DNA from: Ypsolopha sequella
Lineage: Eukaryota > Arthropoda > Insecta > Lepidoptera > Ypsolophidae
Reading direction: 5' to 3'
Assembly: GCA_934047225.1 (NCBI GenBank)
Contig: OW204001.1
Span: 15,484,201-15,548,200, forward strand
DNA: 64,000 bases
The notes under the pieces are model-generated. The model was not told where the DNA came from and did no database searches. It saw only the letters and a list, made by a program, of their open reading frames with translations. Positions 1 through 64,000 of the stretch are shown here, piece after piece (the first letter of the stretch is position 1; each line of letters opens with the position of its first letter). Made by a program: the position numbers and the translations under genes.

Positions 1-67
1 AGCAAATGTAAAGCTCTTATTGTTTTTTATAAAGAGGTAGAAAATCAGCAAATCGAAAAAGAAAAAA

Positions 68-840
68 ACGGTCATGGGATAGTCAGACTCGCCTACCTAG
101 GGTTCCGTACTGTGGATGAAAAATTTAATTTTATATATTTTTTTTCGTGAATGGCAAACCGCAATATTTGTCCTGTAATTTTTACGTAAACACATATTTA
201 CCATGATTTTTTTCGTATTTTTCATTCCACCAGCTTTGGAGATAAGGTGGGGGGGACAAACATTTTTGTGTGGTTTTTCGAGGATTTCTCGAAATAGATG
301 CAAATAAATATAGCCAAATTATACATTTTTACAATAAGCTCTTTAATACCTACAATTTGATACCCATGTTGTATTTTTATAAAATATTTTTTTATTCCTT
401 TTTTTTTGTTATGTTCTATAACCGACATTTTTTTCATATTTTTTGGTCCATCAATTTCGGACATAAGCGGGACACACACACATATATTTATGATTTTTTT
501 AAGATTTCACAAAACCAGTGCCAGTAAATATAGTCAAAGTAAATATATTTTTACAAAAATCTTTTTGATATCTACAATTTGATACCCATATAGGATAGTA
601 GTTTTAGGATAATATTTTTTATTTTTCCCACTTTCGTTTTGGAAATATTCTGAACAATTTAAAATTTTTCACATTCTTTACACTGTAGCAAGTGGGCAAA
701 TTAATGCTTTTTTGTGCTAAATTTCAAGTTTTTATCTTTAACGGTGCTAAAGTTATGAGGCTGTGACATACGGACGGACGGACAACGGAGTCTCACCATA
801 AAGGTTCCTTTTGTACCTTTTAGGTACTACGGAACCCTAA
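68..840. repeat. Dispersed repeat, family J copy 1 (AGGGTTCCGTA termini)
   Basis: The ends are inverted copies of AGGGTTCCGTA (98-110 and 828-839). A second copy at 49289-49858 matches it along most of its length, including the (GGAC)n run near the right end and the TTTTTTTCGTGA-like left part. No coding potential is visible. The sequence shows a non-autonomous element with terminal inverted repeats and a tetranucleotide microsatellite, a type I know from lepidopteran genomes. Superfamily unknown. Confidence 0.7.
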
Positions 841-3379
841 AAGATACAAACGGAGGCCAAAAACGTTTCTTAAGACAAGATCTTGAAATAAAAACTTCGC
901 ATTTGTTTGTGTCGTTATTATTTTATCAACGAGCATAAACTTAAGAACCCGGTGCAGGACGACGCCAACTCCAATGCGAAGCGAGACGTATTGCGACAAT
1001 AAAGTGCATATTTGGCTGGCTGATCTAAACAAGCGCCTCACGCTTTGCCCCACGCCGCGCCGTTCGAACTGTGCTGAGCGAGTCTCTCCCTTTGCGTTGG
1101 AAATAATAATTATTTCCGAATACCTTAATTGTGCCTCGATTACTTGTTATTTTTTATTTGGTTTTAATTAATTAGAATATTAATGATACTTCCAAGTGGT
1201 GTATGTGCTTACTTTGCTTGTTAAATGTTCATAAGTCACTTAACGAAGCTTTGTAAAAGTACTCGATTTTAGGGTGAAATCCCATTATTTTTAATATTTT
1301 TCTAGTCGATGTTTGTGAAAAAATCAGGGACATACACCACTTCATATTAACCGTCTAAATGAAAGCCTAAAATTTTTTTTTATAGTTAATAGATACTCGT
1401 ATGTATGAAGTACGATTCGGAGCGGGTTCATATGTATAGGTATTGCGCTGAAAAATGTTAGACTGAAATATGATAAATGAGAGGAAGCGCTTCAACCATA
1501 TTTTTACTCGCCACTGTAAGAATTCTCTCAATATTTTTTCATAAAATTGAGTGATGGAAAAGGTTTATGAGAATAAATTGAGGACTTTGGAAATCGAATC
1601 GTTTCATAATTTTGCGTCGTCATCGTTACCACATAAGAAAAGAGTTTAATATACCATTATGGAAATCATAAATTCGTTTATTTCTATTAATTCATTAAAA
1701 TTCGAGTTTTCATTTTGCGGTACTGCCATGCCAGTGTAAAAAAAGCGTTTTGCATATTTTAACTCACACAATCCTAAGCCCAAAACTTTGTGTTGGGACA
1801 TGTTTTACTAGTCAAATTATAATTTCACATTAAGTTTTATTAGGTTTCTCATAATCTAACCTAATCTATTGTAATTATAATTTCACGGCTTTGACAATTT
1901 ACCTATGACATATTTTTTACTTATAAATTAAATTGAGTTTTTTTTGCTATTATATTATTGTAAATCAAAAATACAGAATTTTAAGTACGGAAGCAAGCAC
2001 CTGTGTATACCATGGCATCTCTTATTTCGCTAGCTAAAGGTTATAAAGGTTATAATCAACATATATAGAGTTATTTGTTTGTGTGTGTGTTTACATGTTT
2101 ACAATATGTAACTAAACAAGAAGCCACCACAATTAATCATGTCTCAAACGGTGACTGCTAGTGACGTAATCTACATTAGTTTCTGTTTATTGCATTCCAT
2201 ATTCCATCACATTTTAGCCACGTCACTACGACTGATCAATTTAAAAACCTAGCATTGGATTAAAAGCATTGGAAAGATAAAAAAAAATAAACCAAACCTT
2301 GACGAAAACTTTCTCTTTTTCTTTCTTCAGTGACTGCTTGTGTATGAAAAGTTGGCCAATTTCAAGTTAGTGGAAATTTTTGTAAACGTTAAATTTCTCA
2401 TGTGAAGTATTATTTTATTAACAATTCAGATGATTTCTCCCAGTATTCCTACGTTAAATATTTTTACCATGAACATAGTTAAAATATTCTTCGTTGTCAA
2501 GTTAACTGCTAAATTCTCTTCCCTTTTCAGAAAAGCTGAACTGAAAAAATGACTGAACTTGAGTATTACTGAAATATTTGAAGTTTACATTACAATTAAT
2601 AATTAAGAGGCTTCAGAACCAAAACTGCCTTTGGAGACGTTTTTGAATTGCTTTAAACTTTCTATATGAATATTACAAAACTTGGAAAAATATATATGAG
2701 ATTTATGTACCCATGTCCCGTAATTGTGATGTTTTAAAACCTTTAAAGCTCTAACCTACAACGAGTAAATAAATACCTTTCAAATACTTTAAAATGGTTT
2801 AAAATACTCATAAAATGTTTAACCTTTTAAAATTAAAAAAAAAAAGGTTAAAACTTGAACACAGTCACGAGCAATACAAAAATCTAACATAATGATCGTC
2901 GTAACAGCCACTTTGCAATGCAATCTGATATGAACGTTATTTCTATTTTGTTTCTGTTGATATGTGTACCGACACATTGTGAGCTGCTAATCTAGCTTAC
3001 TGAAGCCAATACTTGTAGCGTTTTGAAATTGAAGAGCCATGCGTCATGCTTAGGCTACGTCATTATTATATTGTCAAGACAAGCCTTCCTTCTGGATCGT
3101 GGTAATCCTATTTGAATAATCCCATTTATGAAGCATTATGTTGTTCTGGAACAATAGGTAGGTAGATGTAAACGTAGCTTTAGCAGTTTAGAACAATACT
3201 TATTAAAGATTTGATCTGCAGAAGACATCTTTGTTTTCAATTTGGTAACCATTAGAGGCATTTAGAGGAGACAGAGGAACGTGAACCATTTTTGATGTTT
3301 GTTCCAATTTATAATAAATTGAAATAGGCGTTACTTTGCGGAAGTTTATTATGAGCTTATGAATATATTAAGAGGATGG
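841..3379. other. Non-coding stretch, no gene recognised
   Basis: AT-rich sequence with no convincing coding exon. The only structure I see is a short inverted repeat, AAGTGGTGTATGT at about 1194 and its complement at about 1330, which may mark a roughly 160-bp decayed MITE. Confidence 0.5.
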
Positions 3380-3790
3380 CATACCCTAGCAACTTTTCTT
3401 ATTACCCGTCCAGCACAATAAGGTTAATGGCATAGACCTTATTTGCTTTTCATAGAGGCGATTTTTCTTGGACGCGTAATACTAGTGATCACGCAGCGAA
3501 ACAACAAATTGGTGTGTTTTTAGCTAATACTGAAATATTTTGTAGGGAAAAAAATATTGGATTTAGGTTACATCCCTTCATATTTCTATTGCCTATTTTA
3601 TAAAATAAATCAAGTTGATCTCTTAACCGCGTTTTTGAAACGAACGTTTGAGAACCAAAAAAAAGAGGGTGAAAAACATTTTTTTTGGCAAAAGTATAAA
3701 TCTAAATACATTGTTTATAGGTGTAATCCCTAGATAAAAGATCGATAAATCAAATATATTTTCTTCAATATGAGGAGAGACCTAGTTTCT
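3380..3790 (+). repeat. Dispersed repeat, family F copy 1
   Basis: This segment reappears in the opposite orientation at 30990-31410. The copies share TTGGACGCGTAAT, a stretch about an AAAACACACCAATT core, the AACCGCGTTTTTGAA-like core and TCCCTAGATAAAAGATC. A partial third copy lies at 50138-50205. No ORF and no clear terminal repeat are seen; the class is unknown. Confidence 0.6.
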
Positions 3791-4247
3791 TCCAATGAAC
3801 CCTTGAAAACCTGGTGTTTTTCATGTTCTAGCTTCAGGTGTCCGCTTAATAATTTGCAATATTCCGCTAAACACGCTTACCATGCTATTCAAAATGCAGA
3901 CTTCAACATCACCCGCCCTCCCGCATAAAACATGCAGAAGCAAGCAGTACGAGCATAAAGTAAAGCAATCTTAAATAACAAGCAAGAAAACTTATCCACA
4001 CGTGTTTCGTCACTAAACGGGGCATCCTCGGGATGTGTTGCTCGCTCGACCGCTCTACAGCAACTAGATGTGTTGCTCGCCCAGCCTCTCCACAGCGACT
4101 TTGTTACATTTAACTATTGTTACATTTTATTACCTAAACAACAAACTTTTCCGTAAACTACAGCCTGCTTTAGTGCCATGTTAAGTCAAAACCACAGAAC
4201 ATTTAAATCAAATGTTCTGAGGTCAAAACGACCAAATACTTGTTGTC
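3791..4247. other. Non-coding stretch, no gene recognised
   Basis: No coding exon or clear repeat is seen. A short imperfect duplication containing GATGTGTTGCTCGC occurs at about 4034 and 4068. Confidence 0.5.
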
Positions 4248-4444
4248 ACAGACCGTGCATCGAACTTTTTTCCGGAAAATCAATCAGAAGGTCAAGTTCT
4301 ACAATAAAAAAATATGAAAAAAATTAAATAACACTTTGAAAAATATATTTTTGTATGACGCCAGGGTAGGCACTGCCTACCGTAGAGTGAATACTTTCAC
4401 AAGTCGGTTGCTTTTCCGGAAAAAAGTTCAATGCACGCCACCGC
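4248..4444. mobile_element. Palindromic MITE, family H copy 1
   Basis: The left end (GTGCATCGAACTTTTTTCC from 4255) and right end (GGAAAAAAGTTCAATGCAC to 4436) are inverted repeats. A related element with the same ends and the same internal TATGACG(T/C)CAGGGTAG block lies at 36649-36901. CAGACC is present on both sides and could be the target duplication. No transposase is encoded. Confidence 0.65.
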
Positions 4445-5219
4445 AGACCACTTCTGTGTTTGCTGTCAAATGACGTCACGATCACAATTGATCACATACA
4501 AATTACCCATATGATGGTTTGTACAAAAAAGTAGAACTAAAGTTAGATCTCTCAAACAAAATGTCTCATATTTAAAGGCTCAATACAATTATTCCTGCCT
4601 TAATTTTATTCGGTTAATCAGCTAATTTAAAATTTATTATTTATTTACGTATGTATTTATGGGTGAATTATACATGGGTTAACATTTTTATTCTGATTAT
4701 TTTTTAAATATTATATTTTATATAATATCCTTTTAACATTAAGGATGAAACCCGCATTAAAAACAGTAAATACATTTTCTTTGGATCTTATTTAACGGAT
4801 GAAAATTACGTAATATGTAACATGTAACATTAATTCAAAATTTTCTTTACTATACATAAATTTACCTACGTACTTTCATATACCTACGAGCAGGGACTAG
4901 GGCCACCTTCGAGTATATAATATACCATTTACTTTATAAGTCAAATCAATATTACCATTGAGGTTGATTGTAAAGTAAATAGATTTCTCATTGCCCGTAT
5001 CAACGTAGAACCAATCTGTTGGCTTTGTGTGACCCAAACTTAGTCAACCCTAATTAATTGTACTGTCAAGGTCTTGCCAAATGGAGTTGTATACCACCTT
5101 ATGTATAAAACACATAATATGTAGATTTTGAATGAGGGTTATAAACCGGTAACTATTATTTGTAAAAAACAGTTAGTTATAAAACAATGTTATGTATTAT
5201 TTGTTAAAATACAATAAAG
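4445..5219. other. Non-coding stretch, no gene recognised
   Basis: AT-rich, with no coding exon and no repeat that I can match elsewhere in the window. Confidence 0.5.
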
Positions 5220-5379
5220 CTGATTCTGAAGGCTTTAATTTTAGTGTTAGTGCTGTCAAATAAAATTTTCTTCATTGCAAAACAGTCCCTAAAATTGTTA
5301 TGCACAGAAGCTAAATTACTTTGGAAAAATTCAAGTTTTGACAGTACTAAAACTAAAATTAAAGCCTTTAGAATCGGAT
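5220..5379. mobile_element. Palindromic MITE, family N copy 1
   Basis: The arms TTCTGAAGGCTTTAATTTTA (5224-5243) and TAAAATTAAAGCCTTTAGAA (5353-5372) are inverted repeats that continue inward to a TGCTGTCAAA / TTTGACAGTA pair. The internal ATTGCAAAACAGTCCCTAA block recurs at about 9760 and 49960. It is a short non-autonomous element with no ORF of its own. Confidence 0.65.
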
Positions 5380-5858
5380 TTAGTGTATATAAATATACTA
5401 ATGAAAAAAATTATGTTAAACTGAATGTGTTACAATTAAATTAAATTACAATTACAATTAAAAACATAATTATAGGATAAAATAGTCAAGAAGTAAATTA
5501 ATAATTTAATGACTTCCAGTGATCATAATGGTAAGAGCGAAAAATTTGCGTGAATCCAATTGACCAACATCCGCTTTGTGATGCAGCAGAGGGAGGGATG
5601 CAAAATGATGAAGAAGAAAATGCCACAATTTTATAGACACTAAATGTTGTTAATTGTGGCCAAGTGTTATAAAATTTATTAATAGCCAATCAACTTATAA
5701 ACGTGTACATGCTTAATTAGTTGAGGTGACATTAAAATAACCCATTACTAATGTAGGCTTTGACAAATTAAATTCTAAATTATCTCTTGCAAACGAATAA
5801 TTTATTCAGCATATATCTGACCTTTTTCTAAGTTCGGAGGTCAAAGTTCATTGCAATC
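5380..5858. other. Non-coding stretch, no gene recognised
   Basis: No coding exon, splice pattern or repeat is recognised here. Confidence 0.5.
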
Positions 5859-6015
5859 TATCCATCCATCAGCCCGTATTCGTCCACTGCTGGACATAGG
5901 CCTCCAAAATATTACGCCACTCTTGGCGGTCCTCAGTCATCCTCATCCAGCCGCCACCCGCAACGTCCTTCAGATCGTCAGTCCAGCGGGCACGAGGGCG
6001 GCCTACGCTTGCAAT
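5859..6015 (-). pseudogene. Non-LTR retrotransposon ORF2 C-terminus, fragment
   Basis: Read on the minus strand, this encodes a piece around RARWTDDLKDVAGGGWMRMT, the C-terminal tail seen in lepidopteran endonuclease-reverse transcriptase proteins. The same tail occurs at 51963-52100 (minus) and 20695-20772 (plus). Only about 50 codons remain. TTGCAAT flanks the fragment on both sides (about 5852 and 6009) and may be the target duplication of a severely truncated insertion. The clade is not determined. Confidence 0.65.
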
Positions 6016-6020
6016 ATTTT

Positions 6021-6619
6021 CTTGCAATGGTTATATACTAATTAGTATAATTAATGTACATTTGCCTGCAGTTCAAGCTCCCTATTTTTTATGATGTTGA
6101 TAGCTTTTACGTCACGTTAAGAACTGCCAATAGGTAGCATTTCATGTTGGCGTCCGCATTCATGACCACATATAATATTAATCCTGTTTGTTTCCGTTGC
6201 CCTGTTAAACACGAGTAAGCCCATTGAGCTGAAATTTAGCATGCAGTTGCTGAGATGGGAATTTCAGAGTAATTCCCATTTACGAAACCCCTTCTTATAT
6301 AGGCTGAAAATGAACCCACTTGCTCAGAAATAAGGCTATTTTTTATTTTTATTCAAGTAATGTTTTTAGTATGTTTATAGGTAATAATTATCTATAACAA
6401 TAAATATACCTTTAATTTAGTTAATGTACGTGTATTATTTTGCTAAATGTAAGGATTCAAATTATTAATTTTATTTGTTGAATTTTTTCATTGTAAATTT
6501 GCTTAGTTTAAGTCTTACATTAAAATTGATGTTTAATAAGTATTGAATGAATACATTATCAATTCTCGTTCACAAAACAACGCTTGTCCAATTTCCTTTT
6601 AGACAAACATTAATAATAA
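6021..6619. other. Non-coding stretch, no gene recognised
   Basis: AT-rich sequence with no coding exon or internal repeat. Confidence 0.5.
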
Positions 6620-6962
6620 GTGGCGGTAGCTCAGAGATAGAACTCTGGCCTTTCAAGCTTGAGATCCAGGTTCGATCCCCGGTCTGGCATACACCAATGA
6701 GTTTTTCGGAATTTATGTGCATAGTATTTGTTCTTACTTACCACTTGCTGAACTGTGAAGGAAACCTGGATGCAATAAAAAGCGTGTATTTATGCCTGAA
6801 GTACGGCGATAGGGCTCACCAGCCATCACGTTGGGATGTAATAATCGTCGATGAAACTCGGGTCTATCGAGTGGGGACTATGACTTGCATTTCACAGTTC
6901 ATACCCGGATCACCTGTGTCACCCCTTCGGGCATTCATGTCGTGACGATATATATATAATAA
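6620..6962 (+). mobile_element. tRNA-derived SINE, copy 1
   Basis: The head resembles a tRNA, with an A-box-like GGTAGCTCAGAGATAGAAC near 6625 and a B-box GGTTCGATCCCC near 6669. These are the internal RNA polymerase III promoter parts. A body of about 250 bp follows, starting CACCAATGAGTTTTTCGGAA and ending TTCATGTCGTGACG plus a TA-rich tail. The same body follows a tRNA-like head at 19133, and partial minus-strand copies lie at 8942-9180 and 33812-33920. The shared body marks a SINE, not a functional tRNA gene. Confidence 0.85.
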
Positions 6963-7404
6963 AATTCCATGTTACTTTAATTCAAGAAGGCGTTCAAATA
7001 GGCCTCGATTTAAGATACGCCGTTTGAGTTGATGATCCCAGTTCGGAAGGGCTATTATGGGAATTGTACTGTAACAGTTGCACGTAATAGGCTTCTGAAA
7101 GTCGCTTATGTTATGTTGAGCTTTATGTACATACCTTAAGGTTCATTTTGAAGTTTGAGTAAACTACTTTTCAAGTTAGTCCATTTTAAAGGTGAAATTT
7201 ATTCAACCGCCCGAATTTCTATGGGAGGTTCCGTAGATGATATAGACTACACTTGTGAAGTTTGAGTTGTGTGGACTTATAGCTTTGGATACATCGTGTA
7301 AAGCCCACGAACATAATAGAATCAAAATTCTACTCATATATTAATACGATTCCCGATGTCATGTGACCTGTCATTATCTTTTTTGATCCACCTTAAACTT
7401 CAGA

Positions 7405-7570
7405 TATATAGGATAGAAAGAAAGAAAGAAAAGAGCTTTATTTCAAACACCACAGAAAACAAAACAAAAAAGAAAACAAATTAAAAACGAAATAGCCATA
7501 TTCTGTAGTTATGAAAAAGGAGTCCAGCTCAGCTTAATGCCACAGCCGAAGCCACAGCGCTGGAATTCTG
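7405..7570 (-). mobile_element. Possible retroposon 3' tail
   Basis: On the minus strand the sequence ends with GTTTGAAATAAAGCTC and then a (TTTC)n microsatellite. A polyadenylation-like AATAAA followed by a simple repeat is typical of non-LTR element 3' ends in this window. No coding remnant is attached, so the call is tentative. Confidence 0.35.
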
Positions 7571-7663
7571 CTGGATCCTACTAAAATTAAAATTAATAAC
7601 TATAACATAATAATTTAAATTATTTATGTAGTTGTTTAATAAGTAAATATGTAAAAAATGGAT

Positions 7664-7925
7664 GTTAAGATAAAGTTGCGGAAGCTGGAAACTGACGATA
7701 GTACTTGTCCATACGAACAAATTTATGTTATGTTTAGTATGAAGAAAACCCTCGAATCACGAAAAGAAAAATTTACTGTTCCATAGAAAAGTTATATAGC
7801 TACCCGACCAAAATTTATGAAACAACTGTTTTTTTTTTCTCGATATCTCAATATTTTTTACGGAAAGTTGTTCGTATTGACGAGTGCTATCTCCAGTTTT
7901 CGGCTTCCGCAATTTGTCTCTATCA
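7664..7925. mobile_element. Palindromic MITE, family E copy 1
   Basis: The arms start AAGTTGCGGAAGCTGGAAAC (from 7673) and end CAGTTTTCGGCTTCCGCAA (to about 7913). The centre carries CTGTTCCATAGAAA and a TTTATGAAACAAC block, also found in copy 2 at 7985-8240. The layout (two arms, a TTCCATAGAAA block, a long A/T run with TCGA) parallels the CAACGTG family at 26.6, 27.4 and 33.9 kb. Confidence 0.6.
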
Positions 7926-7984
7926 CCTACTGAACCTCCCATATAAATTTGGGTGGTTGAATAAATTTCACCTTATACCGGCTA

Positions 7985-8240
7985 TTAAAATGAAGTTGCG
8001 GAATCCGGAAACTGTCAATAGTAGTGGTCCATACAAACAACTTTTACTACACGTAGAACCAAACCCCGAATCGCGAAAAAAAAATCAGCTGTTCCATAGA
8101 AATGTACATAGCTAAACGAACAAAATGTATGAAACAACAGATTTTTTTTCTCGAATTCTCCATTTTTTTTCACGGAAAGATGTTCGTATTCGCGTGTACT
8201 ATCACAAGTTTTCGGCTTCCGCAACTTCATCTTAACACTC
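7985..8240. mobile_element. Palindromic MITE, family E copy 2
   Basis: The arms AATGAAGTTGCGGAATCCGG (7988 on) and TCGGCTTCCGCAACTTCATC (to 8232) are inverted repeats. The centre has the same CTGTTCCATAGAAA and ATGTATGAAACAAC blocks as copy 1, about 320 bp upstream. No ORF of its own is credible. The two copies are separated by the right arm of the outer inverted repeat. Confidence 0.65.
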
Positions 8241-8941
8241 TAAATATAACTTTGGATGTATGTGTAAAATAATTCTAGATGGAAAAATAACCAACCACCA
8301 ACGCGTAAAAGTGTGCATTTTCCTCGCTTTAAAATGCAGACTGAATTTCCATCAATTTAATTTTCTGTAGACAAAGTAGCATAGAAAAGCAAAAAGGGTA
8401 CCGTGTTGAAGACGAATAATAGATTCCGTACTAGATGCTCTAAAAAATGTTTAAAGACAAAGAAACACAGATTTTTACATACGAAATTGACAAAAGCAAT
8501 ATACCTCCAACGGGGACTGATCTTTTGATTGAATTTTATAATTAGGCTTGCAAGAAATGTTCATAAGTTTGCATGTGTGCCCATCATACCCGAGAAAAAA
8601 TTACTTTAATCTTCTGAAAGAAATTTCTAGGCAAGAACTCCGAGTAAAAATACCCGACTTGGTGGAATATTCGTACTTCTTCAGTAATATTGATTTTTTG
8701 CCAATAATGTCAGGGCTCCGTTGCCGCCGCGCAGCAGGATTAAATCACAAATATAATAATAAAAATCCACTCCTAAAAATATCCTGCAAAAACTGAAAGC
8801 TTTTGCATTTTCATGTTTAAAATTCCCAAACCACAGTATTATGGGACGCGTACATGAATTATTTGCACAATTTTACAGCTGAACGAGTGTGAACAAAAGT
8901 AATCAAACCAAGCCACAGACCCGCGTATTCCTGTAAAGCAC
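8241..8941. other. Non-coding stretch, no gene recognised
   Basis: A short open frame (8548-8796) has no recognisable motif and no splice context. Nothing else is seen. Confidence 0.45.
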
Positions 8942-9180
8942 ATACATCACCACGACATGAATCCCCAAGGGGATGACAGACGTGTTCCCAAGTGTGAACT
9001 GTTGAATGTAAGTCCAAACCACAGTAGATACACCCGCATTTCACTGGCGATTATTATGTCCTAAACATGATTTGCCCCATCGCCGTACATCGGACACAAA
9101 TTTACCAACTAACGCGACTTCCGAACACAAATTAATGAACACCACGGGAATTGAACCTACGACCACTGGAGGCCTTAGAA
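8942..9180 (-). mobile_element. tRNA-derived SINE, degraded copy 3
   Basis: Minus-strand reading shows a B-box-like GGTTCAATTCC near 9150, then GTACGGCGATGGGGC as in the copy at 6620, ending in GGGGATTCATGTCGTG near 8957. The A-box region is no longer recognisable. It belongs to the same SINE family as 6620-6962 and 19133-19430. Confidence 0.65.
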
Positions 9181-9607
9181 GCGATAAAAACATCAACAAT
9201 TTGCTTCATACAATATTCACGGAAATATTCGTAGATCAATTTATCGCAATTCTTTCTGTATATCTCGCATCGCTTCATTACATGAGATAAATGGAGGCGA
9301 TAAGAGATCCGAAATGGAATAAAAACGTCGTTCGCAATATTGATTTTCGCTCCGCAATGAGCAGATAGCTGGATAATAAACATTTCGTACGGTTCATTTG
9401 GAGTTTATTTAGTGGAAATACGAAGTTCGATCAACCGTCCATCCGCAATAGGATCTGGTTCTGTCCTGGGAAGCTTTATGGTACCAAACTTTCAAGAAAC
9501 TAGTTTTATATGACAGCTAACTCTATCGGTTATTATATTCCTTATTTATGGATAGCGTGCGAAATAAAATAAAATAATATATATACGATATAACGTGGTT
9601 GTTGTAC
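9181..9607. other. Non-coding stretch, no gene recognised
   Basis: No coding exon, RNA gene or matched repeat is seen. Confidence 0.5.
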
Positions 9608-9692
9608 TTCTTCTTCTTTCTCTAGCCCTGTTCCCAGTTCAGCTGGGGTCGGGCCTCCACGTATGTCGGCGCCAGGATATTCTATCCCGAGT
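9608..9692 (-). mobile_element. RTE-like retrotransposon 3' fragment
   Basis: The segment with CTTCTTCTTTCTCTAGCCCT and CCCAGTTCAGCTGGG matches the 3' part of the longer minus-strand element at 17980-18350. Only the terminal 80 bp or so remain here, with no coding part. Confidence 0.55.
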
Positions 9693-9734
9693 ATATACAT
9701 TTTATATTATTGTAAATCACCATAAAATGGTTTT

Positions 9735-9862
9735 TAAGTGCTGTTAAAATAAAAATAAAATCATTGCAAAATAGTCCCCAAGTGTTAGGGACAGAGGCTA
9801 AATTACTCTGGAAAAATTAAAATTTTGACAGAACTTTAAACTTTAAACCAAAATTAATGAAT
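9735..9862. mobile_element. MITE, family N copy 2
   Basis: Shares ATTGCAAAATAGTCCC, GACAGAGGCTAAATTACTCT and GGAAAAATTAAAATTTTGAC with the copy at 5220-5379. The outer arms are eroded. Confidence 0.6.
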
Positions 9863-10710
9863 TACAATATATTTAATTAAAGTTCCTATTTCCACTCGTA
9901 ACACTTATTGCTATATCTTAACGGCTTAATTTGCGTGCTTCGTGATATGAATGGAGTTTAAAGGTACTTGTGCCAAGATTTTGCATGGCAATCCTGCGGC
10001 GGTATATGACACCAGGCGTAATCTTTTATTTAAATTTCAATTAAAAAACAGATAGGTGCAGAATTTTACGTTGGGATCTTGGGCTATATGTGAGTAAGCA
10101 ATATGTTCACACAGTCTAGTGCGTACATTGCAAATTGCACAAATATGTACCTACCTCCATTGTAATAGAGTACTGAATGAACTGGTCTTTCTTCATTATA
10201 TTATAGTGTGTGCACACTAGCACTAGGTACAATCACGCAAATGTATTTTTCTGCGAAATGGGATCACCGGTCTAGATAGTCTAGATACTGTACCGCCGAG
10301 GCGGGGCGACTCGAAACGTATTATCCATTCAAAATGCTGTTATAGAACCTTGAACATTAGCAACGGTTTTTAATTCAACATGACACTGGCAAAAAGTGGC
10401 GCTAAAAATAGCAGCCGTCGCCAGAAAAAAAAAAGGAACTCTCCTCTGCGCCCCTTTTACTACGTCGTCGTAGCAAATAAAATTGTCATGATATCTATGA
10501 TCATAGCACGCAGGAAAACTCTCAGCACGTCTTCTAATTTTGCTGATTTGCACTTTCGCTATACAAATCGTACTGAGTCAAACTTTATTCTACTTCTTTT
10601 AAATTTTTATGGGGAAAACAATATATTCCCTTCCATTCAAGTAGAAAAGTGGGTTCTTATCGTAATCTGACAAACGTTTTACAGTGAGTATGATAAATAG
10701 AAGATCTTGT
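9863..10710. other. Non-coding stretch, no gene recognised
   Basis: The open frame at 10380-10670 has no recognisable domain and no splice context. No repeat match is found in the window. Confidence 0.45.
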
Positions 10711-11078
10711 TTAAGAGGCCAGCGGAGCAATCCTAGTTCATATCAACGAAATACCAAAACCATTTGTAAATCATAGATATTCTTAAGGTAGTGTGTATTT
10801 TTTCCGATTGCATTACAGAATATCTAGGTTCCCAAATCTATATTCAATAAGAACACCGATTTAAACATGATATATGAGAAAAATAAGCTTTCTGTGGAAA
10901 TTTTAAATTGCTTATATGTCGTCTTTAAATCAGTTTCCTTTTAAAATATATATTTGGGAACCTCGATATTCTATAATTCCATCGGAATAAACACACACTA
11001 TCCTAAGAATATCTATAATTTACAATTGGTTTAGGTATTTCATTTGTATGAACTAGGATTGCTCCGCCGACCTCTTAA
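10711..11078. mobile_element. Palindromic MITE flanked by TTAA
   Basis: A 360-bp element (10715-11074) has inverted arms of roughly 150 bp. The left end is GAGGCCAGCGGAGCAATCCT and the right end is AGGATTGCTCCGCCGACCTC. TTAA sits immediately outside both ends (10711-10714, 11075-11078), as expected for piggyBac-type target duplication. There is no ORF, so it would depend on transposase from elsewhere. The piggyBac link is inference from TTAA alone. Confidence 0.75.
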
Positions 11079-11099
11079 GGCTTTGTGAAGTGACAATAA

Positions 11100-11365
11100 T
11101 TTGTAGTTATTTTTTCATATGCAACCTTGTAAATACTTAACCGGCCCGCGCGTTCCAGGCTTGCCTAGTGTCAGGACCATTGGAAATAATAAAATGTCAA
11201 TACCTTTGCTATACAATGTAATATACACTTATAATAATGCCTGCTAATTTTAAGTTAATACTAAATTATACAAGTCTTTGTGTTTTTATTTGTGTTAATA
11301 TTTTGGATGTACCTACGAACATCGTAAGATAAATAAAACTTTTTCATTTTCATTTTTCATTTTGT
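11100..11365 (+). mobile_element. Possible non-LTR retrotransposon 3' end
   Basis: The sequence ends with AAGATAAATAAAACTTTT followed by repeated CATTTT units, the pattern of a polyadenylation signal plus simple-repeat tail. No ORF2 remnant remains, so assignment is tentative. Confidence 0.35.
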
Positions 11366-12224
11366 TTAGGGTGCAATTATTACTTAATGAACTAGTATGT
11401 TCTATTTATTAAATAATTTAATTTAAAATCTATACGTAAGATAGCATTTAATCTGTAAATTTATTTTCTTAGTTAAATAAATTATTCTATGAGTCTACAG
11501 AATCTATGCTCACATATAGACGTCTCTTTATTTCAGTATTTACACACATTAAAAAACGTTTCACTTCACGTAGTGGCTACTTCATGGTCGTGTCATAGAA
11601 AGAAGCGATAAAATACCGATTATATCGCGGAAGATATTGGACCGTTGCCCGGGACCACGATTATTCTTGTTGCCTGACCTTTTGGCTATCTGTGGAATAA
11701 AATATTACGAAATGTCAACTAAACTGTAACATATGCCTTGCTACCGAAACATATGCCTTGCTAAACCGACATCGAAAAATAATGTTTTGACTTCGTCGCT
11801 TGTTAGTGTATATTTCTCTGAAAATACTGCAGAAACCTTGTTATAATCTTTTTATAGAATAATTATCTTTCTTTTTTTTTTTTCCAATTATCCACAAATG
11901 AATGCCACAAACTTACACAGAAATAAATGTAAGACTTACATTAAATAAAATGTCCTAGATATAAAACAAAATAAAATGAACCCTTTTTCCTTTCACACCT
12001 CGCTGCGCTTTAAGCTCTTCCACACAATTTCCCGGAATCGAAAATTATACAACATTGAACTTGTTTTTTTTACGACAAATTGAAAAGAATTTTTAATATT
12101 CTCTCTGCAAGACTCGATCAAAGCCCCCCGGCTTTTGATTCCTTTAGCTGCCGTTGATCGTTTAAGTTACTGCTACATTTTACATACTTAGTCTAGGTAA
12201 AAATTGTGTGGTCTAGTCTTCTGT
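11366..12224. other. Non-coding stretch, no gene recognised
   Basis: No coding exon is seen. A 17-bp repeat containing AACATATGCCTTGCTA occurs twice at about 11728-11765. Confidence 0.45.
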
Positions 12225-12918
12225 TGTCAGTTATTTAGTTGATGATGTCGACAACTCCTTGTGTCAACATATTTATGTTGATCTCAACAATGAACGTACT
12301 CTTACCTCAATTTTACCCTGTAAAGCCTGTTGACGTGTACCCAATCAGGCCCCAAACTAGTATTTCAGGTAATAATGACGTTGTTATCTGTGACGTTATC
12401 AGTGACCTGACAAGCACACGCTTGAAAGGGCAATCAATAACGTTGCCTATCTCTATATTGCAGAGGACCTAATTATTGTTAATACTGATTTAACAGATGA
12501 GCTCACAAACTCAATTTTTAATGACATTTACAAGTAAAGGGATGGAACAGTGCTCAGAGCAATTCTTATTCTATGGCGCTGTGCAAACAAATAGTTTCTC
12601 ATACTTCACTTTTATAACTGTATAAATTATAACTGTCACTTTGACATCAGGTTCACCTCTGTGCTTTTGCCCCAAAATAAAATGTTTTCAAACCGTTTCT
12701 TGCAGTGAAATAGTGATTAAACTGTTAAGTGAATATTGGGATTGCAGTGGCAGTGTTATCCCAAACAAATCAGTGCTTTTTGGAGCTATTTCATTGAATT
12801 TGAGATTGTGTCTAGTGCAATTTAGTACAAAACTACCCACTATAAAAATTAAAAATAAAAATTTCAAGATGTTTCTGAAAAATTACTGTGAAATAGGATA
12901 AAAAGATAAAAAATCAAA

Positions 12919-14508
12919 ATGTCACAATCACCACCCCAAACCACAAAACAAAATAATCACAATTACCAACACTCAAAGGGTTTGCCAGAACAAAATCCCT
13001 CATCTAAAAACAACAATGCAGCCGAGCAAGTAAATGTCATTGGTGTTGAAGCAACACAAGAAAATGAACAACAAAAGAAGCTTGTTCAACAAGTATTTCA
13101 CCGTGGTCTTTTCATAAACAATAGAACCAGGCATTCATCTATTGGCGGGACAGCTGAAAATGTGAATTTTACCCCTAATTCTGTCAACTACAAACCAAAC
13201 ATGCTTGATCAATCAGCAAATGTCAAACCACCAGAGTGGCAGCGTGTTCCTGAATCTAGAACTAGCCAAGAAAATAGAAACAAAAGAGTAAGAACCTCCG
13301 ATACCCCATCACCGGAGAAAATTTCATTAGAAAACAGTTTTGATGGCCTCCCCATTGATGTTAACACTGAAGAATCCTCAACCGACCTTAAAGGTAACTT
13401 ACCAGAGCAGAACAAAAAGCCAAGTAAGCCCCCTCCAACTGTTTTATATGAAATTGAGGATGTGAATGAACTGTCAAAACAAATCATGTCTAAAGCTAAT
13501 ACAGCCGAATTTAGACTAAGAATTGTCAGCAAGAATCAGTTACGTATACTCTCCAACACAGTAGAAGTATACAAAAAGATAATTGAATTAATTAGAAGTC
13601 AAGGACTTATTGCGCACACCTTCCCAAAGAAGGATGAAAGACCCTACAGATTTATTATAAAGAACCTTCACTACACCACTCCACATGAATCAATTATAGA
13701 AGAAATCGAAAAAACTGGAAATAAAGTTATAGGAAAAATTATTAATGCAAGATATGGCCCTGAAAAGCTACCAACCCCAACATTTTTTGTAAATGTTGAA
13801 CAAAATGCAAAAAATAAAAATATTAAGGATATTAAACAGATTTACCACCAAATTGTTAAAATTGAAGACGCCAAAAAGAGGAAAACCATTCCACAATGCC
13901 ATCGGTGTCAGCTGTATGGCCACACCAAAAATTATTGCATGAGACCATATCGTTGTGTCAAGTGTGGAGAGGGCCATAAGACCCCTGATTGTCCTAAAGA
14001 AGATAGAAACACCCCAGCACGTTGTGCTCTTTGTCTGGGCGAACATCCAGCCAATTTCAAAGGTTGTCAAATTTACAAGGAAATTTTGCAAAGAAAAAAT
14101 AAACCTATAACTAAAAAAGGCCCGCACTACCAGAGTCAACCTCATAACAAAAACATGGAAAACCTCTTAACACATGAGACAGAATATCCACCACTTCCCG
14201 GGAAAAACAGACATGAACATCAACCATGTTCACCATTCCCTGAAAGAAAGACACAAGAAAACCATTCATCCCCCAAAAGAGTAAGGGAACAATACCAATC
14301 ATATTCAAAAATAACTACCAAGCAACCCGAGTTTTCTGAAAAAAACTGTCATAGTGATGAAGAACACACAAATAAGCAGTTTGAACAAAGATTTGAAACA
14401 ATTGAAAAAATTATGATAAATCAGTCTAGGCAAATTGATATATTAATTCAACACATGAGTACCCTTATGGGTCTTATCACAACACTGATAAATAAGTCCT
14501 CAAAATGA
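12919..14508 (+). CDS. Retrotransposon ORF1, gag-like nucleic acid-binding protein
   Basis: A 529-residue open frame without internal stop. The N-terminal 160 residues are polar and low in complexity (Q, N, S, P, K). The middle (about 175-320) fits the RNA-binding-like region of Jockey gag proteins. Three zinc knuckles follow at residues 327-340 (CHRCQLYGHTKNYC), 346-358 (CVKCGEGHKTPDC) and 369-383 (CALCLGEHPANFKGC). The tail is basic and ends in a short predicted helix. In this family the protein coats element RNA to form the particle used for target-primed reverse transcription. The stop codon overlaps the ORF2 start (ATGA at 14505-14508), which suggests coupled reinitiation. The start is the first ATG after an AT-rich leader. 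Confidence 0.9.
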   Translation: MSQSPPQTTKQNNHNYQHSKGLPEQNPSSKNNNAAEQVNVIGVEATQENEQQKKLVQQVFHRGLFINNRTRHSSIGGTAENVNFTPNSVNYKPNMLDQSANVKPPEWQRVPESRTSQENRNKRVRTSDTPSPEKISLENSFDGLPIDVNTEESSTDLKGNLPEQNKKPSKPPPTVLYEIEDVNELSKQIMSKANTAEFRLRIVSKNQLRILSNTVEVYKKIIELIRSQGLIAHTFPKKDERPYRFIIKNLHYTTPHESIIEEIEKTGNKVIGKIINARYGPEKLPTPTFFVNVEQNAKNKNIKDIKQIYHQIVKIEDAKKRKTIPQCHRCQLYGHTKNYCMRPYRCVKCGEGHKTPDCPKEDRNTPARCALCLGEHPANFKGCQIYKEILQRKNKPITKKGPHYQSQPHNKNMENLLTHETEYPPLPGKNRHEHQPCSPFPERKTQENHSSPKRVREQYQSYSKITTKQPEFSEKNCHSDEEHTNKQFEQRFETIEKIMINQSRQIDILIQHMSTLMGLITTLINKSSK

Positions 14509-17193
14509 CCAACCTCAGAGTTGCAGCCTGGAATATCAACGGGCTGCTCTCCAGCACACAAGATGTAGAATACTTCATGAAACTTAATAAAATAGATATA
14601 CTCTTAATATCCGAGTCCCATATGAAAGATGATAAAGCTCTGAAACTTAATGGATATTGTGCATACTTCACATCTCATCCAGACGGCAAGTCACATGCTG
14701 GAACTGCATTGATAATCAAACAAAACATTAAACACACACTGCTACAGAACTGGGAGAAGGAATATCTCCAAGCAACAACTGTTTGCATAGAGGACAAAAG
14801 TGGATCAGTTGTTCTATCTGCCATTTATTGCCCTCCTGAAAAGAAAAGAAGAAACAAAATTAAAGAAGCAATGTTTTCTGAGTTCTTTCATTTCCTGGGT
14901 CCCCGGTTTATTGCAGGAGGTGACTGGAACGCTAAAAGCACCTACTGGGGCTCACGCATGACTCTCACGCGAGGTCGGGAACTCAAAAAATCACTGGATG
15001 CTAACCACCTGATTCCCTTATCATCAGGCGAGCCAACATACTGGCCCACAGACCCAAGTAAACAACCAGACCTACTAGACTTCTTTGTATCCAAGGGTAT
15101 TAGCCACCTCTACACAAAGGTAGAGTCCAACTATGATGGATCCTCAGATCATACACCTATAATTTTGTCCCTGAGCTCTCGGGTCATAAATATACAGAGA
15201 CCAGATCGCCTAACTAACGACAAAACTGATTGGGTATGCTTTAAAGAATACCTAGATGAAAATTTACGACTAAACATTCCATTAAAGACAGAAAGAGACA
15301 TAGACGACGCCTGCAAACATCTGACCAACACTATTCAGGTAGCAGCATGGAAATGTACCCCCCCCGACCCAGACATGACACCCAACACACGAAAGAATAT
15401 TCCCTTGGAAATTAGGCAAAAAATTGAAGAAAAACGAAAGTTACGAAGAGTGTGGCAAACAAGCCGGCACTCCCTTGACAAAACAGCATTTAACAGAGCT
15501 GCACGAGAACTGAAAATGCTAATCGATGATCATGAGAATAAAACTTTTAAGGAGCATCTCGAGTCACTATCACCAACCAGTACTGATAAACATTCCCTCT
15601 GGAAAGCAACAAAAAACTTTAAAAGACCTCAACAGACTTTTCCTCCTATCAGGACAAATAATAATGGGTGGGCTCGAACTGATGATGAAAAGGCCAAAAC
15701 GTTTGCTGACCACCTTGCTAAGACCTTCCAACCCAATCCAGGAGACCCAAAGGATGAAGAAGAAATAGACCAAATACTTAACTATGACTTACAATTGGAT
15801 GTCCCAATTAGACCCACAACACCAGGTGAGATCAAGATAACCATAAAAAGACTGGACACAAAAAAGGCACCAGGATTTGATCTGATTACTCCGAAGATAC
15901 TCAAAGAACTTCCAAGGAAAGCTATTGTACTTATCACTTCTATTTTCAATGCCACATTTAGAAAGTCTTATTTCCCGGACCTATGGAAAATCTCACAAAT
16001 AAACTTGGTACATAAATCAGGAAAGCCAAGCGATAATGTCACGTCGTATAGACCAATTAGTCTATTACCTGTCTTATCCAAACTTTGGGAAAAGATCTTT
16101 GTCAAAAGACTTAAAGCAGCGATGAAAGAGGTCAATATTATCCCTGATCATCAGTTCGGCTTTAGAGAAGGCCACTCAACTGTTGAACAAGTGCATAGAG
16201 TTTATGCCACAATTAGACAATGCCTAGAGAAAAAACAGTATTGTTCTGCAGCTTTCCTGGATGTGCAGCAGGCTTTTGACCGAGTTTGGCACAAAGGACT
16301 ATTGTGCAAGATTAAGATGAATCTATCTCACTCATTCTTTCATATTACCAAGTCTTACTTAACAGATAGATTATTTCAAGTAAAGCAAAGGGAAGCAAGG
16401 TCAGCGCTTCATGAATGCTTGGCTGGTGTACCACAGGGATCAGTCCTTGGACCACTACTGTACAATATATTCACTTCAGATTTGCCTCAGCTGTCATCAT
16501 CTATAACTGCTACATTTGCTGACGATACTGCTATTCTATCATGTAGTAGTAACCTGGAACAAGCCTCGAAAACACTGCAGACTCAACTAAATGAAACACA
16601 AAAGTGGCTAAAAAAGTGGAGAATCAAAACAAGCAACATCCAAATCCACCCATATTACATTCTCACTGAGAAGAGGTAACTGTCCCCAAGTTAAACTCGG
16701 AAATGAGGTTCTGCCACAAGAGGACTGCGTCAAATACCTGGGCTTCCACCTGGATCGACGCCTTACCTGGAAGGAGCATATCAAAGCCAAAAGGAAGGCA
16801 CTGGATATCCGCTACAGAGGACTTGACTGGCTCCTAGGCCGTGGCTCGCCCTTGACAGTCAACAACAAACTGTTAGTCTACAACTCTATCATCAAACCTG
16901 TTTGGACATATGGTTGTCAAATCTGGGGTAGCACAACAAGCAAGTCAAATCTCCAAGTCATCCAAAGAGCGCAAAATAAAATTCTACGACTTATATCAAA
17001 AGCACCATGGTACTCTCGAAACAGTGAGATTCATGAATATTTAAAAGCTCCCACAGTAGTCGAAGAACTAGAGAATCGTGGGATAGACTATAAAAAGAGA
17101 CTGATGTGGCATTCTAACCCACTAGCTGCTGCACTGGTGGAGACATCAGAGGATGTCAGACGGCTGAAAAGGGCACATATCATCAGTAATTGA
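14505..17193 (+). pseudogene. Retrotransposon ORF2, endonuclease/reverse transcriptase, frameshifted
   Basis: Frame 1 runs 14505-16679 (724 residues); the reading then continues in another frame to 17193. Repaired, it would be about 895 residues. The N-terminal AP-endonuclease domain shows VAAWNINGL at the start, SES at about 45, GGDWNAK with D140 and SDHTP with D215-H216. The reverse transcriptase has SYRPISLL, AFLDVQQAFDRVWH, GVPQGSVLGPLLYN and the catalytic FADD (D673, D674). The thumb-like C-terminal part (VKYLGFHLDRRLTW, WTYGCQIWG) is in the second frame. The break falls near 16629-16632 just after KKWRIK: one base is gained or two are lost. All catalytic residues remain, so inactivation looks recent. 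Confidence 0.88.
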
Positions 17194-17313
17194 AGAAGAG
17201 ATGCCTGATTTCTGAATCAGCATGCTTAAATAAGAAACTCGCAGACCCCATCTGATTATAGTCTACAGGACCGATTGCAGATTATGAAAAAAAAAAAAAA
17301 AAAAAAAAAAAAA

Positions 17314-17984
17314 TACTACACTTTTATTCCATTTAATGATTTCGAATTAGCATTTTAAAGTGAACACTTCTTCTAAAAGTTGATGAAAAATAAAATTCTA
17401 AAAATGTTGAGGGTAATAAACGGGGGTTTTCTTGTTTGTCATGCAAAATTGTACATCTTGTTAGTTGCAGGGGAGATAGTTATGTTACGAACTATTTGAG
17501 CGATTGCGATTTTGACTGTTTGCTAATTTGACCGATCGCGATTTGAAAATTATGTGATTTGGACCAATCGCTATTTTGACCGTTCGCCAACGGTTTTTCG
17601 GTTGCGACGAAACGATCAGCCTGTGTAGCAGCGTGCGGCCGGCCGTGTGATCAGACTTATCAGTTACGATCCGCGGTAAAATATGGCATGGTCACAAAAT
17701 ATGGCATGGTCAGTCTTTATATAAGAGACCATTAGCAGAGCAAAAATATATCGAGTAGTGAATCTTAGGAAAACGCTCTGTTTCAACCTCACGTTCACAA
17801 AAATGTCTGGTCTGCATGTGTGAGTTCGAATCTGAGGGCTTGTTATCTGTCATTAGTGGCAATTTACATCTGGGTCCCTCCGTGCCTTGGAAAGTCTAAG
17901 TTTAAGGTCCCGCCTGATATCGATAAATCATGGCGTATATGGCGGGTTGAACAACACTGACATTAGACCACTATCCACTTCTTC
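17314..17984. other. Non-coding stretch, no gene recognised
   Basis: Directly after the Jockey poly(A). An 18-bp unit, AAAATATGGCATGGTCAC, is repeated in tandem at 17678-17713. Several CGATCGCGATTT-like words recur around 17500-17600. No coding exon is visible. Confidence 0.45.
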
Positions 17985-18350
17985 TTTCTCTAGCCCTCTT
18001 CCCAGTTCAGCTGGGATCAAGCCTCCTCGTATGTCGGTGCCAGGATAATCTATCCCGGGTTGTTATTGTGGGCAGGTTCTGGTCTTTAATTTCCCTCTCG
18101 ATATTGGACCACCAGGTTGATGGTGGTCGTCCTCTTGGTTTATTTGGAATGTTAATAGCTTTCTTTACGACGTAGTTTTCCTCTCGCCTCATCTCATGTC
18201 CATACCATCTCAATCTGCTTTCCGTTAACTTCTCAGTAATAGGTGCAACCTTAAAAGAGCCTCTCACATATTCGTTTCGCACTTTATCTAGACGCGTGAC
18301 ACCGCTAGACAACGACAATGTCGTTGCCGCTGGACCACTTAGACCACTAT
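17980..18350 (-). pseudogene. RTE-like retrotransposon ORF2 C-terminus and 3' end
   Basis: Minus-strand translation gives LDKVRNEYVRGSFKVAPITE (about 18298 down to 18239), then ESRLRWYGHEMRR and NKPRGRPPSTWW. This combination is the C-terminal tail of RTE-type endonuclease-RT proteins. It is followed on the minus strand by the CCCAGCTGAACTGGG palindrome and AGGGCTAGAGAAAGAAGAAG, also found alone at 9608. The N-terminal RT domain is missing, so this is a 5'-truncated dead copy. The RTE assignment rests on my memory of the family tail. Confidence 0.72.
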
Positions 18351-19132
18351 CCACATGACTAGAAATAGAATAAAGTTGCAACCCCCCCCCCCCTCCGTGA
18401 AATAAAAGACAACAAACCACTGGCGCGTGCAGTAAATTTAAGCAGTTATTTATTCGCTGTATATCATACATACATAACAATGAATGTCACAAATGGCGAG
18501 TCAAATTAAAAACACTCACTGCTTCATGTGTAAACATCGGTGACAGGGAATATTTTAAATAAGTGCATTTTTAAAACTGTATGTTGTACACCAAGGTAAT
18601 TGAAACGTTTATTTTAATTAGTAACATTCCCACATAACAATTACAAATCCGGTTTTTTTAAATAAAACTGTTTTGCCAAAAATTTAAATGTAAGAAGAAC
18701 CACTAATTATATACCCAAAAATTACTAAAGTATTATACGAAAATTGTAGCCATTTGTTCTCTTTTAATTATTTTACTGCTTCGACTTTGTTATTTTACTA
18801 CCGTGCTCGTAAATTCAAATATACTTTTAAAGATAAAACATGTAGGTAATCTAAATTACCTGTGCTGTGTAATTTATACAAGACATGACTACATTGAAAA
18901 ATTTACTAAATATGTATGTAGACCGTATAAAATATTATTAGATATGTCTACCATACTGCGAAAGAAAAAAAGTCATGTCAGTATTTAGAAGTTAAAGAAA
19001 AAGCGAAGTGCGGAGCGTACTCCACCGACAAAAGCACAGCTCTTAAGTTATATTGGATTGTCTGCCATACTGAAATTTACCATTGTAAACATGATGAAAT
19101 TCTAATATTTTAAAGAATTTCATAGCAAACAA
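18351..19132. other. Non-coding stretch, no gene recognised
   Basis: AT-rich, with a C10 run at 18381. No exon or repeat match is seen. Confidence 0.5.
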
Positions 19133-19430
19133 AGCGGGGGTAGCTCAGACGGTAGAACGCTGGCCTCTCAATCTCGTCACCCGGGTTCGATCACCGGTCG
19201 GGCATGCACCAATGAGTTTTTCGGAATGTACGGGTATGTGCATAGTATTTGTATTACCTAATACTAACCACTTGCTGAACGGTGAAGGAAAACATCGTGA
19301 GGAAACCTGCGTGCACTAAAAAGCGTATATTTGTGCCCCAAGAACCACCCATGTGTACCGAGTGTGAACTGTAACTTGCACACCTGATTTTGACACCTCG
19401 GGGATTCATGTCGTGACGTTAAAATAATAT
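19133..19430 (+). mobile_element. tRNA-derived SINE, copy 2
   Basis: The tRNA-like head has GGTAGCTCAGACGGTAGAAC (A-box region, 19139 on) and GGTTCGATCACC (B-box, 19184 on). The body begins GCACCAATGAGTTTTTCGGA and ends GGGGATTCATGTCGTGACG, as in the copy at 6620. Compared with that copy it keeps the CATCGTGAGGAAACCTGC block and lacks part of the middle. Confidence 0.85.
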
Positions 19431-20213
19431 TTATAACAATTATTCATTGAGCTACTAAAGCACAAACTAATAAATATGTAAAGCCAATAGTTTATCAGAT
19501 TTCAACCCAAATATCTGACTAACTGGAATAACTAAGGAGCTCTCCCTGACTTGAGTATTGAAACGTATGTGTTTGTTATAGTTACACAATAAATCTACAG
19601 CTTTATGATAGTTACCAGAGCTTCTATTCGTGGAATCTACATTTCAGGCTTTAGGTCAGCAGTTGCGTCTGCAGTTGAATTAAATTGGTTGCATTGTGAT
19701 TTTCACGCTAGTGAAATTGGGATATATACACCTATAATACCTGCTAGCTTTCAATATTTGATTAGTATTGACAGGATGTTGATAAAAACTAGTTTTATCA
19801 ACATCCCTTACATCCTGTATTTTGATCATGTCATTACGATAATAATAAAGGAAACCGCATCCAAATCAGTTGAGGGGTTCTCGACAACTCTAAAAATTGT
19901 AGTATTGGCCTTGGTACAGTTAGCGGCATGGTATGACCTTGACTGCGCTAGATACTTTATATTTTTTGGCTAGTCATTTTTTAATGAATATGCTATCGCA
20001 CTTAGTCATTTTGTGAGCGAATGAACACATGCGCTAGTCCGCCACCACTTTAGCCGAAAGCCGAGCGGTCAAAAATCGCGCCGCGACCTGTTAACTCGTA
20101 CAATTCTATATTGTACGCATGTCATTTTAAATTTCGCAAAAATATTCTATGTACAGAACTTTTATTTTGTCGTTATTTCAATGTCACAATCTTCTTTGAC
20201 CTCCTAAAGTTAG
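19431..20213. other. Non-coding stretch, no gene recognised
   Basis: The 122-codon open frame at 19605-19973 has no recognisable domain, is not codon-biased and contains a local palindrome (AAAACTAGTTTT near 19786), so I do not call it a gene. Confidence 0.45.
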
Positions 20214-20272
20214 GCTCTCTCTCTCTCTCTCTCGCGTAGATATAGGCTTTTATGAAGAGAGAGAGAGAAAGC
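20214..20272. repeat. (CT)n / (GA)n hairpin microsatellite
   Basis: A CT run at about 20216-20233 and a GAGAGAGAGA run at 20256-20269 are complementary and enclose about 25 bases, giving a hairpin-forming simple repeat. Confidence 0.8.
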
Positions 20273-20694
20273 AACTTCGGGTGGCCAAGTAAGATTTTTA
20301 TTTCACTGATGAAGATCCCAATAAGGGAGTGACTTTGTGACTTGGATAAAAAATATGAAATTTCAAAAATAGTGATCCATATAGGTATCTAATAATTTAA
20401 ATTGAAAGTTTTGAATATGAAGGAGGAAAAAAGAAACATTTTGGGAAGAGTTGGCTATTTCAAGTATTTACATTTGTCCAAATTTTTCCTTATATTAATT
20501 CAGTAGCCAACAAATTAAGGTATAAGTCCAATTGTGAAAATCAATACTACTCTATTTTGTACTCCTGGTTTAGAACTTCTATTTGAATGCTAAATTATGT
20601 AACTCCCGGATTAAATGGCTTAAACGGTACTGTAGAGCTGTTCAGAACTCGTGAATATCATTTACAATTAATCCACATTAACTTGGAATCTGAT
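20273..20694. other. Non-coding stretch, no gene recognised
   Basis: No exon or matched repeat is seen. Confidence 0.5.
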
Positions 20695-20930
20695 AAACCT
20701 GGGCCCGCTGGGACCGACGACCTGAAAGACGTTGCGGGTGGTAGCTGGATGAGGAAGACAGAGGACTGCTAAAAGTGGCGTGATCTTGGAATAATTTGTA
20801 TTAAACTATCTGGAAGAGATCGTTTTTAGTAATAAGAACGCCAATTGTACCCTACTAATTATTATAAAATTGTTTCCTTATTTCTGTTTTTTTGGTGTGC
20901 AATAAAGAATATTGTATTGTAAACTATTAA
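20695..20930 (+). pseudogene. Non-LTR retrotransposon ORF2 tail plus 3' end
   Basis: Plus-strand codons from about 20710 read TDDLKDVAGGSWMRKTEDC and then stop, the same tail as the minus-strand fragments at 5859 and 51963. Downstream comes CTGGAAGAGATCG, a motif I know from lepidopteran retroposon 3'UTRs, then GTGCAATAAAGAATATTGTA, a polyadenylation signal with a short TTGTA repeat. 5'-truncated and inactive. Confidence 0.7.
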
Positions 20931-21254
20931 TCAATCAATTTCAGTTTAACAATTTACCCATTATTTTGTAATTCGGTGGTTAATGAGGACGCAGCTGGGC
21001 TCACGCCTGGACAGCTGGTGCCCTACAAAATAGCTGCAGATGTCTGTAGTCATCCCTTGCGCCGGTGCGTCGCGTCGGTGCCGCCGCCGCAAAAGCATCT
21101 TGTCTAGCCACTGGGTCCAAGCTTGGCAAAGTGGAAGTGGAGTTTGCTATGCATCAGTACCCCACTATAATATTAAACACACATGCACAGAACATATATC
21201 AAGGAACACATGGGTAGGTTTTTTGTAGAAAATCATGTAACATGAGTTTAAGTT
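20931..21254. other. Non-coding stretch, no gene recognised
   Basis: Nothing convincing is seen between the two retrotransposon remnants. Confidence 0.45.
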
Positions 21255-22215
21255 TGCGACGTGAAATGTCCGTACCATGTTGGATTCACGAACATAGGCT
21301 GCGAGGAGGACAATCTAAGAAAAATTAACATGGATTTTGAAGCTTTGAGTGAGACACGATGCCCTCTGACTACGGAAGTGTTGTAGAAAGAAGCAATAGT
21401 TAAGCGATATTCTGGAAGAGTCGCAATGCTTTTAATCCTCGCATTTACAGCATAGAATGCGTTATCAAGTCTGAAAGATCTATTAAAATTGCTAGAATAT
21501 TAGATATAACTGAAAGATTGATTGGCTGCAAACTCAACCGTGTGCTGCAGCTACGCTGAGTTCCGTTGACTGTATTACGAAAAGACAAATGTTGTACGAT
21601 GAAGACGGATCACAAAATGGTATTTTCAAACTTTGTTGTAAAATACAGAAAAAGTGTAAGAGCCTCACACAAAAAGATTTGAGAAAACAACTAGTCAAAA
21701 ATATGATAAACGTCCTAAATAACACCGAAGAGTTAGTAAATAGTCTTGAGACAGCTGATAATAATGACGACGTCGTCGAAAATATGATGATGATGAATAT
21801 CTATTGTCGTTATTGCCCAAAGAAGTATTTTATTCTCAGCTGTCGTACAGAGCGGAAAGCCGGTGGACAGCATCTTCGTTTCAAAGATGTCATGAAAAGG
21901 CATCTAACCGCCTGTGGCGTTCTGCCTAGCGGTTTGGAGGAAGCTACTCGCGAGCGCAATGAGTGGCGCTTGGTCATCCATGACCGTGTATAGGAGTTTG
22001 AGGAAACCAGACTCGAGACCCTTGACTCCAACCGGCAGCAGTGCAAGACTCGTCCGAAACCCACATATACCTACACGTACAACGGTCGCTGTGAACTACA
22101 CTGCGGTCGCTGTAATCGGACTTTTAAAACCAAGCTGGGTTTCGCGAGTCATATCTGCACTCATCGCCGTAGAAGTCCAACAAATCATGTGGTCGCCGTC
22201 GTCGGACTACGATGA
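21255..22215 (+). pseudogene. Non-LTR retrotransposon ORF2 remnant with C-terminal C2H2 finger
   Basis: Near 21258 a broken AP-endonuclease start is visible: NVRTMLDS after a TGA where W is expected, then INMDFEALSETRC in another frame. From about 21815 the C-terminal part appears: LPKEVFYSQL in one frame, then GGQHLRFKDVMKRHL, ATRERNEWR, a stop at 21992, and a zinc finger around CGRCNRTFKTKLGFASH. At least two frameshifts and several stops are present, and the whole RT core is missing, so the element is internally deleted. A relative with the same finger lies on the minus strand at 60202-60492. The open frame 21589-21993 includes unrelated upstream sequence. Confidence 0.7.
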
Positions 22216-23121
22216 GAAGGACATCATCATCACCATATTGTCGTAATTAATTCCTTCCTCTTTGATCGGGAAAAGAGGCAACTTAAGAATCCACTTTATT
22301 AATTTATGGTTGTATCTGTGACACACTCCACTGTTTTTTTTTTCATTTTGTTTATAAGCACTATGCAAGTAATTATTTTATTATCTTTACTGTTTGTGGA
22401 ACGAGGGCATTTTGAAATTATTTTAGCTGTATTTAAATTATGAAATTATGGAAATTTTACCAGTCATAAGGATATTATATTGTTGGTAATTTTAATTTTT
22501 AGGAGCTCAGTGAAATCTTTGCCTTTAATTTTTGTTGCCGCGGTTTTAGTATTTTAGAATAAATTTAAATATGCCAAGAACTTCTTTCATGTTACGAGTA
22601 TTTTGATTCCAAAACCTTTTCTATTTGTGCTGTCCACTTACAGTCCTTACAAAAAGATGAAAGTATAATTCGCTAAAAAAAAAATTAATAGGTGAAGTGC
22701 TAGCTTAACTCAAGCGCATAACTTTTTCTGTTACAAAAGTACAAATACAAAATTGGAAGGCAAAGGGAACTTAGCCCATACCGCCATGTCTGAGGTTTTA
22801 TCAATGAGGTTTTTATAAGGCGTTTAATTTGAATTATGTTATCCTGTATAGTCTGTTCTGCTGTCAGTTTTAGGTGATCTGAACGCAGCCAAGAACGCAT
22901 ACGATGGTCTGACTGCTGGAATTTGATTTTAGCCACCGCCATTTTATTGCAACTAATGTAAATAAACCAAATGCTTAAAAATCTAGAAATTACTTCTTAT
23001 CCTTAAGACATAGTGCCCGAAGATGTGTTAAAAGAAAGTAACAAGGAAAAAATTTACCTAGAAATAAAGTACAAGGACTATCAATCAAATAAATTAATAA
23101 TTTAACTTTTGCATGAGTGTA
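22216..23121. other. Non-coding stretch, no gene recognised
   Basis: AT-rich. The 80-codon minus-strand frame at 22700-22942 has no recognisable motif. Confidence 0.45.
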
Positions 23122-23845
23122 TTTATTTATTTATTTCATGGAAAAGACACAGAAGTAAATTACACATAGACACATATTAAAGTAAAAGTTAAAGGTTAAT
23201 TAAATTTACTTCCTCTACGCTTTCCTCAAATACATTATCTTTGTAGAAACTAATTGCTGACATTTCTGAGTGAAATAATGTGTTGAAAATAAAATAATGA
23301 GGTAAAGTTTACAAAGCAATTTATAACTAAGCCGAGCATTCATACACACAATCACACACATGCAATCTCACATACCATCGTTCATACATACACATGCCTG
23401 TTTATTTGATCTTATATTTAGTTACGATTTCTTATATTAGTTTTTAGTATCTAGAATTTGTCTAACATCTTTTTTAAATTTGATTTTGTTTATGTTAAAT
23501 ATTTCTACGGTAAGGAGTTGTTTATTGTAGGAGTTGCAGATTCTTCGGAGGGGGGCTCGACAGCCTGCGTTACTGCGTGAAGCAGGAACTGAGAATAAAG
23601 CCTTAGGTCGTGTAGAGCGCGCGGGCGCTCTAAAGTTAATTTGCTCAAGAAGAGTAGGGCAGTCGTAGTTATTGTTCAAGATGTTGTAAAGGGACATTGC
23701 ATCTAGTAGACCTCTTCTGTCACTTAGTCTCTGTAGATTAAGCAGATCGGCATAGTGTCCTCGGGATTTAGTCAGTCTGAAATGCATGGCTTTAACAAAT
23801 TTTTTCTGTATAGATATAGATAAAGAAGTGTATGAAACTACACAT
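23122..23845 (-). pseudogene. CR1-like retrotransposon ORF2 C-terminus and 3'UTR
   Basis: On the minus strand an open frame from about 23845 to 23437 carries IQKKFVKAMHFR, LSDRRGLLDAMSLYNILNNN, CPTLLEQINFRAPARSTR, SRSNAGCRAPLRRICNSYN and a final KKDVRQILD. This is the domain after the RT palm in CR1/Jockey-type ORF2 proteins. A 300-bp 3'UTR follows and ends in ATGAAATAAATAAATAAATA, a TAAA-repeat tail at about 23122. The reading frame of the remaining part is intact up to its stop, but the RT core is absent (5' truncation at about 23845). Confidence 0.78.
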
Positions 23846-23956
23846 AACTAGGTATTAAAACACTCGTGTATACTATTAAAAAACGCGCCCACACTCGTGT
23901 TTTACTGTGCCAATTTCATAAACTACTATAATGTTACTACTGTGTTAATTAATAAC

Positions 23957-24063
23957 ATGGCCTGCTTTTAACACCTTTTGACACAACAAAACACCAAATT
24001 CCATGTTTTTAATTCAAATTGGACTGTCAAAAGGTGTTTTAGAGGGTGTTAAAATCGGCCATC
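23957..24063. repeat. Short palindromic repeat, possible MITE
   Basis: TTTTAACACCTTTTGACA (23966 on) and TGTCAAAAGGTGTTTT (24025 on) followed by GGGTGTTAAAA are inverted repeats bounded by GGCC on both sides. No second copy is seen in the window. Confidence 0.45.
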
Positions 24064-25836
24064 TTAGGCTAGCTATACAGGGGCGGGTTATCATAAACTA
24101 GTAGTCGCGACCGACACGGGTTCTAATGTCATCTCTGACACACTTGTTGAAAATTGTAAACGCTATCCTGCTGTCAGTTGTTTGTTATTTATGAACGGCT
24201 TTCAGTGATTTTCTTTTGTTTTGTTATAATTATTTAGGAAAATTGTTTAGTATTGTCTGTATCATCATCATCATTCTGTATGATGTTACCTGTCATTGAC
24301 ATTCTGTTTACTTTTTAGAGGTTTCCTAAAATACTTCGCGTCCTCCAAATTGAACGACCGGTGAAATATAAATTTCAAATAATAGGTCAGACCGGAATCT
24401 GCAAAATCTAAATTAGGTGGAGTGACGTCATCGTCAGCCATAATATATTGACTCGTTTGGTATGGAGAGAGCGAATCATTTAATTAAATTTATTTTACTT
24501 TATCTTAAGGCGCATAGTACCGTCAAACGGGTGCTGTATAAAGCCTACCCCTCGTTTATGACTGTAGCAAAAAGCTCGAAAAAAAAAGATGATTATCTAC
24601 TCTAAGACAACATTTTGTCTTAGAAATATAGAATTAATTTTTTCAAAATTGTATTATTCACGGTTTAGGTTTAACATAAATTTGAAAAGAGAAAAAAATC
24701 GGGGAATCCTCTCTAAACAAACAAACACTCTCTAACCCTAAATGCATGCACCTGCTCGGTTCCGTTGTGGCTAATTTGAATAATTTTTAGCAGAAATATT
24801 AAAAAGGGTCCAAGTACTAAAGGGTCCAACGAGCATTAAGGTGGAGTACTAAACATCGCTAACGTTAAGGAAACGTGCACATTACAGAAATCTACCGCGT
24901 ATAAACGCGGTAATGTTATGCCCTCTGACGAGGCATCCTACTTAGAGCTGGTAACATAAAAACACATGGACATGATACAGAAATTACTATATGTGCTATA
25001 ATATACTAATACATGTCGAATTGCATGTCTGAAATTTATTTACCTTCCCTTCTTTTGATATTTTTTTAATTCAACGTCTTTCTATTTATGTCAATCTCGG
25101 TATATGTCGTGGGCAGATCCTAAAGTATTTATATTGGGGCGACCCCCTTAGTTATAACATAAATACAATACAATATGCCTATTCTCCATTCCACAAGTTG
25201 AACTCCTAGGAAACAAAATACTCGCAGCTCATTGGTTAATGCTTGTGGCCAAGGATAAGCAACACAATAAGCGAAGACGGACGGTCGAAGGAAAGGATTA
25301 CATGCCGGCGGCGGTCTACTACTATACATTGTATATATATATATATATTTAGCATTAACGTATTGGTTTGGACATGAACAGAGGATGAATTAAATATTTT
25401 TCAGTAGCATTTTGTCACCAACTCTTAGTCAACAAATGTTATGATCTTTGGCTGTGAGTGCGGTTATTACAAACTTATGATTCGCGTCTTCGTCGTTGGC
25501 AGCGCTAAATAACGAGCTGATGAAAACGGTTATGTTATGTGTTTAATATGTCGCATAATGACTTAGATTTATGGGACATTAAACGCTAGATAGCCGCTTT
25601 AGCAGTAAGTTGATTTATCGTTAAATGTCTTCATTGTGAAGTGACATATCTAATGTAAATACTCGTATTTGGTTTGCTGACAGTATTTTGAGCCTCACCT
25701 CCCACTAATTTCTAAGCTATCGAAACTAGCGAAAATTTTTAATTTGACTCGATCGTTTTTTTCTCTGATAGTAATTTTTGTGACGTGTCGCTGAAGGCCG
25801 GCCGTTTTTCAAGGAGTTCTCTCGATAAATTATTTA
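24064..25836. other. Non-coding stretch, no gene recognised
   Basis: A perfect 7-bp stem (TACCGCG / CGCGGTA, 24893 on) and a (TA)n run at about 25333 are the only structures noted. The 66-codon minus frame at 25129-25329 has no recognisable domain. Confidence 0.45.
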
Positions 25837-26246
25837 TTAAGGGGCACCACAATGCTAAAAATCAGTTCCGTCTATGAAGATGGTAAAAAATTTAAAAAAA
25901 TATGGTGTGTTTCGTGACTCAAGGCAATCATTAATTACACTTTATCAATGAACATACCTACTTTCAATCTTCTATTAATTATATAACTTTTAAAAAAGTA
26001 TGAATTTCACGAATAAAGCGATTCAGTTTCCGTGTTTCAAAACCACTTGAAACGAAACCAATACACGCAGATACTAACGAAAAGAAAACATCTTTATAAA
26101 AAAAATTATGGTTTGTGTCCCAATGTAGCCACGATTTCAAAATAACTGAAGTTTTGCGTGCACGGCATCTGATTAGAGTAGCATAGAGAGTTAAAAAACA
26201 AACGCGTTAGAGCAGGACTGAATTTTAGCATAGTGCAGCCCCTTAA
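25837..26246. mobile_element. TTAA-flanked non-autonomous TIR element
   Basis: Inverted ends GGGGCACCACAATGCTAAAA (25841 on) and TTTTAGCATAGTGCAGCCCC (to 26242) bound a 402-bp element. TTAA lies immediately outside both ends (25837-25840, 26243-26246), the piggyBac-type target duplication. The interior is non-coding. Confidence 0.75.
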
Positions 26247-26569
26247 TGGCGTATCTTAAAATGGCCGCCACGATTCAGGGCTGTTTCTACCTTGGGGGCC
26301 CCTAGTAAATTTATATTTTATTCTAGCTGTTATATGTATACCTTGATTTAGTAATACAGTTTTGTTATCTTTTATATTAAAAATATAGTTCTATTTCATT
26401 ATTTTTTACAAGAGTCTGGTTGTCAATGAGCGCGGGTGAATCCTTTTCGGACTAAATTCTGTATACCTCATATTATGCTTACGTAGAATTGTTTTTTTTT
26501 TTGATAAATTTCAGTATACTATACTCACTAAATAAAATAAAATGCAAGTCACTGATGCCACTTACCAAG
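26247..26569. other. Non-coding stretch, no gene recognised
   Basis: No coding exon or repeat match is seen. Confidence 0.5.
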
Positions 26570-26626
26570 TCACTTACCAAGGCTCAAGTATGAATTTGGA
26601 CTATGTTCACAAAGTCACCTTGTAAA
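26570..26626. mobile_element. Half copy of MITE family G
   Basis: AGTATGAATTTGGACTATG and GTCACCTTGTA match the right arm of the complete element at 43297-43558. It abuts the left end of the CAACGTG MITE, so only one arm survives. Confidence 0.6.
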
Positions 26627-26887
26627 CAACGTGTAACTGAAAGGTGTAACCATATTTGAAGAGCTTATTCAGTCAATGGTATAGAACAATTTTTACTATG
26701 GAACCAAACCTTGAAATCTCAAAAAAAAATATGCCGTTCCATACATTTCGGCCGAGCGGCATTGCATTTTTCTACGAAACAGTAAATTTTTTTTCGAGAT
26801 ACAGGTTTTGTTCCATAGTAAAAGTTGTTCCATACAATTGACTGAATAAGCTCTTCAAATATGGTTACACCTTTCTGTTACACGTTG
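26627..26887. mobile_element. Palindromic MITE, CAACGTG family copy A
   Basis: The inverted ends CAACGTGTAACTGAAAGGTG and CACCTTTCTGTTACACGTTG continue through ACCATATTTGAAGAGCTTAT to ATTGACTGAATAAGCTCTTC, giving arms of about 100 bp. TA on the outside fits a Tc1/mariner-type target duplication. The element is 261 bp and non-coding. Copies B (27395), C (33687, half) and D (33927) follow. Confidence 0.8.
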
Positions 26888-27394
26888 TATATGTTAATAA
26901 TTATATTAAAAACATAATAATCTTTCAAAGATTTAACGTCTATTTTATTGTTCCAATGACCTTTGTCTAAAAGTACCAATTAAAATCAACTGGAAGAGTC
27001 CTACAATAACAAACAGGTTAACAAACGGTGGACATGTTATTTATGAATCTAATAAAAAGACAATAACTTCCTTCTGAATGGGAGGTGTGGCGTCGACACC
27101 GCCCTCTAATATTACAAATAAAAACCCAATTCCTCCCACACCGGCTGGCTCCTACAATAGAATGACAAGTATAATACGAAACAGTCTGTCAAGCGTAGTT
27201 TTTTTTGCAACAGAGTGGTTCCGTCGATATACACTTTATTTATCTGCTACTGAAGTAGGTGTTGCGAAAAAAGCGAGGTGATCAATTCGAAACTAACGTA
27301 TAAATTTAAATGTTATATACACTAAGGAGTTAATTTAACCTGCCGTGCCGTTCAAAAATTCCCTTAAAAATATGACGTAATGATTTTTTTTATA
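26888..27394. other. Non-coding stretch, no gene recognised
   Basis: Spacer between MITE copies A and B; the 67-codon open frame at 27078 has no recognisable motif. Confidence 0.45.
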
Positions 27395-27656
27395 CAACGT
27401 GTAACAGAAAGGTGTAACCATATTTGAAGAGCTTATTCAGTCAATGGTATAGAACAACGTTTACTATGGAACAAAACCTGTATCTCGAAAAAAAAAATTT
27501 ACTGTTTCATAGAAAAATGCAATGCCGCTCGGCCGAAATGTATGGAAGGGCAGATTTTTTTTTCGAGTTTCAGGGTTGGTTCCATAGTAAAAGTTGTTCT
27601 ATACCATTGATTGAATAAGCTCTTCAAATATGGTTACACCTTTCTGTTACACGTTG
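27395..27656. mobile_element. Palindromic MITE, CAACGTG family copy B
   Basis: Ends CAACGTGTAACAGAAAGGTG and CACCTTTCTGTTACACGTTG are perfect inverted repeats with TA on both sides (27393-27394, 27657-27658). It is 262 bp. This is the best preserved of the four copies. Confidence 0.85.
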
Positions 27657-27722
27657 TATATGTACTTAGTAAGTACATATGTATAAGTACTACTTACGTA
27701 TATTCCAGGATTAAGATACATT

Positions 27723-27840
27723 TTATTAGGAGTACGGGACTCATGCACCGTGTTTGGTTTTTATATTTTCCCGAATTTTCGACAGTTATCGAGAAAATAT
27801 TAAAACCAAACACGGTGATTCCCGTACTCCTTCCCAATAA
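27723..27840. mobile_element. Short hairpin element
   Basis: The arms CACCGTGTTTGGTTTTTATA (27747 on) and ATTAAAACCAAACACGGTG (to about 27818), with outer AGTACGGGA / TCCCGTACT blocks, form a stem of about 45 bp around a 20-base loop. TTATT / AATAA border it. Confidence 0.7.
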
Positions 27841-27949
27841 TGTTTGTGTAAATTTAAAATCTTATAATTCAAACTCGGAACACCCCTTTTTTTAATTAAA
27901 ATAAATTATTGCCGTACTATGAAAAAACGAATAACCACTAATCCCCACT

Positions 27950-28170
27950 ATTATAAAAAATGAGAACGCGTGTTTGTCAGTTTGTTGGTTGTTGGTTTGT
28001 TGGCTGTCCTTCTTTCACGTAGCAACGAAGCAACGGATTGATGTCATTTTTTGCATAGAGATAGCTTACGGGCCGGAAAGTGACATGGCCTACTTTTTAT
28101 TCCGAAAAAAATCTGTAGGATAGATCTGAAGCTTAATTTTGTAAAACGGCTGAACGGGTATTGATGAAAT
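27950..28170 (+). mobile_element. Lep1-like Helitron fragment
   Basis: The order CTATTATAAAAAATGAGAAC, GTTTGTTGGCTGTCCTTCTT, CACGTAGCAACG, TTTTTGCATAGAGATAG and CTACTTTTTATTCCG matches the element at 34901-35095 (minus strand) and is typical of Lep1, a non-autonomous lepidopteran Helitron. The 3' CTAGT end is not present here. Confidence 0.6.
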
Positions 28171-28311
28171 TGTATAAAGAGATTTCCTAGATTCTGTAAT
28201 GACTAATACTTAATTAATTAGTCGAAAAAATGCAGTTTCTATTGGGTAGTAATTTTTTACTTTTTTCTTTTTTGTAAATAACTTATGTCATATTTAATTA
28301 ATTGTTAGATT

Positions 28312-28355
28312 CTCAACTGATTCCGGGCCCAGTGGGGCCCGAAATATATATTGAG
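28312..28355 (+). ncRNA. Hammerhead-like RNA motif, copy 1
   Basis: CTCAA (28312-28316), CTGATTCC, a CGGGCCC / GGGCCCG hairpin with a 4-base AGTG loop, GAAATATATA, then TTGAG (28351-28355). The outer CTCAA/TTGAG stem is complementary. It resembles copies at 34271, 46371 and 47701, but the CTGATGA box is changed to CTGATTC, so this copy could not be an active hammerhead. Confidence 0.4.
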
Positions 28356-28673
28356 TAAAATTCTCATTTTTACCTTTTTACTATTAACTTTTAATAAACT
28401 AAAACTACAGTAGTAATTATAACTAACTCTGTAAAATTATAAAACAGATTTCAATCAAATTTGGTTTGTAAAACATAAAAAAACATGAAAATTTATTTAT
28501 TTGCCAACATTCAACAAGTTATTGTTTGAGTAATTGGCTCCTAGGCTTGGCTGGTTTATTCGTCCAAGCTCCTAGGGTAGTTTAATTAAACAGAAGCTAG
28601 TTTTTGTGGATTGGTGTAATTTTGAAATCACACAAGTGACACAAGATTCTTGCTACTGGGATTGAAACAGTCC

Positions 28674-28850
28674 AAATTTATTACACCTGAACGAGTTATT
28701 TGGTTGTTGGTTCTTGGTTTGTTGGCTTGTCCTTCTTCCACTCAGCAACGGATCGACGTGAGTTTTTGCATAGAGATAGTTTATGAACCGGAGATCCTTT
28801 GGAATAGATCTAAAACGTAATTCTGTAAAACGGCTTAACTATCAGAACTA
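28674..28850 (+). mobile_element. Lep1-like Helitron fragment
   Basis: GGTTTGTTGGCTTGTCCTTC, CAGCAACGGATCGACGTGAG, TTTTTGCATAGAGATAGTTT and GTAAAACGGCT reproduce the order seen at 27950 and, inverted, at 34901. Both ends are eroded. Confidence 0.55.
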
Positions 28851-29647
28851 TGAAATATCGTGATTTGACGGGACCCTAACAAATATACTGTGATATATTT
28901 CTATAATGTAAATCTACCTACAGGTATTTTATCATACGTAATGTACTGTCTCAAGATATGAGATTCTGAGGCATAAACCGATCAAAAATAGTCTTTATTT
29001 TCAGGAAATAAAAGTTGATCCGTGTGTAAAATCATTGGTGTGTTTGTTTATTAGATATCTTTGACCTTTGTATGTTGTTTATCCTGTGTCTTCTAGAGCT
29101 CATTATTTACGGGCTAGAGATTTAGTTATTGGTCGTGTTATATTTTGTATTAAAAGGCACAAAATATTTGACAAACAAAAATGTTTCACCAAAAATATCG
29201 AAAGAGGTTTGACGTTTCTGAGTAAATTGTAAAATCTAAACAAACCCTCAAGAGAGTACTTTGAAAGGCCGGGCCAAAGAGTGAAGTTATAAAGCTGGGC
29301 TGTTTACATAATCCCGAGGCCTAAAAACACAAAGTACTCATCCCGACTTTCCACCAATAGGCACAAATTAAATTCATTGGACATAAAGCTTGGTTCTCCA
29401 TGACGTCACACCGACCGGCGCCAGCAGTGAATAATGATCTAATAAATTATACCAGACGTCCAGATGTCTCAGTACGAGACCTGAAGATGGTCGACATATT
29501 TATTAGAATAGATAAGAGGACACGTGTCCGAATTTGTTTAACCGAATCATAAAAAGTTCACCAAAGGAAGTTTAGAGCGATTTTTTATATCACATCTCTG
29601 GATTTTACTGCCTGTGATTCTATTGCTCGAATATAAACGTCTCTTTT
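28851..29647. other. Non-coding stretch, no gene recognised
   Basis: No coding exon or matched repeat is seen. Confidence 0.5.
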
Positions 29648-29955
29648 TGTTAGGGTTCCGTACCCAAATGGTAACCAACGGGACCCTATTACTAATAATC
29701 CACTGTCTATCTGTCTGTCTGTACGTCTGTCCGTCTGTCACCAGGCTGTATCTCATAAACCGTGATAGTTAGACAGTTGAAATTTTCACAGATGATGTAT
29801 TTCTGTTGCCGCTATCACAACAAATACTAAAAAACAGAATAAAATAAATATTTAAGAGGGCTCCCATACAACAGATATGTTTTTTTGCCGTTTTTATAGA
29901 TAATGGTACGGAACCATTCGTGCGCGAGTCCGATTTGCACTTGGCCGTTTTTTTT
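29648..29955 (+). repeat. Dispersed repeat, family K copy 1
   Basis: Starts TAGGGTTCCGTACCCAAATG, contains a (GTCT)n microsatellite at about 29706-29736, and ends GTACGGAACCATTCGTGCGC plus GCACTTGGCCG and a T run. The family is widespread in Lepidoptera to my knowledge. Other pieces lie at 35104, 47850 (minus) and 59770. Confidence 0.7.
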
Positions 29956-30147
29956 TATTTCTGCGCAAATTTATTTCAATAATTTTATTATTATCCCCGT
30001 TACGGAGACAGAGGATCCTTTAAGGTCGGAATTATGCGCTGCTGTAATCGGATTCGCAGGATAGATAATAAAAATGTGACGTTATTGAAGCCTGGAGTGA
30101 GATTGAAGTGCATGGATTTATCTATCAGAGACGATAACATTCTTTTT

Positions 30148-30661
30148 ACGTTCTTAGGAAAATTCAATTCTGCATTACCAAGACTCATTATTTGTTCGAA
30201 AGTAACGCAATATGAAAACTACTAGTAGGCTAGTAGTAGGCTTTTCACGTTCTTAGGGAGGTTCAATTCTGCATTACCAAGACTCATTATTTGTTCGAAA
30301 GTAATACTGGTAACGCAATATGAAAACTACTAATAGGCTAGTAGTAGGCTTGTCACGTTCTTAGGAAGGTTCATTTCTGCATTACCAAGAGTCATTATTT
30401 GTTCGAAAGTAATACTGGTAACGCAATATGAAAACTACTAATAGGCTAGTAGTAGGCTTTTCACGTTCTTAGGAAGGTTCAATTCTGCATTACCAAGACT
30501 CATTATTTGTTTGAAAGTAATACTGGTAACGCAATATGAAAACTACTAGTAAGCTAGTAGTAGGCTTTTCACGTTCTTAGGGAGGTTAAATTCTGCATTA
30601 CCAAGACTCATTATTTGTTCGAAAGTAATACTGGTAGCGCAATATGAAAACTACTAGCCTA
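30148..30661. repeat. Tandem repeat, five units of 99-108 bp
   Basis: Units begin at 30148, 30247, 30355, 30463 and 30571, each with ACGTTCTTAGG. The period is exactly 108 bp except for the first unit (99 bp), which lacks a 9-bp block around TACTGGTAA. Each unit ends with a palindromic ACTACTAGTAGGCTAGTAGT-like segment. The last unit breaks off in ACTACTAGCC. No ORF runs through the units. Confidence 0.9.
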
Positions 30662-30989
30662 CTAAGGCTTTCGAATAAACAATCAAGAAATATGAAATTT
30701 TCCAGCACACACAACAAGCAAACGCGAAGAAGCAAAGTTCTTGCATTATACTAAGTTCGCGTCCTGACGATGCGGTTTAAAAGCTTTCGTGAATAAAAAT
30801 CATTATGCAACGAAAGCGAAGTGTAAAAACTTTGTTTTCAACGTCTTGCGGATTTCTACGTTGACATTATTTTTTCACGACTCTGTTGTTCTCGAGTGGC
30901 TGTTTTTTATGGTAAGGATAATCCACTTTGAGTCAGCTTGAAATAATACAATCCTAGGCTTTTTGTGATATTATTAAGGACTGTACATG
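30662..30989. other. Non-coding stretch, no gene recognised
   Basis: No coding exon or matched repeat is seen. Confidence 0.5.
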
Positions 30990-31410
30990 AGCCTAGAGCG
31001 CCAGACTTTCGAGGATTCGTTTGAAGAAATTCGGACTCTCCTTGTATTGAAAAAAATATTTTTTATTTATTGATCTTTTATCTAGGGATTCTACTTATAA
31101 ACAATGTATTAAGATTTATACTTTTGTCAAAAAAAAAATGTTTTGCAACCTCTTTTTTTTGGTTTTCAAACGTTCGCTTCAAGAACGCGGTTAAGAGATC
31201 AACTTGATTTTTTTTTCATAAAATAGGTAATAGGAATATGAAGGTATATCACCTAAATTCAATATTTTTCCCTACAACATATTTCAGTATTAGCTAAAAA
31301 CACACCAATTACGCGTCCAAGAAAAAGAGGCCAATGAGCCAATATATAATTGCCTCTATCAAAAGCAAATAAGGTCTTTGCCATCGCACTTATTGTTGCT
31401 AGGTTAGGCC
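30990..31410 (-). repeat. Dispersed repeat, family F copy 2
   Basis: Inverted relative to 3380-3790. It shares GATCTTTTATCTAGGGATT, AACGCGGTTAAGAGATCAAC and CACACCAATTACGCGTCCAA (plus-strand text). It also carries CAGACTTTCGAGGATTCG, which occurs again at 50141. Confidence 0.65.
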
Positions 31411-31474
31411 GTCATTTTGTTCAGTAAGATTTCTGAAAGACGCGGTTATAATTAATATTCTATATAAAATATAT

Positions 31475-31540
31475 AACTTGAAAAGTCAGGTAATTTTATC
31501 GTCAATTAATCTCAGGATAATACTTATCTGAGATTCCCTT
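31475..31540. mobile_element. Half copy of MITE family P
   Basis: AGGTAATTTTATCG and TCAGGATAATACTTATCTGA match an arm of the palindromic element at 32010-32150. Confidence 0.45.
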
Positions 31541-31842
31541 TTACCAAAATAGTCCAACTAGCAGGCCGCACCTAATGGGTTCAAGAAAGAGTTATGGGGG
31601 AGGGAGGGAAAAGCTTTTTTTACAGTGGTCCAAAATAATTAGAACCCTAATCTTACCAATATTGTTCCTGGACTTCCTGACCATGGTTTAATTGAGCTAG
31701 TTCTGTTTCAAAAATACTTTAGAACAGAAGCGAACCGGTAGGTTAGGTTATAATAATGAACCAGCACAATTAGACCGTGGCTAGAAACGAAATTGATTAG
31801 ATCAAGAGTCTGATAATCTTGGAGCTATGTAAATAAATACGC

Positions 31843-31937
31843 ACTTTTGGGTACCAAAAGTTTTCCCTTCCCTCCCTCTCCCTACGCCTTGCACACACTC
31901 CCCCAAATTCGGAAGTTTGGATATTAACACGCAGCTT
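31843..31937. repeat. Direct repeat unit 1 (CT-rich)
   Basis: TACGCACTTTTGGG, then a CCCTTCCCTCC run and CACTCCCCCAAATTCGGAAG, are repeated in the same orientation at 32193-32302. Non-coding. Confidence 0.6.
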
Positions 31938-32009
31938 TTTTGTCCATAACACCTGAACGACCAGTTGCTGCCTGCCAGTTCAACAATTTTGCCAAAAGGT
32001 TACCTCAGG

Positions 32010-32150
32010 TAAGTATTATCCTGAGTTTCATTGATCATAAAACTACCTGACATCTGAGGTCGTCTGCTCTCCGTATAATATATACTCATAGCTGACGACC
32101 TCAAAGATCAGTTAACTTTATCGTTGCTGGCTCTCAGAATAATACTTACC
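32010..32150. mobile_element. Palindromic MITE, family P
   Basis: The ends GGTAAGTATTATCCTGAG and CTCAGAATAATACTTACC are inverted repeats. Inner TGAGGTCGTC and GACGACCTCA complete arms of about 65 bp. Partial copies lie at 31475 and 33255. Confidence 0.65.
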
Positions 32151-32192
32151 CAATGCACTGTAAATAATGTACTGTAAATGATGCACTGTAAA

Positions 32193-32302
32193 AAAAGTAC
32201 GCACTTCTGGGAGGGAGGGGAGTGATACCAAAGGGTCCCCCTTCCCTTCCTCTCCCCACACTTTGCAACCACTCCCCCAAATTCGAAAGTCTGGATATTA
32301 GG
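32193..32302. repeat. Direct repeat unit 2 (CT-rich)
   Basis: Matches unit 1 at 31843 through TACGCACTTCTGGG, the C/T-rich block and CACTCCCCCAAATTCGAAAG. The family P palindrome lies between the two units. Confidence 0.6.
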
Positions 32303-32384
32303 TCACAGCAGGCGCAGCGAGCCAGTCCAACGAGTTTGGAAAGAGGGTGCCTCATTTAAGAGGCTATGCGAATTTTATTTTTGT

Positions 32385-32850
32385 CATTGTCACTCCAAGC
32401 GAAAAATCGCGCAGTGCGAGAGGGGCGGATTCAGGGCAAAAGGGAAAAAAATTGGTTTTATATTTTTATTAAAAAATCTAAAATAGCTAGCAAAATTTCA
32501 AATATCAAATCTCTAGATATTGTTGAAACACACCTAATAAAATATGTTTGAGTTCTGTATATAGTTCCTATCCGTCAACCGAGGAGAAAACGTGTGTTTG
32601 AAGACCTCATTTCAACAATTATTTCTATCGAGAATTTATCCAAACATGTTTTCCAATTTCAAAACCCTAGATTATATAGTGAAAATGCACATACCAGAAA
32701 TTTATTAAAATTTCCGTGTATTACAATTAAATACACAGAAAAGAATTACCCGTATTTTTTTCGCATATCGCCTAAGGCGATTACCATCGCCAAATTAGCA
32801 GCTCGATATTTGTCACTACAAATATCGACGGAAACGACATTGAAATAACG
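32385..32850 (+). repeat. Dispersed repeat, family I copy 1
   Basis: GTCACTCC, GCGAAAAATCGCGCAGTGCG and AGAGGGGCGGATTC, an AACACACCTAATAAAATATG block, and a TCGCCTAAGGCGA palindrome near the right end recur at 39250, 57299 and 57728. Function and class are unknown; no domain is recognised in its short open frames. Confidence 0.55.
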
Positions 32851-33686
32851 TTCATATCAGCGCGCAATGCATAGTGGCTGTTACGACGCTCGCTGCGTCC
32901 TTGATAGGGTGAAATAGGAGAAAATTATACTTTTCACTTGCACGTGATTACTCGATTGAATAATCTTATGTTATGTTTATAGCTATAAAGTTTATCTATT
33001 TATCAAAGCATAGATGAATTCAATCGGCCAAGCCACTCAGGAGCAGTAGGGAATTTGAGGTCAAAAAACATCATTCAGTAAAAAAAAAAAGTCATGTAGA
33101 AGTTTTGGTGGTATGAAAAAGAAAAATGTTGCATATGTTGTCTAAGAGTTGATTATTCATTATACATTTTTTCATTATTTTTGGTTTGGCCATAAACGAG
33201 GAGTAGGCTTTAGACAGTACCCATTTAGCAATAGTAAGGCCCTTAAGATACGCCAGTGACGATAAAGTTACCTGACCTTCAAGGTCATCAGCTCTCAATC
33301 TAATTTAGCCAATTTCACCATTTTCTCTATTTTCTCTATTTTCTCTATTTACTAACTTTAATTTTCCTAATCAAATGCACTAACTTGCACAATAGAGACA
33401 CTGCATTGTCTCCGGAGTGCTTCTCCTCATCAGTCTACATATTCACGTAATGACGTCATATTCTCTCAGGTCACGTGGCCTAATGAACCTCTCCCTCCTC
33501 GCTAAATAGTGCACTAATGTGAATTGTAAATTATGCAAGCTCCGTTGTACGGTTCGCGCTCTGTTTGCAGAAACTAAATTGTGTATGATTCAGAAGTGAA
33601 GAAAATGACGAAAATAGAAATAAAATGACAGAGTTTGGATGATTTTGTTTTAATAATGAAAACACCTACAGCTATAAAAATATATA
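32851..33686. other. Non-coding stretch, no gene recognised
   Basis: Contains a partial family P copy at 33255-33300 (GACGATAAAGTTACCTGAC) and a short tandem of TTTTCTCTA at 33319-33348. No coding exon is seen. Confidence 0.5.
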
Positions 33687-33796
33687 GAACGTGTAACAAA
33701 AAGGTGTAACCATATTTGAAGAGCTTATTCAGTCAATGGTACAGAACAACTTTTACTATGGAACAAAACCTGTAACTCGAAAAAAAAAAATGCAGA
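33687..33796. mobile_element. MITE CAACGTG family, half copy C
   Basis: Has the left arm (GTGTAACAAAAAGGTGTAAC to CTGTAACTCGAAAAAAAA) but breaks off at the centre of the palindrome, where SINE-derived sequence begins shortly after. Confidence 0.65.
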
Positions 33797-33811
33797 TTAT
33801 ATTAAAAACAA

Positions 33812-33920
33812 AAACATGTCATCGCGACATGAATCCCCGAGGGGGTTTCAGAGGTGTTCCAAAGTATGAACTTTGAAATGCAAGTTGCAGTCCAGATTTG
33901 GCTCACCCTCTTATCTTCCA
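33812..33920 (-). mobile_element. SINE 3' fragment
   Basis: CGCGACATGAATCCCCGAGG (33823 on) through GTGTTCC and GCAAGTTGCAGTCC is the reverse complement of the SINE 3' body seen at 19133-19430. The tRNA-like head is absent. Confidence 0.6.
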
Positions 33921-33926
33921 CGTATA

Positions 33927-34186
33927 CAACGTGTAACAGAAAGGTGTAACCATATTTGAAGAGCTTATTCAGTCAATGGTACAGAACCACTTTTACTATG
34001 AAACAAAACCTGTATCTCGAAAAAAAAAAACTTTTTCATAGAAAAATGCAATGCCGCTCGGCTGAAATGTATGGAAGGGCAGATTCTTTTTTGAGATTTC
34101 AGTATTGGCTCCGTAGTAAAAGTTGTTCTATACCATTGACTTCTCTTCAAATATGGTTGTAAAATATGGTTGTCTGTTACACCTTA
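33927..34186. mobile_element. Palindromic MITE, CAACGTG family copy D
   Basis: The left end CAACGTGTAACAGAAAGGTG is intact. The right arm is partly deleted: AATAAGCTCTTC is shortened and the last 30 bp are scrambled (ATATGGTTGTCTGTTACACC). Internal blocks match copy B. Confidence 0.75.
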
Positions 34187-34270
34187 TATATGACAAAAAA
34201 GTTGATGGGTGTTGAATAGGTACATAATAGGTTAGGATTATATTTACAAAAAAAAATGTTTATGTCAATC

Positions 34271-34315
34271 ATTCGACCGATGACGGCCTCATTGAAGAGG
34301 TAAAAATTTATTGAA
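34271..34315 (+). ncRNA. Hammerhead-like RNA motif, copy 2
   Basis: TTCGA (34272-34276), CCGATGACGGCCTC, a 6-base ATTGAA loop, GAGGTAAAAATTTA and TTGAA (34311-34315). The outer stem pairs with one G-U. The CTGATGA box is CCGATGA and GAAA is changed, so it is degenerate. TGTCAATCA upstream matches TGTCAACCA upstream of the 46371 copy. Confidence 0.35.
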
Positions 34316-34900
34316 GATGATATACCACCAAGAAACATCAATCGAATCCATCGAATACCTGTCAAATAAGTTAAATCGTGCTTCATCGAATCGACATCAT
34401 TATAAAGGTAAGTAGGTGTTCACCGGACCAAGACACTCCCTCCCCTCTAAAACAAATCATAAATAAATGAGTAAACTTGAGCGAGTCCCAGTTGTGTATA
34501 AAGAGATGAAAGCAATTTCCCCAAATTGTTTCACCCTTAGCTTAGCCCAAATTCAGGCTGCAAATAACTACGGGCAAATTGGTCCTTCTCCTCGAGCTAC
34601 CCTAGTCCTAAAATAAATGACCTAATTTATATCCTTATTTTAACATCCTGCATAACCCAGTTGCCGGATATACAGAGTGTTCCATTAGATCATAATTATA
34701 GGTTAAAATCTCTCAGTGTTCCGAGCAACTATAATTCTGAGAAAATAGCAATATTAAATAACAATATCGTAGTACTTTACATTTATTGAGGAAAATAACA
34801 AATATAATGAGAAAAATATCGTAAAGACATTTTCTTTGAGGGAAACCAATAAAGACTACATAAAATCACTGAACAGAATAGCTTGAGAATTTTATTAGGT
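34316..34900. other. Non-coding stretch, no gene recognised
   Basis: No coding exon or matched repeat is seen. Confidence 0.5.
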
Positions 34901-35095
34901 ACTAGTTTTTGCCGGCGGCTTCGCCCGTGCTGATTTCGTATGCATTTTTCCAGGATAAAAAGTAGCCTATGTCAATCTTCGACTCATAAACTATCTCTAT
35001 GCAAAAAGTCACATCGATCCGTTGCTCCATTGCTGCGTGAAAGAAGGACAAACCAATAAACATACATTCACATTTATAATAGGGGTACGAATACC
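34901..35095 (-). mobile_element. Lep1-like Helitron 3' end
   Basis: On the minus strand the element ends GGGCGAAGCCGCCGGCAAAA followed by CTAGT (plus-strand ACTAG at 34901-34905). CTAGT with an upstream GC-rich hairpin is the hallmark 3' terminus of lepidopteran Lep1/Helitron elements, which insert between A and T without target duplication. The upstream order (GCATAGAGATAGTTTATGAG, AGTAGCC, CACGCAGCAATGG) is shared with 27950 and 28674. Confidence 0.75.
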
Positions 35096-35103
35096 TACTA
35101 AGA

Positions 35104-35245
35104 AAAAAACGCTGTCTGTCTGTCTGTCCGTCTATCATAGGCGTCTATCACAGCTTCAGCCATTACAGGTAGCTAGTTGAAATTTTCTATAACGGTAAAA
35201 AAATTCAATCCAAGGGTTGTCTCCATACAAAAAACCTCCAATAAA
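35104..35245 (+). repeat. Family K fragment
   Basis: (CTGT)n followed by CACAGCTTCAGCCATTACAG and AGTTGAAATTTTCTATAACG resembles the middle of the K copy at 29648. Both termini are missing. Confidence 0.5.
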
Positions 35246-36648
35246 GAATAAAAAACTTTTGGTAGATGCCTAATTTAAAACTTTGTCTCAACTTCTATAA
35301 GTTTTTATGGGTCTCATTAAGAAAATTCAAGTTTTACAAAAGTAAACAAATTAAACAGAAACTTCAACTCAGGAAACAGTAAGAAAGACATTTCCGCAAC
35401 TAAATGTAAAATTATACTCGTTACGCAACTTGGTTTCGCGACTTCCATCCGCTTTTGCAGAAAAGAAACAAAACGCAGTCTCACTCAAATCATGTAGCAT
35501 TTGTTCCGAGCATAAAATGGAGCATCCTGCATTATTTACTGGCAGATACGAGTTGCTAGCAACTTGCTAACGTAAAAGCAACGGGAATATCACATGATTT
35601 TGTCTGCTGCTCATTCAAGCAAGCATAAGGGCTGAGATTTTTGAGGTCCCTCCCTTTGTCTGAGTAGTAGAATCATGTAGCAAAGTGAGTAATGATAATT
35701 AGAAAAGTCATTAAATGTAAAATAAAGTCCTTATTAAACTTTGTAAAAGGTTTGTGATCGCTTTTCAAGTCTCTCTGCGGCTGAAAAAATGAATTGAAAT
35801 GCATCATCATATGTAGGTACATAACGCATAAAATATCTAGGCCTTTATTAATATAATCACATTCTCGGACACTAGATACTAGTACATTATTCTAAAAGTA
35901 TTTACATATCTTCTGCTAGAGGGTTAAGCTTATTCAGAATCACAGTTCAAAAGGAGGTTAATTTTTAATAAATAGAAACCTCGACGTCCGTGTAAGTGAA
36001 TCATATTTTGACCTGTAGTCAGTTACCACCGCAGATGAAAAGGTCTAAGATTATTTTAAGATAGGCTACATCAGCCATTGTAGGAAATTAAAACAGCCAA
36101 CGCCTACACGGTCGTAAAGAAATTCAATAAATATCATCCCGATTTAAGATGACAACGGAATGACCTTGAACCTAGGGATGATTAAAAATCGACCTTATGA
36201 TCTCCTATCGACTAATCTATCTCAGAATGATAGTTATATTACAATACATAACATACTTTATTTATAACATACTTACTTTATTACAATAATTACGAGTATA
36301 TATGTACGTACTTACTTAAATAGAGTACCTGCATGATCCAGATAAGTCATTGTACAGTACAATGTGTACTAAAGGCGAACAGTATAAACTTAATATTTAT
36401 AGTATTAAGCATGCAGTCATGAATATCAATTACTACTTGATACGAAAAGTACCTATTCGAAGTGGCAATGTTTGTGATGATCACATTTTGTGACCATTAT
36501 AATGTTAGTTAGTTTCCTCGTGATGTGAGTGAATAGATAGAGCAGTTTCGTAAATAGGCCCATTTGTGGATATAGATAAAGTATTATATAAATGTTGTAG
36601 CATGCTACGATTTTTCAGTCAGCTAGTTTCTGGGTTGCAAACCTGCTC
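35246..36648. other. Non-coding stretch, no gene recognised
   Basis: No coding exon, splice pattern or matched repeat is seen. Confidence 0.5.
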
Positions 36649-36901
36649 CAGTAGCGTGCATAGAACTTTTTATTGGAAAAGAAATGAGTAGGCTAAGTTA
36701 GAAAATAAAAAAAATATAAAAAATAATCAATATCATATTATTTGTATGACGTCAGGGTAGACGGTCAATGTCTACACTAGAGTGACATTTTTTATACATA
36801 TATTTTTGTTTCAAAGTGGTATTGAAATTTCTCATATTTTTTTATTGTCAATCTTGACCTTCTCTTTGCTTTTCTAGCAAAAAGTCCTGTACACGCCACT
36901 G
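36649..36901. mobile_element. Palindromic MITE, family H copy 2
   Basis: Left CAGTAGCGTGCATAGAACTT and right AAGTCCTGTACACGCCACTG are inverted repeats. TATGACGTCAGGGTAGACGG inside matches copy 1 at 4248. CCTGCT lies on both sides and may be part of an 8-bp-class target duplication. Confidence 0.7.
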
Positions 36902-37146
36902 CCTGCTACATTCTAATGTGGGTTTTGGTAAAATATACGTCGTATCAAAGACTATACTCCGTAATTATTCCCACGTTTTTAATATTTTTAATGTTTTCAC
37001 GAACTATCTTCCTACTAAATTTTGACATAAGAATAATTTTTTCTGTTTGCCTATAATTTCTCGTTACGGGAAATCTCAAGGACCTTACTTGTAATATTTC
37101 ACGTAATATATAGTCTGTCCATAAAAATAAATTTCATTTATTACAG

Positions 37147-37316
37147 GTACAGCCGGAGTGACAGACGAAAATGGCTCGTAAATCCTCAGTGTTAAGACTT
37201 AGTGAACATTCATGAGTGCAGTGCAGTGGGTCGGCAGATGATGTGGAGGTGGTGCGGGGGTGTTTGACAGTGTGAGGGGTGCGCGGGGAGTGACGGATGC
37301 GGGGGAGCGTGTACAG
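37147..37316 (+). other. Probable 5'UTR exon of the MCT-like gene
   Basis: A G-rich block in AT-rich surroundings, preceded by TTTCATTTATTACAG (acceptor-like, so it may be internal) and ended by CAG|GTAAGT, a perfect donor. It contains ATGs at 37171 (14 codons, MARKSSV...), 37236 region (ATGATG, under 10 codons) and 37297. The last would continue through the junction into exon 42872 and stop at 42909-42911, in frame with the main ORF but separated from it by that stop. It is therefore non-coding for the transporter, with regulatory upstream ORFs. Linkage to the next exon is inferred from order and strand only. Confidence 0.55.
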
Positions 37317-37454
37317 GTAAGTACATATCTGGAAAGTTACAATCCTACGGCTAACTGAGAGATAAAACAGTATGTATGAGTGGCGACGGTTTCTGCTTGA
37401 AAGTACATTGCATTGTGACATCTTGTATGAAATATAACGTCATATCAAGAACAT

Positions 37455-37598
37455 AGTGCGACAAGGTTCTTTTGGCGCGTGGATGACATTGACCGGGGGG
37501 CGCAGCTGTGAAACAAGGGTTACGTTTTATTAGGATAGCGGCGTTAGTTCCGATTTTGGCCACGACCAATACAAGCACCGAAAGAGCCTTGTCGCACT
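37455..37598. mobile_element. MITE, family L copy 1
   Basis: Inverted ends AGTGCGACAAGGTTCTTTTG and CGAAAGAGCCTTGTCGCACT bound about 144 bp containing GGGGGGCGCAGCTGTGAAAC. A second copy at 48636-49169 is interrupted by a retrotransposon end. Confidence 0.75.
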
Positions 37599-38002
37599 GT
37601 ATTTCGTTGTTTAAAAGCCACACCATAACTTTGCTCTAACATAGCTATTCCGGAGTAATTGGGTACTCCGTTTTTGGGTTGTGCCTGTGCCGCTGACTGA
37701 TGGACAGGTTTACACTAAGGCTTGACTATCATTCTTTGATGAAAACCAAAAGTTATCCTGTACATAACGTGTCTGCTTGAGAAGTGCCTGTTTTCGTGTT
37801 ACTATCACGTTCAGAGATAGTGTAGAACCGTCTATTTATTATTATGTCGTTGATTAATTACTCTTTGACTGAAACCGCTGTACCGCGCCTTAGGCACCGC
37901 GTGGCTAGGCGGAAGCAGCAAAGATCCCTAAAATAATTGTCACTTTCAGAATCGTTGTCAATAAATAAAAATTATATTTTTTTCGCTTTTTGTGTACTTA
38001 AA
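37599..38002. other. Intronic stretch, nothing recognised
   Basis: No exon or repeat match is seen. Confidence 0.5.
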
Positions 38003-38292
38003 CCTTAGAGTATATATAAGTAAACTATAGAGCGCGCGTGAGCAAATTATAGCGTAAACACGGGTATGAACACTGTTCATACCATTTTTTTTAAAGTAAT
38101 TACTGTAAAATAAAGCAAAACCAAAAATAATATTATTTATTTGCATCGCTAACATTGATATAACAAAATTAATCAGTGATATAAACAAAATTAATCAGCA
38201 GTTTGTACTATGGAAACTGCTTACGGTCGGCACAAGGCGCTACTAGCGATGCGCGTGCTCTATAGTTTACTTATGTGTAGGTATACTCTAAG
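38003..38292. mobile_element. Palindromic MITE in intron
   Basis: CTTAGAGTATATATAAGTAA (38004 on) with ACTATAGAGCGCGCGTG and the right arm GCGCGTGCTCTATAGTTTAC plus TATACTCTAAG are inverted repeats of about 40 bp, with four extra bases on the right. Inner GAACACTGTTC is a small palindrome. Confidence 0.65.
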
Positions 38293-39249
38293 ACTTAAAC
38301 TAATGTCTGAAGTTCACCTGTTAATTAGAGCTTGATCCGTGAAACAGGCTATACACCGTACATTATCGCTTGATTAGAATGACAGATATCTGTCAGGTCA
38401 TCGATTTACACGCACTTCGTCTGTGAAAGAGGGATCGTATCACCATATTCGAGGGTGGAGCTAGTACATAATACATTTTAACACAGTATAAGGAAGTAGA
38501 CAGTAGTTTAACTTGGCGGTGTCTTTGAAATCAATACCTACGGCCGCTTGGTGCCTAAACACGCGCTAGGGGCAGCAACGTATTTGATAATGCTATATTA
38601 AATTGTCGCATTATTTAATTTAAATAGCCATACAATGCACCACATATTCTATAATTTCGTGCCATAATTTACGAAAATGCGCGGAAGCGGTTTACAGTGT
38701 CAAGGCGGTAACGTGCGTCCGCCGACAGCTCCCGAGATTTCGAAGCGCTTCGTTTCGGGCCGTTTCTATAGAGACATAATACTGCTTCCTTTTCTTTATA
38801 CTGTGATTTTAGTTTCTGCTTAAAGTGCGTGGCTTCAGAGATATATTGGCTCTTGGGATTGAGGTCGTCGTGAGAGGGACTTAACTCTAGTTTGCCGCCC
38901 CTTAGTTGACCACATATCACGGCTTATCGAGGATATGTTTTAGCCCTCACAACCACAGACCGCACGCCCTTTTACCCGTATAAAAGCCGAAAACACTTTT
39001 ACACTTTGACTAACTCACTTTGCCTGCCGGTGATGGCGTAATTGCTACTTTACAAAAGGTTACCGAAAACTATCATCAAAAGACATTGGAAAATACTTTA
39101 GTTACTGCATATAAAAGGAATTTAGATAAAGTCCATGGTTAACTTAGTTTGGTTTTATAAAATCGCCTTTTGACGGTTATTTTGTTCGCTTAAAAAAGTG
39201 TTGTCAAAGTTGGTTCATTCTGCTCCGAGAAAATTTTAAGAGGATAGGT
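38293..39249. other. Intronic stretch with one unrecognised open frame
   Basis: The minus-strand frame 38669-38920 (83 codons) is charged (GGKLELSPSHDDLNPKSQ, KLKSQYKEKEAVLC) and unusually GC-rich for the region, so it could be a remnant of a mobile element protein. I do not recognise a domain and see no splice context. The rest shows nothing. Confidence 0.4.
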
Positions 39250-39470
39250 TCCGCTTGCATACTACCCTGTTACTCCGCGTGGAAAGACCCGCAGTGCGAG
39301 AGGGACGGATTCTGGATAAAACTCAAAATGACTTAAACTTATTTCACTAATTTTAATATTAAAAAAAAAAAGCAAAGTTGCTACGAAATATTTGTCCTGT
39401 TAAGAGTTCAATCAAGTTTATACAGAATTTAGTCCATAAATAATATGAACGGGTTTTTACTTTAATAAAC
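39250..39470 (+). repeat. Dispersed repeat, family I copy 2
   Basis: CCCTGTTACTCCGCGTGGAA, GCAGTGCGAGAGGGACGG and a TTTTAATATTAAAA block match 57728 and 32385. Truncated on the right. Confidence 0.5.
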
Positions 39471-40429
39471 TTATACCTCGACATGAAAACTTTTTTAGAG
39501 CCATCTTTGGCACTTTATTTCTCAATATTGGGATGACTTCTGTGGATTCAGGGGCTCTACCGCGTAATTCTCATCTGTATCAACTTCAAGCAAATGCATG
39601 CGAAATTCAACGCGTGCAAAAGAGATGGCATGTTAGGCGGGCGTCGTCGCACGCACGTCAAATTTCAATCTCAAGTTGATGTTGATGAAAATAAGAATTA
39701 CGCGGTAGACCCACTGTTCCGATATAAGTGTGTATTATATTCCCAAAAAAAATTTTTTTTTTCTTTTTTATGAAGTATTGCTAGATTCTTCAAACCAGGA
39801 AGAATAAATTATGGTTTTGCGTAAACTATCCTCTTACGCCATTAAAAGAAATGAAAATATTGTAGGTTTTCCTTGAATTCGGCCGATAAGCATACAAATG
39901 ATGATTCTTTGGATATAATTTTCAACATTGAACCTAATATTTTAGAGATATCAATGATGGATGAGCAAAATACATACATTTTACTGTAGAAACAAAAATA
40001 TTCATGCTTTAAACACGCTCCTAAGAGAATGGTTTGGCGTTTTTGTAGTTCCGCTCATTATGTTTCATTATTAATGTTTAACAAAATAAAATCTTGTGAA
40101 TAAAATCTGTAAAGTTGGAAAATGTAGAAGTATATTATAATTATGAAAACTGGTCACATTCATATTTTTTGTTTGTATTTTTGAAAGACAAGCTGATCAA
40201 ATTTACAACTACCAGGATTATATAATGTCATGGACCAAGGGATCAATACGGCATTATTCATAATGTCCGGACAGTTTTAAACATGCCCAAACGAGAGGGC
40301 AATATGATAATAATGACTGAAAACAATACGTTGACCAGGCTTTATAAATAATGTCCTTCACCAGTTGGGCAGGATAATAAAAATATGTTTTTTATGACTT
40401 CAGAGCTTCTGCTCATAACTGCAGCAATA
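39471..40429. other. Intronic stretch, nothing recognised
   Basis: AT-rich with no exon or matched repeat. Confidence 0.5.
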
Positions 40430-41740
40430 TACGAGGGGCATGCCAAAAGAAATTAGATACTCAAAAATTATAAAATTTATTCTTTATTACAAGTATCGAT
40501 CTTTTCGAAGTATTCACCCTGAGCCCGTATACACTTTTCCATACGTCTGAACTAATTGGAAAATACCAATGTCCACTCTTCTTTAGACACCTCAGAAATC
40601 TCGAAAATATAGGCAGCCAGTGCATCTTCTTTGCTTTCAAACTTCTTCCCCTTTATTTTTTCTTTGATTTTTGGAAACAGGTAAAATCACAAGGTGCTAG
40701 GTCAGGGGAATATGGTGAGTGAGGGAGGATTGACGCATTTTTTGAGTTGAAAAGTCAAGTGTTTTGGCAGACGTGTGCGACGCCACATTGTCGTGGTGCC
40801 CGAGAAGGCGTCGGATTCCTGACTTTGGTCGTTTGTCACACCAAGCTGATATTACTGTTGGAGCACAAACTGTCACATACCATTCGGAGTTCATCGTTCT
40901 TTGATTCTCTAGCACTACAGTAGCAATATGATCCGTTTTGCTGAAAAACGAGGCGACCATTTGTTTCTGTGTGCTTCGTGCACGGCGACATTTCGTTGGA
41001 GTTGGCTCATCTTCAAAGCACCATACAGTCGAATGTCACTTTGTTTCGGGATCATAGTTATAAAGCCATGTTTCATCAACAATCAGTATATCATACACAT
41101 TTTTTTTCTCGCCACCGTCGAATTTATCTATCATGAATAGGCACCAATCCAACCGACGGTCATTCTGCTCATCGGTAAGTTTGTGCGGCACCCATCTCAA
41201 ACAACATTTACGGAGAGAAAGGTGGTCGTGAATTATGGTTTGCATTGCTGCTGATCCAATTTCCTGTTCTCGCTCCAGCTCTACATACATAATTCGTTGG
41301 TTATCGCGAATAAGTTTTTCGACTGCACGAAAGTTTTCTTCTTTGACCGCGGTTGGCAGCCGACCTGTCTTCGCTTCATCTTTGAGACATCCCCGTCCTC
41401 TTTTAAATTCAGCAAACCAATTAAATACTGTTGTTCGTGAGCAACCAGACTCACCAAAAGTAGTAGCCAAAAGTTCAAAACATTCTTGAGGCTTAAAACT
41501 TTTTTATAATCATAATAAATCATAGCGCGACAATCACTTCGACTGAGCTCCATTGCTGCAAGCGAATTCCCGCCAGATTCTCGGAAAAATGATGCTCATC
41601 CAAATAAAAAAAAAAAGAAATGATGTGCGTTCTATTTTCAGATATATCAACAAACAACCAGCCTATAAGATTATGTATAACTTGCCAGTGTCACTCAAAG
41701 GAGTAAAGAGTATCTAACTTCTTTTGGCATGCCCCTCGTA
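40430..41740 (-). mobile_element. mariner element, complete but dead
   Basis: The element 40432-41738 is bounded by 31-bp inverted repeats starting CGAGGGGCATGCCAAAAG, with one mismatch between ends, and by TA on both sides (40430-40431, 41739-41740). It encodes a broken mariner transposase on the minus strand, opposite to the host gene whose intron it occupies. Length (1307 bp) is typical for full-length mariners. Confidence 0.93.
40485..41553 (-). pseudogene. mariner transposase, multiply disrupted
   Basis: The start MELSRSDCRAMIYYDYKK is at 41553. A frameshift near 41490 moves to the frame with TTFGESGCSRTTVFNWFAEF (helix-turn-helix region) and LIVDETWLYNYDPETK, whose D (about 41077) is the first catalytic aspartate. 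A TGA follows at about 41038. The same frame resumes with KQMVASFFSKTDHIATVVL and HHDNVASHTSAKT (second D). A further frameshift precedes PYSPDLAPCDF near 40700 (third D; spacing fits DD34D), and the end reads GEYFEKI near 40500. All three catalytic aspartates survive, but at least two shifts and one stop prevent a full protein. Confidence 0.9.
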
Positions 41741-42391
41741 CAACGTTTTAACTTGTTTTAAAAGAAAGTTTGTTGACTATAATTGACTATGAAAACTTGC
41801 TGAGTTCCACATATTTAATAGAAAGGACCCTAAAAATCTTATTTTAAAACAAGTAAAAAACGTTGAACATTAAGGAACCTTCATGGAACTTGGCACCCAA
41901 TTAGACTTCAATTTTTTTTTTTGCGAAGCTGACTGTGCCTTTGTACCGAAGTTGGCCCCTTTTTCGCATTTATGTTTTTGGTGGAATAAAATAATACCCG
42001 CTAAGTTTCCAAAATTCGTGCCCCTTTGAAAAATAAGATACCACACCCATTTTGTCTATGCTCACACTCCAGTAAGCTGCCTTACCTTACTATGTATAAA
42101 GTAATGCCATTTTGAGAATTTATATTTGGTCGCCGAAGAATGTCGACGAATACGAGTATTGTCTTGTCAGGCGGGATATTACCTTCGTGTTTGAAGACGC
42201 GTGACGCATTATCATAATAACATATTTCACGTTTTTCTCATCACGAAACCTTACATTTCCAACGTTTAATCTTTCCTTATTTTTATGAAATACTCTCTTT
42301 ATTGCTCACTCAAAAAAGCAATTATAATTGATCGATTCGTGTGTCACTAGGGAACAACAACGAAAGTATCTGATATCGCATTGAAGCAATA
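41741..42391. other. Intronic stretch, nothing recognised
   Basis: No exon or matched repeat is seen. Confidence 0.5.
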
Positions 42392-42773
42392 CTCTACGGC
42401 AGGGGTCTCTAAACTACGGCCCACGGGCCAGGACCGGCCCGCGATCACTACCTATTCGGCCCGCGGTCGCTGGCCGCACATGTCCGGTTTCTAGCCCCCT
42501 ATTAGTTTATTTAAAATTCACAAAATTATTTATAACCCTATATCAAGGTCTGCGCACAGCACGCGCTTCGGCTAACTTCGTCTTGCCCGAATTACCAACC
42601 AAAATTGCGAACTGCAGAAGAGATAATAATATCTCAGTGACCGGCTAGTCCCAATACGAAAATTTGTACTTCAAAACTACAGTATGTAGGTATGTAGGTC
42701 TTGGCCCTCGAGACTAATTGGAGGAATCAGTGTGGCCCTAAGGCTAAAAAGTTTGGAGACCCCTGCTCTACGG
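42392..42773. mobile_element. Non-autonomous hAT-like element with 8-bp target duplication
   Basis: The element 42400-42765 (366 bp) begins CAGGGGTCTCTAAACTACGG and ends AAAGTTTGGAGACCCCTG, imperfect inverted ends of about 16 bp. CTCTACGG is duplicated exactly on each side (42392-42399, 42766-42773). CAGGGGT ends with an 8-bp duplication are the hAT signature. The GGCCCGCGG-rich interior encodes nothing. It sits about 100 bp upstream of the exon at 42872. Confidence 0.88.
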
Positions 42774-42871
42774 AATAGAAGAAAAAAAAAACGGATACAA
42801 CTATATTCCAGATAATAACTACGCGCGTACTATTTTGTAGCAGTTAGCGTTACACGTGACGTTTGTTGCAG

Positions 42872-43086
42872 CGTGAGCGAGGGCGTGGAGCGTTGCGCGT
42901 GCGCCCGGTAGCGAGAGCGCGGGTGCGGGTGCTGCTGCGGCCATGGTCGGCTAATGGAGGCGGGCTGGTGGTCACCGTCGCCGTCGGCCTCGCCGCCGCT
43001 GCCGCCGCGCGCCCCGCCACCCGCCACGCCCCGCTGTCGCTGCCGGCATCCCTTCTCCAACAGCTACACCTGCCTTCCACACTATG
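42872..43086 (+). CDS. MCT-like transporter, first coding exon (start codon 42954)
   Basis: Acceptor GTTTGTTGCAG (ends 42871), donor TATG|GTAAAC (43087). An in-frame TAG at 42909 excludes earlier coding, so ATG 42954 is the start. This gives 44 codons plus one base (phase 1). Residues 1-44 are proline- and serine-rich, beginning MEAGWWSPSPSASPPLPP and ending SYTCLPHY: a cytoplasmic N-tail without known domain. The G left over joins AC of the next exon to make Asp45. A mini-ORF (ATG GTC GGC TAA, 42943-42954) in good Kozak context overlaps the start as TAATG. The exon is strongly GC- and CpG-rich, unlike its surroundings. A longer open frame in another phase (42863-43090) is judged a composition artefact because it does not splice onward. 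Confidence 0.8.
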
Positions 43087-43296
43087 GTAAACTGCTTCCT
43101 CCTTTTTTCCCTGATGCTACTGTTTCTTAGATTGGTGGGGTTACTATGCAAAGCAGCAAATATGGCGCTTCTGAAATTATGTCTAGATGTCATTGTCTTA
43201 TTTGCAGTGAGTTTGAATCTTGAATGTGTCAAATATCGAGCACTGCTGATTAACCCAAAAAAACTCTGGACTGGTGAGCCAATGAACACTCCTATA

Positions 43297-43558
43297 CAAG
43301 GCGACTTTTTGATCATCGTCCAAATTCATACTGGTGGCTTGGTAAGTGATCAGTATCATGGATCAATAACAATTTTTGTGAAATTCGCAAATTGAAATTT
43401 CGACTCCCCATAGTGATTCACTCGGGACTGGAAGTAAATTTCTATGGGAACCCGAAATTTCATTTTACGAACTTCACAAAAATTGTTACTGATCCAAGAT
43501 ACTGATCACTTATCAAGCCTCCAGTATGAATTTGGACGATGATCAAAATGTCACCTTG
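43297..43558. mobile_element. Palindromic MITE, family G, in intron
   Basis: The arms CAAGGCGACTTTTTGATCAT and ATGATCAAAATGTCACCTTG are inverted repeats extending about 85 bp inward. TA flanks both ends. A half copy lies at 26570-26626. It sits about 210 bp after the first coding exon. Confidence 0.8.
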
Positions 43559-43899
43559 TATACATAAATTACTCAACCTGGTGTTATAGAATAACCTACA
43601 CACACTCTGGTCAGTAGCCTGGCTTCCTCAGCCCGAATTTGTCCACTGCAATGTTACAATATAATGCGCGATACGTGTACGTGTTCAGCATCTCGAATGA
43701 GAAGCCTCAATATACGAAATCAGAGAAGTGGTTCGTTCCCCACTAAGGCTATCCAGCGCTATCGACTACCTTTGTTTAGTCGACGATTTACGGAGCCCGG
43801 TGTGACTAACTCGACGCTATTATGTACGTGCTTTCTTATTTAGCCGGTTTTCGTGGAGCAAAATAAGCATTATTACCCTTATTATATTGATATTTAAAT
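43559..43899. other. Intronic stretch, nothing recognised
   Basis: No exon or matched repeat is seen. Confidence 0.5.
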
Positions 43900-44235
43900 G
43901 TATATACATATATATATTATAGATGTATTTATCAATATATTCTTGTGTATTTGTTTATGTAAGTCTATGATATCTATTAAAATTAAGTTTAATTTGGTAG
44001 GTTATTTGTATTTACACTTTATTGATTTTCATTTAATTTACTCTATCTATTACGTCTATCCCCCTATTTTTACTTTTCTAGTGACTATTTCTTCACCACC
44101 CAAAGGTTGGCTGGAAGAAATCGCTTTAAGTGATAAGTCCGCCTTTGTACAAAATTATGTTTTCAATACTCTGTTTTCTTTTATATGTCTTTTGTGTACA
44201 ATAAAGTGTCAATTCATTCATTCATTCATTCATTA
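43900..44235 (+). mobile_element. Non-LTR retroposon 3' end with (ATTC)n tail
   Basis: GGTTGGCTGGAAGAAATCGC, TTAAGTGATAAGTCCGCC and GTGTACAATAAAGTG followed by (ATTC)n (44212-44233) form a 3'UTR and tail pattern I know from lepidopteran retroposons. No coding portion is attached; the left limit is approximate. Confidence 0.6.
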
Positions 44236-44482
44236 TTTATATAATTTTGTTGTACTTCCAAGTTGATAATTGGCGTGTCTCTTAAGAATTTCCTTTTAAA
44301 TGGTAACACCACCTACAATGATCAGAAATACTTGAAAGACTGTTATACTTACACCATGGTAGAGCTCTACGTCGCAATAAGCAATCGTTCAAAGCGAATG
44401 GCCCTCTTGGTGTTTGCCGACGCTGTAACAAAATTAACCTCTTTGATCGACGAATCTAATTATCGTAATACGATTTTCTCAG

Positions 44483-44633
44483 ACGGCTGGCCAGATGGGG
44501 AGGAGGAGTCGACAGCAGGAGCGTTACGCGAGCGCGAACTACGCTCGTTACACCGCACCGTGCCTGCGTTACGCCGCCGCGAGTTGGATACGCGTGCCAT
44601 CAAGCACCACTTCTATCCTGAAGGAGGATGGGG
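44483..44633 (+). CDS. MCT-like transporter, second coding exon
   Basis: Acceptor ATTTTCTCAG (ends 44482), donor GGG|GTAACT (44634). The 151 bases complete Asp45 and encode residues 46-94 plus two bases of Gly95 (phase 2). The sequence is acidic then arginine-rich (DGWPDGEEES, LRERELRSLHR, LRRRELDTRAIKHH), followed by FYPEGGWG. Residues 91-96 (EGGWGW once joined to the next exon) match the [D/E]G[G/S][W/F][G/A]W signature that precedes transmembrane helix 1 in SLC16/MCT proteins. Both flanking phases fit their partners, which is the strongest support for this exon. Upstream codons of the same open frame (44263-44482) are intron. Confidence 0.88.
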
Positions 44634-45947
44634 GTAACTTTAACGTTAATTTACACCATATTACAAGGAATATTAAGGGTCGGTTGCACCTTACATGCTC
44701 TCGCGTTTGGACAATTTAGCTTATTAAAACAAAATATTTTAACGAATAAAATTCGTGTAAATAGTTAGGAAGTTGAACTTCATTTAAATTTTTCAAATTG
44801 GACACAAGTAGTAAAATCTGTTATTTTTTGTAATATTTCTTTACTTGTACTTGTTTTGGTTGGCTTAATAGAATTTCATGGTAAGGAAATTTTTTGGTGT
44901 TGCTTATCGGGGAAGAAATTCTGTTTATTGGATTATGCACTTATTATATCCAAATTTTTTACAGGTTTTATTTATTTATTTATTTGATAACTAAAAAGAC
45001 ATACATATTTTACAATAATAAGGTGTATCAGAAACCTGTAAGGGTTTTTACGTACACCGTCATACCCGTCTTATGCAAGAATATAGAAAATTAGATGTAC
45101 AGGTAGTCTAAATAAATATTACATACAGATAATTAATGCGTGGTTATAATACCTTGTTATTACATAACTTGAATCTTAACAAAGTGGTCTAAGTTCAGAA
45201 TTAAAGTTTTCTAACTCCAAGAATAACTAACTTGATTAAACAGATTGAACTCACCTACTTGATATGCATAGTCAAAAGCAACTAACAAGTACTCGAAACT
45301 TGGCGTTACCCCGAAATTCAATTGATCCTGGACATTGGTACTTGGTTAATGTATTCCTTAACAAGGATATTCTAATTTTCTGTCAGAAACTTTGTGTTAT
45401 TCTACTGAAGGTTTGTTATCTTATTGATAAAATAACCCTGTTTACCTTACAAAATTTTTGCAATACATTAAATTTACATTTACAATTAAAATGTATACAT
45501 TAAAATTATTTTATATATCAGTTTGTATCAGTAGCGAGCCACAATTTGGACTTTAGCGATAATGAGAAAAATAATTCGACGTATTCCTTTAAAGGAGTGG
45601 TACTAGGGATTATTTCCAAAAAATAATGCCTATCAACTAGGGGTCGAAAATGATAATATTTTTTCAAGTTAAACACGTCGATATTTAAAAAATTACAAAA
45701 TAAAAAAGGTTTTCTTTCCACTTAAGACCTTTTAATTCTGAGAATATGGGAATTCAGGGCATGTATTTTATTTATAAATGATCACACATATATCAATGAT
45801 CAGAAATATAATAAACCTTCGTAACTCGGAGACCATTAATTTTCGACACCTAGGACTTAATTCGTTGGAAATGATCTCTAGTATAGCCCGTTTCAAGGAA
45901 TAGGTCGAATTACCACGCACTCTGGATATAATAATAATACAAATTCA
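44634..45947. other. Intronic stretch, little recognised
   Basis: A TTTATTTATTTATTTATTTG run at about 44967 could be the antisense tail of a retroposon oriented minus. No exon is seen. Confidence 0.45.
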
Positions 45948-46115
45948 TATTGCTGCACCTGTAACACGATCGATGACGCGCGATTTCGTTTGTGACGCGT
46001 TTTATCGCGCACATCGACCAAAATAAGCGCTTAGATAGGTCGAATGGTCGATAACGCGCGATAAAACGCGTGAAAAACGTAGTCGCGCGTCATCGTGTTA
46101 CGAGTGAAGCAATAT
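45948..46115. mobile_element. CpG-rich palindromic element
   Basis: ATATTGCTGCACCTGTAACA (45948 on) and GTTACGAGTGAAGCAATAT (to 46115) form the outer arms. The inner arms are ACGCGTTTTATCGCGC (45997 on) and GCGCGATAAAACGCGT. Arms total about 70 bp around a short centre. CpG is far denser than in the AT-rich intron around it. No ORF. Confidence 0.75.
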
Positions 46116-46370
46116 ATATCTTATTATATATTTGGTCACTTGGCGCACACTATGGACCCGGACTCAACAGACAGCACTGACAGACTCGACCAACTGACAT
46201 AATCAGCAAGTACTCCCCTCCAAACTGTTTCTTTTTTTGTTTTACCACCTTTCTTTCATCTTTTTTTTTTTTTAATATAAATAGTTCCTATAAATAATAA
46301 ATATAAATGGTTTTCAGACTGTATCAACTTGTTTTCATATATATTTTTTATCATTTTTACCTGTCAACCA

Positions 46371-46414
46371 CTCGACTGATGACGGCCTCACTGATGAGGC
46401 CGAAATATATCGAA
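46371..46414 (+). ncRNA. Hammerhead-like RNA motif, copy 3 (best preserved)
   Basis: CTCGA (46371-46375), CTGATGA (46376-46382), one extra C, a perfect GGCCTCA/TGAGGCC stem with CTGA loop (46384-46401), GAAA (46402-46405), TATA, then TCGAA (46410-46414). The outer strands pair over four bases. This follows the hammerhead order stem I, CUGANGA, stem II, GAAA, minimal stem III, stem I, except for the extra C before stem II. Activity is unproven. Confidence 0.45.
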
Positions 46415-46549
46415 AATATAAAGTTTATTATTTTTTTATTATTATCATATAATTGTTAAAACTACAAATAAAAAGGGTGAAGCAATATAAACTTGCTACG
46501 GGGGCTGGATCGATTAAATGTGTAACTATGAAAATTCAATAGTAACGAA

Positions 46550-46705
46550 GCCTCGGTTCCTATCCGTCTGCCCACTGTGGAACAGGAAATAAAATAGGGC
46601 GCCAGACGAAGTGGTGAGTATAAATAATAAATTCCAAAAAAGTCATTGCTTGGCCGACAGGATTCGAACCCGGGTCTCCTACCAACTGATTCACCGCTGC
46701 TATAA
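46550..46705 (-). mobile_element. tRNA-derived SINE-like copy, different family
   Basis: Minus-strand reading shows an A-box-like GCGGTGAATCAGTTGGTA (46697 down to 46680) and a B-box GGTTCGAATCC (46670 down). A non-tRNA body GGCCAAGCAATGAC follows. The anticodon arm is missing, so it is not a functional tRNA. The body differs from the SINE at 6620. Confidence 0.6.
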
Positions 46706-47692
46706 AAACCTAGTAGTTGATAATACAGATAAATATGCTTAATTCATTTGATAATGTGCTAATAGCTTAATAAACGTAATTCCCAACATGGTTATAAATG
46801 TACGGACGCCAGCATGACAGGCTAATTGCAGTTCTTATGACGGCGTCATAGCTTTTAAAATCGGTTACAAATAGGGAGCTTGAAATACAGGCGTCTCGTC
46901 TATACAAGCCACAGGTGCAATACCGATCAATTACCTGAAAATCTGTTATCAGGGTTGAAATCTTTATTTGTGCAAATTGGACCGTCCAATGCAGTAAATT
47001 TTATAATAAGCCTACGAGCTTATAGCTTATTTCAATGTTGTAGTAGCTTGGCAGACTAATTACAATTTAAAATTATTGCTTGCAAGCCTTGGCGCAAATT
47101 TTGAGTGGAGTCGGTACAACTTCTACAGTCTTTTGCTAGCGGCTCTGCTCGCATTTAGTAAAATCTCGGCCTTCAACTACGATAGCTATTTACTAGTTTA
47201 CATTTTTGGGTCCATAGAACTTCCCCGAATAGTCTAAACTGAGATAAAACCACAGATTTTTTCAAATAATTAAAAATATATTGTATTAAAATATATTATG
47301 TTATTTAAAAAATATATATATTTAGAGTTAATAAGTGTATTTGTTTTCGATGTGGCATCAAAATAAATGCATTTTCTCTCTTTCGCCTGGTATACCCTGG
47401 ATAGTTAGACCAAGGTCCAACTAAGGTGGTTGGCTAAAACCGTGGCTTGTCATTTCACCAACCTTGTACTCGCGACTCGTCGATGACATGAGAAGTCACA
47501 CCGGAAATGTGGATACAGGCAGTTTTATGTTTTATATTTATTTATTCGGAAAACTAACAGCACTTCAAATAACATATAAACTTAAAAGTATTATTTGAAG
47601 AAGACCAATTACAAGTGTCCACTTTTAGTTTTAGATTACGTGTACTTAAACATAGTACGTTTGTTTATTTGTTAGTATTAAAACAATAAAAG
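46706..47692. other. Intronic stretch, nothing recognised
   Basis: No exon or matched repeat is seen. Confidence 0.5.
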
Positions 47693-47786
47693 AATTATTA
47701 TTCGATATATTTCGACCCTCGGTATGGGGCCGTCATCAGTCGAATGCGGCCCCATACCGAGGGTCGAAATATATCGAATAATAATT
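47693..47786. repeat. Perfect 40-bp inverted repeat containing hammerhead-like motif
   Basis: The left arm 47693-47732 and right arm 47747-47786 are exact complements, with a 14-base loop holding TCATCAG. On the minus strand, ATTCGA (47745-47740), CTGATGA (47739-47733), C, GGCCCC...GAGGGTC and GAAATATA lead to TCGAAT at about 47706-47701, the same order as at 46371. The outer strands ATTCGA/TCGAAT pair perfectly. Confidence 0.85.
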
Positions 47787-47849
47787 TTGTATGCTGCCAT
47801 CGCAAAGTTTTCATTGGTTTCTGTAAATTGGGGGAAGTATCATGCAGTT

Positions 47850-47965
47850 TCAACTTGATATCTTATACGGGGGCTGAGCAAAAGGGTCGTGACAGACAGA
47901 CAGACGAACAACAAAGTGATCCTATAGGGGTTCCGCTTTTTCATTTTGTGGCACGGAACCCTAAA
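47850..47965 (-). repeat. Family K fragment
   Basis: GACAGACAGACAGACG followed by TTTTGTGGCACGGAACCCTA is the reverse orientation of the K family end (AGGGTTCCG then GTCT repeats) seen at 29648 and 59770. Confidence 0.6.
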
Positions 47966-48635
47966 GAAGAATTATTTAATTAAATCTCAGGAAGAACTCA
48001 TTTTTATTGAAAAAATGCTTCCATTTTTTACGACTCACGCTGCTAACCGTGTCTACGCTATTCACGTACCAAAGTTATGTACGTGATTGATTGTATAACC
48101 TGTTACATAAATTTTAATATTTTAAACGGAGGCAGCCTATTACCACCCTGAAGGTAAATGACTAACGATGTTTCAAAACCTACCCACACGCTTTCCTGAA
48201 TAAACCGCCAAATTTTCCATATTTTCCGGCTCTTCGTAATTGCCGTAAATTCCCTTACGCTCAAAGCGGCAAAATAAAATCTTTTCTGTGACATAAAACG
48301 TCATAAACATAACTAAAGGTCTGTTTACACACAACGTATGAGGACGAACTCCGCTGACGTGTTTTCGTTGGCAAACAGTCGCGGTTTCGCATTTCAGTCA
48401 CGAATCGCACGCACGTACGCCTCACATGCAAACCGCGAAGTTACGAGGCTGTATATATACGAGGTCTGAGACCACCGAAATATTAAGTGAGATTCTGCTG
48501 TCTGAATTTGAAACTAGGAAAAACTTGCTTAATTGCGTATTTTAGAATTCCGTCTGAACATTTTTTGATGGTAACAATATTCATGTTAGGTATCGGAAAC
48601 TTGTATACTTGAGCATTTTATATAACGTTTAACGG
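47966..48635. other. Intronic stretch, nothing recognised
   Basis: No exon or matched repeat is seen. Confidence 0.5.
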
Positions 48636-49169
48636 CTACAAGGATCTTTTGGCGCGTAGACGACAGTGACAGGGGGGCGCAGCTGTAAAACAAGGAATAG
48701 GATAGCAGCGTTAATTTTGATCACAACCGATCCATGTGTTTATGGAAACTCATTCAGTGTCTAATAAGTCCAACTATGGAATGCTCTTCTACATAGTATT
48801 CGAGACTCTCTAACTATCGGTTTCTTTAAGAAAAAGCTTAAAGAATACTACCTCTCACAATCTCAACAGATAATATTTTATAGGTTGTATTTATAGTAAA
48901 TATTGATACAAATTTTCATTTTGTTATTAAACTTGTATAATTCTTTGTATGTTCTTCTTCTCTGTGTACACGTGTATGATTACTTGGTTGCTTTTTCCTA
49001 TAGTGAGGGTTTTGCTGTCAGAAATCTCTGTTTAGATAAGTGAGATAAGCTCACCAATGTGCATTTTTTTTCACTGTAATTTTGTTAATGTTTATATTTC
49101 CGTGTGTGTACAATAAAGAATACAGAAAGAATAAAGAATCCATACGCCAAAAGAGCCTTGTCGCATTGT
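48636..49169. mobile_element. MITE family L copy 2, split by an insertion
   Basis: The left part (CTACAAGGATCTTTTGGCGC to about 48735) and the right part (ACGCCAAAAGAGCCTTGTCG from 49144) together match the 144-bp copy at 37455. The 400 bp between them are a retrotransposon 3' end. Confidence 0.8.
48736..49137 (+). pseudogene. CR1/Jockey-like ORF2 C-terminus and 3' end, nested
   Basis: From about 48777 the plus strand reads WNALLHSIRDSLTIGFFKKK, then LKEYYLSQSQQIIFYRLYL and stop at 48896, the usual final stretch of CR1/Jockey ORF2 proteins. A 240-bp 3'UTR ends ACAATAAAGAATACAGAAAG with AATAAAGAAT repeated. ATCCAT borders the insert on both sides (48730-48735, 49138-49143), a 6-bp target duplication inside the L MITE. 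Confidence 0.75.
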
Positions 49170-49288
49170 ATGTATCATTTACGTCGATGAGACCCCTACA
49201 TTGCGTATGACGAACAGACTGACAGACTTGTTTTTATCTTGCTATCTATCGTGCAAGTAAACAACATTTTGTCATCGTCACAATAAAA

Positions 49289-49858
49289 ACATGCCAAGTG
49301 CGAGTCAGACTCGCGTACCTAGGGTTCCGTATTGTGGATGATAAATTTAATTTTGTAATTTTTTTCGTGAATTTTTCATATGTTTTATTTATCCTGTAAT
49401 CCTTACGTAGACACATATTACCATGATTTTTTTCATATTTATTAGTCCACCAGTTTTGGAGATAAGGGGGGGGGGGGGGGAGGGGGATACACAAGTTTTT
49501 ATGGTTTTTCAAGGATTTCTCGAAATATATGCCATATTAGTATAGCTAAACTAAATATTTTTACAATTAGCTTTTTACTATAGATATCTCTATAATTTGA
49601 TATCCATATTGTATTTTTAGGACAATGTTTTTTATTTTTCTCACTTTTGTTTTGAAAATATTTTGAACAATTAAAAATTCTTCATAATTTTTTTTACACA
49701 GTGATATGTGGGCATTTTAATGCTATTTTTGTGCCAAATTTCATTTCTTTATCTTTAACGATGCTAAAGTTATGAGGCTGTGACATACGGACGGACGGAC
49801 GGACAACAGAGTCTCACCATAAAGGTTCCTTTTGTACCTTTTAGGTACGGAACCCTAA
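49289..49858. repeat. Dispersed repeat, family J copy 2
   Basis: GCGAGTCAGACTCGCGTACC, then TAGGGTTCCGTATTGTGGAT, and at the right ATACGGACGGACGGACGGAC and AGGTACGGAACCCTA. It matches copy 1 at 68-840 in order and orientation but is about 200 bp shorter in the left half. A G run lies at 49468. Confidence 0.75.
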
Positions 49859-49923
49859 AACCCTTAATCTAATGTCAACATTTATTTATCATTATCAACC
49901 ACAAATTATGATACAATTTTTCA

Positions 49924-49990
49924 GGCTTTTGTTTAAGGCTAAGTGCTGCCAAAACTTGTTTTTTCATTGCAAGACAGTACGTAAATAAAT
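49924..49990. mobile_element. MITE family N, partial copy 3
   Basis: AAGTGCTGCCAAAACTTG and TTTTTCATTGCAAGACAGTA match the left half of the copy at 5220. Confidence 0.5.
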
Positions 49991-50137
49991 ACAATAAGAA
50001 TAACCTTACAAATATAAGACAAAAATTTAAAGGCTTATTAAAAATAAGCTACAGGGTCTACTTAATATTCACCTAATAGTCTTAACGGTACGCTAAAAAA
50101 GCTGCAAATGGTGTTAAGACTGATGTACATAAACAAC

Positions 50138-50205
50138 GATCGTCAGACTTTCGAGGATTCGTTTGAATAAATTCGGACTTTTCTTGTGTTGAAAATATAC
50201 ATTTG
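50138..50205. repeat. Family F partial copy
   Basis: CAGACTTTCGAGGATTCG and TTTGAATAAATTCGGAC match the end of the F copy at 30990, in the same orientation. Confidence 0.55.
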
Positions 50206-50301
50206 CTATGTGCATAAGTTTGGCCGTATTGCACATTATTTGATGAGTCACCGACCTTTTCAACAGAACCTGTCTGTCTAATCTTAAACAGTCTTTAAGT
50301 A

Positions 50302-50420
50302 ACAAAACGGTATTTAACTTTAGACAATGTTTAAATCTGTTGCTGTCACCTTTTCTTTCATATTGTAAAAGAGTGACAGCAACAGATTTAAACACTGTCT
50401 AAAGTTAAATACCGTTTTGT
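50302..50420. repeat. 48-bp hairpin repeat, one mismatch
   Basis: The left arm 50302-50349 (ACAAAACGGTATTTAACTTT...) and right arm 50373-50420 (...AAAGTTAAATACCGTTTTGT) are complementary over 48 bases with one mismatch, around a 23-base loop. No terminal features of a known transposon were found. Confidence 0.85.
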
Positions 50421-51744
50421 AGTAACACAGTGCGTGTTTTGTGTTGTGTTCTGTTGAATAAAATCTTTTTATTTGTTTATTTATTTATTTGTAATAATAA
50501 TAATAAATTATTTCTAGATAAGATTATCTCTTACGCTGACATTACAATTTTGAATAGTTAAATGATAATGAACGTTACGAAAATTATGAAATATGACAAA
50601 CAAAAGAATGACACTGACATTTTTTGTATGCCATAGTCACACATAAGTGACAAATAGAACTTTCAATCAATAACTTACCTTGCGATCCCAGTAGCTTTAC
50701 CTGGGTTATGGTTCCCGCAGAGCTTTCAAATTATACCCTTCGCCACCTTCCGACAGATGTGCAAAGCCCTTTAGGTCACAGATAAATAGTCTGACAAGGA
50801 AACCTTCGCTTAGACACGACGGTAAGATTACCTTTGAAAGTGAGATATTACGCATGCTATCACTTTGCTAAACAATGGTACAGGAAGCAACCCCTTTTCT
50901 ACTACCTTTATGAAAAAATTCCATTTAATACTCGAAATTAGTTTTGAAAATCGAACTTTCCGGGCCCCGTTGCGGAATGACTATCAGGTTAGTTTGAAAT
51001 ATCGTACTGAAATTTCATTTATTGCAAAATTAGGTTCTTTTTGACGTTTGTCTTAATTTCATGTTAAATTTGGTTCTTTTTGACGTCCGCGTCCTTAGTT
51101 CGTCTTTACAATCGAAATTCCCTGCGTTCCGATTCACGACATAATCGATTATATCGCGTCTGACACTCTTTTTTCGCAAAATGATACTGGCCACAAATAA
51201 AAGCCGCCGGCCGAAGCCTGAAAAAAAAAGGTGAAAACCGCGCCACGCTTTGCAAAGTCATAAAATACATTAAATTTGAAAGGAAAAATTAAATATTTAA
51301 ATACATAAATCAGGTAGTAGAAAAAGTATCGTTCGCAACGATTAAAAATGGGTTTTCTTACCCTCGGAATGTAAGCTTTCAAAGTACGCCTTCGGCTCAC
51401 GTCGAAACTAGCTTCATTCCTCGGGTTAGAAAATCTCCCATTTTATACTCGTCACGAAATATACTATTTTAAAATCGGTCAATGACCTTTGAGTATTTTG
51501 TACTGGTCCCCGTATCACGAAACGCAGTAATGTGCGTCAAAGATTGTATGGCGAGATTGACGTACCATCGAAGAAATTGCCGCAGACCCACTTTTCGCTC
51601 TTATCACCATGCAATACGGGCTAAAAGTGGGCCAGCGTATTTTTCCCTGATAGTACATATCATTTTCTTTTGACACGTACAGTTTTTCCAGCTGCTCTAG
51701 AAACAGACTAGATTTTTGAAGTAGTGTTGTAGTTTCTGTTTCTT
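50421..51744. other. Intronic stretch, nothing recognised
   Basis: The short open frame at 51149-51400 (minus) has no recognisable motif. No repeat match is seen. Confidence 0.45.
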
Positions 51745-52100
51745 TGTTTGTTCTTTATTCTTTATTGTACACACTCATTGAAACATGCATACATATTATA
51801 TTTAATTTGAAACAATATGCACTTTGGCATGCTTATCTCTGAGAAGAGATTTCTTCCAGCAAAACCAAGAGGAGATAACAAACAAGTGTTTTTTTTTTAC
51901 ATAGAGTAATAATACAAGTGCACAAAGAGATGGATACAAACTAAAAATAAAAATAGCAACAATCCATCCATCAGCCCGTATTCGTCCACTGCTGGACATA
52001 GGCCTCTCCAATATTACGCCACTCTTGGCGGTCCTCAGTCATCCTCATCCAGCCGCCACCCGCAACGTACTTCAGATCGTCAGTCCAGCGGGCACGCATT
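51745..52100 (-). pseudogene. Non-LTR retrotransposon ORF2 tail and 3' end
   Basis: Minus strand: 52100-51963 encodes the WTDDLKYVAGGGWMRMTEDR-type tail, almost identical to the fragment at 5859. A 3'UTR follows, with GCTGGAAGAAATCTCTTC and GTGTACAATAAAGAATAAAG at about 51755. Coding end, 3'UTR and tail are collinear, so this is one 5'-truncated insertion. Confidence 0.72.
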
Positions 52101-53631
52101 ACAACAATATAGTAATAAAATACTAACTATAAATACACATGATAAAAATAATATATTATACATATCATAAATATTAATACATCTAAAATTGTATTTACCT
52201 ATACAGACAGTGAAAGGTAATGTTTTTCAGCTTTTTCTTAAGGGCCCGTTATTCCCGACATTGAGCACCTCATTTTGCATCAAGTGGAACTGATCTTATA
52301 TTATATTTCTTATATTATATTTCTTATATTATATTTTTCAATGCATGTGCTCGTAAAGGCCCACTTTTTATGCATCAAAACCGAACAGAAATTCGATTAT
52401 TTTGCTCTAGGGCTTTATTTTTATTATTTTTTTAAATTTGTTTACAATGGTTGGCTAACCTGCAGCCTTTCATTGACGTTATACTTTTTTTTCCACTGTT
52501 TAACGGCTCTGGATACAGTTCTTTTGAACCAATTATAATTTAAAATTCACAAGATTATATTTGTTTTCATTTCCTCGCACTATGCATTGAAAAATGTAGT
52601 ATGATACACGGGCGTAAAAGCAATAAATTACTCGGTTACGTTTAAAACGTTACGTCCTCGTAACTTATTCCTTTGCGCCCTTGTAGCATAAACTACTATT
52701 AAAGTAGCACGCTCTGCTACGACAACCGAAACATCGCGCGCTCTTAAAAACACGTTTTTTACTCATAAAACGTTTTTATGATGAAATTTTCAGAAAATTA
52801 TCCGCAAAAGAACTTATTTAATTATATTTTCCTTCATTTCATATAATTTTCCTACGATTTTATAATGTCAATTTTAAATAAAACGAAAAAAACACGAAAA
52901 GTTTACCAAGTTTCGGTTTTTTTTTCGATCGAGCAAAGTATAACGTATCGAGTTTTGAACCACAAACAAATCAGCAAAAATAATGAATCTCAGATACAAA
53001 ATTTTTTCAGATACAAAATATCACAATTGCATGATTTAAAATGAATCAGAAAAGAGACAAAAATTGGGACAAGCCCCCCTTACCCCCTTAAAGGAAAAGA
53101 TAGTACGTGATTCGCGAATGCTATGCGGAAGAGCACAGTCTGATTGATACAACATTGAAAGAGTTGCCATAAGCACCATTTGTTGTATTCTGACTGGATT
53201 TCTAGTTGCTGAAAATCAATCCAGTATGGAGAACAAAGGAGTTTTTGTTCTCGGCCGGAAGCTACGAAAGTGACGCAGTGTGTTCATATTAATTCAGTAT
53301 GATCAGTAGAACATGTAGTTTAAGTTCTGTAGAAAATCACTGACACACTATCAAGAATAGTTTGCTTATTTTCTCATAAATGCACGATAAATATTTACCA
53401 CATTCCAGATAACATCTAAATGTCCCTTAGGTCACAAATAAATCATCTGACAACAAGACGCTGGATTTCCCTCGCGTCTGACTGTCGTGACGTGACGTGA
53501 CATGATGAGATCAACGTGCGTTATCACTCGCGTCATCGCGTTTGGCGGCAGCTTTACTTTTCAAAAATATATGATAAAATGAATGTTTCGAAATTAATTT
53601 TTACTTTTATTTTATATATCTGTATTGTATA
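52101..53631. other. Intronic stretch, nothing coding recognised
   Basis: A 14-bp unit (CTTATATTATATTT) is repeated three times at 52295-52336. No exon is seen. Confidence 0.5.
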
Positions 53632-55366
53632 TACAGGTGGTCACATAATTAAAGATACCTCCTAATTGACCGCAAAAAACTTAGTTATGGTACTACCATT
53701 TGCTTAAATAGGTAATTAATCCAGAGTAATTGGTATTAAACCATATGTGACATTGTATTCTTAAAATGTGGGACAAAAAAATAGATGTGTTCGTTAGTAG
53801 TTTAGCCACTGCGCACTCTGGGAAAGTAACACAAACTTTTTTAACTTACTTGTAGCTGGCCAGCTAATTAAAGACAATAAAAGCTGTGTTCTGAATTTAA
53901 AAATAAGAAAAAAAGAACTAAATTCTTTTTTTCTTTGTTTTGCCGCGTATTTTCATGAATTGTCAATATTACTGAAAAAGTTTAACTTTTTTCATTATTA
54001 AAATTAATACGTTTTAAACCAATCAATATGGGAAAAAACAAGAGTTGCGATTCGACCACTAGGAAGATTATTTTGAACTTTCGAACCAAAGGCTGGTCGT
54101 ACAGAAAAATAGGAAACCACTTGAACTGTTCTAAGGACATGGTTATGAATACTATAAAACATACCAAGAAGTTTAACACGACCGAAAATGTACCTAGAAA
54201 ACCGAGACCAAGGAAAACTACTGTGCGGGAAGGCTCTAAGATGGTGTTGTGGGCAAAAAAGATCCGTTCAAGGGATCAGAACTGATACGTTCGGTGTTGT
54301 TTGGTGCAGGAGGGTCGAAGGATGTGTCTGCAAGAACAATTAGACGGAGACTATGTGAGGCAAACTTGTACGGAAGAGTGTCTCGAAAGGTACCACTTTT
54401 GAAAAAGCAAAATTTTAAGGCAAGATAAGCGTTTGCCAAAAAGTATCAACACTGGACTGAACGAGAGTGGAAACAAGTGCTCTTTTCTGATGAAACAAAA
54501 ATTAATATGATTAATTCTGATGGAAAACAATATGTTAGACGCCCCCCAAACAAAGAAATGGATCCAAAAGTCGAAATATCAAAGTGTGGTGCTGCTTTTC
54601 AGGACTTGGTGTAGTACCTGTCAGGAAAATAGAAGGCAACATGGATAAATTCCAGTACAAGAATATTTTAGAACAAGCCATGCTGCCCTACGCCGAGCAA
54701 AATTTACCGGTCATTTGGACTTTTCAACAGGATAATGATCCGAAACACACTGCAAAAATAGTAAAAGACTTCTTAAGGAACCAGTCCGTGACAGTTTTGG
54801 ATTGCCCCGTACAGCCCGGATTTAAATCCCATAGAAAATTTGTGGTACCAGGTGAAGAAGACAGTGGCGACAAAGCGGACATCGAACGTCGATCAACTTT
54901 ACACAGCCTTTACAGAAGCATGGGAGCAAATTCCGGTAGGAGCTTGTACAAAATTGATCGCTTCCATGCCCAAGAGATGTCGTGCTGTAATTTCTGCCAA
55001 AGGACATGCGACCAAATATTGATACGTACCGGAATGTTTTATAAATTTGTTGGGAATTTTGTGTAATAAAGATAATTTCAATAACAACAATATTTTTTTT
55101 ATTTCTTCTAAGCAAATGGAGTGTCTTTAATTATATGGCCATATCTTTGTTAAGTTTATACTGCTTGCAATTAGGATAAACCGAATAAAAGATTAGGAAC
55201 AGACAAATTTTGTTGATAATATTTCGTTTTAACACTACACAATACCTACACAAATATTTTTAAATTGTGTAGCAAGTTCCAATGGTAGTCTGATAAAAAA
55301 TAAAGAGGAATAGCTTAGTTATTTTGATATGCTTTAAGTGTCTGTAATTATGTGACCTCCACTGTA
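53632..55366 (+). mobile_element. Tc1-like DNA transposon, full length but dead
   Basis: The element 53634-55364 (1731 bp) starts CAGGTGGTCACATAATTAAA and ends TGTAATTATGTGACCTCCACTG, inverted terminal repeats with a few mismatches. TA lies on both sides. Inner repeats of the same type (CAGCTAATTAAAGACA at 53862 and GTGTCTTTAATTATATGG at 55122) give a double-TIR layout. It carries a broken Tc1 transposase on the plus strand, the same orientation as the host gene. Confidence 0.9.
54028..55022 (+). pseudogene. Tc1 transposase, multiply disrupted
   Basis: The start is MGKNKSCDSTTRKIILNFRT, with a paired-like helix-turn-helix (TKGWSYRKIGNHLNCS). Frame 1 ends near 54285. Frame 0 carries SARTIRRRLCEANLYGR, a TAA at about 54426 and FSDETKINM (first D near 54489). 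Near 54590 the reading moves to frame 2 with WTFQQDNDPKHTAKIVKDFL (second D). Near 54810 it returns to frame 0 with DLNPIENLWYQVKK (catalytic E) and ends at 55022. The D-to-E distance fits DD34E. With three shifts and one stop no active enzyme can be made. Confidence 0.9.
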
Positions 55367-55386
55367 TGTGTCGGTTCGGCGTAATT

Positions 55387-55480
55387 TGACAGGACTAACC
55401 TTATTTTAAGCATCCTGTCTTTTTCTTTCTTTATCGAAAAGACAAGGACAGAAAGCTTAAATTAAGTTTAGTCCTGTTAA
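55387..55480. repeat. Short hairpin repeat
   Basis: TGACAGGACTAACCTTATTT / AAATTAAGTTTAGTCCTGTT, with inner CATCCTGTCTTTTTC / GACAAGGACAGAAAG, are inverted arms of about 40 bp. Located 20 bp beyond the Tc1 element. Confidence 0.65.
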
Positions 55481-55669
55481 ATAAGTTAATTATGTGCTAC
55501 ATGCACTGACTCGACACCATCATCTGTATTGTTACTGAAGTATACACAAATGTGCTGAACTTTTGATGTAAGTTATAAAATAATAGCAGCTTTGTAAGAA
55601 AGAGAAAGATTTAGAAATATCTATTGTTAAAGAGGAATTGGGCGTAGCTTACTTAATCTCAAACTCTGT

Positions 55670-55990
55670 CACAGAATACCAGCTAAAGTGATCAGAAACA
55701 AAACAAAAGTAATCGATGCAGTAGAGGATGAAATGGAAATGGGCAGGTCACATTGCAAGAATGACTGAGGTCAACAGATGAACAAAAATCCTGACCAGCT
55801 GGAAACCGCAGATTGGCAAAAGAAAAAGAGGAAGGCAGAGAAGACGCTGGGAAGACGACATTGTGTTGACCGCTGGTAAAGACTGGATAAATGTCGCTCT
55901 AGACAGAGAAAGTTGGAAGGAACTAGGAAACATTTACCTGCAAAACAAAACAAAAATCGATGAGGATGGCCAAGGTCATATGGACCTCTA
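55670..55990 (+). pseudogene. Non-LTR retrotransposon ORF2 C-terminus
   Basis: Plus-strand codons give KVIRNKTKVIDAVE, then in a second frame MKWKWAGHIARMTEVNR, a TGA where W would be expected (about 55779), then TSWKPQIGKRKRGRQRRRWE, DDIVLTAGKDWINVALDRES, WKELGNIYLQ and a stop at 55991. This is the RNase H-less tail of endonuclease-RT proteins (WAGHIARM and GRQRRRWEDDI are typical). One frameshift near 55731 and one stop. No 5' part is present. Confidence 0.78.
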
Positions 55991-57141
55991 GTTTATGCTT
56001 TATAATGTATTTTGTGCTATACTCAGTAATTTCTATACTATTATTTTTTGTATAATTATTATTATTACTTTGTACATGTTAATAGTACTAAGTATTTAAC
56101 ATGTTTTAGTGTAAAAATTGGTTAAACCTGTTAAACTAGAATAAATTGGCTAATAAATAAAAATAAAAGTTGCAATGGGTTCCTAGTTTTTGTGTATGGG
56201 CACAGAATAAAGATTTTCTGACCTTCCAAAATATCTGCCTTTCCTGTTTGTTTGAGTAGAGAGTTCAAATATTGATACAAATATTTGGGAGCTTACTTTA
56301 TTCAACAAATCAAATACATAACAAAAAATAATAAAATTAATACCTAAAATTAAAAGTAAATAATCGTATATATTGAACATTTAAACATAAGACCTAAAAA
56401 TAAATATATTAAACTAAATAAAAAATTCTACCAAGGTCGCTTTGTTTGTTGTTTGATAGTACCTAGCGGGCTGGCAGCGTTACCCCGTTGTATGGCCAGA
56501 CTGATTTGGGAGCTTATAATTTTGGTCTCAATAATATCCTCTGGCACGAAATCTTTCAAGAATTTCCAATAAAGTCTTGGTAATTTAGGATAAAGGTAAT
56601 ATAAATGCAGATCTCTTTTGTTTTTACGTTTTTGCTGAAAAACAGGATATCACGCACAAAGGAAAATAAAATATATGAAATTTTTGGAATTTACGCTTTT
56701 TTAAGAATAAAGTTTGCGAATGCTTTGGTAGATTTTAAAGGCAATTTGTTAAAAACCCAGCAGCAAATATTTGTAGAAGTTTCTTACCCGGGTCCGTAAA
56801 TATTTTGGCAAATATTTGCCAAAAATTATGTATTTTAGGTATGTAGGTAGGTTTTAACATATGAAATTGCCGAAATTTTCTTACAGATTCATGAGTTTGT
56901 AATTCCTGTAATTCAAAAGCTATTTCCATTATTTTTTTTTATTTGAAAGTTCATATCAAGATTTTACATCTACGTATAAAATTTTGTTTTTATTATCAGT
57001 TTGATAAACAAACTTAAATCTTCAAAATAATAGATAATATTTTTTACTTAGTGTAACAAAAAAACCTACCATTAAATGTATTATTTTTACGTTAGAAAGG
57101 CAGCTTCTGCAATCTTTGTTAAAGCTAACAATATTTTCCAG
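55991..57141. other. Intronic stretch, nothing recognised
   Basis: AT-rich. A TAATTATTATTATTACTTTG run at about 56053 and the acceptor tract of the next exon at the end are the only features. Confidence 0.5.
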
Positions 57142-57260
57142 GTGGATTGTCTGTGGGGCGGCGTTTTTGGCGCACCTTCTGTCGACGGGACTGCAGCTAG
57201 CGTACGGGGCTCTACACGTCTACGCGTTAAGGCATCTCGGACCCACCGCCAACCATGCTG
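57142..57260 (+). CDS. MCT-like transporter, third coding exon (transmembrane helix 1)
   Basis: Acceptor AACAATATTTTCCAG (ends 57141), donor GCTG|GTATGA (57261). The first base completes Gly95; 39 codons follow, then one base (phase 1). Residues 96-119 (WIVCGAAFLAHLLSTGLQLA and on) form a hydrophobic helix right after the EGGWG motif, as expected for helix 1 of an MFS-type SLC16 transporter. The rest (YGALHVYALRHLGPTANHA) is the loop before helix 2. MCTs carry monocarboxylates with protons across the plasma membrane; the substrate here cannot be told. Codons are GC-rich against an AT-rich intron. The next exon is not in the window. Confidence 0.88.
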
Positions 57261-57298
57261 GTATGAACCGTTCTAGGCCCTCTTGCAGCATGTTCTGA

Positions 57299-57724
57299 AA
57301 AAGTTTTAGCGTCCCTGCTGTTTCTCCATATGCGAAAAAACCCTCAGCGCGAGTGGGACGGTTTCGTGGAAAAGTAGCAAAAAGTCGCTTTTTTATTAAT
57401 ATAAAATGGACTAAAGTTGCTATCAAAATTTCGTTTAACCTAGATACCGTTAAAACCCATCTAATAAAATATAGCTGCAGTCTATATGCCATTCTAAATT
57501 GTCAAACCAGGAGAATTGGTGTCGAAAAGGACTTCAATTCAATACATATTTCTATCAAGCCGAATTTCTCCAATCGCGTTTCTGTTTTAACAGATCCCAA
57601 GAAAAATAATCCAAAAATAATATACTATTCATATACTTATCAAAATAATACTATATTTACTGAAGTAGATATGCAAGTCCTTAAAGTGTCGTTTTTTTTC
57701 TCGTAGCGCCTTAAGGCGATATTT
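57299..57724 (+). repeat. Dispersed repeat, family I copy 3
   Basis: AAGTTTTAGCGTCCCTGCTG, CCATATGCGAAAAAACCCTC, GCGAGTGGGACGGTTTCGTG and the closing GCGCCTTAAGGCGATA are repeated directly in copy 4 starting 57728. It has a 117-codon open frame (57353-57706) with no known domain. Confidence 0.7.
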
Positions 57725-58135
57725 AAAAGTTTTAGCGTCCCTGTTACTCCATATGCGAAAAAACCCTCAGTGCGAGTGGGACGGTTTCGTGGAAAAGTAG
57801 CATAAAAACGCTTTTTTATTAATATAAAATGTACTAAGCTATTTTGTCAAAAATATTTTCAAGGAGACTTTTCAAACACATAACATCCACATTTTTAATG
57901 CAATTTCACAATGAAATTAGTTAGGATTTCAGAATTACAGGAAAAAATAAAACAATTTAGAAGTCTTTTCAGAATTAAATTCTATCGAGAAAATTCCATC
58001 CAATCGCGTTTTCCTTCAGTGAGAATCTTAATCAAATACTCAATAAACATTTACCCAAAAATGAAATACGTAGATGATGTTATAGCAGAGTAAATGGATT
58101 CGAAAAAAAAAACCTTTTTTTTGGTATCGCCTTAA
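57725..58135 (+). repeat. Dispersed repeat, family I copy 4 (tandem with copy 3)
   Basis: Begins AAAAGTTTTAGCGTCCCTGT and shares CCATATGCGAAAAAACCCTC and GAGTGGGACGGTTTCGTGGA with copy 3, then diverges. It ends near GGTATCGCCTTAAG (58121), and the same GGTATCGCCTTAA occurs again at 58185. Confidence 0.7.
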
Positions 58136-58344
58136 GAATATTGACTTAAAAATTAAACTGAACAGCTTATGAAAATTGACATTTGGTATCGCCTTAACTC
58201 GACTTTATCTAGAGTTGAGGGTTAAGAAAAAGCTCTCTTACACCAATCAAAATCTCGGATTAAACTTGGGTTAAACTAAGAGAAAGTCATCAGAATATAA
58301 CCCGACTCTCACCTCAAGTTAAACTCTGGTTAGCGAAGTAATGT

Positions 58345-58720
58345 TAACATCCATCCATCCATCAGCCTAGTTCGTCCACTGCTGGACATAAGCCTTTTCA
58401 GGACTTTGCCACTGCCGGTGGTCATTCTGGAAGAATTGCCCATATTCACACACGCTGGGCAGGCGGGTTTGTGAGCGCGGTGCCGGAACCCTCGCACCAG
58501 TGACGCCACTGCCCGTCACCAGTCTGTTCCATATAAGGCCCGACTATTAGGAATGGATATACCGCCATCCATCGGTCCCAGGCATGGTGGGCCTTCTGGT
58601 TTTTTGCCTGTAAGCTGTCCTCTTACTCTCCCCCGAATTACTCCGAGGGGGTCTCCAAGCAAGATGGTGGTACCTCCAGATGGTGGTCGAGCCCGGCATC
58701 AGCTCTACCACCTTTTAATC
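58345..58720 (-). pseudogene. Retrotransposon-derived fragments
   Basis: CATCCATCAGCC, GTCCACTGCTGGACATAAGC at 58350-58400 resemble the start of the fragments at 5859 and 51963. The following GC-rich sequence to 58720 differs and contains GGAATGGATATACCGCCATC. I cannot assign it further. Confidence 0.4.
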
Positions 58721-58721
58721 T

Positions 58722-59395
58722 TCAAAATATCACGTTCACGGACGTGTTTCGTGGAAAGATTTGAGAACTATCTTGGTCGGTTTCTCTATAACCTAGTAAA
58801 TAACCTTCACGCTATCTACTCTCTAAATGCGTATGAAGTTAAAAATAAACTAATACCCTGGCTTAAGTCCCTAAGTTATGAGGAAACAGAGAATCTTCTT
58901 GTCTCTCGTTTTAAATGCTAAATGTAAATTTACTTGTTGTTTAATATTTTTCATCAAATTTTTGACACACTCACCCACACATTCACAAACACACCCTCAT
59001 ACACACTCCCTCCCTAGTAGTAAATATACGGATCCCAAGACCTTGGTCGTAGGGCTGGGGAAACACATACACTAACATACACCCTCTTCCTACACACACA
59101 CTCTCATTCTCATCCACACTCTTCACACAGACCCACCCTCTCATATGCCCTTGATTTTTTGTATTTTTTGTTTTTATTATAAGTAAGCTGCATGCTCTGT
59201 TGTATTTTTTTTGTATTCTCGTTTATTTTATATTACTTCTAATTTTTAATGTAATACTCTGTAAGGGAAGAGCTTGGCGCCTATAGCACCGGTACATACA
59301 CCCTTGTAGGCGTCAAGGTAATCCTATTCTGTTATTGTGTAATTTTTAGATGAATAAAATCATATTCTATTCTATTCTATTCATGTTTGACTTTA
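58722..59395 (+). pseudogene. CR1-like retrotransposon ORF2 end and 3'UTR with (ATTCT)n tail
   Basis: The plus strand encodes RTCFVERFENYLGRFLYNLV, then NNLHAIYSLNAYEVKNKLIP and WLKSLSYEETENLLVSRF, stopping at 58921. The last 60 codons match the end of the minus-strand element at 63516 in style. The 3'UTR is rich in CACACA, contains GGGAAGAGCTTGGCGCC and ends GATGAATAAAATC with (ATTCT)n (59373-59391). 5'-truncated. Confidence 0.78.
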
Positions 59396-59769
59396 ATTGT
59401 GTTGTTTCCAATGACATCATAAAGATACTATACCTCATTGGTTGCAACTAATTACTTTATAGTATCATTCAAAATAAATATCAAATGTTAAACAATCGCT
59501 TAGCTCGGGTTTACTACCCCGCTTCGATATTATCATGGTGTAATAGGACTAATGAAATGTTAGTTAACTCTTCCCTTGGGTTAGTTAACCCGAGGGTTAA
59601 GGATTTTTTCTCGATCATGCTGCAAGTGGACCTAAGACGTTGCCCTAAAAAAAATGCAGTTGCCTGATTAATTTTAATCTATAACGCAGACTCAAATAAA
59701 ATTCGTCATGCCGTTACACAATGAACAAGAAAAAATAAGATCTAACGAGTATTTATGTCATTTACGTCA
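59396..59769. other. Intronic stretch, nothing recognised
   Basis: GTTAGTTAACCCGAGGGTTA near 59580 is a local palindromic word. No exon is seen. Confidence 0.5.
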
Positions 59770-60180
59770 TGTTTAGGGTTCCGTAGTCAACAACAAGGAA
59801 CCCTTATAGTTTCGCCGTGTCCGTCTGTCTGTCTGTCTGTCCGCGCTGTAATTTGGCATGGGTATACATATTTATCACGCCGATAAAGTGGTAAAGTAAA
59901 ATTTTGAAAAAGATTTTTTTTAGGTTACCTCCCGTACACGTAAAGTGGGGATGATTTATTTTTTTCTCGTCTATCCCCTAGAGTGGGGTGTTGTTGGATA
60001 GGTAATTTAAAAATATTGGGAGTATGAGAACACCATTTTTCGATCCAGGGTTTTGTTTGCAAAATATTAAGCTTATAAGTGTTAATTTTTGTTAGAGTCA
60101 AGTGTCCCCCTCCCTGCCAGCGAAACGGTGGTATGAGACGTGAAAAAATATATATAGCTTCACAGCCGTTCTCGGCCACA
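59770..60180 (+). repeat. Dispersed repeat, family K copy 4
   Basis: Starts TTAGGGTTCCGTAGTCAACA, followed by GGAACCCTTATAGTTTCGCC, (GTCT)n, GCTGTAATTTGGCATGGG and GTAAAGTGGGGATGATTTAT. This is the 5' half of a repeat I know from many lepidopteran loci. It ends abruptly beside the retrotransposon fragment at 60202. Confidence 0.65.
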
Positions 60181-60201
60181 GCGACAGCTTCTTAACTCCT
60201 G

Positions 60202-60492
60202 TCAAGTTTGAGAGCTAAGCTGTCCAGCTCTCTGATGTGCTCTCAAGTGACTCGCGTAACCAATTTTTGCATTAAATGTACGCCCACATAGGGCGCACGT
60301 CAGCACACCATTCATGAAATTGTAAGCGATGTTCGCAGGTGGCCGAGACTTAAGGTCGTCCCTTTTTCGGTCTAAATCGGACCTTCGTTCTTGTTCAAAG
60401 TCATAAACTTTCCTTTGAACAAGGTTCCGCCACTCTGCGCGTTGAGCTGCCTTATCCTCCCACTGCGATGGCTCAATGTTGCATCTTTTTAA
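60202..60492 (-). pseudogene. Non-LTR retrotransposon ORF2 C-terminus with C2H2 finger
   Basis: Minus-strand codons give LKRCNIEPSQWEDKAAQRAE, WRNLVQRKVYDFEQERRSDL and LKSRPPANIAYNF, then a C2H2 finger CALCGRTFNAKIGYASHLRAH, cut here at its last residues, and a stop at 60202. The remaining frame is intact. The same tail, more damaged, is at 21815-22190. The open frame continues upstream to 60546 (a hydrophobic stretch), which I take to be chance extension into flanking DNA. A host zinc-finger gene is unlikely. Confidence 0.72.
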
Positions 60493-60546
60493 TGAAAAAA
60501 ATCCCGACAGTAGCATACATAACGAAATTAAAAGCAAAACTATCAC

Positions 60547-62093
60547 AGCTAAGTAGGCTTTACAAGTTAAGAGTATGACATAGCCAAAACAAAAACCAGT
60601 TCCAGGCGTGGCTTATTCTATTTTACGATAGCGCGCGGGGGGAAATTCGTCCCGGTCTCTGAGCTCGCGTCACCATAGCAAAAATACGAATAGAGTGGAC
60701 GAGGCAGGGTCAAAAGTAATACGTATTTTATTTTATCTAATTTATTAGTGTATTTCGATCATCGTCACACGGCATTGATCCTACTTGCTATCACGTCGGG
60801 ACGTAAATTTATGATGGTCGGCTAAAAGTGGTTTTCTGAGTGTTTGATTTATCAGTTGACCCTCGGTGACGGTTAATTGTCACCATTACCCATTCTTTAA
60901 ATATTTTTCGCCCGTTGAGCTGGTTTTACACTTGCGGGAAAATAAATTGGACCAAAAATTTCTTTACAAAATTTTTTTACTAAAGTTGTTATTACAAAAA
61001 GTGGAAACTAACAAATATTCTCAGAAGGAATGCACCACGTCACTATCTATCTCACTGTAGCCTATATAAATTATGCCTCTCTCATTCAACCACGTTTAAC
61101 TGCGTTACTATTTCATTCCAACTCATTTTAAATAGCGTCACTATTTATCTCACTCTAACGCGTGTTAAATGGCATTTCTAATGAACGTCAAATATTTTTA
61201 TTGCCCGCCACTCTTTCATTCTAAATTCTAATGATTTTAAAAAATACGCAGCTCCTTTGGTAGTAAAATAGCAATAACTTTTTTTTCAAAAGTAATACAC
61301 AGAAATTGCCAGATCATTTGAAAAACAATATTTGATGAGCCGTTATTTAAGACGATTTGCAAAACTAACATAGGACATTTTTTTTCAGGGTGTGGTATCG
61401 AACTAACCTAATTACAAAAAATTGCTCATAAATTGGGTTTTTATTTTTCTTCCTGATGTAACAGCATTTCAAGGTTTATTTTTGACTTTATCAATAGCAT
61501 AACTATTCAGAGTTGCGCAACAAAAATTTTATTCTTAGAATTTAGAACTGGTTAGCTTTGACTCTCAAAAATCTATTCGAATTTATAAAAGTACCATCAA
61601 CTCGAAGACTATCTACTTTTTGCTGAGGTCATAATTTGATATTCTGGTCAGTCATGAGCTGGCCTACCAGCCTTCCAAGGGAAAGAGTTGACTTTTGGGA
61701 CACCTGTTTACCCTTGGGATAAATCGCCAAGTGTTTAAAATATAGAAATTTATTTGTATCATTGTTTGAAATGTTCAGGTCCCTTTACGCAAAATGAAAA
61801 AACAAAACTCTTTTAGGATTAATTTGTTGTCCCTATGTTTGTCTGTTTGTCCGTTTGTCTAGGCAATTTTTCTGGGTAAAATCAATAAATGCTAATATTT
61901 ACAGCCCTGTAAAATATACATATTATAACGTTTTTATGGCCTTTTGTTGAACTTTTTCATACAAATTTTCTCCTTATGAAAATATAGAGATCAACACTTC
62001 ACATAATATTTTGCATTTGAAAGAAACCACAGAAAGGAACTGTAGAACAAATAATGTAAAAAATATAAAACCATATCTTTCTATTCTAAAGGG
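60547..62093. other. Intronic stretch, nothing recognised
   Basis: No exon with MCT helix 2 could be found here, nor any matched repeat. Confidence 0.45.
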
Positions 62094-63038
62094 ATTAATA
62101 ATTTACTGTTTGTTCAATGTGGCGATAGCTTTGTTTATTATTTTTTTTCTTTGTTACAAAGATAACAAATATTTTCATACAAGGTTTTCCTTAAGGGCTA
62201 TTTCTCCGAATTTGTAACAAAATATTAAGAAATAATTATAACGGTAAAGTACAACTTTTAGCTAAGACAATTTATTGTTAAAAGTTTGCTAAATGCATAA
62301 ACATATTTTAATGATATTATGGTATCTTCAAAATAATTGGGTTTTCCATAAGCGTGATATCAGATTATTTTAGAAATTTACGGCTGGTATCACGAAGACG
62401 GATAAGCCAATTATTTTATTACTATTGTAATTTCATTAAAAATATGTTAATGCATACAACAGACTTTTAACTATAAGTTTTCTTAACTAAAAGTTGTAGT
62501 TTTACTTATTGAAATTGTATTTCTCATCAAGAAGTGTAAGATGACAAGATATTCAAAATAAGTTAATTGAATTTGTGAAATGGTTTCAGGTCAAAACAGT
62601 TTTCCATGAAACGGTAATTGTTTATACTTAGCAAAGTGTGTAAACTTAGTCATCTTAACATGAACGACTCCTGTATTTCTCTCTTTTTTATTTCCAGTAT
62701 AGATAAAAATATACAAACTTGTTAAACTTTGTGTAAAAACGAGGCAATATTGACGATATCCTGACAGCTATTATGATGGTGTTTTATCAAATTTTGCTTT
62801 TTGGGCTGTAAAGAGACGTAGTTAGATGTCACTAGAATATACTCATGAAAAAAGATATGAAGAAAATAAGCTGTAGACTGCACATTCGGTTTATACCTAT
62901 TGTATGAATTTTAAGAAAATACAGGGGTAAAGGGACCTCTTAAGGAAAACCTTGTATTAAACTATTTGTTACCTTAGTAAAAAATATATCAAGGAAAAAA
63001 ATAAACAAAGCTATCGCTACATTGAACAGTAGATAATT
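62094..63038. repeat. Inverted repeat pair, about 100-bp arms
   Basis: CAATGTGGCGATAGCTTTGT (62116 on) and ACAAGGTTTTCCTTAAG (62181 on) reappear inverted at 62938-63038 (CTTAAGGAAAACCTTGT, AAAGCTATCGCTACATTG). The 740 bp between arms include another palindromic element. This may be a TIR element or two opposed copies of one repeat. Confidence 0.6.
62245..62507. mobile_element. Palindromic MITE inside the inverted repeat
   Basis: TACAACTTTTAGCTAAGACA (62250 on) with AAACATATTTTAATG and the right arm CATTAAAAATATGTTAATGC with TTCTTAACTAAAAGTTGTAG are inverted repeats of about 100 bp. Related ATAATTGG / CCAATTAT words lie near the centre. Confidence 0.6.
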
Positions 63039-63039
63039 A

Positions 63040-64000
63040 AAAAAAAAGAAAGTTTATTCGTTATAACAAATTACAAAAATACACACTTATAATTAGTACA
63101 AATTATATAACTACTTAGTTTATAAGGGAGTAACGTTGGAAGCCATGGTAGGTGGTAAGCCTGAGTAATGGCCTCCAGCGCCTTTCCGCGGGCCAAGTTA
63201 CATTTTTGTGATGAAAACAAAATAAAATAAAATAAAGATTACAAAAACTAATAACTAAAATCTAAAATTAAATCATATGGATTACAGTTTAGAAGTAAAC
63301 ATTGTAACAAAATCGAAAACAAAATCCTACATGTACTTACATCCTACATGTAGTCATATATTTATCTAACTGTAAACTTAAACAAAACAAAAAAATTTAA
63401 TCTTATCGGAATATAAGATTTGTAGAAGTAATTAAGTTGTGAAGTAAAGATAAAAAAAGTAAATTAAAATTAAGATATAAAAATAGTCTGTACATCTCTG
63501 AGAAGCATAATGAGTCTACTCGTATTTAACAGTTGTAATTAGCGTTTCTGTTTTATCATAGTTCTGATCTAGAAGCCAGGTTTTTGTTGTAGTTATACAA
63601 GCATAGCGTGTCATAGGATATATTCCTAATATTCTATTTAGTTTGTTGTAAACAAAGGGTCCTAAAAATTTAAAGTGTCTTTGAGCAAAGGTAGTTCTGC
63701 ATTTATCTGTTTTGCATACTTTGTCATTCCGTCTCTTATCCGTGCGTAGCTTTGGATCAAATATTGTTATTGAGTGTTGTTTATGTATCAGTTGTTTAAT
63801 GTATAATTGGCGTATTGTGAGTAGCTTGCACTGATTGTATAGTTGCTCAGTAGAGAATCTGAAGGGCCTAAAAGTCATCACTTTCAAAATGGATCTTTGA
63901 GCTCTTTCCAGTTTAAGAAGCTTCGTCTTGCATGCTCCTCCCCACGCCAGTATACAGTAACTGAGAATTGACTGTCCCATCGAAAAGTAAACTGTTTTCA
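63040..64000 (-). pseudogene. CR1-like retrotransposon ORF2 C-terminus and 3' end, runs off the window
   Basis: The minus strand from at least 63980 to 63516 encodes MGQSILSYCILAWGGACKTK, LLKLERAQRSILKVMTFRPF, FSTEQLYNQCKLLTIRQLYI and YNKLNRILGIYPMTR. This is the region after the RT palm in CR1-type ORF2 proteins (the Y(C/G)I..WGG motif is typical). The frame is open to the window edge, so the RT core may lie beyond 64000. The 3'UTR (63515-63050) ends CGAATAAACTTTC and an A-rich tail near 63041. The open frame without stops suggests a fairly young copy. Confidence 0.8.

What the first reader, a model, noticed from the sequence alone, without database searches (positions are those of the whole stretch)
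42872..57260. A monocarboxylate-transporter gene hidden in three tiny coding exons across 14 kb
Three GC-rich segments have correct AG and GT borders, and their phases fit exactly (1|2, 2|1). The joined reading gives EGGWGW at residues 91-96 followed by a hydrophobic helix, which is the SLC16/MCT helix-1 signature. None of the three looks like a gene alone. The 12.5-kb intron cuts the codon of the glycine inside the signature.
Basis: partly seen in the sequence, partly recalled or inferred. Interest (0 to 1): 0.75.

Follow-up and report, generated by a model that had tools for sequence, protein, structure and literature searches.

The report
Ordinary moth transporter gene, first exons
The three small segments are the first coding exons of a membrane transporter gene of the monocarboxylate-transporter family that moths and butterflies share and that is already annotated in relatives, so the reading is right but the gene is ordinary.

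Summary
Joining 42954-43086, 44483-44633 and 57142-57260 gives one open frame of 134 residues with EGGWGW at 91-96. It is the N-terminus and first helix of an SLC16/MCT protein known from moths and butterflies: the 20 closest full-length relatives are 83-96% identical over 67-100% of it. Junction 2 falls exactly between matched residues in 35 of 35 proteins with both hits, junction 1 in 16 of 19. Helices 2-12 were not found in the window. The left edge 42872 is not a splice border; coding starts at ATG 42954.

Two refinements. The name "MCT4-like" is probably misleading: the group keeps the signature, but four residues used for H+/lactate transport in MCT1/2 are absent from the 30 rows I aligned (29 for helix 8). 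The 12.5-kb intron in the signature's glycine codon looks lepidopteran (inferred). A three-codon uORF overlapping the start codon is noted. No RNA evidence was available and the window's own genome could not be searched. Interest is low.

The parts
42870..42953 (+). GC-rich 5' leader of exon 1 (true 5' end unknown); frame +3 stretch SVSEGVERCACAR also occurs in a Spodoptera littoralis gene model, so part of the leader seems conserved
   Evidence: 92% identity over 13 residues with P0037 (E 0.014); GC 0.738 against 0.356 for the window
42943..42954 (+). 3-codon upstream ORF MVG* (start context GCGGCCATGG); its stop overlaps the main ATG (TAATG)
   Evidence: shown by the sequence; any function is inferred
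42954..43086 (+). coding exon 1: MEAGWWSPSPSASPPLPPRAPPP...CLPHY, proline-rich N-terminus; ends in phase 1
   Evidence: matched at E < 1e-3 by 19 of 36 relatives (P0019-P0037), 66-86% identity in 18 of them; the 19th (P0037, 62%) matches in frame +2
43087..44482 (+). intron 1 (1,396 bp), with an inverted repeat of two 130-nt arms at 43293-43562
44483..44633 (+). coding exon 2: DGWPDGEEE...LHRTVPALRRRELDTRAIKHHFYPEGGWG; enters in phase 1, leaves in phase 2 inside the Gly codon of EGGWGW
   Evidence: 36 of 36 relatives match; 88-100% identity in 19 of the 20 P0019-P0038 (68% in P0037, whose match also takes in intron sequence)
44634..57141 (+). intron 2 (12,508 bp), GC 0.34; holds an ORF at 54539-55066 that reads like a transposase piece (by eye, no Pfam hit)
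57142..57260 (+). coding exon 3: end of the signature and helix 1 (GWIVCGAAFLAHLLSTGLQLAYGALHVYALRHLGPTANHA); leaves in phase 1
   Evidence: 35 of 36 relatives counted (the 36th, P0044, also matches, E 8e-10); 90-97% identity in P0019-P0038; exactly adjacent to exon 2 in 35 of 35
57261..64000 (+). start of intron 3 (at least 6.7 kb); no exon for helices 2-12 found
   Evidence: no match downstream of exon 3 better than E 0.15 for any of the 36 relatives

Best explanation
The segments are coding exons 1-3 of a plus-strand SLC16/MCT-family gene of a moth or butterfly, the counterpart of proteins annotated there as 'monocarboxylate transporter 4-like' and similar, and related to Drosophila CG10019. 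They encode a proline-rich N-terminus, the SLC16 signature and helix 1; the other helices should be encoded beyond position 64000. Shown here: the reading, the junctions by homology, and family membership. Inferred: the full protein works by alternating access like other MCTs, with the signature helping subunit contacts or trafficking as in MCT1/2. Inferred with about 65% confidence: it is not a proton-linked lactate carrier, because the residues equivalent to MCT2 Tyr34, Lys38, Asp293 and Arg297 are all replaced; it more likely moves another small organic solute facilitatively, as reported for MCT7 (and, from recall, MCT8 and MCT10).
For:: 36 relatives at E 6e-77 to 1e-24; 18 of the first 20 (P0019-P0038) carry lepidopteran names (16 species), and 12 of those 18 records visibly bear an MCT name; residue-exact adjacency at E2/E3 in 35 of 35 and at E1/E2 in 16 of 19; reversed controls no better than E 0.037; a Choristoneura fumiferana gene model (P0002) joins exon 1 to exon 2 and ends at EGGWG; P0017 and P0018 are exon-3 readings. 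PDB relatives of the window residues are MCT2, MCT10, MCT8; the full-length relative P0028 matches MCT2 at 1.3e-25 and all 12 listed sequences are MCT1, 2, 8 or 10. P0028 MFS_1 68.3 bits (cut-off 33.4). [DE]GGWGW in 30 of 30 rows; Tyr34 and Lys38 equivalents 0 of 30; helix-8 Asp and Arg 0 of 29 each. Roles of these residues: PMC9982067, PMC8980330, PMC7228944 (passages).
Against: The 134 residues alone have no Pfam hit, and their PDB matches are weak (MCT2 E 0.0025-0.0056, MCT10 0.013-0.1, MCT8 0.15-0.19), ranking below a designed kelch protein. No transcript evidence. Exons 4 onward were not seen. Orthology was not tested with a tree. On the substrate: the helix-8 residues are read from relatives, not from this copy; a Lys38-to-Met MCT1 still carries lactic acid at acidic pH, and an Asn at the Arg313 site occurs naturally in MCT12, a creatine carrier, so loss of single residues does not abolish transport in general.
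Confidence: 0.96

Rival explanations
1. A decayed or truncated copy: three conserved exons survive but the gene no longer makes a full transporter.
For: Exons 4 onward were not found in the window, and introns 2 and 3 are long.
Against: All three exons are open with intact GT/AG borders and 66-100% identical to lepidopteran relatives in the same frame; decay would be expected to break the frame. Other lepidopteran genomic readings leave homology at the same places.
Confidence: 0.03
2. Chance: GC-rich segments with fitting borders that imitate an MCT helix 1.
For: 4,392 open AG..GT segments of similar size exist on the + strand of the window, so borders and phase alone could be chance.
Against: tblastn E down to 1e-20 (exon 1), 3e-28 (exon 2) and 1e-19 (exon 3), collinear on one strand, with residue-exact junctions; reversed controls 0.037 at best. 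Filters for low complexity were off, which flatters exon 1 only.
Confidence: 0.005
3. The gene is a classical proton-linked lactate/pyruvate carrier, as its automatic names (MCT4-like, MCT2-like) suggest.
For: Names given by sources; MCT2 is the best PDB match of the full-length relative; MCT1 K38M still works at acidic pH.
Against: Equivalents of Tyr34 and Lys38 absent in 30 of 30 aligned rows, of Asp293 and Arg297 in 29 of 29. Papers report the three charged residues as conserved in MCT1-4, MCT1 D309N and R313N as non-functional, and MCT2 Y34F and Lys38 mutants as lacking active transport.
Confidence: 0.25

Closest known systems
Lepidopteran 'monocarboxylate transporter 4-like' proteins (Mythimna separata, Bombyx mandarina, Choristoneura fumiferana, Amyelois transitella, Plutella xylostella, Danaus plexippus and others; P0019-P0038)
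   Same: Same N-terminus and junctions, 83-96% identity over 67-100% of the 134 residues
   Different: Small substitutions and a few extra residues in exon 1; the rest of this copy is outside the window. No listed record is identical to it
Arthropod group reached from the Lutzomyia relative, with Drosophila busckii CG10019
   Same: SLHRxVPALRRRxxDTxxIRxxYYPxGGWGW block and MFS_1
   Different: About 50-68% identity for the non-lepidopteran rows; contig readings suggest no intron inside GGWG|W outside Lepidoptera (inferred)
Human MCT10 and MCT8
   Same: PEGGWGW (MCT10) or PEGGFGW (MCT8), then a helix with GxQ/HxxxG and no lysine at the Lys38 position
   Different: Full-length E-values weaker than for MCT2; substrate relation not tested
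Human MCT1/MCT2, proton-linked lactate carriers
   Same: Signature; E 1.3e-25 (MCT2) and 7e-16 (MCT1) for the full-length relative
   Different: Four residues used in H+/lactate transport are not conserved

Membership tests
SLC16/MCT family | N-terminal signature [D/E]G[G/S][W/F][G/A]W leading into TM1 (PMC11176948, passages) | tested here: met
   EGGWGW at residues 91-96 of the joined window reading; [DE]GGWGW in 30 of 30 aligned rows
SLC16/MCT family | Second signature (MCT2: begins at Tyr138, YFYRKRPMANGLAMAG; PMC7228944, passage) | tested here: inconclusive
   Not in the window. The 29 relatives keep YF, a basic run and a later G, but the middle differs (YFRRRRQFVELVAHAG in P0028)
SLC16/MCT family | Major facilitator fold with 12 helices | tested here: inconclusive
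   Only helix 1 is in the window; the relative P0028 passes the Pfam MFS_1 cut-off; no structure was predicted
SLC16/MCT family | Sequence similarity to solved MCTs | tested here: met
   Window residues match MCT2 and MCT10 weakly (E 0.0025-0.014); the full-length relative matches MCT2 at 1.3e-25
Proton-linked lactate carriers MCT1-4 | Lys38, Asp309, Arg313 (MCT1 numbering; PMC8980330, passage) | tested here: not met
   The Lys38 site is Leu in the window; 0 of 30 rows have Lys; helix-8 Asp and Arg 0 of 29 each, helix 8 not being in the window
Proton-linked lactate carriers MCT1-4 | Proton-coupled lactate/pyruvate transport | not testable with these tools
   Needs a transport assay
Lepidopteran orthologue group | Collinear three-exon N-terminus with the same junctions | tested here: met
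   E2/E3 adjacent in 35 of 35, E1/E2 in 16 of 19; the other three overlap by one residue (P0030, P0035) or match exon 1 in another frame (P0037). No tree was made

The most novel reading that the evidence does not exclude
The whole arthropod group to which this gene belongs is misnamed: it is not a proton-linked lactate carrier but an orphan SLC16 carrier with a different substrate and coupling. In Lepidoptera its most conserved motif has gained an intron in a glycine codon, and its translation is gated by a three-codon upstream ORF whose stop overlaps the main start codon.
Probability: 0.3. Interest if true: 0.4.

Novelty: new member of a known kind. Interest (0 to 1): 0.13.

Why it matters
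Mostly a gene-annotation result: short first exons spread over 14 kb are easily missed, and some database models seem to get exon 1 wrong (P0037 reads part of it in another frame; P0002 carries a repeated leader stretch). The modest scientific point is that an arthropod SLC16 group often named MCT2-like or MCT4-like lacks, in the 29 relatives aligned, the residues that make MCT1-4 proton/lactate carriers, so its substrate should be measured rather than assumed.

Tried and rejected
Pfam on the 134 residues: no family. Search for helices 2-12 in the window: recalled motif patterns and tblastn with 36 relatives gave nothing convincing; a recurrent weak match at 36602-36847 (E 0.2-4) is taken as chance. 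Prokaryote genome contigs (41 pattern matches) and viral contigs (1) gave no confirmed relative, as expected for an insect gene. The PDB match to the designed kelch protein SAKe6 was set aside because none of its stretches passes on its own.

Papers. Listings only: (31 papers, 20 listed). CG10019 gave 19 listings; two were opened, passages only (PMC8658011, PMC4423967), and those passages assign no substrate. The other 17 were not opened; judging by titles most are chemistry papers where the string is probably an article code. Monocarboxylate transporter + Lepidoptera + intron gave 7 listings, none about this gene by title. PMC5775259 (Chaski): passages only. PMC9982067, PMC8980330, PMC11176948, PMC7228944: passages only. 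No paper was read in full.

No structure prediction and no family tree was run; 'orthologue' rests on similarity and shared junctions. One search listed 120 of 554 matches, so the spread of the group is a lower bound.

Full report
What was checked. The three segments, their borders and phases were read from the window. Exon 1 ends at 43086 before GTAAAC, exon 2 runs from 44483 (after TCAG) to 44633 (before GTAACT), exon 3 from 57142 (after CCAG) to 57260 (before GTATGA). From ATG 42954 the join is open for 134 residues, with EGGWGW at 91-96. Of nine combinations of neighbouring donor ends only this one is both open and gives the signature. The glycine codon GG|G is divided by a 12,508-bp intron.

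Borders are not evidence by themselves. The + strand of the window contains 21,539 AG..GT segments of 100-220 nt, of which 4,392 are open in some frame.

Homology settles the identity. A search with the 134 residues returned 17 short proteins, among them a Choristoneura fumiferana gene model that joins exon 1 to exon 2 and ends at EGGWG, and exon-2 and exon-3 readings of other sequences. A second search that admitted longer proteins returned 36 relatives at E 6e-77 to 1e-24. The first 20 (P0019-P0038) include 18 with lepidopteran names from 16 species, 12 of them visibly named as MCTs, and two without a name; 35 of 36 carry MFS_1. tblastn of the 36 on the window gave exon 2 in 36, exon 3 in 35 and exon 1 in 19 at E < 1e-3. 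The one exon-3 miss, P0044, does match at E 8e-10, but its alignment runs past the donor and fell outside the box I counted. The last residue of exon 2 and the first of exon 3 are neighbours in 35 of 35; for exons 1 and 2 this is so in 16 of 19, the others overlapping by one residue (P0030, P0035) or matching exon 1 in another frame (P0037). Of the 17 relatives without an exon-1 hit, four beetle proteins among the five best leftover matches show weak ones (E 0.002-0.003). Low-complexity filtering and composition correction were off, which flatters the proline-rich exon 1; the 36 reversed proteins, run the same way, reached E 0.037 at best.

What lies outside. No relative matches the window downstream of exon 3 better than E 0.15, so helices 2-12 should lie beyond 64000, and intron 3 is at least 6.7 kb. 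The window's own genome could not be searched: seven identical requests did not complete.

Family. Exons 2-3 match solved MCT2 and MCT10 weakly (E 0.0025-0.014); a profile of the 18 aligned sequences matches MCT10 best (E 0.0024). The full-length relative P0028 matches MCT2 at 1.3e-25, MCT8 at 2e-21, MCT10 at 3.6e-17 and MCT1 at 7e-16 and passes Pfam MFS_1. A search from the Lutzomyia relative listed 120 of 554 matches, including Drosophila proteins, one of them named CG10019 (D. busckii). No tree was made.

How it probably works. The signature takes part in subunit contacts in MCT2 and in chaperone-dependent trafficking of MCT1 (PMC7228944 and PMC11176948, passages). In MCT1-4 Lys38, Asp309 and Arg313 are conserved (PMC8980330, passage); MCT1 D309N and R313N were non-functional, whereas K38M worked at acidic pH (PMC9982067, passages); MCT2 Tyr34 and Lys38 mutants lost active transport (PMC7228944). 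In a MAFFT alignment of the window protein with 29 hand-chosen relatives, the Tyr34 site is Thr or Ser and the Lys38 site Leu or Phe in 30 of 30 rows; the helix-8 sites hold neither Asp nor Arg in 29 of 29 (register against MCT2). I therefore expect a carrier of another solute, probably not proton-coupled, with about 65% confidence. The helix-8 part comes from relatives, and the K38M result shows that loss of the lysine alone does not end transport.

An intron in the signature. Of the 17 proteins, four leave homology at or one residue after GGWG (P0002, P0004, P0012, P0016; two are named, Choristoneura and Eumeta), two enter it at exon 3 (P0017, P0018), and 11 run through GGWGW and lose homology only after the end of exon 3. 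Three of the 11 are annotated models that may be spliced (P0006, P0008, P0009); eight come from unnamed contigs that may be genomic or transcript. An intron gained in the lepidopteran line is the simplest reading, but the DNA was not seen.

Verdict. The finding is real and correctly interpreted, and it is ordinary: another member of an annotated group. Interest 0.13.

Noticed in passing
window 42943-42954: Three-codon upstream ORF (ATG GTC GGC TAA) in good start context whose stop overlaps the main ATG (TAATG), while the main ATG has C at -3. Protein-level readings of the leader in P0037 (Spodoptera littoralis) and P0002 (Choristoneura) are compatible with a similar uORF but do not show it.
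   Followed up: partly
window 44633|57142: The intron inside the GGWG|W glycine codon seems present in Lepidoptera and absent from other insects' readings.
   Followed up: partly
window 12910-17193: Non-LTR retrotransposon: gag-like ORF with PRE_C2HC, then an ORF with endonuclease and reverse transcriptase domains.
   Followed up: partly
window 40697-41595 (-): Broken mariner/Mos1-type transposase remains (HTH_48 and Transposase_1, both below Pfam cut-off).
   Followed up: partly
window 54539-55066: ORF inside intron 2 that reads like a Tc1-type transposase piece (by eye); no Pfam hit.
   Followed up: partly
window 43293-43562: Inverted repeat with two 130-nt arms, 88% complementary, 10 nt apart, in intron 1; looks like a MITE-type foldback.
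   Followed up: no
window 57318-57414 and 57741-57837: 97-nt direct repeat, 94% identical, 423 bp apart, just after exon 3.
   Followed up: no
P0021 (Bombyx mandarina isoform X2): Annotated isoform joins TADHAG straight to VVLGIGCG, skipping the stretch that follows exon 3 in other relatives: a predicted exon-skipping form.
   Followed up: no
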